Below, piece after piece: positions 1-64,000 of a stretch of 64,000 nucleotides of DNA. Source of the stretch: Bordetella pertussis 18323 (GTDB lineage Bacteria > Pseudomonadota > Gammaproteobacteria > Burkholderiales > Burkholderiaceae_B); contig NC_018518.1 in the NCBI RefSeq assembly GCF_000306945.1, forward strand, positions 1,178,001-1,242,000, written 5' to 3'. The notes beneath the pieces are model-generated. The model was given only the letters and a program-made list of their open reading frames with translations. It was not told the DNA's origin and made no database searches. The position numbers were made by a program, and so were the translations under genes. Every line of letters begins with the position of its first letter. Position 1 is the stretch's first letter.

Positions 1-1
1 C

Positions 2-367
2 ATCAGCGTGCAGCCGTACGAGAAGAGCATGGCGGGCCCGATCGAAAAGGCGATTCGCGAGTCGGACCTGGGACTGAATCCGGTCTCGATGGGCGAAACC
101 ATCCGCGTGCCGATGCCGGCCCTGACCGAGGAGCGCCGCCGCGACCTGACCAAAGTGGTCAAGAGCGAAGGCGAGGACGCCAAGGTGGCGGTGCGCAACC
201 TGCGCCGCGAAGCCAACGAGGCGCTCAAGAAGCTGGTCAAGGACAAGGAAATCTCCGAGGATGACGAGCGTCGCGCCCAGGATGATGTCCAGAAACTGAC
301 TGACCGTGCCGTCGGCGACATCGACAAGATGATCGTCCAGAAAGAAGCGGAAATCATGACCGTATAA
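2..367 (+). CDS. frr: Ribosome recycling factor, C-terminal part (5' end outside window)
   Basis: Releases ribosomes from mRNA after termination, together with EF-G, in the cytoplasm. The visible 121 residues read in frame from base 2 and cover about two thirds of the usual ~185-aa protein. They include the conserved stretch [21 protein letters not shown] and the charged helical C-terminus ([22 protein letters not shown]). The gene is cut only by the window edge; no internal lesion is seen. It heads the uppS-cdsA-dxr group, the usual proteobacterial order, with 166 bases between its stop and the uppS start. The GTG at 8 is internal, not a start. Confidence 0.96.
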
Positions 368-377
368 TTCCGGTTGA

Positions 378-1298
<921 letters not shown>

Positions 1299-1317
1299 CC
1301 CCCAAGGAGACGTATTC

Positions 1318-2175
1318 ATGCTGGGCCAGCGCATCATCACCGCCGCCGTATTGCTTGCCGTCCTGGCCCTGACGCTGGCGCTGGCCAACCCGTGGTGGTT
1401 CGTCGCCTTGCTGGCGCTGGGCGCGGCCTGCGCCGCCTGGGAGTGGCTGCGCCTGACGGTGCGCCAGCCCCCCTCGGGTGCGCTGTGCGTCGGCCTGGCG
1501 GCGGCGCTGCTGGCGGCGATGCTGGCCATGGCGCAGGCCTGGATCCAGGGAGGCGTGTCCGGCCTGCGGCTCGAGGTCTGGGTCGGCTACTGGCTCACCC
1601 CGGCGGTCGTGGCCGTCTGGCTGCTGGGCGCGGGCACGGCGGTCGCGCGCGGCCGCGCCGACGCGCCGGCGGCCAGCCTGGGCTGGACGCTGTTCGCCAT
1701 TCCCGCCGTGCTGGCCGCCTGGTCGGTGTTGGCGCTGATGTATCTGTCGCGCGGCGGCGCCTATGTGGTGTCGCTGCTGGCGCTGGTGTGGGTGGCCGAT
1801 ATCGCCGCCTATTTCGCCGGCCGCGCCTTCGGCAAGCGCAAGCTGGCGCCGCGGGTCAGCCCGGGCAAGACGGTGGCCGGCGCGGTGGCCGGCGTGCTGG
1901 GCGCGGTCGCGTGGATCGCCCTGAGCAGCCAATGGGATGGAACTTATGGCCAGGCGCTGGTCGAACGCTGGTCCTGGTGGCTGGCGTTGCCGGCGGCCGC
2001 CTTGCTGGGCGTCGTCTCCATCGTCGGCGACCTGTTCGAGTCCTTGCTCAAGCGCCGCGCCGGCCGCAAGGATTCCAGCGCGCTGCTACCCGGCCACGGA
2101 GGCGTCTATGACCGCATCGACGCCATCCTGCCGGTGGCGCCGCTGGCGTTGCTCATGTCTGGAGTGTTGTTTTGA
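1318..2175 (+). CDS. cdsA: Phosphatidate cytidylyltransferase (CDP-diglyceride synthase)
   Basis: Inner-membrane enzyme making CDP-diacylglycerol from phosphatidic acid and CTP, the branch point of phospholipid synthesis. The 285-aa product is rich in hydrophobic segments from residue 1 ([22 protein letters not shown]). It ends with the family signature: [12 protein letters not shown], then [20 protein letters not shown] and [14 protein letters not shown]. The start is the ATG at 1318 behind AAGGAGA. An in-frame ATG at 1216 would overlap uppS and add a non-membrane leader. The stop overlaps the TTG start of dxr by four bases, implying translational coupling. Confidence 0.95.
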
Positions 2176-3371
2176 CCCGTTTTCAACGCGTCGCCGTCCT
2201 GGGATCGACCGGATCGATCGGCGACAGTACGCTCGACGTTATCGCGCGCCACCCGGATCGGCTGGGCGTGTATGCCCTGTCGGCCTATAGCCGCATGGAC
2301 AAGCTGGCCGCCCAGGCGGCCGCCTGCGGCGCCGCCGTGGTGGTCGTGCCCGACGATGCGGCGGCTGCGCGCTTTCGCGCCGCCTGGCGCGGCAAGGCCG
2401 CCATGCCCGAGGTGCGGGTCGGGCCGCGCGCGCTGGCCGAGACGGCCGCCGCGCCCGAGTGCACCACGGTCATGGCCGCCATCGTCGGCGCCGCCGGCCT
2501 GCCGGCGGCCCTGGCCGCGGCGCAGGCCGGCAAGCGGGTGCTGCTGGCCAACAAGGAAGCGCTGGTGGCGGCCGGATCGCTGTTCATGGCGGCCGTGCGC
2601 GAGAACGGCGCCGAATTGCTGCCCATCGACAGCGAACACAACGCCATCTTCCAGTGCATGCCGCAGGGCGCCCGGGCGGCCGCGCCCACCGCGCCCGCGC
2701 CCGGCGTGCGGCGCCTGCTGCTGACCGCCTCCGGCGGCCCGTTCCGGCGCCAGGACCCGGCCGACCTGCACGAAGTGACGCCGGCCCAGGCCTGCGCACA
2801 TCCCAACTGGAGCATGGGGCGCAAGATTTCGGTCGATTCGGCCACCATGCTGAACAAGGGACTGGAGGTCATCGAGGCCCATTGGCTGTTCGCCATGCCG
2901 TCCGAACGCATCGACGTGCTGATCCATCCGCAAAGCGTCGTCCATTCCATGGTCGAGTACGACGACGGCTCGGTGCTGGCGCAACTGGGACAGCCCGACA
3001 TGCGCACGCCCATCGCCTACGGGCTGGGCTTTCCGGAGCGCCTGGCCAGCGGGGTGGGGCTGCTGGACCTGACGCGCTGGGGACGGCTGGATTTCGAGCA
3101 GCCCGACCTGCAGCGCTTCCCGTGCCTGGCGCTGTCGTTCGCCGCGCTGCGCGCCGGTCAGCCGGCCTGCGTGGCCCTGAACGCGGCCAACGAAGTCGCG
3201 GTGGCGGCGTTCCTGGAAGGGCGCCTGCGCTATACCTGGATCGCCCGGGTCATCGAGGCGGTGCTCGAGTGGCAGGCCAAGCAGGCATCTGTTACCCTGA
3301 CCAGCCTGGATGACGTGCTCGACCTGGATGCGCGCGCGCGCTCATTCGCCGGCAATCTCGGCCTGGCGTGA
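2172..3371 (+). CDS. dxr: 1-deoxy-D-xylulose 5-phosphate reductoisomerase
   Basis: Converts DXP to 2-C-methyl-D-erythritol 4-phosphate with NADPH, the committed step of the MEP isoprenoid pathway; it feeds the UppS substrate pool. The 399-aa length is normal. Visible motifs are the N-terminal nucleotide-binding loop [14 protein letters not shown] (from residue 10), the metal/substrate site [22 protein letters not shown], and [31 protein letters not shown] (split here as two adjoining motifs, [16 protein letters not shown] and [15 protein letters not shown]). It starts with TTG at 2172, sharing TTGA with the cdsA stop; no other plausible start lies before the Rossmann motif. Confidence 0.95.
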
Positions 3372-3410
3372 CGCGCCGGGCCGCCTTTCGCGTCCACCCG
3401 AGTCTGATCC

Positions 3411-4745
3411 ATGCTTTTCACGCTACTGGCCTTTGTCGTCGCCCTGGGCACCCTAATTACGTTCCATGAACTGGGCCACTACTGGATCGCCCGGCTGTGC
3501 GGCGTGCGCGTGCTGCGTTTTTCCGTCGGGTTCGGCCGGGTGCTGGCGCGCCGCACCGACCGCCACGGCACCGAGTGGGCCATTTCCGCGATCCCCCTGG
3601 GCGGCTACGTCAAGATGCAGGACGATCCGCCGGCAGGCGCCAGCGCGGCCGAGGCGGCGCGCTCCTTCAATGCCCAGCCGGTCGGGCGCCGCATCGCCAT
3701 CGTGGCCGCTGGGCCGCTGTTCAATCTTTTTCTCGCCGTGGTCCTGTATGCCGGCCTGAACCTGGCCGGCACCGAAGTGCCCGCGCCGGTGGTGGGCCAG
3801 CCGGCGGCCGGCACGCCGGCCGCGCAGGCCGGCCTGATGGCCGGCGACCGCATCGAGGCGGTGCAGGGGCGCGCGGTCGATTCCTGGAATGACGCGCGCT
3901 GGCGCCTGCTGGACGTGCTTTCCAGCCAGGGCGAGGCGCAGTTGGAAGTGCGCGGCCCCGGCGGCGCGGCGCGCGGTCTCGTGCTGCAGGTGCCGGGCGG
4001 CAACCGCCTGGATCCGGCCGACGGCGACCCGCTGGCCGAGACCGGCCTGCGCCTGGCCCAGCCCAAGCCGGTGGTGCGCGAGGTCATCGCCGGCGGCGCC
4101 GGCGAGCAGGCCGGCCTGCGTGGCGGCGACCTGATCGTGGCGGCCGGCCAGGCCGCCGACCTGGACGCGGGCGCGCTGGTGGCCCTGATCCAGCGCCATG
4201 CCGGCCAGCCCCTGGCCCTGACGGTGCAGCGCGGCGCCGACCGCCTGACCCTGACGGTGGTGCCGCGGGCCGAATCCGTGCAGGGCCAGGAGGTGGGCCG
4301 CATCGGCGTGCAGCTGGGCGGGGATATCCCCATGGTCACGGTGCGCTACGGGGTGATCGACAGCGTCTGGCGCGGCGCCCAGCGCACCTGGGACACGGCC
4401 TGGCTGTCGTTGCGCATGATGGGCCGCATGGTGCTGGGGGAGGTCTCCTGGCGCAATATCAGCGGCCCGGTCACGATCGCCGATTATGCCGGCCAGACGG
4501 TCCGGATCGGCCTGAAAGCCTATATTGCCTACCTGGCGCTGATCAGTATCAGCCTGGGCGTATTGAACCTGCTGCCGATACCCATGTTGGACGGAGGGCA
4601 TCTGCTGTACTATCTCGTCGAAATTGTAAAAGGCAGTCCCGTTTCCGATCGCTGGATAGACATCGGCCAGCGAGCCGGCATCGGCCTGCTCGCAGGATTG
4701 ATGGGCTTGGCACTGTTCAATGATTTTGCGCGCCTGTTCACTTAG
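3411..4745 (+). CDS. rseP: Site-2 intramembrane zinc metalloprotease RseP
   Basis: Inner-membrane protease that performs the second cut of the anti-sigma factor RseA in the envelope stress response and clears signal-peptide remnants. The 444-aa protein has the zinc motif HELGH at residues 19-23 in the first membrane helix. Two PDZ-like domains follow in the periplasmic middle (around residues 120-310, each with an AGLxxGDxI-type loop), and the C-terminal helix carries NLLPIPMLDGGH, whose Asp is the third metal ligand. It sits between dxr and bamA as in other proteobacteria, which fits its role in outer-membrane stress. Start is ATG at 3411. Confidence 0.95.
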   Translation: MLFTLLAFVVALGTLITFHELGHYWIARLCGVRVLRFSVGFGRVLARRTDRHGTEWAISAIPLGGYVKMQDDPPAGASAAEAARSFNAQPVGRRIAIVAAGPLFNLFLAVVLYAGLNLAGTEVPAPVVGQPAAGTPAAQAGLMAGDRIEAVQGRAVDSWNDARWRLLDVLSSQGEAQLEVRGPGGAARGLVLQVPGGNRLDPADGDPLAETGLRLAQPKPVVREVIAGGAGEQAGLRGGDLIVAAGQAADLDAGALVALIQRHAGQPLALTVQRGADRLTLTVVPRAESVQGQEVGRIGVQLGGDIPMVTVRYGVIDSVWRGAQRTWDTAWLSLRMMGRMVLGEVSWRNISGPVTIADYAGQTVRIGLKAYIAYLALISISLGVLNLLPIPMLDGGHLLYYLVEIVKGSPVSDRWIDIGQRAGIGLLAGLMGLALFNDFARLFT

Positions 4746-4797
4746 GCACGAATAGAATAAAATCCCCCGCCATTTGCACGACCAAGGATACCCAAGG

Positions 4798-7134
4798 ATG
4801 TCTCTACGCCGGATGTTTCATCACAAAAAGGGCGTTATACCGGGTTTGTTAGCCGCCGCGCTTCTTGCGCCCGCGCTGGCCCATGCCTTCGAGCCCTTTG
4901 TCGTGCGGGATATCCGCGTGGAGGGCATTCAGCGTACCGACGCCGGCACGGTGTTCGGCTACCTGCCGGTCAAGGTCGGCGAGAAGTTCACCGACGAGGA
5001 GGCCACCGAGGCGGTGCGCCGCCTGTACGGCACGGGCTTTTTCAGCGACGTGCAGATCCAGACCGACAACAACGTCGTCGTGGTCGTGGTGCAGGAGCGC
5101 CCCACGATCGCCTCGATCAGTTTCAATGGCATGCGCGAGTTCGACTCCAAGGCCATCACCAAGTCGCTGGCTCAGGTGGGTTTCGGCGAAGGGCGCATCT
5201 TCGACCAGTCCATGCTCGAACGCGCCGAGTACGAGCTGAAAGAACAGTACCTGGCCAAGGGCAAGTACGGCGTCGAAGTCACCGCGACGGTCACGCCGCT
5301 GCCGCGCAACCGGGTGGGCGTCAGTTTCGACGTGTTCGAAGGCGAAGTGGCCAAGATCCGCGAAATCCGCGTGGTCGGCAGCAAGGCTTTCTCGGAAGGC
5401 GAGCTGCTCGACCAGTTCGACCTGACCACGCCGGGCTGGCTGACCTGGTACACCAACACCGACAAGTACTCGCGCGAGAAGCTGGAAGGCGACATCGAGC
5501 GGCTGCGCTCGTTCTACCTGGACCAGGGCTACCTGGAGTTCACGGTCGAGCCGCCCCAGGTCACCATCTCGCCCGACCGCAAGGACATCTACATCACCAT
5601 CACCGTGCACGAGGGCGAGCCCTACAAGGTGCGCGAAGTGAAGCTGGCCGGCAACCTGATGGGGCTGGACAGCGAAATCAACAACCTGGTCGAGATCAAG
5701 CCGGGCGAGGTATTCTCCGCCGCCAAGGCCAACAACTCGGCCAAGGCCATTACCAACTACCTGGGCGACCTGGGCTACGCATTTGCCAACGTCAACCCCA
5801 ACCCGCAGCTCGACCGCGCCAAGCACGAGGCCGACGTCACGTTCTACGTCGACCCGAGCCGCCGCGTCTACGTGCGCCGCATCCAGATCGGCGGCAACAC
5901 GCGCACCCGCGACGAAGTGGTGCGGCGCGAAATGCGCCAGCAGGAAGCCGCCTGGTACGACGCGGGCGACATCAAGGTGTCGCGCGACCGCGTCGACCGC
6001 CTGGGCTATTTCAACGAGGTCAACGTCAAGACCGATCCGGTGCCGGGCTCGCCCGACCAGGTCGACGTCAACGTGGACGTCAAGGAAAAGCCCACCGGCA
6101 TCATCAACCTGGGCGTGGGCTACGGTTCGTCCGAAAAGGCGATTCTGTCGGCCGGTATCAGCGAAGACAACGTCTTCGGCAGCGGCACCAACCTGACGCT
6201 GCAGTTGAATACCAGCAAGACCAACCGCGCCGTGGTGCTTTCGCACACCGATCCGTATTTCACCAAGGACGGCATCAGCCGCACCACCTCGGCGTACTAC
6301 CGCGTCACCGAGCCGTGGGACAACAACGACGGCGACTACCGCGTGAAGGCCATGGGCCTGGGCATGAACTTCGGCGTGCCCATCTCCGAGTACGACCGGA
6401 TCTTCCTGGGCGGCACGTTCGAGCGCAACCAGATCGATCTGTACAACAACTCGCCGCAGGCCTATCGCGACTTCGTCGACCAGTACGGCAATTCGACCAA
6501 CGCGCTGATCTTCAACACCGGCTGGTCCAAGGACACGCGCGACAGCGCGCTGGCGCCGACCAAGGGCGCGTACACGCGCCTGAAGGGCGACTTCTCCACG
6601 ATGGATCTGAAGTACTACCTGCTGACGGCGCAGCAGCAGTACTACCTGCCGCTGGGCCGCAGCTACACGCTGGCCCTGAACGGCATGATCGACTACGGCC
6701 GCAGCTACGGCGGCCTGGACTACCCGGTGATCAAGAACGTGTACGCCGGCGGCATCGGCACGGTGCGCGGCTACGAGGGCGCCTCGCTGGGTCCGCGCGA
6801 CCGCCTCACGGGCGACTACATCGGCGGTTCGCGCCGCATGGTGGCCAACGCCCAGCTGTACCTGCCGTTCCCGGGCGCCTCGAAGGACCGCACGCTGCGC
6901 TGGTTCGTGTTCACCGATGCGGGCCAGGTCGCGGCCGGCAGCGGCATGTCGTGCACGGCCGGCAAGCCGGACAGCGAAGTGGAGGATCCGTGCGGCTGGC
7001 GCTTCTCGGCCGGTATCGGCCTGTCGTGGCAGTCGCCGCTGGGTCCGCTGCAGTTGTCGTACGCTCGCCCGCTGAATTCGAAGTCCGGCGACGACACGCA
7101 GGCGTTCCAGTTCCAGATCGGCACGGGTTTCTGA
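4798..7134 (+). CDS. bamA: Outer membrane protein assembly factor BamA (Omp85)
   Basis: Central beta-barrel of the BAM machine that inserts beta-barrel proteins into the outer membrane. The 778-aa precursor begins with a signal peptide (basic start, hydrophobic GLLAAALLAPALAHA, then FEPFVVRDIRVEGIQR). Five POTRA repeats follow to about residue 420, then a 16-strand barrel with VRGYEG near the conserved VRGF/Y position. The last residue is Phe (QIGTGF), the usual outer-membrane targeting signature. ATG at 4798 (after CCCAAGG) is chosen over an in-frame TTG at 4774 because it directly precedes the signal peptide. skp follows, forming an assembly/chaperone pair. Confidence 0.96.
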   Translation: MSLRRMFHHKKGVIPGLLAAALLAPALAHAFEPFVVRDIRVEGIQRTDAGTVFGYLPVKVGEKFTDEEATEAVRRLYGTGFFSDVQIQTDNNVVVVVVQERPTIASISFNGMREFDSKAITKSLAQVGFGEGRIFDQSMLERAEYELKEQYLAKGKYGVEVTATVTPLPRNRVGVSFDVFEGEVAKIREIRVVGSKAFSEGELLDQFDLTTPGWLTWYTNTDKYSREKLEGDIERLRSFYLDQGYLEFTVEPPQVTISPDRKDIYITITVHEGEPYKVREVKLAGNLMGLDSEINNLVEIKPGEVFSAAKANNSAKAITNYLGDLGYAFANVNPNPQLDRAKHEADVTFYVDPSRRVYVRRIQIGGNTRTRDEVVRREMRQQEAAWYDAGDIKVSRDRVDRLGYFNEVNVKTDPVPGSPDQVDVNVDVKEKPTGIINLGVGYGSSEKAILSAGISEDNVFGSGTNLTLQLNTSKTNRAVVLSHTDPYFTKDGISRTTSAYYRVTEPWDNNDGDYRVKAMGLGMNFGVPISEYDRIFLGGTFERNQIDLYNNSPQAYRDFVDQYGNSTNALIFNTGWSKDTRDSALAPTKGAYTRLKGDFSTMDLKYYLLTAQQQYYLPLGRSYTLALNGMIDYGRSYGGLDYPVIKNVYAGGIGTVRGYEGASLGPRDRLTGDYIGGSRRMVANAQLYLPFPGASKDRTLRWFVFTDAGQVAAGSGMSCTAGKPDSEVEDPCGWRFSAGIGLSWQSPLGPLQLSYARPLNSKSGDDTQAFQFQIGTGF

Positions 7135-7180
7135 TCGCTGCGGGGAAGCCTGCGAGCCGTTACGCATGAAAACATGGGAA

Positions 7181-7200
7181 ATGGCCGGTTGCCCGGCCGT
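7181..7200 (+). terminator. Stem-loop between bamA and skp
   Basis: GGCCGG at 7183-7188 pairs with CCGGCC at 7193-7198 across a TTGC loop, extended by an A-T and a T-G pair. There is no U-tract, so it may be only a weak or partial terminator, or an mRNA-stabilising hairpin between two genes expressed at different levels. Confidence 0.35.
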
Positions 7201-7259
7201 CCCGCAGTTTAGTGGCACAATATCGTCTTTGCTTTACCTCATTGGAAGGTGAGATTTTC

Positions 7260-7823
7260 ATGATGTCTGATTTCGCACTTAATACCTCGGGTTCCAAGCG
7301 CGCCAAACGAGGGGCCGGCAAGCTGGGCGTATCGCTGGCGCTGGCGGGTGCTTTGCTGTTCGGGTCGTCCGCGGCGGTCACCGCGCAGGCGCAAGGCACC
7401 AAGATCGGCTTCGTGAACACGGAGCGGATCCTGCGCGAATCGGGTCCGGCCAAGGCGGCGCAAAGCAAGATCGAATCCGAATTCAAGCGCCGCGACGACG
7501 AACTGCAGCGCCTGAGCAGCAGCCTGCGCTCGCAGGCCGAGAAGTTCGACAAGGATGCCCCGGTGCTGTCCGAATCGGACCGTGTCAAGCGCCAGCGCGA
7601 GCTGAGCAACCTCGACATGGACCTGCAGCGCAAGCGCCGCGAGTTCCAGGAGGATTTCAACCGCCGCCGCAACGAAGAGTTCTCGAGCATCGTCACCAAG
7701 GCCAATGACGCCATCAAGCGCATTGCCGAGCAAGAGAACTACGACCTCATCATCCAGGACGCCGTTACGGTCAACCCCCGTATCGATATCACCGACAAGG
7801 TGATCCAGAGCCTGGGCCGATAA
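7260..7823 (+). CDS. skp: Periplasmic chaperone Skp/OmpH family
   Basis: Trimeric periplasmic chaperone that keeps unfolded outer-membrane proteins soluble on their way to BamA. The 187-aa precursor has a long basic N-region and hydrophobic core (LGVSLALAGALLFGSSAAV) with a likely cleavage after AQAQG. The mature part starts KIGFVNTERILRESGPAK and continues as a long charged coiled coil (residues ~60-150, e.g. RRDDELQRLSSSLRSQAEKF). GGAAGGTGAG at 7244-7253 sets the start at the ATG at 7260; the adjacent ATG at 7263 is an alternative. lpxD follows eight bases after the stop. Confidence 0.92.
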   Translation: MMSDFALNTSGSKRAKRGAGKLGVSLALAGALLFGSSAAVTAQAQGTKIGFVNTERILRESGPAKAAQSKIESEFKRRDDELQRLSSSLRSQAEKFDKDAPVLSESDRVKRQRELSNLDMDLQRKRREFQEDFNRRRNEEFSSIVTKANDAIKRIAEQENYDLIIQDAVTVNPRIDITDKVIQSLGR

Positions 7824-7831
7824 GCACGCCC

Positions 7832-8923
7832 ATGCCGGTTCTGCTGGACCCTGAAAACGCGCTCGCTCTCGATGTCCTGCTGGCCGGCATCGATGCCCAG
7901 GGGCTGGACTGGCACCTGAGCGCCCCCGATGCCGCCGATCTGCCCAGGATCCGCGGCATCGGCACGCTGTCTTCGGCGGGAAACGAGGAAATCAGCTTCC
8001 TGTCCAATCCCCGCTACCAGAATCAGCTGGCCACCACGCGCGCCGCCGCGGTCATCGTGACGCCCGACGTCGCGCAGGCCCGGCAGGAGCAGGGCGCGTC
8101 GGGCCACGTGCTGGTGGTGTGCAAGCATCCCTATCTGCTGTATGCGCGCCTGGCGCAGTGGTTCGAGCGCGCCAGCCGGCCGGCCGGGCCCGCCGGCGTG
8201 CATCCGTCCGCGGTGGTCGACCCCAGCGCCGAGATCGACGCCGATGTGCGGGTCGGCGCGCAGTGCGTCATCGAGGCGGGCGCCCGCATCGGGCGCGGCG
8301 CCAGGCTGGGGCCGGGCTGTGTGATCGGCGCCGGCTCCACGGTAGGGGCCGACAGCCTGCTGCATCCGCGCGTCACCCTGTACGCGGGCGTGCACGTGGG
8401 CGAGCGGGCCATCATCCACAGCGGCGCCGTGCTGGGCGCCGACGGTTTCGGTTTCGCGCCCGATCCCACGCTGGGCCGCGGCGCCTGGGGCAAGATCCCG
8501 CAGTTGGGCGAGGTGAGGGTGGGCAACGATGTCGAAATCGGCGCCAACACCACCATCGACCGCGGCGCGCTGGACGACACGATCGTGGGCGACGGCGTGA
8601 AGCTGGACAACCAGATCATGGTGGCGCACAACGTGCGGATCGGCGCGCATACCGCCATTGCCGCCTGTGTCGGCATCGCCGGCTCGACCACCATCGGCGA
8701 GCGATGCACCATCGGCGGCGCATCGATGCTGTCCGGGCACCTGGCCATCGCCGACGACGTCAATATCTCGGGCGGCACCGCGGTGACATCGAACATCGCG
8801 AAGGCCGGCCGCTACACCGGCGTGTATCCTTACGCCGAACACAGCGAATGGCAGCGCAATGCCGCGGTCATTCAGCAATTGGCGCTGCTGTGCCGGCGCT
8901 TGCGGGCCCTCGAGCGGGAATAA
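7832..8923 (+). CDS. lpxD: UDP-3-O-(3-hydroxyacyl)glucosamine N-acyltransferase
   Basis: Third step of lipid A synthesis: adds a 3-hydroxyacyl chain from acyl-ACP to the 2-amino group of the UDP-GlcN precursor. The 363-aa protein has an N-terminal uridine-binding domain ([13 protein letters not shown]). A left-handed beta-helix of hexapeptide repeats follows from about residue 120 ([29 protein letters not shown]). The catalytic His region is [16 protein letters not shown]. It lies in the bamA-skp-lpxD-fabZ-lpxA-lpxB order and so couples protein and lipid assembly of the outer membrane. Confidence 0.95.
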
Positions 8924-8994
8924 TCCCGCACGGCCCGTGTGCCCGGTTGGCGGCGCATTGCAACATAATCTATTTTTGCTTTGCAGGAAAACAA

Positions 8995-9450
8995 ATGGAA
9001 CTCGACATCAAGGGGATCATGGACCGGCTGCCGCATCGCTACCCGATGCTGCTGATCGACCGTGTGCTGGAGATGGTGCCCGGCAAATCCATCGTTGCCA
9101 TCAAGAACGTCTCGATCAACGAGCCGTTTTTCACGGGCCATTTTCCGCATCATCCGGTCATGCCGGGCGTGCTGATCGTCGAGGCCATGGCGCAGGCTTC
9201 GGCCCTGTTCTCGTTCACCGACGAGAACGGCGGGCTGAAGTGCGACGGCGCCAAGACCGCCTACTACCTGGTGGGCATCGACGGCGCGCGGTTCCGTAAA
9301 CCCGTGGTGCCGGGCGACCAGTTGCGGCTGGAAGTCGAGGCCGAGCGCCTGTCGCGTACCATCTGCAAGTGCCAGGGCCGGGCCCTGGTCGACGGCCAAC
9401 TGGTCGCCGAAGCCAAGCTGATGTGCGCGATCCGTAGCCTGGAAGAGTAA
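8995..9450 (+). CDS. fabZ: 3-hydroxyacyl-[acyl-carrier-protein] dehydratase FabZ
   Basis: Dehydrates 3-hydroxyacyl-ACP in type II fatty acid synthesis and competes with LpxA/LpxD for the same substrate, so its place between them is functionally telling. The 151-aa hot-dog-fold protein carries [14 protein letters not shown], the catalytic stretch [20 protein letters not shown] (His and Glu) and the C-terminal [14 protein letters not shown]. Start is ATG at 8995, 71 bases after lpxD, preceded by AGGAAAAC. Its TAA is immediately followed by the lpxA ATG with no spacer. Confidence 0.95.
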
Positions 9451-10245
9451 ATGTCAGGAAACATCCATCCCACCGCCGTGGTCGATCCGGCGGCACAGAT
9501 CGACAGTTCGGTCGTGATCGGCCCATACAGCGTGGTGGGGCCGGGAGTCAGCATTGCCGCGGGCACCGAGGTCGGCGCGCACTGCGTGCTCGACGGCGTG
9601 ACCAGCATCGGGCGCGACAACCGCTTCTACCGCTTTTGCTCCATCGGCGGCATGCCGCAGGACAAGAAGTACAGCGGCGAACCGACGCGACTGGTCATCG
9701 GCGACCGCAACACGGTGCGCGAGTTCACCACGTTCAACACCGGCACGGTGCAGGACGGCGGCGTGACCAGCATCGGCGACGACAACTGGATCATGGCCTA
9801 CGTGCACATCGCGCACGACTGCCATATCGGCAACAACACCATCCTGGCCAACTCGGTGCAGCTGGGCGGCCACGTGCAGGTGGGCGACTGGGCCATCGTG
9901 GGCGGCCTGACCGGCGTGCACCAGTTCGCCAAGATCGGCGCGCACAGCATGACCGGCGGCAACAGCTTGCTGATGCAGGATGCGCCCCCGTTCGTGCTGG
10001 CGGCGGGCAATCCGTGCCGGCCCGTGGGCGTCAATGTCGAAGGCTTGAAGCGGCGCGGTTTCTCGGCGGCGGCCATCTCGGCGCTGCGCGATGCGTACAA
10101 GTCGATCTACCGGCGCGGACTGTCGCTGGACGAGGGGCGCGCCGAGCTGCGCGCGCGCCAGCAGGCCGAGCCGGATGTCGCCGAGCATCTGCAGACCATG
10201 CTGGACTTCCTGGACGCTTCGACGCGCGGCATCATCCGGCCATGA
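9451..10245 (+). CDS. lpxA: UDP-N-acetylglucosamine O-acyltransferase
   Basis: First enzyme of lipid A synthesis; transfers a 3-hydroxyacyl chain from ACP to UDP-GlcNAc. The 264-aa protein is a hexapeptide-repeat beta-helix ([20 protein letters not shown]) followed by an alpha-helical C-terminal domain. The active-site segment is [20 protein letters not shown], with the catalytic His in HIAHDCHIG, followed by [16 protein letters not shown]. It abuts fabZ directly and its TGA overlaps the lpxB ATG by four bases. Confidence 0.95.
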
Positions 10246-11423
10246 GCCTGCGCATAGGCATGGTCGCCGGCGAGCCTTCGGGCGACCTGCTGGCCGGGCG
10301 CATCATCGCCGGCCTGCAGGCCCGGGCACCCGGCGTGCACTGCGCCGGCATAGGCGGGCCCCAGATGGCGGCGCGCGGCTTCGAGGCCTGGCACCCCATG
10401 CATGCGCTCACGGTGTTCGGCTACATCGATGCGTTCAAGCGGATTCCCAGCCTGCTGTCGACCTACGGCGACGTCAAGCGGCGCCTGCTGGCCGAGCCGC
10501 CGTCGGTGTTCGTGGGCATCGACGCGCCGGATTTCAACCTGCGCCTGGAGCACCAGTTGCGCCAGGCCGGTACCCCCACCGTGCATTTCGTCGGTCCCTC
10601 GATCTGGGCCTGGCGCTACGAACGCATCAACAAGATCCGCGCCGCCGTCTCCCACATGCTGGTGCTGTTTCCGTTCGAGGAAGCGCTCTATCGCAAGGAA
10701 GGAATCCCGGTCACCTATGTCGGCCATCCGCTGGCCGGGGTGATTCCCATGCAGCCCGATCGCGCCGCGGCCCGCGCGCGGCTGGGCATCGACGCCGACG
10801 CGCGGGTGCTGGCCATCCTGCCGGGCAGCCGCTCGTCCGAGATCCGCCTGCTTGCGCCGCGTTTCCTGCAGGCCGCGGCCGAGCTGGTCCGGCGCGATCC
10901 ACGCCTGCAGTGCGTGGTGCCCATGGTCAACCCGCAGCGGCGCGCCGAGTTCGAGGCTATCGCGACCCAGCATCCGGTGCCGGGCCTGCGTTGCGTGACC
11001 GCCGCCGAGGGGCAGGGCGAGACGCCGGTGGCCTGGTCCGTCATGGAGGCGAGCAACGCCGTCCTGGTGGCCAGCGGCACGGCCACGCTGGAAACGGCGC
11101 TGTACAAGCGGCCCATGGTCATTTCGTACGTGCTGTCGCCGTGGATGCGGCGCATCATGGCCTGGAAATCCGGGCAGCAACGTCCCTACCTGCCGTGGGT
11201 GGGGCTGCCCAATGTGCTGCTGCGCGATTTCGCCGTGCCGGAGCTGCTGCAGGACGAGGCCACGCCGGCCGCGCTGGCCGAGGCGACCTGGCAGGCGCTG
11301 ACCGACGAGGCCGGCGCGGCGCGCATCGAGGCGCGCTTTACCGCCTTGCACCAGGACTTGCTGCGCGATACGCCGGCGCTGGCCGCCCAGGCGATTCTGG
11401 AGGTGGCCGATGGAGCAGCCTGA
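10242..11423 (+). CDS. lpxB: Lipid-A-disaccharide synthase
   Basis: Glycosyltransferase condensing UDP-2,3-diacyl-GlcN with lipid X to form the lipid A disaccharide at the inner face of the inner membrane. The 393-aa product begins [19 protein letters not shown]. It contains [22 protein letters not shown]-like [20 protein letters not shown] (nucleotide-binding) and the C-terminal [19 protein letters not shown]. Start ATG 10242 overlaps lpxA by four bases, and the end overlaps rnhB by 14 bases, so the cluster is translationally coupled. Confidence 0.95.
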
Positions 11424-12015
11424 CCTGTTCGGCACGCTGGCGCCGCTGCCCGCCATCATTGCCGGCGTCGACGAAGCCGGTCGCGGACCGCTGGCCGGCG
11501 CGGTCTATGCGGCCGCCGTCATCCTGGACCCGGACCGGCCGGTCGACGGCCTGGCCGACTCCAAGGTGCTCAAGGCCGAGCAGCGCGAAGCGCTGGCGGT
11601 GCAGATCCGCGCCCAGGCGCTGGCCTGGTTCGTGGCCAGCGCCAGCGTGCAGGAAATCGACAGCCTGAACATCCTGCGCGCCACCATGCTGGCGATGCAG
11701 CGCGCCGTGGCCGGCCTGGCCATGGCGCCGGAACTGGCCATGGTCGACGGCAACCAGGCGCCCAAGCTGCGCTGCGCCGTGCAGACCGTGATCAAGGGCG
11801 ATGCGCTGGTGCCGGCGATCTCCGCCGCGTCCATCCTGGCCAAGACGGCGCGCGACGCCGACCTGCTGCGCCTGCATGCCTTGTATCCCCAATACGGCTT
11901 CGACCAGCACAAGGGCTACGGCACGCCGCAGCACCTGTCCTTGCTGCGCGAGCACGGCCCGTGCCCCGAACACCGGCGCAGCTTCGCGCCGATCAAGGCG
12001 TACGGCGCGCCATGA
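11410..12015 (+). CDS. rnhB: Ribonuclease HII
   Basis: Cleaves the RNA strand of RNA-DNA hybrids and incises at single misincorporated ribonucleotides. The 201-aa product has [19 protein letters not shown] near the N-terminus, with the Asp-Glu pair of the metal site. Further on are [25 protein letters not shown] (third acidic residue) and [23 protein letters not shown] [15 protein letters not shown]. It overlaps lpxB by 14 bases and the next gene by four (ATGA). Linkage of rnhB to lpxB is common in proteobacteria. Confidence 0.94.
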
Positions 12016-12785
12016 AGCACCTGAGTTCGCGCGACAACCCGGCGGTCAAGGCGTTGCACAAGCTGGCCGCCGGCGGCGGCCGCCGCGACGGACGGATCCT
12101 GCTCGACGGCGTGCATCTGTGCCAGGCCTGGCTGGCGCACCAAGGCACGCCGCTGCAGGCGCTGTTCGATGTCGCGCGGCTGGACCATCCCGAGATCCGC
12201 GCCCTGGCCGGCCAGGTGCCGCCGCAGCATTGCCTGGCGCTGGATTCGCGCCTGCTGCAGGGGCTGGCCAGCGTCGAGAGCGGCCAGGGCGTGGTGTTCG
12301 TGGCGCGCGCGCCCGAACCCGCGCTGCCTGAACGCATCGACGAGAACTGCGTGCTGTTCGACCGGATCCAGGACCCGGGCAATGTCGGCACCTTGCTGCG
12401 GACCTGCGCGGCGGCCGGCGTGCGCCGGGTGCTGCTGGCGGCCGGCACGGCCGCGGCATGGTCGCCCAAGGTGTTGCGCAGCGGCCAGGGCGCGCATTTC
12501 GCGCTGCATATCCACGAACACCTGGACCTGGAGGCAGTGCTGCCGCGGCTGGACGTGCCGCTGGTGGCCACGACCCTGGCGCGGTCCGGCTCGCTCTACG
12601 ACACGGACCTGCCGGCGCGCTGCGCCTGGGTGTTCGGCCACGAAGGGCAGGGCGTGGCCGAGGCGCTGCTGCGGGCGGCCGCGCTGCGCGTGCACATTCC
12701 GCACGAGTCGGCGGCGGTCGAGTCGCTCAATGTGGGCGCCGCCGCCGCCATCTGCCTGTTCGAGCAGCGCCGCCAGCGCCGCTGA
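12012..12785 (+). CDS. SpoU/TrmH-family RNA 2'-O-methyltransferase
   Basis: SPOUT-fold methyltransferase expected to 2'-O-methylate rRNA or tRNA with S-adenosylmethionine. The 257-aa product has an N-terminal substrate-binding region ([15 protein letters not shown]) and the three SPOUT motifs: [20 protein letters not shown] near residue 120, [10 protein letters not shown], and [19 protein letters not shown]. The last forms the knot and cofactor site. Which nucleotide is modified cannot be told from the sequence. The start overlaps the rnhB stop; the gene converges on ppsR with 11 bases between stops. Confidence 0.88.
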
Positions 12786-12796
12786 CCCGCCCGCGC

Positions 12797-13624
12797 CTAG
12801 ACGCGCTCCAGTCCGACCTCCTGCAGCACCGTGGTGGCGATTTCCTCGATCGACTTGGTGGTCGTCGACAGCCACGAAATGCCCTCGCGGCGCATCATGC
12901 GCTCGGCCTCGGCCACTTCGTAGCGGCATTGCTCCAGGCGCGCGTAATGGCTGTTGGGGCGGCGCTCGTTGCGCACCTCGGCCAGCCGCTCGGGCTGGAT
13001 CGACAGGCCGAACAGCTTGCCGCGGTACGGCGCGATGGTCTTGGGCAGCGCGCCGCGCTCGAAATCGTCCGGGGTGAGCGGGAAATTGGCGGCCTTGACG
13101 GCGTACTGCATGGCCAGATAGAGGCTGGTCGGGGTCTTGCCGCAGCGCGACACGCCCAACAGGATCACGTCGGCCTGGTCCAGCTGGTTGACGAACTGGC
13201 CGTCGTCGTGCGCCAGGCTGAAGTTGATGGCGTCGATCCGGTTGCGGTATTTCTCGGAGTTGGCCGCCATGTGCGAGCGTCCGATGGAGTGGCTGGACTT
13301 CAAGCCCAGGGCCTGCTCGATGTGGCTGACGAATGTTCCAAAAAGATCGAGGAAAACGCCGTTCGACTGGCGAACCAGCGCCAGGATCTCGGGGTTGACC
13401 AGGGTGCTGAAGACAATCGGCGGCACGCCGGCCTCGAGCGCGTTGCGGTTGATGCGCGCCACCACCTCGCGCGCCTTGTCCAGCGTATCGATGAAGGGCA
13501 GGCGCACGGGCTTGAAATTGACCTCGTCGAACTGCGATAGCACGGAGTGGCTGAAGGTCTCGGCGGTGATGCCGGTGCTGTCCGAAACGATGTAGACTGC
13601 ACGTTCAATAGGGGTAGAAGTCAT
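12797..13624 (-). CDS. ppsR: PEP synthase regulatory protein (bifunctional kinase/pyrophosphorylase)
   Basis: DUF299-family enzyme that inactivates PEP synthase by ADP-dependent phosphorylation of an active-site residue and reactivates it by Pi-dependent dephosphorylation. The 275-aa product begins MTSTPIERAVYIVSDSTGITAE and carries the P-loop-like GVSRCGKTPTSLYLA and RPNSHYARLEQCRYEV, typical of the family. The ATG at 13624 is chosen; longer in-frame options upstream give no conserved sequence. It is transcribed divergently from its target ppsA, 161 bases away, as in many proteobacteria. Confidence 0.93.
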   Translation of the reverse strand: MTSTPIERAVYIVSDSTGITAETFSHSVLSQFDEVNFKPVRLPFIDTLDKAREVVARINRNALEAGVPPIVFSTLVNPEILALVRQSNGVFLDLFGTFVSHIEQALGLKSSHSIGRSHMAANSEKYRNRIDAINFSLAHDDGQFVNQLDQADVILLGVSRCGKTPTSLYLAMQYAVKAANFPLTPDDFERGALPKTIAPYRGKLFGLSIQPERLAEVRNERRPNSHYARLEQCRYEVAEAERMMRREGISWLSTTTKSIEEIATTVLQEVGLERV

Positions 13625-13717
13625 ATGTAAAAAATTCCAACCAGGTACCGGGAGGCTTGTGCCCAAGCGAGTACAATCGCCCCCCTAATAAGTCACCCCA
13701 AGGGGCGGTCCAAGGCC

Positions 13718-13754
13718 AGTTTGGTCAGCGCAGTTGAGCTGCATTGACCAAACT
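13718..13754 (+). promoter_or_regulatory. Strong stem-loop in the ppsA leader
   Basis: AGTTTGGTCA at 13718-13727 is exactly the reverse complement of TGACCAAACT at 13745-13754. The interior holds a second helix, GCAG/CTGC around TTGAG, separated from the outer 10 bp by a two-base internal mismatch. It ends 31 bases before the ppsA ATG. It has no following T-run, so it does not look like an intrinsic terminator. It could be an operator for a dimeric regulator or a structured 5' UTR. A TACAAT at 13672-13677 is a possible -10 element upstream. Confidence 0.6.
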
Positions 13755-13785
13755 CGCTTTCATTCCATTGTAAAAGGTGACTTCA

Positions 13786-16149
13786 ATGTCGTATGTGGTT
13801 TCGTTCGAGCAGCTCCGCATGACGGACGTGGACTCGGTAGGAGGCAAGAACGCATCATTAGGTGAAATGATCAGTCAGCTGGCCGGCGCGGGGGTACGCG
13901 TGCCCGGCGGCTTTGCCACGACCGCCCAGGCCTTCCGGGACTTCCTGCAGGCTTCCGGTCTGGACAAGCGCATCGCTGACCGTCTCGCCACCCTCAACCC
14001 CGAAGACGTACGCGAGCTGGCCAGCGCCGGCGCGGAGATCCGTCAATGGGTGATCGATGCGCCTTTCTCGCCTGAATTCGAACAGGCGATCCGCACCGCA
14101 TTCGCCGAGCTCGACGCCGACGGCAAGGGCTCGTTCGCGGTGCGCTCCTCGGCGACCGCCGAAGACCTGCCCGACGCTTCGTTCGCCGGCCAGCAGGAGA
14201 CCTTCCTCAACGTGGTGGGCGTCGACGACGTGCTCGACAAGATCCGCCACGTTTTCGCCTCGCTGTACAACGACCGCGCCATTTCGTATCGCGTGCACAA
14301 GGGCTACGCCCACGCCGAGGTCGCGCTGTCGGCCGGCATCCAGCGCATGGTCCGTTCCGACAAGGGCAGCGCCGGCGTGATGTTCACCATCGACACCGAG
14401 TCGGGCTTCCAGGACGTGGTGTTCATCACCTCGTCGTACGGCCTGGGCGAGACGGTGGTGCAGGGCGCCGTCAACCCGGACGAGTTCTACGTCTTCAAGC
14501 CGTCGCTCGAACGCGGCAACTATCCCATCGTCAGCCGCCGCATCGGCTCCAAGCTGATCAAGATGGAATTCGACCCCGAGCGTCCCGAAGGCCGCGCCGT
14601 GCGCACCGTCGATGTGCCGGTGTCCGAACGCAACCGCTATTCGCTGACCGACGACGAAGTCATCGAGCTGGCGCGCTACGCGGTCATCATCGAGAAGCAC
14701 TACCAGCGTCCGATGGACATCGAGTGGGGCCGCGATGGCGTGGATGGCAAGATCTACATCCTGCAGGCGCGTCCGGAAACGGTGAAATCGCAGCAGGGCG
14801 TCAATGACGTGCAGCAGCGCTACCGCCTCAAGGCCACCGGCCAGGTGCTGGTGACCGGCCGCGCCATCGGCCAGAAGATCGGCGCAGGCAAGGTGCGCGT
14901 GGTGGCCGATATCTCCGAAATGGACAAGGTCCAGGCCGGCGACGTGCTGGTCACCGACATGACCGATCCCAACTGGGAGCCGGTCATGAAGCGTGCCTCG
15001 GCGATCATCACCAACCGCGGCGGACGCACCTGCCACGCGGCCATCATCGCGCGCGAACTGGGCATTCCGGCCGTGGTCGGCTGCGGCGACGCGACCGACC
15101 TGCTCAAGGACGGCCAGGCCGTGACGGCCTCGTGCGCCGAGGGCGACGAAGGCCGTATCTACGACGGCCTGATCGAGACCGAGGTCGAGGAAGTGCGCCG
15201 CGGCGAGATGCCTCCGATCGACGTCAAGATCATGATGAACGTGGGCAATCCGCAGCTGGCGTTCGACTTCGCGCAGATCCCCAACGCCGGCGTGGGCCTG
15301 GCCCGCCTGGAATTCATCATCAACAACAACATCGGCATCCACCCCAAGGCGGTGCTGGATTATCCGAACGTCGACGGCGAGCTGAAGAAGGCGGTCGAGT
15401 CGGCCGCCCGCGGCCACGCCAGCCCGCGCGCCTTCTTCGTCGAGAAGCTGGCCGAAGGCGTGGCGACCATCGGCGCGGCGTTCTGGCCCAAGCCGGTGAT
15501 CGTGCGCATGTCGGACTTCAAGTCCAACGAGTACCGCAAGCTGGTGGGCGGTTCGCGCTACGAGCCCGAGGAAGAGAACCCCATGCTGGGCTTGCGCGGG
15601 GCGTCGCGCTATATCGCCGCCGATTTCGAGGAGTGCTTCCGCATGGAATGCGAGGCGCTCAAGAAAGTGCGCGACGAAATGGGCCTGACCAACGTCGAGA
15701 TCATGGTGCCGTTCGTGCGCACCCTGGGCCAGGCCAGGAAGGTCGTCGAGCTGCTGGCCGCCCACGGCCTGGCGCGCGGCGAGAACGGCCTGAAGCTGAT
15801 CATGATGTGCGAGGTGCCGTCCAACGCCATCCTGGCCGAACAGTTCCTCGAGTACTTCGACGGCTTCTCCATCGGTTCGAACGACATGACCCAGCTGACG
15901 CTGGGACTGGACCGCGACTCCGGCATGGAGCTGCTGGCGGCCGACTTCGACGAACGCGACGATGCGGTGAAGTTCATGCTGCGCCGCGCGATCAAGGCGT
16001 GCCTGGCGGCCAACAAGTACGTCGGCATCTGCGGACAGGGTCCCAGCGACCACCCCGATTTCGCGCAGTGGCTCAAGGACGAGGGCATCCTGTCCATGTC
16101 CCTGAACCCGGATACGGTGGTGGAGACCTGGCAGCAACTGGCCAAGTAA
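13786..16149 (+). CDS. ppsA: Phosphoenolpyruvate synthase
   Basis: Makes PEP from pyruvate and ATP for gluconeogenesis. The 787-aa enzyme has the N-terminal ATP-grasp part ([32 protein letters not shown]). The phosphohistidine domain follows around residues 385-430 ([21 protein letters not shown], His being the swivelling phosphocarrier; written here as adjoining [14 protein letters not shown] and GIPAVVG). The C-terminal PEP-binding TIM barrel ends with [11 protein letters not shown] and its catalytic Cys. Amino-acid-using Bordetella need this step to form sugars. Start is the ATG at 13786 with AAAGGTGA upstream; an in-frame GTG at 13777 falls within that ribosome-binding site. Confidence 0.96.
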
Positions 16150-16164
16150 GCGCCCGGCAGCAGG

Positions 16165-16197
16165 AAAAAGCCTCGCCCTTGCGGCGAGGCTTTTTTT
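16165..16197. terminator. Bidirectional intrinsic terminator between ppsA and the amidotransferase gene
   Basis: A-tract plus GCCTCGCC, a CTTGC loop, GGCGAGGC and seven Ts. The stem is perfect and has As on the left and Ts on the right, so it can terminate transcription from both converging genes. Confidence 0.9.
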
Positions 16198-16216
16198 CGC
16201 CGGGCGGCGCGGGCGG

Positions 16217-16936
16217 CTAGGCGCAGCAGGCCAGGAAGCGGCGCACCAGCGAGGCGGCAAGCGGCGTGGGGCCGGCCGCGCGCGCCAGGCCTTCGACGTC
16301 CAGCCCGTGGGCGGCGTAGAGCGCCGCGTGGTGGCGCAGATGGGCGGCGACGAACCCGGGCGTGAACTCGGGGTGGAACTGGGCTGTATAGATGCGCGGG
16401 GCCAGGCGCAGTATCTGGTGCGCGTCCTGGGCCGAGCGCGCCAGCACGGTGGCGCCCGGCGGCGCGGCGAGCACGGCCTGCTCGTGCATCATCTGGGCGT
16501 CGAAGGCGGCCGGCAGGCCGGCCAGCAAGGGGTCCGTGGCGGCCGCGGGCAGCAATTCGACCGGCAGGGTGCCCAGTTCGCGGCCGGCCGGGTTGTCGCC
16601 CACCACGCCGCCCAGCGCGTGGGCCAGCAACTGGTGCCCGTAGCAGATGCCGAACATGGGCAGGCCGGCGCCGGCGGCCTGACGCAGCCAGTCGGCGGCC
16701 GCCTCGCTCCAGGGCGCGCGGTCGGTCACCATGGCCGGCGAGCCGGTGATCAGCGCGGCCCGGTACGCGCCGGGCGCGCGCGGCGCCTCGTCCTTGTAGG
16801 AGGCCACCACGTGCGTGCCGGCGGCATCCAGCCCGGCGGCCTGGCGCAGCATCTCGGCGTAGCTGCCGTGCGCGGCGCGCAGGGCGGCGGCGGGATTGCC
16901 GGTATGCAGGATCAGAACGGGCAGGGCGGCGGTCAT
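16217..16936 (-). CDS. Class-I glutamine amidotransferase-like protein
   Basis: A 239-aa stand-alone GATase domain of the GMP-synthase-like type. The nucleophile elbow is MFGICYGHQLLAHALGG (Cys) and the His-Glu pair is in QFHPEFTPGF, so the triad is complete. Such proteins hydrolyse glutamine or gamma-glutamyl compounds; no synthetase partner lies nearby and the substrate is unknown. ATG at 16936 begins MTAALPVLILHTGNP; longer in-frame extensions run into the divergent nfeD gene and look non-coding. Divergent from nfeD by 123 bases. Confidence 0.82.
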   Translation of the reverse strand: MTAALPVLILHTGNPAAALRAAHGSYAEMLRQAAGLDAAGTHVVASYKDEAPRAPGAYRAALITGSPAMVTDRAPWSEAAADWLRQAAGAGLPMFGICYGHQLLAHALGGVVGDNPAGRELGTLPVELLPAAATDPLLAGLPAAFDAQMMHEQAVLAAPPGATVLARSAQDAHQILRLAPRIYTAQFHPEFTPGFVAAHLRHHAALYAAHGLDVEGLARAAGPTPLAASLVRRFLACCA

Positions 16937-17059
16937 GGCGGGGGATCGGGCCGGTGGCGGGAGAGGGGGAACGCCATGATAAAGGCACGGCGTGACAGGC
17001 GCGAGTGGCGGGAAATACGTACAATCGTTGCCATATATTGAAACTCGGGACGGAACGCT

Positions 17060-17485
17060 ATGTGGATTTGGTTCGGTTTGGCCGCCGTTGCCCTGATCGG
17101 CGAGGTGGGCTCCGGTACGTTTTACCTGCTGCTGGTGGCGCTGGGCCTGGCCGCCGGCGGTATCGCGGCCTGGCTGGGGGCGGACCTGGCATGGCAACTG
17201 GTGGCGTGCGGCCTGGTGGCGCTGCTGGGGCTGCTGGCGCTGCGCCGCACCGGCGTGCTGAAAAAGCGCGAGGTCAACGCCGCGCGCAACGCCGACGTCA
17301 ACCTGGATATCGGCCAGTCCGTCATGGTGGATGCGTGGTCCGACGCGGGCACGACCCAGGTGTATTACCGGGGCGCGCAATGGCAGGCCGAGCTCGCCCA
17401 CGGCCAGCCGCGCCAGGCCGGCCGCCACATCATCGCCGAAATACGCGGCACGCGCCTGGTGCTGGCGCCCGCGCCGGCCGCGTAA
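17060..17485 (+). CDS. NfeD-family membrane protein
   Basis: Short NfeD (141 aa): two or three N-terminal membrane helices (IWFGLAAVALIGEVG, TFYLLLVALGLAAGGIAAWLG, LVACGLVALLGLLAL) followed by a small OB-fold domain from about residue 75. That domain contains NLDIGQSVMVDAW, VYYRGAQWQAEL and AEIRGTRLVLAP. Family members pair with SPFH/stomatin proteins in membrane microdomains and are normally encoded next to them. Here the partner gene (18588) is 1.1 kb away because IS481 copy 1 inserted 33 bases after the nfeD stop. Confidence 0.88.
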   Translation: MWIWFGLAAVALIGEVGSGTFYLLLVALGLAAGGIAAWLGADLAWQLVACGLVALLGLLALRRTGVLKKREVNAARNADVNLDIGQSVMVDAWSDAGTTQVYYRGAQWQAELAHGQPRQAGRHIIAEIRGTRLVLAPAPAA

Positions 17486-17519
17486 CCATGACCTTGCCCG
17501 CCGGCGACGGCAGGCTTCA

Positions 17520-18470
17520 CTAGCTGTGAACTGTCAATAGGTTGTATTCGTCCAGGTTGAGTCTGGAGATGGGTACAGCGCGCCCGATGCCTTGGTGGGG
17601 TCGATGCCAGTTGTAGTGGTGTAGCCAGGATTTCATGGCATCGGCTCGGTGTTGGGAGTTCTGGTAGGTGTGAGCGTAAGCCCACTCACGCAAGGCCGAC
17701 TGGATGAAGCGTTCGGCCTTGCCATTGGTCTGTGGGCGGTAAGGTCGGGTAAAGCGGTGCTTGATGCCCAGCTCATGGCACAGCGCGGCGAAGGCGCGGC
17801 TGCGAAAGGCCGAGCCATTGTCGGTGAGCAAGCGCTGGATGGTCACGCCCAGGCGCTGGTAGTAGGCCACTGCGTCCTTGAGGAACTGGACGGCGCTGGG
17901 GAAGCGCTCGTCGGGGTGGATGTCGGTGAAGGCCACGCGGGCGTGGTCATCGATGGCCACGAAGACGAAGTCCCAGCCGGCCCCCTCAACGGTATCGCGT
18001 CGGTTGCCCGTGACCCGGTGGCCAGGGCGCTGGATACGTCCCAGCTTCTTGATGTCGATGTGCAGCAGATCGCCGGGGGCCTGATGCTCGTAGCGCACCA
18101 CCGGCTCGGCCGGCTCCAGGTCGGCCAGGTGCGACAGACCGGCGCGGGCCAGGACGCGGCTGACGGTGCTGGCTGACACGCCCAGCGCCTGGGCGATGCG
18201 CGCTTGGGTCAGCCGCTTGCGGCGCAGCTCCACGATAGCCAGCGCCTTGGCCGGCGCAATCGCTCGGGGCGAGACCGTCGGGCGCGAGGACGCATCGGCC
18301 AAGCCCGCCTGGCCCTGAGCCAGGAAGCGGCCCAGCCATTTGCGCACAGTCGGCGCGGTGACCCCATAGGCGCGGGCCGCTTCAGGCACACAAACTTGAT
18401 GGGCGATCAATTGCTGGACCATTTCGAGTCGACGTAGGAAGGTCAATCGGGCATGCTTATGGGTGTTCAT
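17520..18470 (-). CDS. IS481 transposase (copy 1)
   Basis: 316-aa DDE transposase with N-terminal helix-turn-helix domains (EAARAYGVTAPTVRKWLGRF; ARIAQALGVSASTVSRVLARA) and an integrase core. Likely catalytic acidic residues are Asp in LLHIDIKKLG, Asp in LLTDNGSAFRS and Glu in NGKAERFIQS. AAGGAG precedes the ATG at 18470. The element itself lacks a stop codon: the TAG (17520-17522, minus strand) and two bases of the final Ser codon lie in the ACTAGC target duplication. Confidence 0.96.
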   Translation of the reverse strand: MNTHKHARLTFLRRLEMVQQLIAHQVCVPEAARAYGVTAPTVRKWLGRFLAQGQAGLADASSRPTVSPRAIAPAKALAIVELRRKRLTQARIAQALGVSASTVSRVLARAGLSHLADLEPAEPVVRYEHQAPGDLLHIDIKKLGRIQRPGHRVTGNRRDTVEGAGWDFVFVAIDDHARVAFTDIHPDERFPSAVQFLKDAVAYYQRLGVTIQRLLTDNGSAFRSRAFAALCHELGIKHRFTRPYRPQTNGKAERFIQSALREWAYAHTYQNSQHRADAMKSWLHHYNWHRPHQGIGRAVPISRLNLDEYNLLTVHS

Positions 18471-18567
18471 CCGGCCGGGCTCCTTGAGTGAACTGGGGGG
18501 TTGGCGATTTCCAGTTTCTCAAATCCGGTTCGGATGAACCATGCATACAACCTATTGAATCTTCACA
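17525..18567 (-). mobile_element. IS481: IS481 copy 1, complete, with intact target duplication
   Basis: 1,043-bp element. Both ends start TGTGAA, then three differing bases, then the shared TCAATAGGTTGTAT, forming imperfect inverted repeats. It is flanked by identical 6-bp ACTAGC at 17519-17524 and 18568-18573, the NCTAGN duplication known for IS481, so this is an unrearranged insertion. It differs from copies 2 and 3 at 18502 (T instead of C on the + strand), in the short region upstream of the transposase gene. It separates nfeD from its SPFH partner. Confidence 0.97.
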
Positions 18568-18587
18568 ACTAGCAGAGGGTATTTATC

Positions 18588-19514
18588 ATGATCGACGTTT
18601 CCACTGTGGTCCTGATTGTCATCGTCATCCTGGCGCTGATGATCGTGGTCAAGGCCATCGCCATCGTGCCGCAGCAGCATGCCTGGGTGGTGGAGCGGCT
18701 GGGCAAGTTCGACCGCGTGCTGTCGCCGGGCGCCGGCTTCGTGATTCCCTTCATCGAACGGGTGTCGTACAAGCATTCGCTCAAGGAAATCCCGCTCGAC
18801 GTGCCGAGCCAGGTCTGCATCACGCGCGACAACACGCAGTTGCAGGTCGACGGCGTGCTGTACTTCCAGGTCACCGATCCGATGCGCGCTTCGTACGGCT
18901 CGTCGAACTACATTTCCGCCATCACCCAGCTGGCGCAGACGACGCTGCGCTCGGTGATCGGCAAGCTGGAGCTGGACCGCACGTTCGAGGAGCGCGAGTT
19001 CATCAACAGCACCATCGTCGCGTCGCTGGACGAGGCCGCGCTGAACTGGGGCGTGAAGGTGCTGCGCTACGAGATCAAGGATTTGACGCCGCCCAACGAG
19101 ATCCTGCGCGCGATGCAGGCGCAGATTACCGCCGAGCGCGAGAAGCGCGCCCTGATCGCGGCTTCCGAGGGGCGCCGCCAGGAGCAGATCAACATCGCCA
19201 CCGGCGAGCGCGAGGCCGCCATCGCGCGCTCCGAAGGCGAGAAGCAGGCGCAGATCAACCAGGCCCAGGGCGAGGCCGCGGCCGTGCTGGCCATCGCCGA
19301 GGCGACCGCCAAGGCGATCGAGCAGGTGGGCGAGGCCGTGCGCCAGCCCGGCGGCATGGAAGCCGTCAACCTCAAGGTCGCCGAACGCTACGTGGATGCC
19401 TTCAGCAACGTGGCCAAGGAGGGCAATACGCTCATCCTGCCGTCCAACCTGTCCGATGTGGGCGGGCTCATCGCCTCGGCCATGACGATCGTCAAGTCGA
19501 CCAAGAGCGCGTGA
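18588..19514 (+). CDS. SPFH/stomatin-family membrane protein (QmcA-like)
   Basis: 308-aa protein with one N-terminal membrane helix (VVLIVIVILALMIVVKAIAIV) and an SPFH domain (QQHAWVVERLGKFDRVLSPG, LDVPSQVCITRDNTQLQVDG). A long Ala/Glu-rich coiled coil follows at about residues 175-255 (EKRALIAASEGRRQEQINIA). Homologues form oligomeric scaffolds and modulate FtsH-type proteases with NfeD proteins. AGAGGG at 18574-18579 survives just inside the IS481 boundary, so translation should be intact. Transcription from the nfeD promoter is interrupted by the IS, and expression now probably depends on a promoter in or near the element. Confidence 0.9.
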   Translation: MIDVSTVVLIVIVILALMIVVKAIAIVPQQHAWVVERLGKFDRVLSPGAGFVIPFIERVSYKHSLKEIPLDVPSQVCITRDNTQLQVDGVLYFQVTDPMRASYGSSNYISAITQLAQTTLRSVIGKLELDRTFEEREFINSTIVASLDEAALNWGVKVLRYEIKDLTPPNEILRAMQAQITAEREKRALIAASEGRRQEQINIATGEREAAIARSEGEKQAQINQAQGEAAAVLAIAEATAKAIEQVGEAVRQPGGMEAVNLKVAERYVDAFSNVAKEGNTLILPSNLSDVGGLIASAMTIVKSTKSA

Positions 19515-19527
19515 GGTTCGACCCGGG

Positions 19528-19545
19528 CGCGCCGGCCGCGGCGCG
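19528..19545. terminator. GC hairpin after the SPFH gene
   Basis: CGCGCCG and CGGCGCG (7-bp perfect stem) around a GCCG loop, followed by TCCTTTC. It has no true U-tract, so it is a weak terminator candidate separating the SPFH gene from the diguanylate cyclase gene. Confidence 0.35.
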
Positions 19546-19579
19546 TCCTTTCGCGTCCGCGCCATAGCGTCCCGCCCTC

Positions 19580-20737
19580 ATGCTGGCTCCGGTCACCCTG
19601 CTGGTGATTTCCACCCTGTCGAGCCTGGTGACGCAGGGAGTCCTGGGTTCGCTGCTGCGCAGCGGCATCGCGGGCATCCGCGAGCTGATGTGGGCCAACG
19701 TGCTGGTGCTGTGCTCGCTGCTGCTGTTCACGCTGCAGGCCAACCCCGCCATGCCGCCGTGGCTGGCGATCCAGGCGCCCAACGTGCTGATCTCGTCCGG
19801 CGTCGTGCTGTTTTGCGCCGGCGTCTTCCGCTTCATGCAACAGCGCCCGCCGTGGCGCCTGCTGCTGCTGGGACTGGCGCTGTCGATCGGCGCCAACATC
19901 TGGTTCCACTATGTCGACCCCTCGGTCAACGCCCGGGTGGTCACGGCCTCGGGCCTGCATGCGCTGCTGTGGGGCGGCAGCGCATGGACCATCTATCGCA
20001 ACATGCCGCTGCGGCGGTCGCGCTACAGCTACTGGTTCGCCGGGGTGACCGCCACCGTGGCCGCCCTGGGCCATGCCTTGCGCACGGCCGTCTACGGCCT
20101 GCAGATCGAGCAGACCCAGGGGCTGTTGCAGTCATCGGTATGGAACGTGGCCTTCCTGGCGATCGGCGTGCTGGTCATGCCCAGCATGACGCTGGGTATG
20201 ATCATGATGATCCACGACCGCATGCTGGCCGAGCGCGAGCGCGAGGCCAACCAGGACTTCCTGACCGGCCTGCTGTCGCGCAAGGCATGGTGGCGCGAGG
20301 GCGAGCGCCTGTGCGCGCGCGCGTTGCGCACGGGCCGGCCGCTGACCCTGCTGGCGCTGGACATCGACCGCTTCAAGCAGGTCAATGACCAGCACGGCCA
20401 CGCCGCCGGCGATGTGGTGCTGCGGCATTTCGGTTCGCTGGCCACCGCGCTGCTGCGCAGCGGCGATGTCATCGGCCGGCTGGGCGGCGAGGAATTCGTG
20501 GCCTTGTTGCCCGATACCGACGGCGACACGGGCGTGAGCGTGGCCGAGCGCTTGCTGGCCAGTGTGCGCGCCACGCCGTGCTCGCACGGCGGCAAGGCGC
20601 TGACCTACACGTTCAGCGGCGGGGTGGCGCAATACCGCGCGGGCGATACGCTGCCGGTGCTGGTGGAGCGGGCGGACGCGGCGTTGTACGCGGCCAAGCA
20701 GGCCGGCCGCGACCGCATCAGGAATCGCGCTGGTTGA
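19580..20737 (+). CDS. Membrane-bound diguanylate cyclase (GGDEF)
   Basis: Predicted to synthesise cyclic di-GMP. The 385-aa protein has about six N-terminal membrane segments (residues ~1-205) ending at [23 protein letters not shown] domain follows with [32 protein letters not shown] and the active-site loop [12 protein letters not shown]. An RSGD sequence just before the loop matches the RxxD product-inhibition site. The domain looks catalytically complete. The 3' end overlaps the convergent smpB gene by 20 bases. The sensed signal is unknown. Confidence 0.9.
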
Positions 20738-21185
20738 CGCGCGTGTCGTGCTTCAGGACACGTTCCTTTTCGCGCTGCCAGTCCTTTTCGCGGGCGGTGT
20801 CGCGCTTGTCGTACAGCTTCTTGCCCCGGCCCAGCGCGAAGTCCAGCTTGATGCGGCCGTTCTTGTAGTGCAGGTTGAGCGGAACCAGTGTGTAGCCGCG
20901 CTGTTCGACCTTGCCGATCAGCTTGCGGATTTCCTCGGCCTTGAGCAGCAGCTTGCGGGTGCGCGTGGCGTCGGGGCGGATGTGGGTGGACGCGGTAGGC
21001 AGCGGGCTGACGTGCATGCCCAGCAGGTAGATTTCGCCATCGCGCACGATGACGTAGCTTTCCTTCAATTGCACGCGGCCGTCGCGGATAGCCTTCACTT
21101 CCCATCCTTCCAGGACCATGCCAGCTTCGTAGCGGTCCTCGATGAAATAGTCGTGCGTGGCCTTGCGGTTATCGATAATACTCAT
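20718..21185 (-). CDS. smpB: SsrA-binding protein
   Basis: Binds tmRNA and delivers it to stalled ribosomes in trans-translation. The 155-aa product is normal length. It begins [20 protein letters not shown] and contains [35 protein letters not shown] and the basic tail ([20 protein letters not shown]) that enters the mRNA channel. It is divergent from ratA (65 bases between starts), the usual smpB/ratA-rnfH arrangement of proteobacteria. Confidence 0.96.
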
Positions 21186-21250
21186 GGAGGCAATGGTAAG
21201 GGCGCGCGGTGCCGGTAAAATCCTAGCATTCTAGCCATTTGCGATAGCTG

Positions 21251-21685
21251 ATGCACAAAGTCCAACGATCCGTCCTGGTTCCGTATTCGGCCGCCCAGAT
21301 GTTCGACCTGGTGGCCGATGTCGAGAAATACCCCGAATTCATGCCGTGGTGCGGCGGCGCCGAGGTGCACTCGCGCTCCGAGCACGGCATGCAGGCCTCG
21401 ATCCTGATCAGCTTCGCGGGCCTGAAACAGCGCTTCAGCACGCGCAACACGCACGATTATCCGCAGCGCATCGATCTCGAGCTGGTCGACGGGCCTTTCT
21501 CGATGCTGGTGGGCCATTGGGTATTCCAGCCGCTGGCCGAGGATGCCTGCAAGGTGCTGTTCACGCTGGAGTACGCGTTCTCCAACCGCGCCCTCGAAAT
21601 GGTGGTGGGCCCGGTGTTCAACCGTATCGCGGCCAGCTTCATCGATTCGTTCACCAAGCGCGCGCAGGCCAAGTATGGCGAATGA
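21251..21685 (+). CDS. ratA: RatA/Coq10-like START-domain protein
   Basis: 144-aa polyketide-cyclase/START-like protein: VQRSVLVPYSAAQMFDLVADVEKYPEFMPWC at the start, FAGLKQRFSTRN in the middle and GPVFNRIAASFIDSFTKRA at the end. In Escherichia coli RatA is reported to block 50S joining, whereas in many bacteria and mitochondria homologues are Coq10-type ubiquinone-binding proteins; the sequence alone does not decide. It overlaps the next gene by 11 bases. Confidence 0.85.
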   Translation: MHKVQRSVLVPYSAAQMFDLVADVEKYPEFMPWCGGAEVHSRSEHGMQASILISFAGLKQRFSTRNTHDYPQRIDLELVDGPFSMLVGHWVFQPLAEDACKVLFTLEYAFSNRALEMVVGPVFNRIAASFIDSFTKRAQAKYGE

Positions 21686-22025
21686 CACGCCGGCGCCCGC
21701 CGGTTCGCTGCGCGTGACGGTCTGCCATGCATGCCCGGACGGGGCATGGCAGCGCGCCGTCACGCTGCCGGCCGGCGCCACGGTGGCCGACGCGGTGGCC
21801 GCCAGCGGCTTTGCCGCGGCGCACCGCGGCCAGGATCCCTGGGCGCATGGCGTGGGGGTGTTCGGCAAGGCGCAGGCGGCCGACGCGCCGCTGGCCGATG
21901 GCGACCGGGTGGAAATCTACCGGGGCCTCAGCTTCGACCCCAAGGAGTCGCGCCGGCGGCGGGCCGAGCACCGGCGTGCGCTGGCCGCGCGCGGCGGCAA
22001 GGCGCGTCCGGCCGGCCTGCTGTAA
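21675..22025 (+). CDS. rnfH: RnfH-family ubiquitin-like protein (RatB)
   Basis: 116-aa member of the RnfH/UPF0125 beta-grasp family: LRVTVCHACPDGAWQRAVTLPAGATVADAV at the start, then GVFGKAQAADAPLADGDRVEIYRGLSFDPKESRRRRAEHR (given as two neighbouring motifs, VFGKAQAADAPLADGDRVEI and YRGLSFDPKESRRRRAEHR). The biochemical role is unsettled. The ATG at 21675 overlaps the ratA 3' end, indicating coupling. The basic, Ala-rich tail (RRALAARGGKARPAGLL) is typical. Confidence 0.85.
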   Translation: MANDTPAPAGSLRVTVCHACPDGAWQRAVTLPAGATVADAVAASGFAAAHRGQDPWAHGVGVFGKAQAADAPLADGDRVEIYRGLSFDPKESRRRRAEHRRALAARGGKARPAGLL

Positions 22026-22125
22026 GGCCGCGGGCTTCCCGGGGCGATTGCGGCGTCCAGGCGCCCACATTGTCGCCGGCAAGACAGTGCGCGGCCGTTT
22101 CGGGCGTAACATACTCGCCAACGAC

Positions 22126-22145
22126 TTACGTTTACGTTAACGTCA
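22126..22145. promoter_or_regulatory. Candidate operator: three ACGT cores spaced six bases apart
   Basis: ACGT occurs at 22128-22131, 22134-22137 and 22140-22143, and the last two form the perfect palindrome ACGTTAACGT. It lies 77 bases upstream of the acyl-CoA dehydrogenase start. The pattern resembles the motif described for LiuR, the MerR-family regulator of branched-chain amino acid degradation in proteobacteria, from memory only. No liuR gene is in the window. Confidence 0.5.
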
Positions 22146-22221
22146 TGTCGAGCGGCCGCCGGCGATTCACAAGATCGCCACGCAGCCGCATGACCATACC
22201 GAGAACATCTGGAGACTGGCC

Positions 22222-23376
22222 GTGGATTTCGAACTCACCGACGAGCAGCGCGCGTTCGCGCAGGCCGCGCGCGACTATGCACAGGGCGAACTGGCCCCGC
22301 ACGCGGCGCGCTGGGACGCCGAGGGCATTTTCCCGCGCGAGGCCTTCGCCCGCGCCGGCGAACTGGGCTTTTGCGCCATCTATGCCAGCGAGGAGATCGG
22401 CGGACTGGGGCTGCCCCGGCTCGACGCCACGCTGGTCTTCGAGGAGATGGCGGCCGTGGACCCCTCGACCACGGCGTTCCTGACGATCCACAACATGGCC
22501 ACCTGGATGGTGGGGCAATGGGCCCGGCCGGCGGTGCGCGAGCAGTGGGGGCCGCTGCTGGCCAGCGGCGAGAAGCTGGCGTCGTACTGCCTGACCGAAC
22601 CCAATGCGGGCTCGGATGCCGGCTCGCTGGCCACGCGGGCCGAGCGCCAGGGCGATGATTACGTGCTCAACGGCGCCAAGGCCTTCATTTCGGGCGGCGG
22701 CGATACCGACCTGCTGGTGGTGATGGCGCGCACCGGCGGCGACGGGCCCGGCGGGGTCAGCGCCTTTGCCGTGCCCGCCGACGCCGCGGGCATCGCCTAT
22801 GGCCGCAAGGAAGAGAAGATGGGCTGGAACAGCCAGTCCACGCGGCCCATCACGTTCGAGCAGGTGCGCGTGCCCGCCTCGCACATGCTGGGCGAGCCCG
22901 GCGAGGGCTTCAAGATCGCCATGAAGGGCCTGGACGGCGGGCGCATCAACATCGGCACCTGCTCGGTCGGCGCGGCCCAGGGCGCCATGGACGCGGCGCG
23001 CCGCTGCATGGACGAGCGGCGCCAGTTCAACCGCAAGCTGGCGCAGTTCCAGGCGCTGCAGTTCAAGCTGGCCGACATGGCCACGCACCTGGTGGCGGCG
23101 CGCCAGATGGTGCGGCTGGCCGCCTGCAAGCTGGACGCCGGCTCGGCCGACGCCAGCACCTATTGCGCCATGGCCAAGCGCTTCGCCACCGACATGGGTT
23201 TCCAGATCTGCCTGGACGCGCAGCAGATCCATGGCGGATATGGGTATTTGCGCGACTATCCGCTCGAGCGCCTGGTGCGCGATACTCGCGTGCACCAGAT
23301 CCTGGAGGGCACGAACGAGATCATGCGGGTCATCGTCGCCCGACAATTGCTTGAAAAAGGAGCCGATATCCGATGA
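22222..23376 (+). CDS. Acyl-CoA dehydrogenase, probably isobutyryl-CoA dehydrogenase
   Basis: FAD enzyme of the acyl-CoA dehydrogenase fold (384 aa). The GTG start gives MDFELTDEQRAFAQAARDYA. Visible signatures are YCLTEPNAGSDAGSLATRA (FAD/substrate loop), EKMGWNSQSTRPITFEQVRVP, DAQQIHGGYGYLRDYPLERL, and EGTNEIMRVIVARQLL at the C-terminus, where the catalytic Glu region lies. The next two genes encode the following specific steps of valine breakdown, so isobutyryl-CoA is the best substrate guess. It overlaps the next gene by four bases. Confidence 0.88.
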   Translation: MDFELTDEQRAFAQAARDYAQGELAPHAARWDAEGIFPREAFARAGELGFCAIYASEEIGGLGLPRLDATLVFEEMAAVDPSTTAFLTIHNMATWMVGQWARPAVREQWGPLLASGEKLASYCLTEPNAGSDAGSLATRAERQGDDYVLNGAKAFISGGGDTDLLVVMARTGGDGPGGVSAFAVPADAAGIAYGRKEEKMGWNSQSTRPITFEQVRVPASHMLGEPGEGFKIAMKGLDGGRINIGTCSVGAAQGAMDAARRCMDERRQFNRKLAQFQALQFKLADMATHLVAARQMVRLAACKLDAGSADASTYCAMAKRFATDMGFQICLDAQQIHGGYGYLRDYPLERLVRDTRVHQILEGTNEIMRVIVARQLLEKGADIR

Positions 23377-24545
23377 ATGCGCCCGTGCTGTTTGAAGAAC
23401 GAATTGCCGACAATGGCGTGCGCCTGGGCGTGGCCACGCTCAATGCGCCGCAGACCCTCAATGGCCTGTCGCTCGAGATGGTCGAGCTGCTCGACGCGCG
23501 CCTGCGCGCCTGGGCCGCCGACGCGGCCGTGGCGATGTTCATCCTGCAGGGGGCGGGCGAGAAGGCGTTCTGCGCCGGCGGCGACCTGCACGGGCTGTAC
23601 CGCAGCATGCGCGAGAACACCGGTGGCGATCCCTGGGCCAATACCCATGCGCGCCGCTTCTTCGAGCACGAGTACCGGCTGGACTACCTGATCCACACCT
23701 ACCCCAAGCCGGTGCTGTGCTGGGGCCATGGCATCGTCATGGGCGGCGGCGTGGGCCTGATGATGGGCGCCAGCCACCGCGTGGTCAGCGAGACCACGCG
23801 CATGGCCATGCCCGAGATCACCATCGGGCTGTTTCCCGACGTGGGCGGCAGCTGGCTGCTCAACCGCATGCCGGGGCGCACCGGGCTGTTCCTGGCGCTG
23901 ACCGGCGCGCACGTGAACGCCTCCGACGCCTTCTTCGCCGGGCTGGCCGATTTCCGGCTCGATTCGGCGCAGTGGCCGGATTTCTGCGCCTCCCTGCTGA
24001 GCCTGCCGTGGGCCGGCCAGCCGGGCGGGCCCGGCACCGGCAACGCGGCGCCGCGCTCGATCAACGACGGCCTGCTGCGCCAGGCGCTGCTGGCGCACGA
24101 ACCGGCCACGCAGCTGGAGCCCGGCCCCCTGCGCCAGCATTCGTTCCTGGTGAACAGCCTGTGCAGCGGCAAGCGGCTGGACGACATCTACGCCGAGATC
24201 GCCGAGCTCAAGGATCACGCCGATCCCTGGCTGGCCAGGGCCGCGGCCACCATGCTGGCCGGTTCGCCCGGTTCGGCGCGGCTGGCGTATGCCCTGCAGC
24301 AGCATACGCGGCTGCGTTCGCTGGCCGATGTGTTCCGCATCGAGTACGTGGCCGCGCTGGCCTGCGCGGCGCACGGCGATTTCGCCGAAGGCATCCGTGC
24401 GCTGCTGGTCGACAAGGACAGGCAGCCGCGCTGGAATCCCGCCACCCTGTCCGAGGCCAGCGACGACTGGGTGCGCAAGTTCTTTGACGAGCCCTGGCCG
24501 GCCGGCCAGCCCCACCCGCTGGCGGACCTGGGCCACGGCGCCTAG
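23373..24545 (+). CDS. 3-hydroxyisobutyryl-CoA hydrolase-like (crotonase fold)
   Basis: 390-aa enoyl-CoA hydratase/isomerase-family protein of the longer HIBCH type. It has FCAGGDLHGLYRS (oxyanion loop), GIVMGGGVGLMMGASHRVV, and MPEITIGLFPDVGGSWLLNR with the Glu and Asp expected in hydrolases. Expected reaction: 3-hydroxyisobutyryl-CoA to free 3-hydroxyisobutyrate, the step before MmsB. ATG at 23373 overlaps the upstream stop. An enoyl-CoA hydratase role for methacrylyl-CoA cannot be excluded, since no separate hydratase gene is in the cluster. Confidence 0.82.
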   Translation: MNAPVLFEERIADNGVRLGVATLNAPQTLNGLSLEMVELLDARLRAWAADAAVAMFILQGAGEKAFCAGGDLHGLYRSMRENTGGDPWANTHARRFFEHEYRLDYLIHTYPKPVLCWGHGIVMGGGVGLMMGASHRVVSETTRMAMPEITIGLFPDVGGSWLLNRMPGRTGLFLALTGAHVNASDAFFAGLADFRLDSAQWPDFCASLLSLPWAGQPGGPGTGNAAPRSINDGLLRQALLAHEPATQLEPGPLRQHSFLVNSLCSGKRLDDIYAEIAELKDHADPWLARAAATMLAGSPGSARLAYALQQHTRLRSLADVFRIEYVAALACAAHGDFAEGIRALLVDKDRQPRWNPATLSEASDDWVRKFFDEPWPAGQPHPLADLGHGA

Positions 24546-24592
24546 GCGCGCCGGTTCGCTCGTTCCCCTATGACGCACAGGAGACAACCATC

Positions 24593-25486
24593 ATGAGCAG
24601 CATTGCATTCATCGGTCTGGGCAACATGGGCGCGCCCATGGCGCTGAACCTGGTCAAGGCGGGCCACGACCTGACGGTATTCGACCTGGTGCCGGCGGCG
24701 GTCAAGACGCTGACCGACGCTGGCGCGCGCGCGGCCGGTTCGGCCGCCGAGGCGGTGCAGGGCGCCGAACTCGTCATTTCCATGCTGCCGGCCAGCAAGC
24801 ATGTCGAAGGCCTGTACCTGGGCCAGGACCTGCTGGCCAGCATCGGCGCCAGCGCGCTGGTCATCGAGTGCAGCACCATCGCGCCCGATTCGGCGCGCAA
24901 GGTGGCCGCCGCCGCGCAGGCGCGCGGCATCGCCATGATCGATGCGCCGGTATCCGGCGGCACGGGCGGCGCCGCGGCCGGCACGCTGACGTTCATCGTC
25001 GGGGGCGAGGCGCCGGCGCTGGAGCGCGCGCGGCCGGTACTGGCCAGCATGGGCAAGAACATCTTCCATGCCGGCGGCGCCGGCGCCGGGCAGGTGGCCA
25101 AGATCTGCAACAACATGCTGCTGGGCATCCTCATGGCCGGTACGTCCGAGGCGCTGGCGCTGGGCGTGGCCAACGGCCTGGACCCCAAGGTGCTGTCGGA
25201 CATCATCAGCAAGAGCTCGGGCCGCAACTGGGCCACCGAGCTCTACAACCCCTGGCCGGGCGTCATGGAGCATGCGCCGGCGTCCAAGGGCTATGCCGGG
25301 GGCTTCGGCGTGGACCTGATGCTCAAGGACCTGGGGCTGGCGGCCGAGGCGGCGCTGGGCACGCGCTCGTCCATCCCGCTGGGAGAGCTGGCGCGCAACC
25401 TGTATTCGCTGCACAGCCAGGGCGGCAGCGGCGGGCTGGACTTCTCCAGCATCGTCAATCTGTATTCGCCGGGCGAGCGCAACTGA
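24593..25486 (+). CDS. mmsB: 3-hydroxyisobutyrate dehydrogenase
   Basis: NAD-dependent beta-hydroxyacid dehydrogenase oxidising 3-hydroxyisobutyrate to methylmalonate semialdehyde in valine degradation. The 297-aa product has the Rossmann start IAFIGLGNMGAPMALNLVKAG, the substrate loop DAPVSGGTGGAAAGTLTFIVGG (given as DAPVSGGTGGAAAG and TLTFIVGG) and the catalytic Lys region GAGQVAKICNNMLLGI. It lies 47 bases after the hydrolase gene with GGAGACAA near the start. The semialdehyde dehydrogenase (mmsA) that normally follows is not in the window. Confidence 0.9.
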   Translation: MSSIAFIGLGNMGAPMALNLVKAGHDLTVFDLVPAAVKTLTDAGARAAGSAAEAVQGAELVISMLPASKHVEGLYLGQDLLASIGASALVIECSTIAPDSARKVAAAAQARGIAMIDAPVSGGTGGAAAGTLTFIVGGEAPALERARPVLASMGKNIFHAGGAGAGQVAKICNNMLLGILMAGTSEALALGVANGLDPKVLSDIISKSSGRNWATELYNPWPGVMEHAPASKGYAGGFGVDLMLKDLGLAAEAALGTRSSIPLGELARNLYSLHSQGGSGGLDFSSIVNLYSPGERN

Positions 25487-25490
25487 TCCC

Positions 25491-25512
25491 GCCCTGGCCG
25501 GGCGGCCAGGGC
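25491..25512. terminator. Perfect GC-rich hairpin after mmsB
   Basis: GCCCTGGCC, a GGGC loop, then GGCCAGGGC: nine perfect base pairs directly after the mmsB stop. No T-tract follows; it may be a partial terminator or may protect the upstream mRNA. Confidence 0.45.
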
Positions 25513-25531
25513 CATTCCGCGAGAGGCTTGC

Positions 25532-25969
25532 ATGCCTGATACCGAGGCTTTCGAGGCGGCGCGCCAGCGCGTGCACGACAACTTTGCCCGCCAGAGCGTC
25601 ATGGCGCTGATCGGCGCGCGCCTGGGCGCCGTCGAACCCGGCGAGGTCGAGATCGCGTTGCCGTATCGCGCCGACCTGTGCCAGCAGAACGGTTTCCTGC
25701 ATGCCGGCATTTCCACCACCATTGCCGACAGCGCGGGGGGCTATGCCGCCTATACGCTGTTCGGACCCGGCGAAGACGTGCTGACATCGGAGTTCAAGAT
25801 GAACTTCCTGGCGCCGGCCGATGGCGAGCACTTTGTCGCCAGCGGCAAGGTGCTAAAGCCCGGCAGGCGGCTGAGCATCTGCCAGGTGGAGCTGCGCGCC
25901 TGCCGCGGCGAGCGCAGCACGCTGTGCCTGGTGGGGCTGATGACCGCGGTGCGGGTGACGCCGCGTTGA
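25532..25969 (+). CDS. PaaI-family thioesterase (hot-dog fold)
   Basis: 145-aa hot-dog protein predicted to hydrolyse acyl-CoA thioesters. It has the PaaI-type core CQQNGFLHAGISTTIADSAG (Asn, His and Asp near the active site), VLTSEFKMNFLAPADGEHFVA and KVLKPGRRLSICQVELRA. It follows the valine-degradation genes, 45 bases after mmsB, and may remove stalled CoA esters; the substrate is not known. Confidence 0.82.
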   Translation: MPDTEAFEAARQRVHDNFARQSVMALIGARLGAVEPGEVEIALPYRADLCQQNGFLHAGISTTIADSAGGYAAYTLFGPGEDVLTSEFKMNFLAPADGEHFVASGKVLKPGRRLSICQVELRACRGERSTLCLVGLMTAVRVTPR

Positions 25970-26028
25970 ACGGCGCGGCGGCCTATACTTGGCGCGCCAA
26001 TCCCGGCCGCCACGAGTGACGCCTGCCC

Positions 26029-26718
26029 ATGCCCGCCCGATCCCACCATCGCATCTTCCGTTCCGGCTGGCTGCGCGCCGCGGTGCTGGGCGCCAATGAC
26101 GGCATCGTCTCCACCGCCAGCCTGATCGCCGGGGTGGCGGCCGCGCAAGCCAGCTATGCCGCCATCCTGACTTCGGGCCTGGCCGGCCTGGTGGCCGGAG
26201 CGCTGTCCATGGCCGCCGGCGAGTACGTATCGGTGAAGTCCCAGGCCGATATCGAGGCGGCCGATCTGCGGCTGGAACAGAGTTCGCTCAAGCGCAATTC
26301 GCGCGAAGAGCTGGAAGAACTGACCGGCATCTATGTCGAGCGCGGCCTGTCGCCCGACCTGGCGGGGCAGGTGGCCCGGCAGCTGACGCGCCACAACGCC
26401 CTGGACGCGCACGCGCGCGACGAGCTGGGCATCTCGGTGCACAACCGCGCCCAGCCGGTGCAGGCGGCGCTGGCCTCGGCCGCGTCGTTCGCCGTCGGGG
26501 CGGTGCTGCCGCTGGCCATCGCCATGGCGGCGCCGCTGGCGCAACTGATGCCGGTGGTGATCGCCGGGTCGGTGGCCGGGCTGGGCATACTGGGCGCGGT
26601 GGCCGCGCGCGCCGGCGGCGCGCCGGTGGGGCCGGCCGCCGTGCGGGTGGTGTTGCTGGGGGCGGCCGCCATGGCCCTGACCGCGGGCGTGGGGGCCTTG
26701 TTCGGCGTGGCGGTATAG
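26029..26718 (+). CDS. VIT1/CCC1-family membrane protein
   Basis: 229-aa membrane protein of the vacuolar iron/manganese transporter family. It has AVLGANDGIVSTASLIAGVAAA in the first helix with the DGIVST signature, then LVAGALSMAAGEYVSVKSQ. A charged cytosolic metal-binding-like loop spans residues ~75-135 (SLKRNSREELEELTGIYVER), followed by three C-terminal helices. Bacterial members probably export Fe(II) or Mn(II); this is family inference. The stop lies eight bases from the IS481 copy 2 junction, so whatever originally followed is lost from this position. Confidence 0.86.
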   Translation: MPARSHHRIFRSGWLRAAVLGANDGIVSTASLIAGVAAAQASYAAILTSGLAGLVAGALSMAAGEYVSVKSQADIEAADLRLEQSSLKRNSREELEELTGIYVERGLSPDLAGQVARQLTRHNALDAHARDELGISVHNRAQPVQAALASAASFAVGAVLPLAIAMAAPLAQLMPVVIAGSVAGLGILGAVAARAGGAPVGPAAVRVVLLGAAAMALTAGVGALFGVAV

Positions 26719-26727
26719 CCGGACAGC

Positions 26728-27678
26728 CTAGCTGTGAACTGTCAATAGGTTGTATTCGTCCAGGTTGAGTCTGGAGATGGGTACAGCGCGCCCGATGCCT
26801 TGGTGGGGTCGATGCCAGTTGTAGTGGTGTAGCCAGGATTTCATGGCATCGGCTCGGTGTTGGGAGTTCTGGTAGGTGTGAGCGTAAGCCCACTCACGCA
26901 AGGCCGACTGGATGAAGCGTTCGGCCTTGCCATTGGTCTGTGGGCGGTAAGGTCGGGTAAAGCGGTGCTTGATGCCCAGCTCATGGCACAGCGCGGCGAA
27001 GGCGCGGCTGCGAAAGGCCGAGCCATTGTCGGTGAGCAAGCGCTGGATGGTCACGCCCAGGCGCTGGTAGTAGGCCACTGCGTCCTTGAGGAACTGGACG
27101 GCGCTGGGGAAGCGCTCGTCGGGGTGGATGTCGGTGAAGGCCACGCGGGCGTGGTCATCGATGGCCACGAAGACGAAGTCCCAGCCGGCCCCCTCAACGG
27201 TATCGCGTCGGTTGCCCGTGACCCGGTGGCCAGGGCGCTGGATACGTCCCAGCTTCTTGATGTCGATGTGCAGCAGATCGCCGGGGGCCTGATGCTCGTA
27301 GCGCACCACCGGCTCGGCCGGCTCCAGGTCGGCCAGGTGCGACAGACCGGCGCGGGCCAGGACGCGGCTGACGGTGCTGGCTGACACGCCCAGCGCCTGG
27401 GCGATGCGCGCTTGGGTCAGCCGCTTGCGGCGCAGCTCCACGATAGCCAGCGCCTTGGCCGGCGCAATCGCTCGGGGCGAGACCGTCGGGCGCGAGGACG
27501 CATCGGCCAAGCCCGCCTGGCCCTGAGCCAGGAAGCGGCCCAGCCATTTGCGCACAGTCGGCGCGGTGACCCCATAGGCGCGGGCCGCTTCAGGCACACA
27601 AACTTGATGGGCGATCAATTGCTGGACCATTTCGAGTCGACGTAGGAAGGTCAATCGGGCATGCTTATGGGTGTTCAT
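26728..27678 (-). CDS. IS481 transposase (copy 2)
   Basis: 316-aa transposase, identical in sequence to the copy 1 product, with the same HTH and DDE motifs. As in the other copies, the TAG stop (26728-26730 on the minus strand) is provided by the flanking CTAG, and the last residue is Ser. The reading frame is intact, so the element should still encode active transposase. Confidence 0.96.
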   Translation of the reverse strand: MNTHKHARLTFLRRLEMVQQLIAHQVCVPEAARAYGVTAPTVRKWLGRFLAQGQAGLADASSRPTVSPRAIAPAKALAIVELRRKRLTQARIAQALGVSASTVSRVLARAGLSHLADLEPAEPVVRYEHQAPGDLLHIDIKKLGRIQRPGHRVTGNRRDTVEGAGWDFVFVAIDDHARVAFTDIHPDERFPSAVQFLKDAVAYYQRLGVTIQRLLTDNGSAFRSRAFAALCHELGIKHRFTRPYRPQTNGKAERFIQSALREWAYAHTYQNSQHRADAMKSWLHHYNWHRPHQGIGRAVPISRLNLDEYNLLTVHS

Positions 27679-27775
27679 CCGGCCGGGCTCCTTGAGTGAA
27701 CTGGGGGGTCGGCGATTTCCAGTTTCTCAAATCCGGTTCGGATGAACCATGCATACAACCTATTGAATCTTCACA
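26733..27775 (-). mobile_element. IS481: IS481 copy 2, complete, mismatched flanks
   Basis: 1,043-bp element, same orientation as copy 1. The 6-bp flanks are CCTAGC on the left (26727-26732) and GCTAGG on the right (27776-27781). They share only the CTAG core, and both outer bases differ. A simple insertion should give identical NCTAGN repeats, so the two flanks most likely come from different insertion sites joined by recombination between IS481 copies. The right CTAG contains the stop codon of tal. Confidence 0.97.
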
Positions 27776-27776
27776 G

Positions 27777-28739
27777 CTAGGCCGCGCCGTGCGATTCGAT
27801 CAGCGCATCCAGCTTGCGCGCATCGGCCACGAACAGGCGGATGCCCTCGGACAGTTTCTCGCTGGCCATCGCGTCTTCGTTGAGCTGCGTACGGAACGCC
27901 ACCTCGCCGCCATCCAGGCGGACCGCGTCGGCGTCGTCATGGCCGGCCTGCGGCGACAGCGCGGCGGGCACCTCGCCCTCGGTCTGCGCCAGCCGGGTCA
28001 GCAGTTCCGGGCTGATCGTCAGCAGGTCGCAGCCGGCCAGCGCCAGGATCTGGTCCACGTTGCGGAAGCTGGCGCCCATGATCTCGGTCTCGATGCCGAA
28101 GCGCTTGTAATAGCGATAGATGCGGCTGACCGATTGCACGCCCGGATCGTTGGCGCCGCGGCGCGCATCCTCGACCCACTCGGCGCCGGCGTTCTTCTTG
28201 TGCCAGTCGTAGATGCGGCCGACGAACGGCGAGATCAGCTGCACGCCGGCGTCGGCGCAGGCCGCCGCCTGCGGCAGGCAGAACAGCAGCGTCAGGTTGC
28301 AGCGGATGCCCTCGGCCTGCAGCACGCGCGCGGCCTGGATGCCCTCCCAGGTGGAGGCGATCTTGATCAGCACCCGTTCGCGCGGCACGCCGGCCGCCTG
28401 GTACAGGGCGATCAGGCCGCGGGCGCGCTCGACCGTGGCGCGCGTGTCGAAGGACAGGCGCGCATCCACCTCGGTGGAGACCCGGCCCGGCACGATATCG
28501 AGGATCTGGCGGCCGAACGCGACCAGCAGGCGGTCGGTGATCTCGGCCGGCGAGGCGCCCTGGTGCGCGCGCGCCGTCTGGACCAGCAGCGGCCGGTACG
28601 CCTCTTGCTGCACGGCCTTGAGGATCAGCGAGGGGTTGGTGGTGGCGTCGGTGGGGCGCAGCGCACGCATCGCTTCGAAATCGCCGGTATCGGCAACGAC
28701 AACGGTATGGCGGCGCAACGCTTCGAGTTGGCTGGGCAT
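27777..28739 (-). CDS. tal: Transaldolase
   Basis: Pentose-phosphate enzyme transferring a dihydroxyacetone unit from sedoheptulose 7-P to glyceraldehyde 3-P. The 320-aa length is normal. Motifs: [30 protein letters not shown] (given as VVVADTGDF and [15 protein letters not shown]), the Schiff-base Lys region [37 protein letters not shown] and [17 protein letters not shown] at 28739 gives [14 protein letters not shown]; a longer in-frame start at 28760 is less likely. The TAG stop overlaps the IS481 target, yet the C-terminus ([11 protein letters not shown]) looks natural. Confidence 0.94.
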
Positions 28740-28920
28740 AAGGCGAATCTGAGCGGACAATGAGTGGCGGAACCCCTAGGGTAGCACCCCGTCGCGCATG
28801 GGCCGGGCAACGGCTGGAAAATTTTGGGGACGCAGCGATGCCGGCATGGCCGTCGGCCCGGATGATCTGCCCGCGCAGCCTTATCCGGCGCGCCATGCGG
28901 GGAAAATTGGTTGTCCAGGG

Positions 28921-28926
28921 TATAAT
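28921..28926 (+). promoter_or_regulatory. Perfect -10 hexamer upstream of carA
   Basis: TATAAT, the exact sigma-70 consensus -10, lies 40 bases before the carA start. No good -35 was found at 16-18 bases upstream (the sequence there is GC-rich). A start site near 28933 would give a short leader. Confidence 0.5.
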
Positions 28927-28965
28927 CTGAAAGTTTGATTATCGATTCTGAAACCGGGGTTTACT

Positions 28966-30120
28966 GTGCTGCCGCAACTTTTTCCCGAGGGGATCAACCG
29001 CTTCCCTCCTGCAATTCTGGCTTTGGCGGACGGTACCATTTTTCGGGGCGTATCGATAGGCGTGCCTGGGCATACCGTGGCCGAAGTGGTGTTCAACACT
29101 TCGATGACCGGATACCAGGAAATCCTGACAGACCCGAGCTACGCCGGGCAGACCGTCATGCTGACCTATCCCCACATTGGCAATACCGGCGTCAATCCTG
29201 AAGACGTCGAGGCCAATCGTGTGTACGCCGCCGGTCTGGTGGTGCGCGACTGCCCGGCGCGCGTGTCCAATTTCCGCGCCACGCAATCGCTGCCCGAGTA
29301 CCTGAACGCGCAAGGCATCGTCGCCATTGCGGGCATCGACACGCGCAAGCTGACCCGCATCCTGCGCGAGTCCGGCGCCCAGGGCTCGTGCATCCTGGTC
29401 GGCGAGGACGCCGAGCGCGCGGTCGAGCTGGCCCGCGGCTTTCCGGGCATGAGCGGCCAGGACCTGGCCAAGGTCGTCTCCATCAAGGAGCGCGCCGACT
29501 GGACCCAGGGCACCTGGGAACTGGGCTCGGGCTACACGCAGCCGGCCCAGGACCGCTTCCACGTCGTGGCCTATGACTATGGCGTCAAGAGCAACATCCT
29601 GCGCCTGCTGGCCGATCGCGGCTGCCGTGTCACGCTGGTGCCGGCGCAGACTACCGCCGAGGAAGCGTTCAAGCTGCAACCCGACGGCGTGTTCCTGTCC
29701 AACGGCCCGGGCGATCCCGAGCCGTGCGACTACGCGGTGGACGCCACGCGCGCCTTCCTGGAGCGCAAGCTGCCGGTGTTCGGCATCTGCCTGGGCCACC
29801 AGCTGATGGGCCTGGCGCTGGGCGGCAAGACCGTCAAGATGAAGACCGGCCACCACGGGGCCAACCACCCGGTGCAGGACGTGCAGTCCGGGCGCGTCTT
29901 CATCACCAGCCAGAACCACGGTTTCGCGGTCGACGCCGCGACCCTGCCGGCCAATACGCGCGTCACGCACATCTCGCTGTTCGACGGCACGCTGCAGGGT
30001 TTCGAGCTGACCGACCGGCCGGCGTTCTGCTTCCAGGGCCACCCCGAAGCCAGCCCCGGGCCGCACGACATCATCGTGCTGTTCGACAAGTTCATCAGCC
30101 TGATGGCCGGCCAGAAATAA
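28966..30120 (+). CDS. carA: Carbamoyl-phosphate synthase small subunit
   Basis: Glutaminase subunit that passes ammonia to CarB for carbamoyl phosphate, feeding arginine and pyrimidine synthesis. The 384-aa product has the N-terminal CarA domain ([41 protein letters not shown]). A class-I GATase domain follows with nucleophile Cys in [16 protein letters not shown] and the His-Glu pair in [13 protein letters not shown]. The GTG at 28966 is the only start before the conserved N-terminus. carB follows after ten bases. Confidence 0.95.
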
Positions 30121-30130
30121 AGATTCCACC

Positions 30131-33373
<3,243 letters not shown>

Positions 33374-33394
33374 GGCGGCGCCTCGAACGTCCGC

Positions 33395-33432
33395 CCCATC
33401 CACGGCGCCATGCCGGGATGGGTTTTTTTTTT
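33395..33432 (+). terminator. Intrinsic terminator after carB
   Basis: CCCATCC at 33395-33401 pairs with GGATGGG at 33416-33422, extended inside by CGGC/GCCG with one bulged A, then ten Ts. A textbook Rho-independent terminator 22 bases after the carB stop. Confidence 0.93.
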
Positions 33433-33460
33433 GGTGCCTGTCCCCGCGGGGACAGGCACC
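33433..33460. repeat. 28-bp perfect palindrome (intergenic repeat family)
   Basis: Each arm reads GGTGCCTGTCCCCG from its own 5' end. The same sequence recurs at 34353-34378, and an imperfect version at 34313-34341, so this is a dispersed intergenic repeat rather than a gene-specific site. Here it directly abuts the carB terminator T-tract. Confidence 0.85.
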
Positions 33461-33523
33461 GCCGCACAGCCAAGTCCGGTATCCTGGCGCGGACATCCGT
33501 TTCCCGATTCCAGGACGACAGGC

Positions 33524-34286
33524 ATGCAGCATGTATTCATCACGGGCGCCAGCAGCGGGCTGGGGCAGGCACTGGCGCGGCGCTACGCCGCCGATGGCGC
33601 GCGGCTGGGGCTGCTGGGCCGGCGCGCGCAGGCGCTCGAGGCGCTGGCGTCCAGCCTGCCCGGGCAGCACCGCTGCTATGCCGTGGACGTGCGCGACCGC
33701 GCGGCGCTGCACGCGGCCGCGCAGGATTTCATCGCCCATTGCGGCGGGCGGGTCGATGTCGTGATCGCCAGCGCCGGGGTCAGCGCCGGCACGCTGACCG
33801 AAGCGGGCGAGGACTACGCGGTGTTCAAGGAAATCGTCGACACCAACCTGCTGGCCACCGTCGCCACCTTCGAGCCCTTCATCGCCGGCATGCGCGCCGC
33901 GCGCGCCGGGCGGCTGGTGGGCATCGCCAGCGTCGCGGGCGTGCGCGGGCTGCCCGGCGCCGGCGCCTACAGCGCGTCCAAGGCGGCGGTCGCGACGTAT
34001 TGCGAAAGCCTGCGGCTGGAGCTGGCGCAGGCCGGCGTGCGGGTGGTGACCATCGCGCCGGGCTATGTGAAGACCGCCATGACGGCCCACAACCCTTATG
34101 CCATGCCGTTCCTGATGGAAGCCGACGCTTTCGCCGGGCGCGCCCATGCGGCGATCGCGCGGCGTGTCGTATCGGGTGATTCCCTGGCAGATGGGCGTGG
34201 TGGCCAAGCTGATGCGCCTGCTGCCCGACGCCGTCTATGACCGCCTGGCGCGCGACGCGCCGCGCAAGCCGAGGCGAGGGCAGTAG
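33524..34286 (+). pseudogene. Short-chain dehydrogenase/reductase, frameshifted near the C-terminus
   Basis: Classical SDR of about 254 aa: cofactor motif VFITGASSGLGQALARRYA, active-site GIASVAG with YSASK (AYSASKAAVATYCESL), and PGYVKTAMTAHNP. The frame then breaks at a GC-dinucleotide tract (34156-34163). The continuing frame ends at 34240 with the unrelated tail VVSGDSLADGRGG. A shifted frame instead gives a convincing natural C-terminus, VSYRVIPWQMGVVAKLMRLL then PDAVYDRLARDAPRKPR, stopping at 34286. A 2-base contraction or 1-base gain explains it. The catalytic core is upstream, so partial function is conceivable. Substrate unknown. Confidence 0.82.
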
Positions 34287-34312
34287 GGGGACGAGCGGCG
34301 GCGGTATCCGGA

Positions 34313-34341
34313 GTGCCTGTCCCCGCATGGGGGAGCGACAC
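34313..34341. repeat. Imperfect copy of the GTGCCTGTCCCC palindrome
   Basis: Starts GTGCCTGTCCCCGC like the perfect copies, but its right arm has diverged (ATGGGGGAGCGACAC). It lies 27 bases after the broken SDR gene and 11 bases before a perfect copy. Confidence 0.7.
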
Positions 34342-34352
34342 CCGCGGCAAGG

Positions 34353-34378
34353 GTGCCTGTCCCCGCGGGGACAGGCAC
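34353..34378. repeat. 26-bp perfect palindrome, second copy
   Basis: Arms GTGCCTGTCCCCG and its exact complement; identical to the inner 26 bases of 33433-33460. Found 27 bases downstream of the convergent phosphatase gene end, in keeping with a role at transcript 3' ends. No T-tract follows. Confidence 0.85.
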
Positions 34379-34404
34379 ACGCAGGGCAGGCGCCTGCCGT
34401 GGCG

Positions 34405-35049
34405 TCAGGGGGTTACGTCATTGCCGGTTTCGGCGCCGATGTGCTCGACATCGCCCCAGCCCAGGACTTCCCATTTGCGCTGCGCGATCGCGACGCGGTT
34501 GATGCTGACGTTGAGCAGCGCGGCGTAGCGCGGGGCATCCAGGGGCACGCCGCTGGCATGGCGCCAGATGATGTCGAGCGCGCCGCCGTGCGTGACGGCC
34601 AGGATGCGTTCGCCGGCGTGGCGGGCCGCCAGGTCGTCGACGGTGGCGATGATGCGCGCCTGGAACTGCCCCAGCGTCTCGCCGCCTTCCAGCGCACGCA
34701 GCGGATCGCGGCTGCGCCAGGCCTGCGCGGCCTGCGGCGCCTGCTGTTCCAGGTTCTCCATTTCCAGTCCTTCCAGCACGCCGAAGCCGCGCTCGCGGAT
34801 GCCGGGCTCGGTGCGTACGCGCAGCTGCAGCGCGGCCGACAGCGAGGCCGCCGTGTCGTGCGCGCGCTTGAGATCGCTGCTGTAGAGCGCGGCGAAGGGG
34901 TGTTCGCTGGCTGTATCGCGCAGCCGCTCGGCCAGCAGGCGGGCCTGCTCGCGGCCGGATTCGTTCAGCGGGATGTCCTGCCAGCCTTGCAGGCGGCGTT
35001 GGCGGTTCCAGTCGGTTTCGCCGTGTCGGATGAACCAGATTTCAGTCAT
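34405..35049 (-). CDS. Histidine phosphatase family protein (phosphoglycerate mutase-like)
   Basis: 214-aa protein of the phosphoglycerate mutase superfamily. The catalytic RHG motif is in EIWFIRHGETDWNRQRRLQG (His is phosphorylated). Second-site motifs are GIRERGFGVLEGLEMENLE (proton-donor Glu) and VTHGGALDIIWRHASG (second His). Homologues include GpmB/CobC-like broad phosphatases; cofactor-dependent mutase activity is not shown by sequence. It lies ten bases after the LysR gene on the same strand and probably shares its transcript. Confidence 0.87.
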   Translation of the reverse strand: MTEIWFIRHGETDWNRQRRLQGWQDIPLNESGREQARLLAERLRDTASEHPFAALYSSDLKRAHDTAASLSAALQLRVRTEPGIRERGFGVLEGLEMENLEQQAPQAAQAWRSRDPLRALEGGETLGQFQARIIATVDDLAARHAGERILAVTHGGALDIIWRHASGVPLDAPRYAALLNVSINRVAIAQRKWEVLGWGDVEHIGAETGNDVTP

Positions 35050-35059
35050 GCGCTTGTAT

Positions 35060-35959
35060 TCATGTGGCCACGGCGGCGCCGGGCTTCCAGATTTTTTGAA
35101 TCATGGAGATTAACGCGACCAGCATGGGTTCGCCAGCCTGCTCGGGCGGGGCGATGAAACCCAGCGTGGCGTCGGCGCGCGCCTGGCCCCATACGATGAA
35201 GTCGCCGGCGGCCGCGCCGGCCAGGGCGGTTTCCTCGCGCAGCAGGGCGCAGCCGGCGCCGGCGCGCACCAGCGCGTCCAGGTTGGACTGGTCGTCGTTC
35301 TGCATCACCACCCGCGGCGCCAGGCCGTGCCGCTCGAACATATCGCGCAACAGCAGGTGCAGGTGGCTGCCGGACGGGCCGTCCAGCCAGGGCAGCTGGG
35401 CGATGTCGCGCCAGCCGGCGCGCTTCAGGGTATCGGCCAGCGAGGCGGGCAGGGCGATGCGGTAGCGCACGCTGCGCAGGGCATGCCAGGTCACGCCGCG
35501 CGGCGGGTGCGCGACGATGGTCAGCGCGCCGGCCAGCCGCGCCGTGCCGACTTGTTCGAGCAGGGCGGTGGACGGCAGCACGTGGGTTTTCAGTTCCACC
35601 AGCGGCAGGTGCTGCCGCAGCGCGGCGGCCAGCTCGCCCAGGCGCAGGAAGTCGGGCTGCTCGCTCGGCACGCCCAGGTCAATCACGCCTTGCAGCTGGC
35701 CTTGCAGCTGGCGGGCCTCGGACTTGAGCTGGGCGCCCAGCACCAGCAGCGCCTCGGCGGTGGGCAGCAGCGCTTCGCCGGCCTTGGCCAGGCTAAGCCG
35801 GCCCGCGGCCCGGTCGAACAGCGCCACGCCCAGGCTCTGCTCCAGCGCCTTCAATTGGGCGGTGACGGCGGGCTGGGTCAGCGACAGCGCTTCGGCGGCC
35901 TTGGTCAGATTGCCCAGGCGGGCGACGGTGACGAAGGCGCGGATCTGGTAGATCTCCAT
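35060..35959 (-). CDS. LysR-family transcriptional regulator
   Basis: 299-aa LTTR: N-terminal winged HTH (IRAFVTVARLGNLTKAAEAL, then SLTQPAVTAQLKALEQSLGV and LFDRAAGRLSL) and a C-terminal effector domain with two periplasmic-binding-like lobes (VIDLGVPSEQPDFLRLGELA). It lies 47 bases downstream of the ABC transporter genes on the same strand, so it may be co-transcribed with them rather than divergent as LysR regulators usually are. Target and effector are unknown. Confidence 0.9.
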   Translation of the reverse strand: MEIYQIRAFVTVARLGNLTKAAEALSLTQPAVTAQLKALEQSLGVALFDRAAGRLSLAKAGEALLPTAEALLVLGAQLKSEARQLQGQLQGVIDLGVPSEQPDFLRLGELAAALRQHLPLVELKTHVLPSTALLEQVGTARLAGALTIVAHPPRGVTWHALRSVRYRIALPASLADTLKRAGWRDIAQLPWLDGPSGSHLHLLLRDMFERHGLAPRVVMQNDDQSNLDALVRAGAGCALLREETALAGAAAGDFIVWGQARADATLGFIAPPEQAGEPMLVALISMIQKIWKPGAAVAT

Positions 35960-36006
35960 GGCCGCAGTCTACGGCGAGCCGGGGCCCCGGCGCGAGCAGG
36001 GGGCGT

Positions 36007-37092
36007 TCATGCCGCCAGCAGCCTGATCTGGGTGGGCTCCAGGCCCACGGCCACGGGCGCGCCGACGGGAAACGGCGACAGGCCGGCCAGATGGTGCTGG
36101 TCCGCCGTCAGCCGCTGTTCGCCGACCTGCACCTGGTAGCGGGTGAACTCGCCCAGGAACTCGCTGCTTTCGACCACGCCGGGCAGCCACACATAGCGCG
36201 CGTCGCCCGTGCCGTCGGCCATTTCGATCAGCACCGTGTGGGGCCGGAAACTGGCCGCGAGGCGCCCGGCCTGCGGCGCGTCGCCATTGACCGGCAGGTG
36301 CAGCTCGCCCACGCCGTCGACGGCCAGCACCACGCCGCCGCGCGAGCGCTCGCGCACCTCGCCTTCCAGCACGTTCATGGTGCCGACGAAGTTGGCCACG
36401 AAGCGGTTGACCGGATAGTCGAACAGCGTGCTGGGCGCGCCGATCTGCTGCACCACGCCATGGTCCAGCACCGCCATGCGGTCGGCGGTGGTCATGGCCT
36501 CTTCCTGGTCGTGGGTGACGAAGATGGTGGTGATGCCCAGCCGCCGCTGCAGCGACAGCAGGTCCTGGCGCATCTGCACCCGCAGCTTCTTGTCCAGGTT
36601 GGACAGGGGCTCGTCCAGCAGCAGCACCTGCGGCTCGATGACGATGGTGCGCGCCAGCGCCACGCGCTGCTGCTGGCCACCGGACAGTTGGTTGGGACGG
36701 CGCCGCCCGAAGTCGGCCAGACCCACGAGTTCGAGCGCGGCGGCGACCTTGTCGCGGATCTCGGCGCGCGGCAGGCGCCGCTCGACCAGGCCGAAGGCAA
36801 CGTTGTCCCACACCGTCATGTGCGGCCACAGCGCATAGTTCTGGAACACCATGCCGATATTGCGGTCCCAGGGCGGCCTGGCGCCGATGTCGCGGCCGTC
36901 GACCAGCAGCTGCCCATGGCTTTGCCGGTTGAAGCCGGCGATCAGGCGCAGCAGGGTGGATTTGCCCGATCCCGACGGGCCGAGCAGGGCGAAGAATTCG
37001 CCGGGCTCGATATGGATGCTGATGTCCTTGAGGACTTCGTTCCTGCCATAGGAAAGCCGGATGTTGCGGCATTCGACGCTGACTTTCTTCAT
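36007..37092 (-). CDS. ABC transporter ATP-binding protein (ferric iron/polyamine-type importer)
   Basis: 361-aa ATPase of the FbpC/PotA class. Walker A is GPSGSGKSTLLRLIAG, the signature LSGGQQQRVALARTI, Walker B LLLDEPLSNLDKKLR, with the switch His in FVTHDQEEAMTTADRM. A C-terminal TOBE-like regulatory domain follows from about residue 240. ATG at 37092 overlaps the permease stop by four bases. The fused-permease partner and this ATPase class point to Fe(III), polyamine or phosphonate-type uptake, which cannot be resolved here. Confidence 0.9.
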   Translation of the reverse strand: MKKVSVECRNIRLSYGRNEVLKDISIHIEPGEFFALLGPSGSGKSTLLRLIAGFNRQSHGQLLVDGRDIGARPPWDRNIGMVFQNYALWPHMTVWDNVAFGLVERRLPRAEIRDKVAAALELVGLADFGRRRPNQLSGGQQQRVALARTIVIEPQVLLLDEPLSNLDKKLRVQMRQDLLSLQRRLGITTIFVTHDQEEAMTTADRMAVLDHGVVQQIGAPSTLFDYPVNRFVANFVGTMNVLEGEVRERSRGGVVLAVDGVGELHLPVNGDAPQAGRLAASFRPHTVLIEMADGTGDARYVWLPGVVESSEFLGEFTRYQVQVGEQRLTADQHHLAGLSPFPVGAPVAVGLEPTQIRLLAA

Positions 37093-38798
37093 GAGGATTC
37101 TCCGCTGCGCGCCGGCCGCTGGCGCGCCGAGGCGCGCTCGACCAGCAAGTGAGACACGTAGGTGCCGATGCCGACCGCGACCACGGCCAGCACGCCCAGC
37201 GCCGCGCCCGGGCCGCGCCCGGCCGCGCTTTGCATGTACAGGTAGATGCCGTAGCTCATGGGCGCCTGGCTGTCGCGCGTGACCAGCATGATGGTGGCCG
37301 ACAGCTCGACCGCGGCGGTGATGAAGCTGGTGACGAAGCCGGCCAGCATGCCGCCGGCCATCAGCGGCACGACGATGCGGCGGATGGTGCGCAGCCGGCT
37401 GGCGCCCAGCGACTCGGCCGCCTCTTCGAGCGACACGTTGATCTGCTGCAGGGCCGCCACGCACGAGCGCAGCGCATAGGGCAGGCGCCGCACCGAATAG
37501 GCGATCATGATCAGCACCCAGGACGAGGTCAACAGCACGCCGGTACCGGGGATTTCCACGCCCCGGAAAGTGCGCAGGTAGCCGATGGCCAGCACGATGC
37601 CCGGAATCGCCAGCGCCGCCGAGGCGATGAAGTCCAGCCACTGGCGCGCCGGCAGGCGGGTGCGCAGCATGAGGTAGGCGATGGCGGTGCCCAGCACGAC
37701 GTCGACGCCGGCGGCCAGGCCGCAGTACAGCAGCGTATTGGCGATCATGCCCTGCGACTCGGTGAAGACCGCGGTGTAGTGGGCGAGCGTGTAGCCGTCG
37801 GGCAGCGGCGCATAGCTCCAGACGCTGGCCAGCGACAGCAGCAGCACGCCCAGGTGGGGCGAGAGCACGAGCAGCAGCACCGCGCCGATCCAGGCATAGG
37901 CCAGCATCGACTCGACCGGGCGCAGGCGGCGCTTGTGGATGGCGTTGCCGCCCTTTTGCAGGGTCGAGTAGTCCTTGCCCTTGAGCACGCGGGCCGACAG
38001 CCACAGCGCCAGGATGGAAAAGCCGATCATGATCACGCTGATCACGTAGCCCAGGGGATCTTCCAGCCCGACCTGGGTGATGCGCAGATAGGCCTGCGGC
38101 GCCAGCATGTTGGTGGTGCCCAGCACCAGCGGCGTGCCCAGGTCGTCGAACACCTTGACGAACACCAGCGAGGTGCCGGCCAGGTAGCCGGGCAGCGCCA
38201 GCGGAAAGATGATGCGGCAGAACAGCCGGAACCCGCGCGACCCCAGGTTGAAGGCGGCTTCCTCCATCGATCCGTCGATGTTGCGCAGCGCGACCACCAG
38301 GTTCATCAGGATGAACGGGAAGTAATGCAGCGATTCGACGAAGATGACGCCGTTCAATCCGTCCATGAAGGGCAGGGTGATGCCGAGCCAGTCGTCCAGC
38401 AGCAGATTGACGCTGCCCGAGCGGCCGAAGATCAGCTGCATGGCCACCGCGCCCACGAACGGCGGCATGATCAGCGGCAGCACGCCCAGGGTCTGGATCA
38501 GCAGCGCGCCGCGGAACTCGAAGCGCACCGTGAAGTAGGCCAGCGGCACCGCGATCAGCGAGGCCAGCAGCGACGACCAGCCGGCCACGTACAGGCTGTT
38601 GAAGAAGGCTTCCTTCATCAGCGGCTGGTTGAAGAAGGCGCCGAAGTGGCCCAGCGTGAAACTGCCGTCGGCGTTGACGAAGGCGGTGTAGAACACCGTG
38701 CCCACCGGAAACACCAGGAACAGCGCCAGGAAGGCGAGCACCAGCAAGGCGGCCAGCGCCGGCCCCGCGGGCAGGCGGAAAGTACCCGTAGAGGTCAT
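37089..38798 (-). CDS. ABC transporter permease with two fused membrane domains
   Basis: 569-aa inner-membrane permease with two homologous halves (about residues 1-280 and 300-560), as in FbpB-type Fe(III) and phosphonate importers. Each half carries a cytoplasmic EAA loop: first MEEAAFNLGSRGFRLFCRII, second LEEAAESLGASRLRTIRRIV. Both loops contact the ATPase. The partner ATPase gene follows with a 4-base overlap. The solute-binding protein usually encoded just upstream is absent: 81 bases before the start the sequence meets IS481 copy 3. Confidence 0.9.
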   Translation of the reverse strand: MTSTGTFRLPAGPALAALLVLAFLALFLVFPVGTVFYTAFVNADGSFTLGHFGAFFNQPLMKEAFFNSLYVAGWSSLLASLIAVPLAYFTVRFEFRGALLIQTLGVLPLIMPPFVGAVAMQLIFGRSGSVNLLLDDWLGITLPFMDGLNGVIFVESLHYFPFILMNLVVALRNIDGSMEEAAFNLGSRGFRLFCRIIFPLALPGYLAGTSLVFVKVFDDLGTPLVLGTTNMLAPQAYLRITQVGLEDPLGYVISVIMIGFSILALWLSARVLKGKDYSTLQKGGNAIHKRRLRPVESMLAYAWIGAVLLLVLSPHLGVLLLSLASVWSYAPLPDGYTLAHYTAVFTESQGMIANTLLYCGLAAGVDVVLGTAIAYLMLRTRLPARQWLDFIASAALAIPGIVLAIGYLRTFRGVEIPGTGVLLTSSWVLIMIAYSVRRLPYALRSCVAALQQINVSLEEAAESLGASRLRTIRRIVVPLMAGGMLAGFVTSFITAAVELSATIMLVTRDSQAPMSYGIYLYMQSAAGRGPGAALGVLAVVAVGIGTYVSHLLVERASARQRPARSGESS

Positions 38799-38833
38799 GA
38801 AGATCCCGGATGTGAACGGACGAGGGCCAGGAT

Positions 38834-38858
38834 GCGGGGCGCGCGCGGCGCGCCCCGC
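38834..38858 (-). terminator. 11-bp perfect hairpin upstream of the permease gene
   Basis: GCGGGGCGCGC and its complement around a GCG loop. In binding-protein importers a stem-loop often sits between the highly expressed binding-protein gene and the permease gene. Its presence here, with a TAG (minus strand) 18 bases further upstream inside the IS481 target, suggests it once followed such a gene. No T-tract. Confidence 0.5.
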
Positions 38859-38879
38859 GGCGAGGCGGCGGCGCCTAGA

Positions 38880-39922
38880 TGTGAAGATTCAATAGGTTGT
38901 ATGCATGGTTCATCCGAACCGGATTTGAGAAACTGGAAATCGCCGACCCCCCAGTTCACTCAAGGAGCCCGGCCGGATGAACACCCATAAGCATGCCCGA
39001 TTGACCTTCCTACGTCGACTCGAAATGGTCCAGCAATTGATCGCCCATCAAGTTTGTGTGCCTGAAGCGGCCCGCGCCTATGGGGTCACCGCGCCGACTG
39101 TGCGCAAATGGCTGGGCCGCTTCCTGGCTCAGGGCCAGGCGGGCTTGGCCGATGCGTCCTCGCGCCCGACGGTCTCGCCCCGAGCGATTGCGCCGGCCAA
39201 GGCGCTGGCTATCGTGGAGCTGCGCCGCAAGCGGCTGACCCAAGCGCGCATCGCCCAGGCGCTGGGCGTGTCAGCCAGCACCGTCAGCCGCGTCCTGGCC
39301 CGCGCCGGTCTGTCGCACCTGGCCGACCTGGAGCCGGCCGAGCCGGTGGTGCGCTACGAGCATCAGGCCCCCGGCGATCTGCTGCACATCGACATCAAGA
39401 AGCTGGGACGTATCCAGCGCCCTGGCCACCGGGTCACGGGCAACCGACGCGATACCGTTGAGGGGGCCGGCTGGGACTTCGTCTTCGTGGCCATCGATGA
39501 CCACGCCCGCGTGGCCTTCACCGACATCCACCCCGACGAGCGCTTCCCCAGCGCCGTCCAGTTCCTCAAGGACGCAGTGGCCTACTACCAGCGCCTGGGC
39601 GTGACCATCCAGCGCTTGCTCACCGACAATGGCTCGGCCTTTCGCAGCCGCGCCTTCGCCGCGCTGTGCCATGAGCTGGGCATCAAGCACCGCTTTACCC
39701 GACCTTACCGCCCACAGACCAATGGCAAGGCCGAACGCTTCATCCAGTCGGCCTTGCGTGAGTGGGCTTACGCTCACACCTACCAGAACTCCCAACACCG
39801 AGCCGATGCCATGAAATCCTGGCTACACCACTACAACTGGCATCGACCCCACCAAGGCATCGGGCGCGCTGTACCCATCTCCAGACTCAACCTGGACGAA
39901 TACAACCTATTGACAGTTCACA
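38880..39922 (+). mobile_element. IS481: IS481 copy 3, complete, opposite orientation, mismatched flanks
   Basis: 1,043-bp element inverted relative to copies 1 and 2. Flanks are CCTAGA (38874-38879) and ACTAGC (39923-39928): same CTAG core, both outer bases different, so no true target duplication. The two sides probably came from separate sites by recombination. Undoing a simple inversion between copies 2 and 3 does not restore matching flanks either, so copies outside the window must be involved. Confidence 0.97.
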
Positions 39923-39927
39923 ACTAG
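38977..39927 (+). CDS. IS481 transposase (copy 3)
   Basis: 316-aa transposase identical to copies 1 and 2 except the final residue, Asn instead of Ser. That codon (AAC) and the TAG stop at 39925-39927 are built from the flanking ACTAGC, so the difference is a read-out of the insertion site and not a mutation in the element. Confidence 0.96.
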   Translation: MNTHKHARLTFLRRLEMVQQLIAHQVCVPEAARAYGVTAPTVRKWLGRFLAQGQAGLADASSRPTVSPRAIAPAKALAIVELRRKRLTQARIAQALGVSASTVSRVLARAGLSHLADLEPAEPVVRYEHQAPGDLLHIDIKKLGRIQRPGHRVTGNRRDTVEGAGWDFVFVAIDDHARVAFTDIHPDERFPSAVQFLKDAVAYYQRLGVTIQRLLTDNGSAFRSRAFAALCHELGIKHRFTRPYRPQTNGKAERFIQSALREWAYAHTYQNSQHRADAMKSWLHHYNWHRPHQGIGRAVPISRLNLDEYNLLTVHN

Positions 39928-40062
39928 CCGGAGTCAAGGGCAAAATCTGCCACAAATAGCCCATTCGATTGGGACTGAATCATGCATAATTTCGTGGCAA
40001 TACGTACAAATAGGAGAAGCGGTGTCTGAAGCCGGGCGCTGTACTCGCGAATAGGGGGCTCA

Positions 40063-41439
40063 GTGGGCTTGGATGACCTGGTGGGGCAATGGCTGTTGCC
40101 GGGCATGGCGCTGGCGGCGGTTGGAGTTTTCTTCTGTATCAAAGGATATTTGCTGCGCCGCCAGATGGCACGCGATGCGCTGACCGATGCGCTGACCGTG
40201 GGCGAATTGCGCCGCCGCGTGCATGCGCTGGTGCTCGGCAAGCGCCAGCGTGTATATAGCGGGGCGATGTTCCTGGTAGAAGTGGTGCACCATCCCGAGC
40301 TGAGCGCCATGCTCGGCCTCGAAGACAACAAGCTGCTGCTGGCCATGATTGCGCAGCGCTTGCAGATGTAATCCGATTATTTCCAGGTGGCGCGCCATTC
40401 TTCGGACTCGTTCATGGTGTGGGCGCCCGATCTGGACCCGCGCTCGGCGCGCGACGTGGCGCCCGAGGTTCTCGATGCGCTGTCGCAGCCGTACGAGTTG
40501 CGTGGCCAGCCCCTGATCGTGGGGTTCCGCCTCAGCGGGGCGCTGTATGCCCAGCATGGCGCCTGTTTCGACGAGCTCGAGCGCTCCCTGCATATCGCAA
40601 TGCTGCACCTGGACGAGAGCGCCGGGGCGGCCTGGAACATGTTCGAGCCGTCCATGCTCGAACACCAGCGTCATTACCAGGGTCTCGAGCACGACCTGCG
40701 CGTGGCCCTGGTTTCCTCCTCGATGGATCAGTTCGAGGTCTGCTACCAGCCCGTCTGCGACAGCGTCACCGGCACCATCTACGGCTGCGAGGCCTTGCTG
40801 CGCTGGCATCACCCGGTCCATGGCGACGTTTCTCCGGCGCTGGTCATCGAACTGGCCGAGCGTACCGGGCTGATCGTGCCGCTGGGTGCATGGGTGCTGG
40901 AGACGGCGTGTTCGCGCGCGATCACCTGGCCGGCGGCCTGGCGCCTGCACGTCAACGTGTCGGTGCGCCAGATGTACGCCGACGAGCTGCCCGCGCAGGT
41001 GGCGCTGGCGCTGGCCGCCAGCCGCCTGAGCGCGCAGCGGCTGGTCCTGGAGATCACCGAGTCGCTGTTCATCCAGCAGTACGAGCGCCATGTGGCCACG
41101 CTCAATGGCATGCGCGCCAAGGGGGGGCGGGTGGCGCTGGATGACTTCGGCGCGGGCTATTCCAGCCTCACGCACCTGCGCCGGCTGCCGATCGACTGGG
41201 TCAAGCTGGATCGCGGCTTCGTGGCCGAGATCGAGTTCGACGCCGTCAGCCGCGAGGTGGTGTCGGCCCTGATGGGGATGTGCCGGGCCCTGGGCCTGGC
41301 GGTGGTGGCCGAAGGGGTGGAGACGCCGGCGCAGCGCGAGATCCTCAAGGCGCTGGGGTGTCGGGAAATGCAGGGTTTTCTGCTGGGCAGGCCGGTTTCG
41401 GCCGAGCGGATCCGGGAATTGGGCGCGGCAGTGTCATAA
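40063..41439 (+). pseudogene. GGDEF/EAL-domain protein interrupted by an in-frame TAA
   Basis: Begins at GTG 40063 after AGGGGGC with a membrane helix (LLPGMALAAVGVFFCIKGYLL). A degenerate GGDEF domain follows whose signature position reads SSDSF, so cyclase activity is not expected. TAA at 40369-40371 stops translation at residue 102, but the same frame continues (SDYFQVARHSSDSFMVWAP) to an apparently intact EAL phosphodiesterase: [55 protein letters not shown] and [16 protein letters not shown] to TAA is the simplest change. Restart at GTG 40387 or ATG 40414 might yield free EAL protein. Confidence 0.88.
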
Positions 41440-41440
41440 T

Positions 41441-41464
41441 CGGGGTTGACCGTAACCCCGTTTT
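41441..41464 (+). terminator. Intrinsic terminator between the EAL gene and aroC
   Basis: CGGGGTT and AACCCCG (7-bp perfect stem) around GACCGT, then TTTT. It begins directly after the EAL stop and ends 16 bases before the aroC ATG. Depending on where transcription of aroC starts, it could also act as an attenuator. Confidence 0.75.
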
Positions 41465-41480
41465 CGCGCGAAGCCTTCTT

Positions 41481-42542
41481 ATGTCCGGCAATACTCTGGG
41501 AACCCTTTTCTGCGTCACGAATTTTGGCGAGTCGCATGGCCCGGCCATCGGCTGTGTGGTGGACGGCTGCCCGCCCGGGCTGCCGCTGGAGGCCGCCGAC
41601 ATCCAGGCCGAGCTCGACCGGCGCCGCCCCGGCACGTCGCGCCACGTCACGCAGCGCCAGGAAGCCGACCAGGTCGAGATCCTGTCGGGCGTGTACGAAG
41701 GGGTCACCACGGGCACGCCCATCGGGCTGCTGATCCGCAACACCGACGCGCGCAGCAAGGATTACTCCAATATCGCCGACACCTTCCGGCCCGGCCACGC
41801 CGACTTCGCCTATTGGCGCAAGTACGGCGTGCGCGACCCGCGTGGCGGCGGGCGCTCGTCGGCGCGCCTGACCGCGCCCACGGTGGCCGCCGGCGCGATC
41901 GCCAAGAAATGGCTGGCCAGCCAGTTCGGGGTGCGGGTGCGCGGGTACATGAGCCAACTGGGCCCCATCGCCATCCCGTTCTCCAGCTGGGACGACGTGC
42001 CGGGCAATGCCTTCTACGCGCCCAACGCGGCCGTGGTGCCCGAACTGGAAGCCTACATGGACCAGCTGCGCCGCGACGGCGGCTCGGTCGGCGCGCGCAT
42101 CGAGGTGGTGGCCGAAGGGCTGCCGGCAGGGTGGGGCGAGCCCATCTACGATCGCCTCGATGCGGACATCGCCCACGCCATGATGGGCCTGAACGCGGTC
42201 AAGGGCGTGTCGCTGGGCGCTGGCTTCGAGAGCATCGCGCAGCGCGGTTCCGAGCACGGCGACGAGATCACCCCGGAAGGCTTCGCCAGCAATCACGCGG
42301 GCGGCGTGCTGGGCGGCATTTCGACCGGCCAGCCGATTACCGTGTCGCTGGCGATCAAGCCCACTTCCAGCATCCGGGTCGAACGGCGCTCGGTCAACCG
42401 CGCCGGCGAGCCGGTGATGGTGCAGACTCTCGGCCGCCACGATCCTTGCGTGGGCATCCGCGCCACGCCCATCGCCGAGGCGCTGCTGGCGCTGGTGCTC
42501 ATCGACCATGCGTTGCGCCAGCGCGCCCAGTGCGGCGGATAG
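41481..42542 (+). CDS. aroC: Chorismate synthase
   Basis: Last step of the shikimate pathway: EPSP to chorismate with reduced FMN. The 353-aa product begins [18 protein letters not shown], one of the family signatures. It continues [20 protein letters not shown] and [20 protein letters not shown], then [20 protein letters not shown]. Near the C-terminus is [23 protein letters not shown] at 41481 is chosen; an in-frame ATG at 41280 lies inside the EAL gene and adds unrelated sequence. Confidence 0.96.
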
Positions 42543-42575
42543 CGCGGCGCATGTGCCTTGCCCAGGGAGGCAACC

Positions 42576-43412
42576 ATGAAACCCGTCATCCAGACTTTCC
42601 TGCGCGCCGCCGCCGTGGCCGGCCTGGCGCTGCTGGCCGGCTGCGCCGGCGTCAGCACGACGCAGTCCGGCGCGATCGGCGTGGACCGCACCCAATACAT
42701 GTCGAGCCTGGTGCCCGAGCAGGCGCTGGTGCAGGAGGCCGGGCAGCAGTATGCCGAGATCGTCCAGGAGGCCCGCGCCAAGGGGCTGCTTGACCGCGAC
42801 CCGGCGCAATTGTCGCGCGTGCGCGCCATTTCCCAGCGCCTGATCGCGCAGACCGGGGTGTTTCGCGCCGACGCGGCCAACTGGCCATGGGAAGTGCATG
42901 TGCTGTCGGTCGACGAGGTCAACGCCTGGTGCATGCCCGGCGGCAAGATTGCCGTCTACACGGGCCTGCTCGCCCATATCAAGCCGACCGACGACGAACT
43001 GGCGGCGGTGCTGGGCCACGAGATCGCGCATGCGTTGCGCGAGCACGCGCGCGAGCGCGTCTCGCAGCAGATGGCGACCAGCATCGGCCTGTCGGTGCTG
43101 TCCATGGCCACCGGTTCGCCCGGCGCGTCCGACCTGGGCGGCAAGCTGACCGAAGTCATGTTCACCTTGCCCAACAGCCGCACGCACGAGACCGAGGCCG
43201 ATCGCATGGGCGTCGAACTGGCCGCGCGCGCCGGTTTCGATCCGCGCGCCGCCGTCACGCTGTGGCAGAAAATGGGCGCGGCCGACGGCAATGCGCCGCC
43301 GGAGTTCCTGTCCACCCACCCGTCGGCCAGTACCCGCATCGGCGAATTGCAGCAGGCCTTGCAGAAGGTATTGCCGCTGTACGAGCAGGCGCGCGGCCAG
43401 GCCGCCAAATAG
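42576..43412 (+). CDS. M48-family metalloprotease lipoprotein
   Basis: 278-aa Zn-dependent protease. The signal peptide ends in a lipobox (LALLAGC, Cys about residue 26), so it is a periplasmic lipoprotein. The zinc site is VLGHEIAHALREHARERV, the third ligand is in HETEADRMGVELAARAGFDP, and TLPNSRTHE precedes it. It resembles LoiP/YcaL-type outer-membrane quality-control proteases. ATG at 42576 follows GGGAGGCAACC; an in-frame ATG at 42558 is rejected because it would fall ahead of that ribosome-binding site. Confidence 0.88.
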   Translation: MKPVIQTFLRAAAVAGLALLAGCAGVSTTQSGAIGVDRTQYMSSLVPEQALVQEAGQQYAEIVQEARAKGLLDRDPAQLSRVRAISQRLIAQTGVFRADAANWPWEVHVLSVDEVNAWCMPGGKIAVYTGLLAHIKPTDDELAAVLGHEIAHALREHARERVSQQMATSIGLSVLSMATGSPGASDLGGKLTEVMFTLPNSRTHETEADRMGVELAARAGFDPRAAVTLWQKMGAADGNAPPEFLSTHPSASTRIGELQQALQKVLPLYEQARGQAAK

Positions 43413-43421
43413 GCCGCGCGT

Positions 43422-43964
43422 TCAGGCCGGGCTGACGGGCGCGGCCAGGCGCGCGATCGTGGTGTCCAGCGGCCAGGCCAGGCGCTCGACGAGATCGGCG
43501 ACCGCGTCGTAGTCGTCCAGGGCCACGCGCGGCAGGGTGCCGTGCGGCGGCGCGGCGTCGCAGGCGATGGCGCCGATGCTCGGGTCGTCGGGGAACAGCC
43601 ACGGCTTGCCGTTGGCGTGGCGATGCACCTCTATCTTGATATGCGCGTTGCGCTTGAAGCCTTCGACCAGGATGAAGTCGACCGGGCACATGCGCGCCAG
43701 CAGCTCGCCCAGCTCGGGTTCGGGTTCGTCGCGCAGTTCGTGCATCAGCGCCCAGCGCGCCGACGAGGCGATCAGCACTTCGGTCGCGCCGGCTTCGCGG
43801 TGGCGGAACGAGTCCTTGCCCGGCGTGTCGATATCGAAGGTATGGTGGGCGTGCTTGAGCGTGGAGACGCTGTGGCCGCGTGCCTTCAGGCACGGGATCA
43901 GGCGCGAGAGCAATTGCGTCTTGCCCGCGCCGCTCCATCCGGCAAAACCTATGATTCGTGTCAT
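43422..43964 (-). CDS. mobB: Molybdopterin-guanine dinucleotide biosynthesis protein B
   Basis: GTP-binding adaptor thought to help MobA attach GMP to molybdopterin. The 180-aa product has the P-loop IIGFAGWSGAGKTQLLSRLI at the N-terminus, LKHAHHTFDIDTPGKDSFRH and DFILVEGFKRNAHIKIEVHR. It is last of mobA-moeA-mobB on the minus strand, 13 bases after moeA. The cofactor made here is what the formate dehydrogenase encoded downstream requires. Confidence 0.93.
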   Translation of the reverse strand: MTRIIGFAGWSGAGKTQLLSRLIPCLKARGHSVSTLKHAHHTFDIDTPGKDSFRHREAGATEVLIASSARWALMHELRDEPEPELGELLARMCPVDFILVEGFKRNAHIKIEVHRHANGKPWLFPDDPSIGAIACDAAPPHGTLPRVALDDYDAVADLVERLAWPLDTTIARLAAPVSPA

Positions 43965-43977
43965 GCTGGTCGGTTCG

Positions 43978-45270
43978 TCAGATCACGCCGTCGAACGGTA
44001 GCACGTCGACCGGCTCGCCGGCGGCGATGTTGCCCTGGTCGTGGTGCAGCACCAGCAGGCCGTTGGCCTGGCTCATGCTGCGCAGGATCCCCGAGCCTTG
44101 CGATCCGGTGATCGCCGCCTGCCAGCCGCCGCCTGGCGCCGGCGTCACGATGGCGCGCTGGTACTCGGTGCGGCCGGGTTTCTTGCGGATGGGCTGGGCG
44201 GCCACGCAGCGCAGCCAGGGCATGGGCTGCGCGGTGGCGCCGCTCATGGTCAGCAGGGCGTCGCGCACCAGGGCGTAGAAGGTCACCATTACCGCCACGG
44301 GATTGCCGGGCAGGCCGAACAGGATGGCGTCGCGGCCGTTGCTGTGGATGCGGCCGATGGCCAGGGGGCGGCCCGGGCGCATCGCGATCTTCCAGAACAG
44401 CACGTCGCCCAGCTTGGCCATCACTTTCTTGGTGTAGTCGGCCTCGCCGACGCTGACCCCGCCCGAGGTGATGACCACGTCGGCATTGTCCGCGGCCGCG
44501 CTGAACGCGGTTTCCAGCGCGTGCGGGTCGTCGCGCACCACGCCCAGGTCCAGCACTTCCACGCCCAGGCGCTGCAGCATGCTCCAGATGGTGTAGCGAT
44601 TGCTGTCATAGACGCAGCCTGGGTCCAGCGGCTCGCCGATCGAGCGCAGTTCGTCGCCGGTGGAGAAGAACGCCACGCGCAGGCGGCGCACGACCGGCAC
44701 TTCCGCCTGGGCCAGCGAGGCCAGCAGGCCGATGTCGGCCGGGCGCAGCACGCGGCCGGCCGTCAGCGCGTTCTCGCCCAGCGCCAGGTCTTCGCCGGCC
44801 AGGCGGCGGTTGTCGCCGGGGCGCACGGCGCCGGCCGGTACCACGATGCGGTCGCCGTCCTGGCGCACGAACTCCTGCGGGATCACGGTGTCCAGTCCGT
44901 CGGGCATGACCGCGCCGGTCATGATGCGCACGCACTGGCCCGGCCCCACCGTGCCCTGGTAGTTGTCGCCGGCCAGCCCGCTGCCGACCACCCGCAGGGG
45001 CGTGTCGGCCCCGCCGGCCAGCTCGGCGCCCGCGAAGGCATAGCCGTCCATGGCCGAGTTGTCGTGGGCCGGGACGTTCAGGGTCGAGACGATGTCGTGC
45101 GCCAGCACGCGGCCCAGCGCCGAGCGCAGCGGCAGCCATTCGACCGCGTTCAGGCGCGGGACCAGGCGATCGATGAACTCGCGCGCCTGCGAGATGGGCA
45201 GCGCGTCAGGATCGTAGCCATTGACACAGGAAGCGATCTCTTCGAGGCTGGGGGTGGGGGCGTGGTTCAT
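43978..45270 (-). CDS. moeA: Molybdopterin molybdenumtransferase
   Basis: Inserts molybdenum (or tungsten) into adenylylated molybdopterin. The 430-aa product has [19 protein letters not shown] near residue 75, [20 protein letters not shown], and [24 protein letters not shown] [16 protein letters not shown]. Further on are [20 protein letters not shown] (the Mo-insertion site) and [18 protein letters not shown] at 45270 overlaps mobA by four bases. Confidence 0.93.
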
Positions 45271-45860
45271 GATTGCAGCTGTCGTAGTTCGGCCAGCGTG
45301 TTGGCGCCGGCAAAGGCTTGGGCGTCGTCGAAGCGCACGATGGCGCAGCGGTGCTGGTTGGCCCAGATCTCGGTCTTGCGCTGGCCGCTGTGCAGGAACT
45401 CGAGCAGGCTGTCGAGCAGGTCGATGCGCATCAGGCAGAACACCGGCTGGGTGCGCAGGGCGCCATCGGCGGTCGTGGCCGCCATGGCGATCTGCGCGCC
45501 TTCGGCGATCAGCGCGTCGGCCAGGCGGCTCACCATGTCGGCCGGGAAGTTCGGCGTGTCGCAGGGCGCGGTCACCATGTACGGCGTCTCGCAGCGTTCC
45601 AGGCCGGCGGCAAAGCCTGCCAGCGGGCCGGGAAAATCGGGCAGCGCGTCCGGCCAGACGGGTGCGCCCATGGCCTCGTAGGCGGCCAGGTTGCGGTTGG
45701 CGTTGATCATGATATCGCCAACCTGGGGCCCCAGGCGCAGCAGCGTGTGCATGGCCAGCGGCATGCCATGGAAATTCTGCAGGCCCTTGTCCACGCTTCC
45801 CATGCGGCTTGCGCGCCCGCCCGCGAGGATCAGGCCGGTGATGTCGTTCTTGTCTATCAT
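45267..45860 (-). CDS. mobA: Molybdenum cofactor guanylyltransferase
   Basis: Transfers GMP from GTP to Mo-molybdopterin, giving the bis-MGD cofactor of DMSO-reductase-family enzymes. The 197-aa product opens with [21 protein letters not shown] (the nucleotidyltransferase GG..RM..DK motif). It also has [19 protein letters not shown] with the metal-binding Asp. First gene of the mobA-moeA-mobB set, divergent from mrp by 152 bases. Confidence 0.93.
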
Positions 45861-46012
45861 GAGAGTGGCTTGTATCCATCAGGCACGATGGCGGCAGTAT
45901 AGACGACCCCCCGTCGGCCGCAGCGGTGCGCGCTGGGGGGGCTCTGCTAAGATCGGCTTATGGCCGCCACCGTGGCGTGCCCCCCTTTGTCGAACCCCTA
46001 TCGAAGGCCCAA

Positions 46013-47110
46013 ATGGTCGCCTCTGAATCCATACTGCAAGCGTTGCAAACCGTCATTGACCCCAATACCGGCAAGGACCTGGTCACCACGCGGGCGATCC
46101 GCAATCTCGAGGTCAACGGCGCGGACGTGACGTTCGATGCCCAGCTCGGCTATCCCGCCAAGAGCCAGATCCCGGCGCTGCGGCGCGCGCTGATTGCCGC
46201 GGCCCGCGGCGTGGCCGGCGTGGACAACGTTTCGGTCAACATGCAAAGCGTCATCGAGACGCACGCCGTGCCGCGCGGCATTGCCCTGCTGCCCAACGTG
46301 AAGAACGTGATCGCGGTTGCCTCGGGTAAGGGCGGCGTCGGCAAAAGCACCACCGCCGTCAACCTGGCCCTGGCGCTGGCCGCCGAGGGCGCGCGCGTCG
46401 GCCTGCTCGACGCCGACATCTATGGCCCCAGCCAGGCGCAGATGATGGGCATCGAGGGACGCCCGCAGAGCGAAGACGGCAAGACCATGGAGCCGCTGGA
46501 AAACTACGGCGTGCAAGTGATGTCGATCGGCTTCCTGGTCGACGCCGACGAGGCCATGATCTGGCGCGGCCCGATGGCGGTGCAGGCGCTCGAACAGCTG
46601 CTGCGCCAGACCAACTGGAAGAACCTCGACTATCTCGTCATCGACATGCCGCCGGGCACCGGCGACATCCATCTGACCCTCAGCCAGAAAGTGCCGGTGA
46701 CCGGCGCGGTCATCGTGACCACGCCGCAGGACATTGCCTTGCTCGACGCCCGCAAGGGGGTGAAAATGTTCGAGAAGGTCGGCGTTCCCATCGTCGGCGT
46801 GGTCGAGAACATGGCCGTGCACGTCTGTAGCCAGTGCGGCCATGCCGAACATATCTTCGGCCAGGGCGGCGGCCAGCGGATGGCGCAGGATTACGGCCTG
46901 GCCTACCTGGGCGCCTTGCCGCTGGACATCAACATCCGCCAGCAGGCCGACGGCGGCCGGCCTTCGGTGGTGGCCGACCCGGATGGCGAAGTCGCCGGCC
47001 TGTACAAGGACGTGGCCCGCCAGGTGGCGGTGGCGGTCGCCGCCATGGGCAAGGACTACTCGTCCAAGTTTTCTTCCATTTCCATCAGCCGCGCGCCCGC
47101 GGGCGGGTGA
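46013..47110 (+). CDS. apbC: Mrp/ApbC-family iron-sulfur cluster carrier ATPase
   Basis: P-loop ATPase that can bind and transfer Fe-S clusters. The 365-aa protein has an N-terminal MIP18/DUF59 domain (residues 1-90: QTVIDPNTGKDLVTTRAIRN). The deviant Walker A is AVASGKGGVGKSTTAVNLAL, with DADIYGPSQAQMMG, DMPPGTGDIHLTLSQKVPVT and the CxxC of CSQCGHAEHIFGQGGG. An in-frame ATG at 45926 is rejected because its extra 29 residues are not family-like. Its place before the Fe-S-rich formate dehydrogenase cluster may be functional. Confidence 0.92.
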   Translation: MVASESILQALQTVIDPNTGKDLVTTRAIRNLEVNGADVTFDAQLGYPAKSQIPALRRALIAAARGVAGVDNVSVNMQSVIETHAVPRGIALLPNVKNVIAVASGKGGVGKSTTAVNLALALAAEGARVGLLDADIYGPSQAQMMGIEGRPQSEDGKTMEPLENYGVQVMSIGFLVDADEAMIWRGPMAVQALEQLLRQTNWKNLDYLVIDMPPGTGDIHLTLSQKVPVTGAVIVTTPQDIALLDARKGVKMFEKVGVPIVGVVENMAVHVCSQCGHAEHIFGQGGGQRMAQDYGLAYLGALPLDINIRQQADGGRPSVVADPDGEVAGLYKDVARQVAVAVAAMGKDYSSKFSSISISRAPAGG

Positions 47111-47116
47111 CGAACC

Positions 47117-47677
47117 ATGAGCGATACCCTTCCCCTGAGCATGGAAGTCGCGGTGGTGATGCGCAAGGAGCGCATCGTCGGCGAGATGAGCCGTTGGCAG
47201 GACAGCCGCTGGGTGCTGGAGGACGTGGTGCCCGACGAGCCTGGCTTCGGCCGCGCGCCGCGCATGCTCTACCACGACGAGAACCAGCAGCGCTGGCTGC
47301 ATCCGGGGCTTACCGTGCGCCTGTTCAAGGACGACGCGGAAGGGTATCTGCTCAATGTTTCGGCGCCGGCGCCGTGCTGGTTCGTGTTGTGGCGCATGGA
47401 GGAGGAGCCTGGCGTGGCCAGCGAGCCGCTGGCGCGGCCCGAGATCGTCACGCTCAGCTACCACGACGCCGGACGCTGGCTCGATGCGCAGGAAACGGTG
47501 GAGCAGATCCCCGCTCCGGCGTACATCGTCCAATGGCTGCATGCGTTCGTGCAGGCCCATTACGTGCCGGAACCCAAGCGGCGCCGGCGCCCGGTCAGCT
47601 TCCAGCCCCTGCAGGACCGCTTTGGCAACCCGGCCTCGGTCAGCACCACCAAGAAGCGCGGCGGAGGCGAGCCATGA
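47117..47677 (+). CDS. DUF3305-type protein of the formate dehydrogenase cluster
   Basis: 186-aa soluble protein without a signal peptide: LSMEVAVVMRKERIVGEMSR, RWQDSRWVLEDVVPDE, HPGLTVRLFKDDAEGYLLNV, VLWRMEEE and PVSFQPLQDRFGNPASVSTT. It matches the pattern of DUF3305 proteins found with formate dehydrogenase operons in Beta- and Alphaproteobacteria. Function unknown; a maturation or assembly role is only inferred from context. It starts six bases after mrp and overlaps the next gene by four. Confidence 0.78.
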   Translation: MSDTLPLSMEVAVVMRKERIVGEMSRWQDSRWVLEDVVPDEPGFGRAPRMLYHDENQQRWLHPGLTVRLFKDDAEGYLLNVSAPAPCWFVLWRMEEEPGVASEPLARPEIVTLSYHDAGRWLDAQETVEQIPAPAYIVQWLHAFVQAHYVPEPKRRRRPVSFQPLQDRFGNPASVSTTKKRGGGEP

Positions 47678-48354
47678 GCCAGGATCCGGCCGGCTTCATA
47701 GGCCGCTGGTCGCGCCGCAAGAGCGAGGCGCGCCAGCAGGCCGAGACCGCCGCCGACCCGGCCGCCGGCGTTGCGCAGGCGTCGCTGGCCGATACGCCGT
47801 TCGCTGGCGCGCCGGCCGTTGCGGACCGGCCCGAGGAGACGCCCGAACGCGCCGATGCGGCGCCCGTCCAGGCGCCGGGCCCGGCCGCGGATGCCGAAAC
47901 CGACTTGCCGCTGCCCACCTTGGACGATGTGCGGGCGTTGACGCTGGATTCGGATTTTTCCCGATTCGTGGCGGGAGGCGTGTCGCCCGATGTCAAGAAC
48001 GCGGCCTTGAAGAAACTGTTCACCGATCCGCATTACAACGTCATGGACGGCCTGGACGTCTACATCGACGACTACACGCAACTGGAGGGTCTGCCCCAGG
48101 AGACCGTGCGCAGGATGGCCAGCGCCAAGGTGTTCAAGCTGTTCGAGGAGGACGAGCCCGCGTCGGCGCAGGGCGAGCCGGCGGACGGCGCGTGCGGCCC
48201 AGGGCAGCAGGCGCCTGGCGCCATGGCCGAGCCCGACGCCGCGCCGGCCGTGCCCGCGAGCGCGCCGGATGCGATACAGTCCGCCTTGCCGCGCGACGAC
48301 GCGGCCGGGCCGGCAGACGGCCCGCTTCCCGACGCCGAGCCGCGGCGCGATTGA
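47674..48354 (+). CDS. DUF3306-type protein of the formate dehydrogenase cluster
   Basis: 226-aa acidic, Ala/Pro-rich protein. A conserved N-terminus FIGRWSRRKSEARQQ is followed by a low-complexity stretch (residues ~25-80). The conserved core is LPLPTLDDVRALTLDSDFSR, FVAGGVSPDVKNAALKKLFT and DGLDVYIDDYTQLEG, with a further disordered tail. The core matches DUF3306 proteins, regular partners of DUF3305 in formate dehydrogenase clusters. No catalytic residues are recognisable. Overlaps the upstream gene by four bases; 23 bases precede the ferredoxin gene. Confidence 0.78.
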   Translation: MSQDPAGFIGRWSRRKSEARQQAETAADPAAGVAQASLADTPFAGAPAVADRPEETPERADAAPVQAPGPAADAETDLPLPTLDDVRALTLDSDFSRFVAGGVSPDVKNAALKKLFTDPHYNVMDGLDVYIDDYTQLEGLPQETVRRMASAKVFKLFEEDEPASAQGEPADGACGPGQQAPGAMAEPDAAPAVPASAPDAIQSALPRDDAAGPADGPLPDAEPRRD

Positions 48355-48377
48355 TACAGCCAGGAAGTCTGTTTGCC

Positions 48378-50468
48378 ATGACTACTTTGATCTGCGATTG
48401 CAATCGCACGATGCCGCTGCAGCCCGAGGCATTGGGCCAGGCGCTCGGCGAAACGCTGACACTGCACTCCACCTTGTGCCGCCGCGAAGCCGGCGCATTC
48501 CAGGCGGCCATCCGCGACGGCCAGGACGTGGTCGTCGCCTGTACCCAGGAAAAACGCCTGTTCGGCGAGCTGGGCGGCGCCACGCAAGGCGCGGTGTCGC
48601 CGGTGCGCTTCGTCAACATCCGCGAGACCGGCGGCTGGAGCCGCGACGCCGCCCAGGCCATGCCCAAGCTGGCCGCCTTGCTGGCGGCCGCGCACCTGCC
48701 CGAACCCGATCCGGTCGCCACCGTGACGTACAAGAGCGGCGGCCGCCTGCTGATCATCGGCTCGCTGGACCAGGCCGAGCAGGCCGCGGCCTTGCTGGAC
48801 GACGTGCTCGATGTCACGTTGTTCGGCCAGGGGCCGGGCCGCGCGGGCGGCGCCCAGGAGCGCCGCTACCCCGTGCTGAGCGGACGCATCGACAGCCTGC
48901 AGGGCTGGCTGGGCGCGTTCGAGTTGCGCTGGACCCGCGGCAACCCGATCGACCTGGACCTGTGCACGCGCTGCAACGCCTGTATTAGCGCTTGTCCGGA
49001 CGGCGCCATCGGCCTGGACTACCAGGTCGACACGGCCCGATGTACCTCGCACCGGGCCTGCGAGCAGGCCTGTACCGTGGCGGGCGCGATCGATTTCTCG
49101 CGTTCGCCGGAAAACTTCACCGACCAATACGACCTGGTGCTGGACCTGGGCGGCACGCCGCTGTTCACCCAGCACGCGCCGCCGCAGGGCTATTTCGCCT
49201 GGGGTGGCCAGGCGCCCGCGACCTTGCTGCGTTTGCGCGAGCTGGTCGGCGAATTCGAAAAGCCCAAATTCTTCGACTACCGCCAGCAACTGTGCGCGCA
49301 TAGCCGCAACGAAACCGTCGGCTGCCGCGCCTGTATCGATATCTGCTCGGCGCGCGCCATCAGCAGCGACAGCCACCACCAGCGCATCGTCGTCAATCCC
49401 AGCCTGTGCGTCGGGTGCGGGGCCTGCACCACCGTCTGCCCCAGCGGCGCGTTGACCTACACCTATCCGCGCGCGACCGACCAGGGCTCGAAGCTGCGCA
49501 CGCTGCTGGCGACCTACGCCAAGGCCGGCGGCCAGGACGCGATGCTGCTGCTGCACAGCCAGCAGGAGGGCGCACGCCTGGTCGAGCAACTCGGCCGCCA
49601 GGCGGCGCTCAAGCAGGCCGATGGCGTGCCGGCCAACGTCATCCCGATGGCGCTGTGGCACACGGCCAGCGTCGGGCTGGACCTGTGGCTGTCGGCGGTG
49701 GCGTTCGGCGCGCGCCACATCGCCGTGCTGACCACCGCCGAAGAGGCGCCGCAATACCTGGAGGGCCTGCAGGCACAATTCGCGCAGGCGCAGGCCATCC
49801 TGAACGGGCTGGGCTATGCGGGCATCCACCTGAGCCTGGTGCCGGCCGATACGCCGCAGGCGCTCGATGCCGCGCTGCGGCAGTTGGCGCCCGCCCAGGG
49901 GCCGGCCGTGGCGGCGCGCCATGCGGTCGTGCAGGAAAAGCGCAGCACGCTGGACCTGGCGCTGGATCACCTGGTGGCGCATGCCCCGGCGCCCGCGCCC
50001 GAGAGCATCGCGCTGCCGGCCGGCGCGCCGGGCGCGGGAGCGCCATTCGGCACCGTGGCCGTCGACAGCGACGCCTGTACCTTGTGCATGAGCTGCGTCA
50101 GCGCCTGTCCGTCCAACGCCTTGCTGGACAACCCGCAGTCGCCGCAATTGCGCATGGTCGAGAAGAACTGCGTGCAGTGCGGCCTGTGCGCCACCACCTG
50201 TCCCGAGAACGCCATCACGCTGGTGCCGCGCCTGCTGCTTGCGCCGCGGCGCCGCGAAGCCGTGGTCCTCAACGAAAGCGCGCCGTTCCATTGTGTGCGC
50301 TGCAACAAGGCTTTCGGCACCCAGAAGGGGGTCGAAGCCATGCTGGGCCGCCTGGGCGGCCACGCCATGTTCCAGGGCGCGGCGCTGGAACGGCTGAAAA
50401 TGTGCGGCGACTGCCGCGTGATCGATCTGTATTCCGCCGAAAACGAAACCCGGATCACCGACCTATGA
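48378..50468 (+). CDS. Large multi-cluster 4Fe-4S ferredoxin of the formate dehydrogenase cluster
   Basis: 696-aa protein with many Cys clusters: CTRCNACISACPDGAIGLDY, CTSHRACEQAC, CRACIDICSARAISS, CVGCGACTTVCPSGALTY, CTLCMSCVSACPSNALLD and CVQCGLCATTCPENAI. Two CxxC pairs follow near the C-terminus (CVRCNKAFG, CGDCRVIDL). It lacks a signal peptide, so it should act in the cytoplasm as an electron relay, perhaps from the formate dehydrogenase or during its maturation. Such proteins sit beside DUF3305/DUF3306 and TorD genes. ATG at 48378; overlaps the chaperone gene by four bases. Confidence 0.85.
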   Translation: MTTLICDCNRTMPLQPEALGQALGETLTLHSTLCRREAGAFQAAIRDGQDVVVACTQEKRLFGELGGATQGAVSPVRFVNIRETGGWSRDAAQAMPKLAALLAAAHLPEPDPVATVTYKSGGRLLIIGSLDQAEQAAALLDDVLDVTLFGQGPGRAGGAQERRYPVLSGRIDSLQGWLGAFELRWTRGNPIDLDLCTRCNACISACPDGAIGLDYQVDTARCTSHRACEQACTVAGAIDFSRSPENFTDQYDLVLDLGGTPLFTQHAPPQGYFAWGGQAPATLLRLRELVGEFEKPKFFDYRQQLCAHSRNETVGCRACIDICSARAISSDSHHQRIVVNPSLCVGCGACTTVCPSGALTYTYPRATDQGSKLRTLLATYAKAGGQDAMLLLHSQQEGARLVEQLGRQAALKQADGVPANVIPMALWHTASVGLDLWLSAVAFGARHIAVLTTAEEAPQYLEGLQAQFAQAQAILNGLGYAGIHLSLVPADTPQALDAALRQLAPAQGPAVAARHAVVQEKRSTLDLALDHLVAHAPAPAPESIALPAGAPGAGAPFGTVAVDSDACTLCMSCVSACPSNALLDNPQSPQLRMVEKNCVQCGLCATTCPENAITLVPRLLLAPRRREAVVLNESAPFHCVRCNKAFGTQKGVEAMLGRLGGHAMFQGAALERLKMCGDCRVIDLYSAENETRITDL

Positions 50469-51094
50469 ACGTATCCGTCACTTTCGCCTCCATCGCCGCC
50501 CCGGGCTTCGACGAAGAGGTCGCCCGCGCCGAGATCTACGGGCTGCTGGCGCAGCTGTACTATGCGCCGCCGCCGTCCGACCTGCTTGCGCAGCTGCGCG
50601 CCGCGCCCAGGCAGGCGCCCGACCAGGGCGGCTTTCTCGAGGCCTCGTGGCAGGCGCTGGTTGCCTGCGCGGCCGAGATGGGCGATGACGCGGTGCGGGC
50701 CGAATACGACGCTTTGTTCGGCGGCGTCGGCAAGCCCGATATCTACCTCTTCGCCTCGCACTACCTGACGGGCTTCCTGAACGAAAAGCCGCTGGTGGGG
50801 CTGCGCGACGACCTGGCCGCGCTGGGCCTGCGGCGCGACGCGGCCATGTCCGAGACCGAGGACCACATCGCCTATCTGTGCGAGGTGATGCGCTACCTGA
50901 TCGCCGGCGATGATGTCGCCGTGGCCAATCTGACGCAGCAGCGCCAGTTCCATGCGCGCCACCTGCGGCCCTGGATCGCGGATTTGTGCGATGCGATCGC
51001 GGCCCATCCCGCGGCGCGCTTCTACGGCGCGCTGGCCGAATTCACCCGCGCGTTCTTCAGCGTGGAGGCCCAGGCCTTCGACATGATGGCCTGA
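50465..51094 (+). CDS. TorD/DmsD-family molybdoenzyme chaperone
   Basis: 209-aa all-helical chaperone expected to bind the Tat signal of the formate dehydrogenase alpha subunit until cofactor is loaded. Features: RAEIYGLLAQLYYAPPPSDL, EYDALFGGVGKPDIYLFASH, YLTGFLNEKPLVGLRDDLAA and EDHIAYLCEVMRYLI, typical of the TorD family (the LFxG..KPDI..YLTG pattern). Overlap with the ferredoxin gene implies coupling; a possible promoter separates it from the structural genes. Confidence 0.85.
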   Translation: MNVSVTFASIAAPGFDEEVARAEIYGLLAQLYYAPPPSDLLAQLRAAPRQAPDQGGFLEASWQALVACAAEMGDDAVRAEYDALFGGVGKPDIYLFASHYLTGFLNEKPLVGLRDDLAALGLRRDAAMSETEDHIAYLCEVMRYLIAGDDVAVANLTQQRQFHARHLRPWIADLCDAIAAHPAARFYGALAEFTRAFFSVEAQAFDMMA

Positions 51095-51174
51095 TGTTCC
51101 AGGGGCCGCGCGCCCCAGATGAAATCGGTTCGTATTCAAGCTGCTGCATGCGGGCACCGCACCATGGCGTGCGG

Positions 51175-51203
51175 TTGTCGGAAGCTATATGCCGGGGTAC
51201 ATT
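51175..51203 (+). promoter_or_regulatory. Candidate sigma-70-like promoter of the formate dehydrogenase structural genes
   Basis: TTGTCG at 51175-51180, a 17-base spacer, then TACATT at 51198-51203; each box matches four of six consensus bases. It lies 42 bases before the ATG of the small Tat protein, in the only sizeable gap (151 bases) of the cluster. Confidence 0.45.
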
Positions 51204-51245
51204 ATGCAAAGAATTTCATATCCAGTTGTCCGGAAGGAGTCAGCC

Positions 51246-51455
51246 ATGTCGCAACGTCAACCCAACTTGTCGCGTCGTGCGTTCTTCGCCGGCGCAGCGA
51301 CGGTAGGCGCCGCCGCTGTCGGTGCGACCGTGCTTCCCGGCGCGCGGCCCGAGGCGTCCGGCGAGTCGGCTGCGGCCGCCAAGCCGCCCGCGGCAGGAGG
51401 CGGCTACCGCCTGAGCGAACACGTCAAGCGCTACTACAAAACCACCCTCGTTTGA
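51246..51455 (+). CDS. Small Tat-signal protein of the formate dehydrogenase region
   Basis: 69-aa protein: LSRRAFFAGAATVGAAAVGA is a twin-arginine signal (Arg10-Arg11), followed by a Pro/Ala-rich linker and a short conserved tail YRLSEHVKRYYKTTLV. Such mini-proteins regularly precede formate dehydrogenase alpha genes; they may be a small subunit or export partner, but the function is unproven. GGAAGGAG at 51233-51240 places the start at 51246. Fourteen bases separate it from fdhA. Confidence 0.85.
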   Translation: MSQRQPNLSRRAFFAGAATVGAAAVGATVLPGARPEASGESAAAAKPPAAGGGYRLSEHVKRYYKTTLV

Positions 51456-51469
51456 TACCGGAGCCCGGC

Positions 51470-54439
51470 ATGTTGCTGACCAAGAAAACCAGCGGAGCCG
51501 CTGCGGGCGCCTCCGAGTCGCACTTCATCCAGAGCCTGCGCCGCGGCATGGCGCAAGCGCTGCCCACGATGGACCGCCGCACCTTCCTGCGCCGCTCGGG
51601 CCTGGGTGTGGGCGCCGGCCTGGCCGCCACCCAGCTGTCGCTGGTCAAGCGCGCCGAAGCCGCCGAAGGCGATGGCAAGGTGGCCATCGGCAATACCAAG
51701 ATCGAAGTCCGCCGCACGGTCTGTACGCACTGTTCGGTGGGCTGTGCCGTCGACGCCGTGGTCGAGAACGGCGTCTGGGTGCGCCAGGAGCCGGTGTTCG
51801 ATTCGCCCATCAACCTGGGCGCGCACTGTGCCAAGGGCGCCTCCGTGCGCGAGCACGGGCACGGCGAGCACCGCCTGCGCTATCCCATGAAGCTGGTCAA
51901 CGGCAAGTACCAGCGCATCAGCTGGGATACCGCGTACGAGGAAATCACCGCCAAGCTGATGCAGTTGCGCAAGGAAAGCGGGCCCGACTCGGTCTACTGG
52001 ATCGGCTCGTCCAAGCACAACAACGAGCAGTCGTACCTGCTGCGCAAGTTCGTCAGCTTCTGGGGCAGCAACAACTGCGACCACCAGGCGCGTATCTGCC
52101 ACTCGACCACGGTGGCCGGCGTTGCGAATACATGGGGCTACGGCGCCATGACCAATTCGTACAACGACATGCAGAACTCCAAGGTGGCGCTGTACATCGG
52201 CTCGAACGCCGCCGAGGCCCACCCGGTCTCGATGCTGCACATGCTGCACGCCAAGGAAACCGGCTGCAAGATGATCGTGGTGGACCCGCGCTTTACCCGT
52301 ACGGCGGCCAAGGCCGACCAGTACGTGCGCATCCGCTCCGGCACCGATATTCCGTTTTTGTTCGGCCTGCTGTACCACATCTTCAAGAACGGCTGGGAAG
52401 ACCAGGCGTACATCGACGCGCGCGTCTACGGCATGGATGAGGTCAAGGCCGACATCCTGGCCAAGTGGTCGCCGGACAAGGTCGAGGAAGCCTGTGGCGT
52501 GGACGAGGCCACGATGTATTCGGTGGCCAAGACCATGCACGAGAACCGGCCCGGCACGCTGGTGTGGTGCATGGGCCAGACCCAGCACTCCATCGGCAAC
52601 GCCATGGTGCGCGCTTCCTGCATCGTGCAGCTGGCGCTGGGCAACGTCGGCAAGTCCGGCGGCGGCGCCAACATTTTCCGCGGCCACGACAACGTGCAGG
52701 GCGCCACCGACGTGGGCCCCAACCCCGACTCGCTGCCGGGCTACTACGGCCTGGCCGAAGGTTCCTGGAAGCACTTCGCCAACACCTGGGGCGTGGACTA
52801 CGAGTGGATCAAGGGCCGCTACGCGTCGCCGGCCATGATGACCAAGCCGGGCATCACCGTGTCGCGCTGGATCGACGGCGTGCTCGAGAACCCCGACCTG
52901 ATCGACCAGGACACCAACCTGCGCGCCGTGTTCTATTGGGGACACGCGCCCAACTCGCAGACGCGCGGGCTGGAAATGAAGCGGGCCATGGACAAGCTGG
53001 ACCTGCTGGTGGTGGTCGACCCGTATCCGTCGGCGACCGCGGCGATGGCCGCCATGCCGGGCAAGGCCGAAGACCTCAACCCCAACCGGGCGGTCTACCT
53101 GCTGCCGGCCGCGACGCAGTTCGAGACCAACGGCAGCTGTACCGCTTCCAACCGTTCGCTGCAATGGCGCGAGAAGGTCATCGATCCGCTGTGGGAGAGC
53201 CGCACCGACCACATGATCATGCATCAGCTGGCCGAGAAACTTGGCTTTGGCAAGGAGCTCAGCAAGAACTACAAGATGCAGAAGGTCAAGGGCATGGACG
53301 AGCCCGTGGTCGAGGACATCCTGCGCGAGATCAATGCCTCGGTCTGGGCCATCGGCTACACGGGCCAGAGCCCCGAGCGCCTGAAGGCCCACATGCGCAA
53401 CATGCACGTGTTCGACGTCAAAACGCTGCGCGCCAAGGGCGGCAAGGACGCCGAGACCGGCTACGACCTGACCGGCGACTACTTCGGCCTGCCGTGGCCA
53501 TGCTGGGGCAATCCCAGCCTCAAGCATCCCGGCACCGCCAACCTGTACGACACCAGCCTGCACGTGATGGACGGCAGCGGCAACTTCCGCGCCAACTTCG
53601 GCGTCGAGCGCAACGGCGTCAACCTGCTGGCGGCCGACGGCTCGCACTCCAAGGGCGCCGACCTGACCACCGGGTATCCCGAGTTCGACCACGTGCTGCT
53701 CAAGAAACTGGGCTGGTGGGAGGACCTGACGCCGGAAGAGCAGAAGGCCGCCGAAGGCAAGAACTGGAAGACCGACCCGTCGGGCGGCATCATCCGCGTG
53801 ACCATGAAGGTGCACGGCTGCCATCCGTTCGGCAACGCGCGGGCGCGCGCCGTGGTGTGGAACTTCCCCGACGCCATTCCGCAGCACCGCGAGCCGATCT
53901 ACGGCACGCGCCCGGACCTGGTCGCCAAGTACCCCACGCACAACGACCTCAAGACGTTCTGGCGCCTGCCCACGCTGTATACCTCCTTGCAGCAGAAGAA
54001 CGTTGCCGAGAAGCTGTACGAGAAGTTCCCGATCATCCTGACCTCGGGCCGCCTGGTCGAGTACGAGGGCGGGGGCGAGGAAACCCGCTCCAACCCCTGG
54101 CTGGCCGAACTGCAGCAGGAGAGCTTCGTCGAGCTCAACCCCAAGGCGGCGGCCGATCGCGGCATCCGCAACGGCGACCGGGTGTGGGTCCTGACGCCGA
54201 CCGGCGCGCGCCTGAACGTGCAGGCCCTGGTGACCGAGCGGGTCGGCCCCGATACGGCTTTCATGCCGTTCCACTTCTCGGGTCACTGGCAGGGCGTGGA
54301 CATGCTGGCCAGCTATCCGGAAGGCGCGGCGCCCATCGTGCGCGGCGAAGCGGTCAACACGGGCACCACGTACGGCTACGACTCCGTGACGATGATGCAG
54401 GAAACCAAGACCACGATCTGCAACATAGAAAAGGCCTGA
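51470..54439 (+). CDS. fdhA: Formate dehydrogenase, molybdenum/tungsten-bis-MGD alpha subunit (Cys type)
   Basis: 989-aa catalytic subunit oxidising formate to CO2, exported by Tat: MDRRTFLRRSGLGVGAGLAA with Arg36-Arg37. The N-terminal 4Fe-4S site is CTHCSVGC (Cys85, 88, 92) plus AHCAKGAS (Cys120). The metal ligand position is ARICHSTTVAGVANTWGYGA, where Cys210 (TGC) replaces selenocysteine, followed by the catalytic His. MGD-binding segments include WCMGQTQHSIGNAM and HFSGHWQGVDM. The length and motifs appear intact, but its beta subunit gene is broken, so membrane-coupled activity is doubtful. Confidence 0.94.
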   Translation: MLLTKKTSGAAAGASESHFIQSLRRGMAQALPTMDRRTFLRRSGLGVGAGLAATQLSLVKRAEAAEGDGKVAIGNTKIEVRRTVCTHCSVGCAVDAVVENGVWVRQEPVFDSPINLGAHCAKGASVREHGHGEHRLRYPMKLVNGKYQRISWDTAYEEITAKLMQLRKESGPDSVYWIGSSKHNNEQSYLLRKFVSFWGSNNCDHQARICHSTTVAGVANTWGYGAMTNSYNDMQNSKVALYIGSNAAEAHPVSMLHMLHAKETGCKMIVVDPRFTRTAAKADQYVRIRSGTDIPFLFGLLYHIFKNGWEDQAYIDARVYGMDEVKADILAKWSPDKVEEACGVDEATMYSVAKTMHENRPGTLVWCMGQTQHSIGNAMVRASCIVQLALGNVGKSGGGANIFRGHDNVQGATDVGPNPDSLPGYYGLAEGSWKHFANTWGVDYEWIKGRYASPAMMTKPGITVSRWIDGVLENPDLIDQDTNLRAVFYWGHAPNSQTRGLEMKRAMDKLDLLVVVDPYPSATAAMAAMPGKAEDLNPNRAVYLLPAATQFETNGSCTASNRSLQWREKVIDPLWESRTDHMIMHQLAEKLGFGKELSKNYKMQKVKGMDEPVVEDILREINASVWAIGYTGQSPERLKAHMRNMHVFDVKTLRAKGGKDAETGYDLTGDYFGLPWPCWGNPSLKHPGTANLYDTSLHVMDGSGNFRANFGVERNGVNLLAADGSHSKGADLTTGYPEFDHVLLKKLGWWEDLTPEEQKAAEGKNWKTDPSGGIIRVTMKVHGCHPFGNARARAVVWNFPDAIPQHREPIYGTRPDLVAKYPTHNDLKTFWRLPTLYTSLQQKNVAEKLYEKFPIILTSGRLVEYEGGGEETRSNPWLAELQQESFVELNPKAAADRGIRNGDRVWVLTPTGARLNVQALVTERVGPDTAFMPFHFSGHWQGVDMLASYPEGAAPIVRGEAVNTGTTYGYDSVTMMQETKTTICNIEKA

Positions 54440-54449
54440 GGAGATTGCC

Positions 54450-55077
54450 ATGGCTCGAATGAAATTTGTCTGTGATGCAGAGCGCTGTATCGAATGCAAT
54501 GCCTGCGTGACGGCGTGCAAGAACGAGCACGAAGTCCCCTGGGGCGTGAACCGCCGCCGCGTGGTGACGCTCAACGACGGCGTGCCCGGCGAGAAGTCCA
54601 TTTCGGTGGCCTGCATGCACTGCAGCGACGCGCCCTGCATGGCGGTGTGCCCGGTCCTGCTTCTACCGCACCGACGAGGGTGTGGTGCTGCACAACAAGG
54701 ACACCTGTATCGGCTGCGGCTACTGTTCGTACGCCTGTCCGTTCGGCGCGCCGCAGTTCCCCTCCGAAGGGGCCTTCGGCGTGCGTGGCAAGATGGACAA
54801 GTGCACGTTCTGCGCCGGCGGGCCGGAAGAGCACGGCAGCGCAGAGGAGTTCGAAAAGTATGGCCGCAACCGGCTGGCCGAGGGCAAGCTGCCGGCCTGC
54901 GCCGAAATGTGTTCGACCAAGGCGCTGCTGGCCGGCGACGGCGACGTGGTGGCCGACATCTTCCGCACCCGCGTGATCCATCGCGGCAAGGGCGCGGAAG
55001 TCTGGGGCTGAGGCACCGCCTATGGCTCCAAGCAGGCCGGGCAGCCGCCGGCCGCCGACGCCAAGGCCAAGCCATGA
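54450..55077 (+). pseudogene. fdhB: Formate dehydrogenase iron-sulfur (beta) subunit, frameshift plus premature stop
   Basis: About 209-aa 4Fe-4S electron-transfer subunit. The first part reads FVCDAERCIECNACVTACKN and SVACMHCSDAPCMAVCPV, then shifts frame between 54656 and 54657 where family logic expects CPVDCFYRTDEG. The rest resumes in the +1 frame (FYRTDEGVVLHNKDTCIGCG, YCSYACPFGAPQFPSEGAFG, KCTFCAGGPEEH). A second lesion, TGA at 55009-55011, replaces an expected Trp in VWGWGTAYG. Reading on, the frame ends at TGA 55075-55077, overlapping the next ATG by four bases, the likely original end. Confidence 0.9.
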
Positions 55078-55307
55078 AGACGAATCCGCGCCTTCTCCTG
55101 ATCGCAGCGGCCGCCGTGTTCGGCCTGGCCGCCTGCACCGAAAAACCGCAGGAGCTGCATTCCGGCGTCGTGGGCAAGCCTGCCTATGACGGCACGGGCA
55201 GCAATTTCGTCGCTCCGGGCTGGAAGCAGGGCGACAAGAACAGTTGGCAGCAAGAGTTGAAAGTTCGCGCCCAACGGGGCCAGAACGAGTACACCCGGGT
55301 CAACTGA
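55074..55307 (+). CDS. Small lipoprotein of the formate dehydrogenase operon
   Basis: 77-aa protein with a lipoprotein signal (LLLIAAAAVFGLAAC, lipobox LAAC, Cys about residue 21). A short polar mature part contains GKPAYDGTGSNFVAPGWKQG and SWQQELKVRAQRGQNEYTRV. It lies between beta and gamma subunit genes, overlapping the ancestral beta-subunit stop by four bases. It is probably a periplasmic accessory anchored to a membrane; the function is unknown. It is in the same frame as the fdhB start, which can misleadingly fuse the two. Confidence 0.82.
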   Translation: MKTNPRLLLIAAAAVFGLAACTEKPQELHSGVVGKPAYDGTGSNFVAPGWKQGDKNSWQQELKVRAQRGQNEYTRVN

Positions 55308-55319
55308 GCGGAGGTCGCC

Positions 55320-56477
55320 ATGATACGGTCACTGTTCGCGGCGCTGCTGGCAAGCGCCCTGCTGGCGACGGCGGGGGCGCAGACTGCCGCGCCGTCCGCC
55401 GGCGCGCCCGCCATGGGCGGCATCCAGAGCGCCAATATCTTCGAGGTCAAGCCCGACGCCAGCGAGCAGCCGGGCTATGCCGAGCAGACCAATGCCGAAC
55501 GCGCCAAGGTGCAGCCGGGCAACAATGCGCCCATGTGGCGGCAGGTCAACTCGGGCCAGCCCGGCTACAGCAGCCTGCCGGCCAGCGAGGCCCCCGAAGC
55601 CGGCGTGCTGATCCAGCGTTTCGTCCAGTATCCCGGCTCGCAGTACACCACGGCCGGCGAGGCCTGGCGCCAGGTGCGCAACAACTGGCTCATCCCGTAC
55701 GGCGGCGGCCTGCTGCTGATCGTGCTGGTGGCGATCGCGCTGTTCTTCCTGGCCAAGGGGCCGATGAAGCTGCGCGAGGCCGAGACCGGCCGCCGCATCG
55801 AGCGCTTCACGTACTTCGAGCGCGCCGCGCACTGGGTCAACGCCACGGCCTTCGTCATCCTGGCGCTGACGGGCATCGTCATCGCGTTCGGCAAGTTCTT
55901 CCTGCTGCCCATCATGGGCAGCGCGGCGTTCGGCTGGATGACGTGGCTGCTCAAGACCGTGCACAACTTCGTGGGTCCCGTGTTCGCGGTGTCGCTGCTG
56001 GTGGTCATCCTGACCTTCATCAAGGACAACCTGCCGCGCCGCGACGACCTGATCTGGTTGCGCAAGGGCGGCGGCCTCATCACCGGCGCGCACGTGCCTT
56101 CGCATCGCTTCAATGCCGGCGAGAAGATCATGTTCTGGGTCGGCATGCTGTTCCTGGGCGCGCTGGCGGTGGCCTCGGGCCTGTTCCTGGACCAGGTGTT
56201 CCCGGGCCTGTCGTACGTGCGCGGCAACATGCAGATCGCCCATATGGTGCATGCCGCGTCGGTCGTCCTGATGATGTGCATGATCATGGGGCACATCTAC
56301 CTGGGCACCATCGGCATGCGTGGCGCCTTCAAGGCCATGAAGACCGGCTATGTCGATGAAACGTGGGCGCGCGAGCACCACGAGCTGTGGTACGACGATA
56401 TCAAGGCGGGCAAGATTCCCGCCCAGCGCACGCCCGACAAATCGGCCAAGCGGCTGACCCGTCCGGCGGGCGCCTGA
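55320..56477 (+). CDS. fdhC: Formate dehydrogenase gamma subunit (cytochrome b)
   Basis: 385-aa membrane anchor that takes electrons from the beta subunit to quinone. It has a cleavable signal (LFAALLASALLATAGA), a periplasmic region of about 90 residues (MWRQVNSGQPGYSSLPASEA), then a helix (LLLIVLVAIALFFLA). The b-type cytochrome domain contains ERFTYFERAAHWVNATAFVI, TWLLKTVHNFVGPVFAVSLL, IAHMVHAASVVLMMCMIMGH and IYLGTIGMRGAFKAMKTGYV; His residues in these helices are haem-ligand candidates. The gene looks intact. Confidence 0.9.
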   Translation: MIRSLFAALLASALLATAGAQTAAPSAGAPAMGGIQSANIFEVKPDASEQPGYAEQTNAERAKVQPGNNAPMWRQVNSGQPGYSSLPASEAPEAGVLIQRFVQYPGSQYTTAGEAWRQVRNNWLIPYGGGLLLIVLVAIALFFLAKGPMKLREAETGRRIERFTYFERAAHWVNATAFVILALTGIVIAFGKFFLLPIMGSAAFGWMTWLLKTVHNFVGPVFAVSLLVVILTFIKDNLPRRDDLIWLRKGGGLITGAHVPSHRFNAGEKIMFWVGMLFLGALAVASGLFLDQVFPGLSYVRGNMQIAHMVHAASVVLMMCMIMGHIYLGTIGMRGAFKAMKTGYVDETWAREHHELWYDDIKAGKIPAQRTPDKSAKRLTRPAGA

Positions 56478-56499
56478 CCGTCCCGAGCCAGGAGGCACC

Positions 56500-56874
56500 A
56501 TGAAAAAGATTGCCGCGTTGATCATCGCCCTGGCCGCCGCGCCGGCCCTGGCCAAGCTGCCGCCGCCTACGCCCGAGGCCGCGGCCAAGGCCAAGGAGAC
56601 CGCGGCCAAGGCGGCCTGGTCGGGAAAAATGGATGCCTTCCGGCTGTGCCGCGTGCAGGACGAGGTGGCGGCGACTTACTTCGAGCGGGCCAAGGCGGCC
56701 GGCAAGACGACCCGCGCGCCCATGGCCACGCCCGAGTGCAAGGATCCGGGGCCGTTCGTCTACAACGTGGAAGACAAGCCGCGCGAGGCGGCGGGGGCGC
56801 ATTCGCCGGCCGATACGGCGGCCAAGCCGCCCAGTTCTCCCGCGCCGGCTGCCGAACAGAAGCCCGGCCAGTAG
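56500..56874 (+). CDS. Small exported protein of unknown function at the end of the formate dehydrogenase operon
   Basis: 124-aa protein with a signal peptide (KKIAALIIALAAAPALAKLP) and a mature part AAWSGKMDAFRLCRVQDEVA, ATYFERAKAAGKTTRAPMAT, PECKDPGPFVYN. It has two Cys (RLCRV, PECKD), then a Pro/Ala tail. It starts 22 bases after the gamma subunit gene with AGGAGGCACC before the ATG. I do not recognise a family; the position suggests a periplasmic helper. Confidence 0.75.
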   Translation: MKKIAALIIALAAAPALAKLPPPTPEAAAKAKETAAKAAWSGKMDAFRLCRVQDEVAATYFERAKAAGKTTRAPMATPECKDPGPFVYNVEDKPREAAGAHSPADTAAKPPSSPAPAAEQKPGQ

Positions 56875-56907
56875 CCCGGGCGGCAAGCCGCGCGGCGTCC
56901 GGCCGCC

Positions 56908-58023
56908 TCAGGCCGGGCGCGTGCGCCGGACCTTCTTGCGCGCGAAATCCCACCAGGGCAGCACGCGCCGCATCGACAGTACCTGCCCGGTCTGGGCCGG
57001 CGCATAGCCGGGAATGGCCGCCAGCGTGGCCTGCCAGGCCGGACTGCGCAGGATGGACAGCAGCGCCTGCGTGGAGGGCTGGTCCAGCGTCGATTTCAGG
57101 CACACCAGGAAATAGTTCTCGCGCACCAACGGAATGAAATCCAGCCGCTCGCGGTGCGCCGCCGGCTCGATACCCAGGCCGGCATCGGCGCTGCCCGAGA
57201 CAATGGCGTGGGCGACCGCCGCGTGCGAAGGCTCGGTGCGCTCGTAGCCGGCGATGGCCGCGGGTTTCAGCCCGGCCCGTTCCAGCAGCTCGTCGAACAG
57301 CACCCGGGTCCCGGTGCCCAGCGCGCGGTTCACATAGCGCACGCCGGAGGCGGCCAGGTCGGCCAGGGACGTGATGCCGTGCGGGTTGCCGCGCGCCACG
57401 ATCAGCCCCTGGCTGCGCTGCGCGAAGCCGATGATCTTGTGCAGGCCGGGCTGCAGCATGGGCTTGTAGGTGCGCTCGGCCAGCGAGCCCGGTTCCGGCG
57501 CTTCGCGGGTGTGAAAGCCTGCCATGACGCAGCGCCCTTCGTTCAGGGCGCTGATGGCGTCCACGCTGCCGGTGAAGCGGATGTCCAGGTGCAGCTTGGC
57601 GCTGGCCACCGCGTGCTCGCGCAGCGCCTGCAGCGCGTTGTCGTGGCTGGCGTACAGGGGCACGACGTGGGCGGCGTCGTCGAAGGCCACCGCGAACGCG
57701 CGCTCGAGGTCGGCGCGCAAGGCATTGATCTGCGGCGCCAGGCGCGCCTGCGCCTGGCGCTCGGCCCACAGCAGCTTCTCGCCGAACTCGTTGAGCCGCG
57801 CCGGCTGGCCCTTGTCCCAGACGATCAGGGTGCGGCCCAGGGTCTGTTCCCATTTTTTCAGCTCGCCCCACACATGGCGGTACGACAGGTCCAGCGCCTT
57901 GGCGGCGGCCGAAATCGAACCGTGCTCGCGCACGGCCGACAGCAGGTCCATCAACGCGTTGCGCAGCAAGGCGGGGCGGGGGTCGCTCGGACCCAGGGAA
58001 TAGGAGATCTCGATGTGGCGCAC
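56908..58023 (-). CDS. ModE-like HTH regulator fused to a periplasmic-binding-like domain
   Basis: 371-aa protein. The N-terminal ModE/LysR-type winged helix (residues ~18-85) has AVREHGSISAAAKALDLSYR and HVWGELKKWEQTLGRTLIVW. The C-terminal PBP-like sensor domain has ALNEGRCVMAGFHTREAPEP, LIVARGNPHGITSLADLAAS, VRYVNRALGTGTRVLFDELL and SGSADAGLGIEPAAHR. It lies between the formate dehydrogenase operon and the divergent tup genes, so it may respond to tungstate/molybdate or cofactor status. GTG at 58023 (MRHIEISYSLG) is preferred over ATG at 58113, whose extra 30 residues are Cys/Arg-rich. Confidence 0.78.
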   Translation of the reverse strand: MRHIEISYSLGPSDPRPALLRNALMDLLSAVREHGSISAAAKALDLSYRHVWGELKKWEQTLGRTLIVWDKGQPARLNEFGEKLLWAERQAQARLAPQINALRADLERAFAVAFDDAAHVVPLYASHDNALQALREHAVASAKLHLDIRFTGSVDAISALNEGRCVMAGFHTREAPEPGSLAERTYKPMLQPGLHKIIGFAQRSQGLIVARGNPHGITSLADLAASGVRYVNRALGTGTRVLFDELLERAGLKPAAIAGYERTEPSHAAVAHAIVSGSADAGLGIEPAAHRERLDFIPLVRENYFLVCLKSTLDQPSTQALLSILRSPAWQATLAAIPGYAPAQTGQVLSMRRVLPWWDFARKKVRRTRPA

Positions 58024-58186
58024 GCGGCAAGTATGCCCGAAATGCGGGGCTTGCTGCGGGCGCCGGCGGCAGGCCGTTTCCGTGGCGACAGGCTTGCTTC
58101 CATCCCTATGCAATTCTGTTCATATGGCCGGGCCCGCGGCCCTGCGATACGCTCCGGCAATTAACAAAATGAAGTAAGCGAATACA

Positions 58187-58926
58187 TTGTCAGAGAGCCT
58201 TGCGATTGCGCTGCGTCTGATCGTGTCCGGCGATCCGGTCCTGATGGCCATCGTGGGACGCTCGCTGGCGGTCAGCGCGACGGCCTGTGTCCTGGCCTGT
58301 CTCATCGGCATGGCGGCAGGCGGGTGGCTGGGCGTTGCGCGCTTTCGCGGCCGCGGCATCGTGCTGACGCTGCTCAACACCTCGCTGGCGCTGCCTTCCG
58401 TGGTGGTCGGGCTGGCCATCTACCTGCTGCTTTCGCATTCCGGCCCGTTGGGCTTTCTCGGCTGGCTGTTCTCGTTCAAGGCCATGGTGGTGGCGCAGAC
58501 CATCCTGGTCGTTCCCATCGTCACGGCGCTGGTGCGCCAGACCATCGAGGACGCCGAGCGCCACCATGGCGAACAACTGCGTTCGCTCGGCGCGCGGCCG
58601 GGCATGCTGAGCCTGCTGCTGCTGTGGGACGAGCGCTTCACCTTGCTGACCATCGTCATCACGGCGTTCGGCCGCGCGGTGTCGGAGGTCGGCGCCGTGA
58701 TGGTGGTCGGCGGCAACATCGACGGCTATACCCGCGTGATGACCACCGCCATCGCGCTGGAAACCAGCAAGGGCGATCTGCCGCTTGCCATGGCCCTGTG
58801 GGCATGCTGCTGCTGCTGGTGGTGCTGCTGCTCAATATCCTGGCCGCGCTGGTGCGGCGCTGGCGCCTGCGCCGCGATACGGGCCTGGCCGGCCTGTATG
58901 GCCGGCACGCGCGGGGCATGGCATGA
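58187..58926 (+). pseudogene. tupB: Tungstate ABC transporter permease, frameshifted before the last membrane helix
   Basis: Inner-membrane permease of the TupABC type: SESLAIALRLIVSGDPVLMA, TSLALPSVVVGLAIYLLLSH, and the cytoplasmic coupling loop EQLRSLGARPGMLSLLLLWD, then FGRAVSEVGAVMVVGGNIDG. After codon 204 (CTG at 58796) the frame shifts. The shifted frame gives the expected last helix and tail, GMLLLLVVLLLNILAALVRR, stopping at 58926, where the stop overlaps the tupC ATG. One missing G or an extra TG explains it. The unshifted frame loses this helix (becoming Cys/Trp-rich) and runs on without a stop into tupA. TTG start at 58187. Confidence 0.85.
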
Positions 58927-59627
58927 CGGTGCTGTTCGACCTGCGTGGCGCCGACGTCTACTACGGCCCGGTGCATGCCCTGCGGGCGGCCGAACTGCGC
59001 ATCTGCGCCGGCGAACAGGTGGCGCTGGTCGGCGCCAATGGCAGCGGCAAGAGCACCTTGCTGCGCCTGTTGCACGGGCTGGTGACGCCGCGCGCGGGCC
59101 AGGCGCGATGCGCGGCGCGCGCGCGCCAGGCCATGGTGTTCCAGCAGCCCTACATGCTGCGCACTTCGGCGCAGAACAACGTGGCCCTGGCGTTGTGGCT
59201 GCGCGGCATGCGCTGGCGCGACGCGCGCGCGCGGGCGCTGCATGCCCTGGAGCGCGTCGAGCTGATCGAGCTGGCCGGCCGCAACGCCAAATCCATGTCG
59301 GGCGGCCAGCAACAGCGCCTGGCGCTGGCGCGCGCCTGGGCGCTGGAGCCCGAAGTGCTGCTGCTGGACGAACCGACTGCCAGCCTCGACCCCCATGCCA
59401 AGCGCGACGTCGAATTGCTGATGGAGCAGTTCGCGCGGCCGCGCGACGGGCTTGCGCCGGCCATGATCTTCAGCAGCCACAACCTGGGCCAGGTCAAGCG
59501 CCTGGCCCGGCGCGTCATCTACCTCGAGCGCGGCCGGATCCTGGCCGACCTGCCGGTGGACCAGTTTTTCAACGGGCCGCTGCCCGAAGCGGCGGCATTG
59601 TTCGTCAAGGGAGAACGCATACCATGA
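58923..59627 (+). CDS. tupC: Tungstate ABC transporter ATP-binding protein
   Basis: 234-aa ATPase powering tungstate import. Walker A VGANGSGKSTLLRLLHG, Q-loop QAMVFQQPYMLRTSAQNNVA, signature SMSGGQQQRLALARAWA, Walker B VLLLDEPTASLDPHAKRDVE and switch His in IFSSHNLGQVKRLARR. All are intact. ATG at 58923 overlaps the tupB stop, and its own TGA overlaps the tupA ATG, as in a coupled operon. With tupB broken, its membrane partner may be lost. Confidence 0.9.
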   Translation: MTVLFDLRGADVYYGPVHALRAAELRICAGEQVALVGANGSGKSTLLRLLHGLVTPRAGQARCAARARQAMVFQQPYMLRTSAQNNVALALWLRGMRWRDARARALHALERVELIELAGRNAKSMSGGQQQRLALARAWALEPEVLLLDEPTASLDPHAKRDVELLMEQFARPRDGLAPAMIFSSHNLGQVKRLARRVIYLERGRILADLPVDQFFNGPLPEAAALFVKGERIP

Positions 59628-60442
59628 AAATCCTCAACGCAATCCGCCGCGGGCTGGCGCTGGCCGGCCTGGCCACCGTGCTGGCCGCGCCGCTGGCGGC
59701 GCGGGCCGAGACCATCGTCATGGCCTCCACCACCTCGACCGAGCAATCAGGCCTGTTCGGACACCTGTTGCCGGCCTTCAAGAAGGCCAGCGGCATCGAC
59801 ATCAAGGTCGTGGCCCAGGGCACCGGCCAGGCGCTGGACATGGCGCGGCGCGGCGACGCCGATGTGCTGTTCGTGCACGACCAGGTGGCCGAGGAGAAAT
59901 TCGTGGCCGACGGATACGCGGTCAAGCGCTACCCGGTCATGTACAACGATTTCATCCTGGTCGGTCCGGCCAAGGACCCGGCCGGCGTCAAGGGCAACGA
60001 CATCGTCGCCGCGCTGGGCAAACTGGCCAAGGACAACGCCGACTTCATCTCGCGCGGCGACAAGAGCGGCACGCATGCGGCCGAACTGCGGTTCTGGAAG
60101 CAGACCGGCTCGGACAGCAAGGGCAGCGGCTACAAGGAATGCGGCTGTGGCATGGGGCCGGCGCTGAACATGGGCTCGTCGATGAACGCCTATGTGCTTT
60201 CCGATCGGGGCACCTGGCTCAGTTTCAAGAATCCGGGCGAGCTGAAGATCCTGGTCGAGGGCGACAAGCGCCTGTTCAACCAGTATGGCGTGATGGTGGT
60301 CAATCCGGCCAAGTTCCCGCACGTCAAGGCCAAGGCCGCGCAGCAGTTCGTCGACTGGGTTACCTCCAAGGCGGGCCAGGACGCGATCGCCAGCTACCAG
60401 GTCAATGGCCAGCAGTTGTTCTTTCCCAACGCCGACAAATGA
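59624..60442 (+). CDS. tupA: Tungstate ABC transporter substrate-binding protein
   Basis: 272-aa periplasmic protein with signal peptide (LALAGLATVLAAPLAARA). The mature part opens ETIVMASTTSTEQSGLFGHL; the TTST segment matches the oxyanion-binding loop of TupA proteins. It continues VVAQGTGQALDMARRGDADV, DFISRGDKSGTHAAELRFWK and YVLSDRGTWLSFKN. TupA binds tungstate very tightly and discriminates against molybdate. Overlaps tupC by four bases. Three stem-loops follow. Confidence 0.9.
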   Translation: MKILNAIRRGLALAGLATVLAAPLAARAETIVMASTTSTEQSGLFGHLLPAFKKASGIDIKVVAQGTGQALDMARRGDADVLFVHDQVAEEKFVADGYAVKRYPVMYNDFILVGPAKDPAGVKGNDIVAALGKLAKDNADFISRGDKSGTHAAELRFWKQTGSDSKGSGYKECGCGMGPALNMGSSMNAYVLSDRGTWLSFKNPGELKILVEGDKRLFNQYGVMVVNPAKFPHVKAKAAQQFVDWVTSKAGQDAIASYQVNGQQLFFPNADK

Positions 60443-60457
60443 GCGCCTGACCGCATG

Positions 60458-60475
60458 GCCGCCTCGCGAGGCGGC
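60458..60475. repeat. 18-bp perfect palindrome downstream of tupA
   Basis: GCCGCCTCG plus its exact complement, 16 bases after the tupA stop. First of three consecutive hairpin-forming sequences before leuC; it could protect or end the tup transcript. Confidence 0.7.
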
Positions 60476-60480
60476 GTCTG

Positions 60481-60502
60481 CCCGGCCGGTTGAGCGGCCG
60501 GG
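60481..60502. repeat. 8-bp inverted repeat downstream of tupA
   Basis: CCCGGCCG and CGGCCGGG around a GTTGAG loop; second hairpin of the tupA-leuC gap. No T-tract follows. Confidence 0.6.
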
Positions 60503-60534
60503 CGCGTGCGCGCCGCGCGGACAGCACGAAATCC

Positions 60535-60562
60535 AAAGGCCACGAGACACTCGTGGCCTTTT
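60535..60562 (+). terminator. Intrinsic terminator of the tup operon
   Basis: AAAGGCCACGAG, an ACA loop, CTCGTGGCCTTTT: a 12-bp perfect stem ending in four Ts. The left AAA also gives weak termination in the reverse direction. Confidence 0.85.
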
Positions 60563-60725
60563 GCACGGGGCGTCGCCGCCAGCCGCTTGCCGGCGCAGGG
60601 TAGTGCTTTCAATACTAGGATAACAGGTGTGATTGTACTAGCTTGAGAGGCTCGGCATAATCGAGTCGAACGTCGCTTCGACGTATGCCCGGCGCATGCC
60701 GGATGTTCCTCTCAAGAGTGCTTCC

Positions 60726-62129
60726 ATGGCCCAAACGCTTTACGACAAACTCTGGGACGCCCACGTCGTCCACCAGGAATCCGACGGAACCTGTATGCTC
60801 TATATCGACCGCCACCTGCTGCACGAAGTGACCAGCCCGCAGGCGTTCGAGGGGCTGGCGCTGGCCGGACGCCAGCCGTGGCGCGTCGGGGCCAACCTGG
60901 CCGTGGCCGACCATAACGTTCCCACGCTCAACCGCGCCCAGGGCATCGAAGACCCGATCTCGCGCCTGCAGGTCGATACGCTGGACGACAACTGCGCCAA
61001 GTACGGCATCACCGAATTCCGCATGAATGACCTGCGCCAGGGCATCGTGCACGTCATCGGCCCGGAGCAGGGCGCGACCCTGCCCGGCATGACCGTCGTC
61101 TGTGGCGACTCGCATACCAGCACGCACGGCGCGCTGGGCGCGCTGGCCTTCGGCATCGGCACTTCCGAGGTCGAGCACGTGCTGGCCACGCAGACGCTGC
61201 TCATGAAGAAAGCCAAGAGCATGCAGATCAACGTCGAGGGCGAGTTGCCGTTCGGCTGTACCGCCAAGGACGTGGTGCTGCACATCATCGGCATCATCGG
61301 CACGGCTGGCGGCACCGGCCACGCCATCGAATTCTCCGGCAGCACGATCCGCGGCCTGTCCGTCGAGGGCCGCATGACGGTGTGCAACATGGCCATCGAG
61401 GCCGGCGCGCGCTCGGGCATGGTGGCCGTCGACGACAAGACCATCGATTACTTCCGCGGCCGCCCGTTCGCGCCCGTCGGCGTGCTGTGGGACCAGGCCG
61501 TTGGCTATTGGCGCACGCTGCACTCGGATGCCGGCGCCAGGTTCGACCGCGTCATCAACGTCGATGCGCGCGACATCAAGCCGCAGGTCACCTGGGGCAC
61601 TTCGCCCGAAATGGTGCTGCCCGTCGATGGCCGCGTGCCCGATCCCGATCGCGAGAAGGACGACGTGCGCCGCAGCGGCATGGAACGCGCGCTCGAGTAC
61701 ATGGGCCTCAAGCCCAATACACCCCTGGTCGATATCCGCGTCGATCGCGTGTTCATCGGCTCGTGCACCAACTCGCGCATCGAAGACCTGCGCGCGGCCG
61801 CGGTCGTGGCGCGCGGCAAGCGCGTGGCCGCCAACGTGCGCCAGGCCATGGTGGTGCCGGGTTCCGGGCTGGTCAAGCAACAGGCCGAGCGCGAGGGGCT
61901 GGACAAGATCTTCATCGAAGCCGGCTTCGAGTGGCGCGAGCCGGGCTGTTCGATGTGCCTGGCCATGAATGCCGACCGCCTCGAACCGGGCGAGCGCTGC
62001 GCCTCGACCTCCAACCGCAACTTCGAAGGCCGTCAGGGGCAGGGCGGGCGCACGCACCTGGTCAGCCCGGCGATGGCCGCCGCCGCCGCGGTGGCCGGCC
62101 ATTTCGTCGACGTCCGCTCGTTCCGTTGA
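60726..62129 (+). CDS. leuC: 3-isopropylmalate dehydratase large subunit
   Basis: Aconitase-family subunit isomerising 2- to 3-isopropylmalate with LeuD in leucine synthesis. The 467-aa product has [40 protein letters not shown], and the cluster Cys residues in [17 protein letters not shown] and [15 protein letters not shown]. It ends [20 protein letters not shown] with [15 protein letters not shown] at 60726 chosen; an in-frame ATG at 60696 gives a non-family leader. The 163 bases upstream of the start, after the tup terminator, should hold its promoter. Confidence 0.96.
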
Positions 62130-62143
62130 TCCAGGATTCCAAC

Positions 62144-62794
62144 ATGCAAGCATTCACCCAACACGAAGGCCTGGTGGCGCTGCTCGATCGCGAGAACGTC
62201 GACACCGACCTCATCATCCCGAAGCAATTCCTCAAGTCGATCAAGCGCGCCGGCTTCGGCCCCAACCTGTTCGACGAACTGCGCTACCTGGACCATGGCG
62301 AACCGGGCATGGACAACAGCAAGCGTCCGCTCAACTCGGATTTCGTGCTGAACCAGCCGCGCTACCAGGGGGCCTCGGTGCTGCTCGCGCGCAAGAACTT
62401 CGGCTGCGGTTCCAGCCGCGAGCACGCGCCGTGGGCGCTGACGCAGTACGGTTTTCGCGCCATCATCGCGCCGTCCTACGCCGACATCTTCTTCAACAAC
62501 AGCTTCAAGAACGGCCTGCTGCCCATCGTGCTGGGCGAGCTGGAAGTCGCGCGCCTGTTCGACGAAGTCAAGGCGTTCCCCGGCTTCAAGCTGAACATCG
62601 ACCTGGAGCGCCAGGTCGTCATCGCGCCGGATGGCCGCGAGCTGGGCTTCGATATCGAACCGTTCCGCAAGTACTGCCTGCTCAACGGCCTGGACGATAT
62701 CGGCCTGACCCTGCGCCAGGCCGACAAGATCCGCGCCTTCGAGGCCGAGCGCCTGGCGCGCCACCCGTGGCTGGAAAGCCGCCCGGTCGCCTGA
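62144..62794 (+). CDS. leuD: 3-isopropylmalate dehydratase small subunit
   Basis: Partner of LeuC providing the substrate-specificity domain. The 216-aa product has [20 protein letters not shown], the loop [20 protein letters not shown], and [20 protein letters not shown], all typical. It lies 14 bases after leuC. Confidence 0.96.
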
Positions 62795-62807
62795 CGCGTT
62801 GCCTGCC

Positions 62808-62842
62808 GGCCCGCCGTCCGCGTTGATCGCGCGCGGCGGGCC
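62808..62842 (+). terminator. Intercistronic stem-loop between leuD and leuB
   Basis: GGCCCGCCG at 62808-62816 pairs with CGGCGGGCC at 62834-62842 around a 17-base loop. No T-run of length follows directly (CTTGCCTTGTTTTC). It may lower leuB expression relative to leuCD or stabilise the mRNA. Confidence 0.45.
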
Positions 62843-62875
62843 CTTGCCTTGTTTTCTCGCTTACAGGAATTTTTC

Positions 62876-63952
62876 ATGACTCATCAGATCGCAGTCCTCC
62901 CCGGCGATGGCATCGGCCCTGAAATCGTCGAGCAGGCCGAGCGCGTGCTCAAGGCGCTGGACCTGCCGCTCGAACTGCGCCAGGCCCCGGTGGGCGGCGC
63001 GGCCTTCGACCAATTCGAGCATCCCTTGCCGCCGGCCACGCTGGAATTGGCGCAAGGCTCGCACGCGGTGCTGTTCGGCGCCGTGGGCGACTGGAAGTAC
63101 GACACGCTGCCGCGCGAATTCCGCCCTGAGCAGGCTATCCTGGGCCTGCGCAAGGCGCTCGGACTGTTCGCCAACCTGCGCCCGGCGATTCTCTACCCCG
63201 AGCTGGCCAGCGCCTCCTCGCTCAAGCCCGAGATCGTGTCCGGTCTCGACATCCTGATCATCCGCGAACTGACCGGCGACATCTATTTCGGTACGCCGCG
63301 CGGCGTGCGCACGGCCGCCGATGGCGCCTTCGCCGGCGAGCGCGAAGGCTACGACACCATGCGCTACGCCGAGTCGGAAGTGCGGCGCATTGCCCGCATC
63401 GGCTTCGAGTCGGCCCGCAAGCGCAACAAGAAGCTGTGCAGCGTCGACAAGGCCAACGTGCTGGAAACCTCGCAGTTCTGGCGCGACCTGGTGATCGAGG
63501 TCAGCCGGGATTATCTCGACGTGGAGCTGTCGCATATGTATGTCGACAACGCCGCGATGCAGCTGGTGCGCAATCCGCGCCAGTTCGACGTGATCGTGAC
63601 CGGCAACCTGTTCGGCGACATTCTTTCGGATGAGGCTGCCATGCTGACGGGCTCGATCGGCATGCTGCCTTCGGCCTCGCTGAACGCCGCCGGCCAGGGC
63701 CTGTACGAGCCCAGCCACGGATCGGCGCCCGACATCGCCGGCCAGGGCATCGCCAATCCGCTGGCCACCATCCTGTCGGCCGCCATGCTGCTGCGCTATT
63801 CGCTGAACCTGGCCCCGCAGGCCGACCGCGTCGAGGCGGCCGTGCGCAAGGTGCTGGCCGACGGCCTGCGCACCGCCGATATCCACGAGGCCGGCACGAC
63901 CAAGGTGTCCACCTCGCAGATGGGCGACGCCGTGCTCAAGGCCCTGGGCTGA
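62876..63952 (+). CDS. leuB: 3-isopropylmalate dehydrogenase
   Basis: NAD-dependent oxidative decarboxylation of 3-isopropylmalate, third step of leucine synthesis. The 358-aa product has [56 protein letters not shown], and the Asp-rich site [20 protein letters not shown]. It ends with the NAD site [20 protein letters not shown]. The ATG at 62876 gives [10 protein letters not shown]; an in-frame ATG at 62849 is less likely. AGGAATT lies upstream. Confidence 0.96.
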
Positions 63953-63958
63953 GCCGCA

Positions 63959-63982
63959 GCGCCCGGCGCCGGTGCCGGGCGC
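63959..63982 (+). terminator. GC-rich hairpin after leuB
   Basis: GCGCCCGGC and GCCGGGCGC around GCCGGT, nine perfect pairs starting six bases after the leuB stop. The window ends shortly after, with no T-tract visible; possible terminator or mRNA-stabilising structure. Confidence 0.45.
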
Positions 63983-64000
63983 GCCCACTGTGCGCAAGGG

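What the first reader, a model, noticed from the sequence alone, without database searches (positions are those of the whole stretch)
54450..55077. Formate dehydrogenase beta subunit gene carries two independent lesions
The frame breaks between 54656 and 54657 exactly where CPVDCFY is expected (missing two bases). In the resumed frame TGA at 55009 replaces the Trp of VWGWGTAYG. Continuing past that TGA gives 22 more codons and a stop overlapping the next gene's ATG by four bases, which shows where the gene used to end. Two lesions argue against a single sequencing error and for real loss of function. The alpha and gamma subunits and chaperone remain intact.
Basis: partly seen in the sequence, partly recalled or inferred. 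Interest (0 to 1): 0.72.

Follow-up and report, generated by a model that had tools for sequence, protein, structure and literature searches.

The report
Broken formate dehydrogenase beta-subunit pseudogene
The gene for the electron-carrying subunit of a formate-oxidising enzyme looks truly broken in this whooping-cough bacterium, and a helper protein that such enzymes are known to need was not found in its genome, so this is probably one more abandoned metabolic pathway in a shrinking genome.

Summary
The window lies in a 4,043,846-bp genome, the published size of Bordetella pertussis 18323. The gene at 54450-55077 encodes FDH3-type formate dehydrogenase beta, with a frameshift at 54656/54657 and an in-frame TGA at 55009-55011. 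It is uninterrupted at both sites in 80 of 80 relatives examined; no intact second copy was found.

The lesions are not equal. A database cluster listed on 1000 contigs (longest 4.16 Mb) holds the downstream part as a separate 130-aa gene with an internal start and Trp at the TGA position. So the frame break looks widespread, the TGA later and local.

Alpha, gamma and chaperone are open, as stated, but damage extends further. The neighbouring tupB-like permease gene is frameshifted at about 58798. FdhD, a maturation factor, was not found, though 14 of 14 other genomes of the genus match it. Where three relatives have fdhD near a regulator gene, an IS481 element borders that regulator here.

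Verdict: an ordinary pseudogene in a strain with 369 annotated ones, inside a probably dead formate module.

The parts
54450..54656 (+). fdhB (FDH3 beta), 5' piece, 69 codons up to the frame break; carries the first 4Fe-4S ferredoxin motifs
   Evidence: NCBIfam FDH3_beta NF038355 positions 1-68/180, E 4.4e-36; Pfam Fer4_9 and Fer4_7
54656..54657 (+). frameshift (net two bases short against relatives)
   Evidence: 80 of 80 relatives examined have no break; tblastn changes frame here; database protein P0124 shares it
54657..55008 (+). fdhB 3' piece in the resumed frame up to the TGA; its mechanical ORF runs from GTG 54682
   Evidence: FDH3_beta positions 78-179/180, E 6.3e-56 for 54682-55008
55009..55011 (+). 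in-frame TGA where 80 of 80 relatives have Trp; cuts off 22 residues including the conserved WGTAYG
   Evidence: not in database proteins P0236 and P0124
55075..55077 (+). original stop, overlapping the next start codon (55074-55076)
   Evidence: relatives' proteins align to 55071-55074
54450..55307 (+). 285-codon open frame as it stands: 69 true codons, then off-frame, then in frame with the small downstream gene
50465..51094 (+). TorD-family chaperone, 209 aa, open
   Evidence: Pfam PF02613 E 2.6e-25; TIGR03482 and TorD hits below their cut-offs
51246..51455 (+). small formate dehydrogenase region TAT-target protein, 69 aa
   Evidence: TIGR02811, 42.4 bits, under its cut-off of 48.45
51470..54439 (+). 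fdhA, molybdopterin-containing alpha subunit, 989 aa, open
   Evidence: 94% identical end to end to L017; TIGR01591 467.6 bits, below its cut-off of 666.25
55074..55307 (+). small lipoprotein-like gene, 77 aa, no family match
   Evidence: found in 6 of 6 relatives compared; no Pfam or NCBIfam hit; lipoprotein is a reading by eye
55320..56477 (+). fdhC, cytochrome b gamma subunit, 385 aa, open
   Evidence: TIGR01583 E 3.6e-50, above cut-off
56500..56874 (+). small conserved protein of the operon, 124 aa
   Evidence: found in 6 of 6 relatives compared
56908..58113 (-). probable one-hybrid regulator, open
   Evidence: 74-79% identical in 4 of 6 relatives compared (L017, L018, L019, L030). It was not family-scanned itself; a similar gene beside the fds site (L135:6953-8056) has HTH_1 and PBP_like domains
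58187..58925 (+). tupB-like tungstate ABC permease gene, frameshifted at about 58798-58800
   Evidence: piece before the break: TupB NF041773 positions 8-207/230, 168.5 bits under a cut-off of 320; general permease model NF038017 222.3 bits, over its cut-off of 100; 4 of 4 relatives with the gene in the fetched stretch have an open frame of 242-244 aa
58923..59627 (+). tupC-like ABC ATPase, 234 aa, open
   Evidence: PF00005 E 1.3e-29
59624..60442 (+). tupA-like tungstate-binding protein, 272 aa, open
   Evidence: NF041772 E 1.8e-68, 230.8 bits, below its cut-off of 400

Best explanation
The gene is a true pseudogene of fdhB, the iron-sulfur subunit that would carry electrons from the molybdopterin alpha subunit to the cytochrome b gamma subunit of a membrane-bound, FDH3-type formate dehydrogenase. 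Shown: the frameshift parts the first ferredoxin motifs from the later ones, no uninterrupted beta frame was found in the genome, and the frame break recurs in a database allele. Inferred: no full beta subunit is made, so alpha has no path to the quinone pool and the enzyme is dead. The TGA came later, in a gene already dead. The enzyme would probably be dead even with a beta subunit, because no FdhD was found to mature the alpha cofactor, and the neighbouring tungstate-type permease gene is also broken. The formate module as a whole is thus probably decaying.
For: Relatives are uninterrupted at both sites, 80 of 80 examined. Genome search gives only the two broken pieces plus one weak 38%-identity hit. 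P0124 shares the break and 40 off-frame residues. P0236, a 130-aa fragment gene with internal start, is listed on 1000 contigs, longest 4,162,738 bp. FdhD is not found here but is matched in 14 of 14 other genus genomes, one of them (G012, incomplete) only in part, and in 7 of 7 genomes with FDH3 beta over cut-off. IS481 borders the regulator near which three relatives have fdhD. tupB-like frameshift. R. capsulatus FDH made without FdhD and FdsC is described as completely inactive (PMC12140954, passages).
Against: Alpha, gamma, chaperone and the tupA- and tupC-like genes are still open. Alpha departs at only 4 of 568 near-invariant columns (79 relatives), so decay is young or alpha has another use. 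No activity data. The database names no species for P0124 and P0236; it is inferred from sequence identity and contig length. FdhD is also missing in 7 other genomes of the 61, and in one FDH3-bearing genome (G026) the fdhD match holds stops, so FdhD loss alone is not unique. Damage to 2 of about 12 local genes is no more than the genome-wide pseudogene rate predicts (P = 0.33). Tungstate specificity is uncertain, since TupA and the TupB piece score below their cut-offs.
Confidence: 0.9

Rival explanations
1. Sequencing or assembly error: the break, the TGA or both are artefacts of a finished genome sequenced at low depth.
For: The strain was sequenced at about 6-fold coverage by Sanger reads (PMC3533505, passages). 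The TGA is not seen in P0124 or P0236, so the TGA alone could be an error.
Against: The frame break is shared by P0124 down to the off-frame residues and is implied by the fragment gene listed on 1000 contigs.
Confidence: 0.04
2. Recoding: a programmed frameshift at 54656 and stop readthrough at 55009 still give a full beta subunit.
For: The downstream part keeps a recognisable FDH3_beta match (189.3 bits), so it has not decayed far.
Against: None of the 80 relatives examined has a frame break there, so there is no conserved recoding site. Two separate recoding events would be needed. Young age explains the good match.
Confidence: 0.02
3. Split gene: the downstream piece is made from its own GTG start as a small ferredoxin and still does something, alone or with the upstream piece.
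For: It is held in the database as a 130-aa protein listed on 1000 contigs; the window's piece has Fer4 matches; a GAGG stretch precedes the GTG codons.
Against: The window strain has since lost 22 conserved residues. None of the 80 relatives examined has a split form.
Confidence: 0.04

Closest known systems
FDH3-type formate dehydrogenase beta subunit (NCBIfam NF038355)
   Same: Both pieces match it as best hit, together covering positions 1-68 and 78-179 of 180; same gene order as in 6 of 6 relatives compared
   Different: Not one reading frame; neither piece reaches the 240-bit cut-off; 22 residues of the C-terminus cut off
Pseudogenes of Bordetella pertussis
   Same: Frameshift and stop in a gene intact elsewhere; 369 pseudogenes and 3746 predicted CDSs in strain 18323 (PMC3533505, passages)
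   Different: Nothing in kind; I did not see whether this gene is in that published set
IS481-associated gene loss in B. pertussis
   Same: Four lost loci were flanked by IS481 in published work (PMC1975675, passages); here an IS481 borders the regulator near which relatives have fdhD
   Different: The deletion was not reconstructed: a gene from the other side of fdhD in G010 maps about 2 Mb away, with another IS481 within 0.9 kb of it, so rearrangement is involved. The comparison is with other species of the genus, not with B. bronchiseptica

Membership tests
FDH3 formate dehydrogenase beta (NF038355) | score above the curated cut-off of 240 bits | tested here: not met
   124.6 and 189.3 bits for the two pieces
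FDH3 formate dehydrogenase beta (NF038355) | one continuous open frame of about 200 aa | tested here: not met
   frame break and TGA; 80 of 80 relatives examined have 196-218 aa
FDH3 formate dehydrogenase beta (NF038355) | gene between fdhA and fdhC | tested here: met
   order alpha, beta, small gene, gamma as in 6 of 6 relatives compared
FDH3 formate dehydrogenase beta (NF038355) | transfers electrons from alpha to gamma | not testable with these tools
   needs enzyme assay
Pseudogene | disrupted where orthologues are intact | tested here: met
   80 of 80 relatives examined
Pseudogene | lesion seen in independent assemblies | tested here: inconclusive
   frame break: shared by P0124, implied by P0236, sources not named; TGA: not seen in either
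Pseudogene | no intact copy elsewhere in the genome | tested here: met
   at E <= 0.001
Pseudogene | no functional product | not testable with these tools
   no proteome or activity data
Tungstate permease TupB (NF041773) | score above 320 bits in one frame | tested here: not met
   168.5 bits to position 207 of 230 for the piece before the break; the relatives' TupB-like proteins were not scanned

The most novel reading that the evidence does not exclude
One IS481-mediated deletion removed the fds genes and with them fdhD, the only maturation factor for both formate dehydrogenases of the ancestor. That disabled the membrane-bound enzyme at a distance, and its beta subunit and the neighbouring tungstate-type permease then decayed: a loss that spread through a shared maturation factor rather than through the genes themselves.
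Probability: 0.25. Interest if true: 0.45.

Novelty: new member of a known kind. Interest (0 to 1): 0.3.

Why it matters
Pseudogenes are common in this species, so the single gene is unremarkable. What adds value is that separate lesions (fdhB, the tupB-like gene, and the absence of fdhD and fds genes) fall on the same chemistry. Together they predict that this strain oxidises formate by neither route, and the order of loss could be dated across strains. It also warns against reading the 130-aa fragment as a real ferredoxin, or the intact fdhA and fdhC as proof of formate respiration.

Tried and rejected
Looked for an intact paralogue of beta and other formate dehydrogenases. The other alpha-like hits are NuoG, a BisC/TorA-like enzyme and a molybdopterin oxidoreductase with an FAD domain; the last reaches 210.8 bits with the Fdh-alpha model against 467.6 for the window's alpha, and only its stretch inside the fetched locus was scanned. 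Since even the window's alpha is under that model's cut-off, I call these 'not formate dehydrogenase' by ranking, not by cut-off. No RNA family match in the window.

Literature for this gene in Bordetella: the searches listed no paper whose title or shown start of abstract treats it. The word formate does not occur in the main text of PMC1975675 or PMC3533505. In PMC9976334 it occurs only as a chromatography reagent. One paper lists formate dehydrogenase large subunits among k-mer categories tied to macrolide resistance (PMC13084545, one passage), not followed up. Supplements were not seen.

Rejected: statistical clustering of local lesions (P = 0.33 for 2 or more of 12 genes). That test counts about 12 genes by eye and leaves out the distant fds-fdhD loss. 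In one search alpha used 79 of 80 relatives (one dropped by a filter) and gamma only the 13 of 80 that my motif found, so the gamma count (15 of 197 near-invariant columns differ) is weak.

Full report
Setting. The window is G000:C1:1178001-1242000 of a one-contig genome of 4,043,846 bases. That is the size given for Bordetella pertussis 18323 in PMC3533505 (passages), which also gives 369 pseudogenes for that strain, 359 for Tohama I, 357 for CS and 12 for B. bronchiseptica RB50, and about 6-fold Sanger coverage for 18323. The strain name is therefore an inference from size.

The observation. The gene at 54450 opens with 69 codons of FDH3 formate dehydrogenase beta. The frame breaks at 54656/54657, resumes in another frame, meets TGA at 55009-55011, and would have ended at TGA 55075-55077, overlapping the next start codon. 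The pieces match NCBIfam FDH3_beta at 1-68 and 78-179 of 180, with E 4.4e-36 and 6.3e-56. tblastn with the relatives L017, L018 and L030 shows the same change of frame. In the 80 relatives examined, which are the best 80 kept of 595 confirmed loci, the gene is one frame of 196-218 aa, unbroken after CPV and with Trp at the TGA position. The first-stage coordinates are right; the tail after the TGA is 21 sense codons, not 22. As it stands the first frame runs on for 285 codons through the next small gene, so a ribosome that starts at fdhB would not meet a stop until 55307.

Age of the two lesions. Two database proteins inform this. P0124 (208 aa, 14 member sequences) is identical to the window through the break and 40 off-frame residues, then returns to the original frame and ends normally with Trp at the TGA position. 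P0236 (130 aa, 10 member sequences, listed on 1000 contigs, which may be a cap; longest contig 4,162,738 bases) is the downstream part alone, with an internal start, also with Trp. An intact gene would be called full length, so P0236 implies an upstream lesion in those assemblies. That it is the same break is inferred from P0124. Neither listing names a source. A longest contig of 4.16 Mb fits B. pertussis (4.04-4.12 Mb) better than B. parapertussis (4.77-4.89 Mb) or B. bronchiseptica (5.09 Mb and more) by the sizes in PMC3533505. So the frame break looks widespread and the TGA private to the window lineage, though the TGA alone could still be a sequencing error.

The rest of the locus. Alpha (989 aa, 94% identical to L017), gamma, the chaperone and the small operon genes are open. 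Downstream, a tupB-like gene changes frame at about 58798-58800: its piece matches TupB at 8-207 of 230, under the cut-off, and a general permease model over its cut-off, while the four relatives that hold the gene in the fetched stretch have open frames of 242-244 aa. The tupA- and tupC-like genes are open. TupA scores under its cut-off too, so tungstate as the substrate is probable, not shown.

The rest of the genome. No other beta was found, and the other hits of the Fdh-alpha model look like other enzymes. FdhD (PF02634) was not found in this genome (the control search rang in 8 of 14 named genomes). Among 61 genomes searched, 53 have it, including 14 of 14 others of the genus, one of them (G012, 73% complete) with a partial match; the 8 misses are this genome and 7 others. 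All 7 genomes with FDH3_beta over cut-off have it, although in one (G026) the fdhD match holds stops. Among 15 genomes of the genus only this one and G010 have an FDH3 beta; two of the others are 73 and 77% complete. Two loci whose records are labelled Bordetella, L018 and L030, also have it. The other genus members thus probably keep FdhD for another formate dehydrogenase. In G008 the genes are FdsA-like (TIGR01591, 924 bits) and FdhD; the corresponding stretches of G010 and G011 align with it and hold the FdhD matches. In all three this run starts near a regulator gene. In the window genome, homology with these stretches stops at L135:8070-8075, just past the regulator, and an IS481 element begins at about 8089; beyond it there is no homology to them (IS481 domain). 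Against a simple deletion: a gene from the other side of fdhD in G010 maps about 2 Mb away, with another IS481 within 0.9 kb. E. [quoted passage not shown] capsulatus FDH made without FdhD and FdsC is described as completely inactive (PMC12140954, passages).

Interpretation. Shown: a broken fdhB, a broken tupB-like gene, and no FdhD match. Inferred: no working FDH3, and probably no formate oxidation by the fds route either. The order of events is open. Local clustering of lesions is not significant (P = 0.33) given that about a tenth of all genes in this strain are pseudogenes, so shared decay of the module is plausible but not proven.

Limits. The nearest sister species could not be compared directly; strain-level spread rests on database clusters without named sources; no expression or activity data were available here.

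Noticed in passing
window 58187-58925: A tupB-like tungstate permease gene is frameshifted at about 58798-58800 while the tupC- and tupA-like genes stay open
   Followed up: yes
L135:6953-9141 (G000:C1 about 2,752,950-2,755,140): IS481 borders a regulator gene near which three relatives have fdhD and, in the one scanned, fdsA; no FdhD match in this genome
   Followed up: partly
window 54450-55307: The frameshifted frame of fdhB stays open for 285 codons and runs in frame into the small gene at 55074
   Followed up: partly
window 17520-18572, 26728-27780, 38872-39932: Three IS481 copies, 99.5-99.7% identical to the one at the fds site
   Followed up: no
P0124: A database allele with the same break and a second shift about 120 bases on, giving a protein of nearly normal length with a garbled middle that lacks the third ferredoxin motif (motif by eye)
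   Followed up: partly
Bordetella genomes G000-G014: Only 2 of 15 genomes of the genus searched carry an FDH3 beta gene, so the enzyme is patchy in the genus
   Followed up: partly
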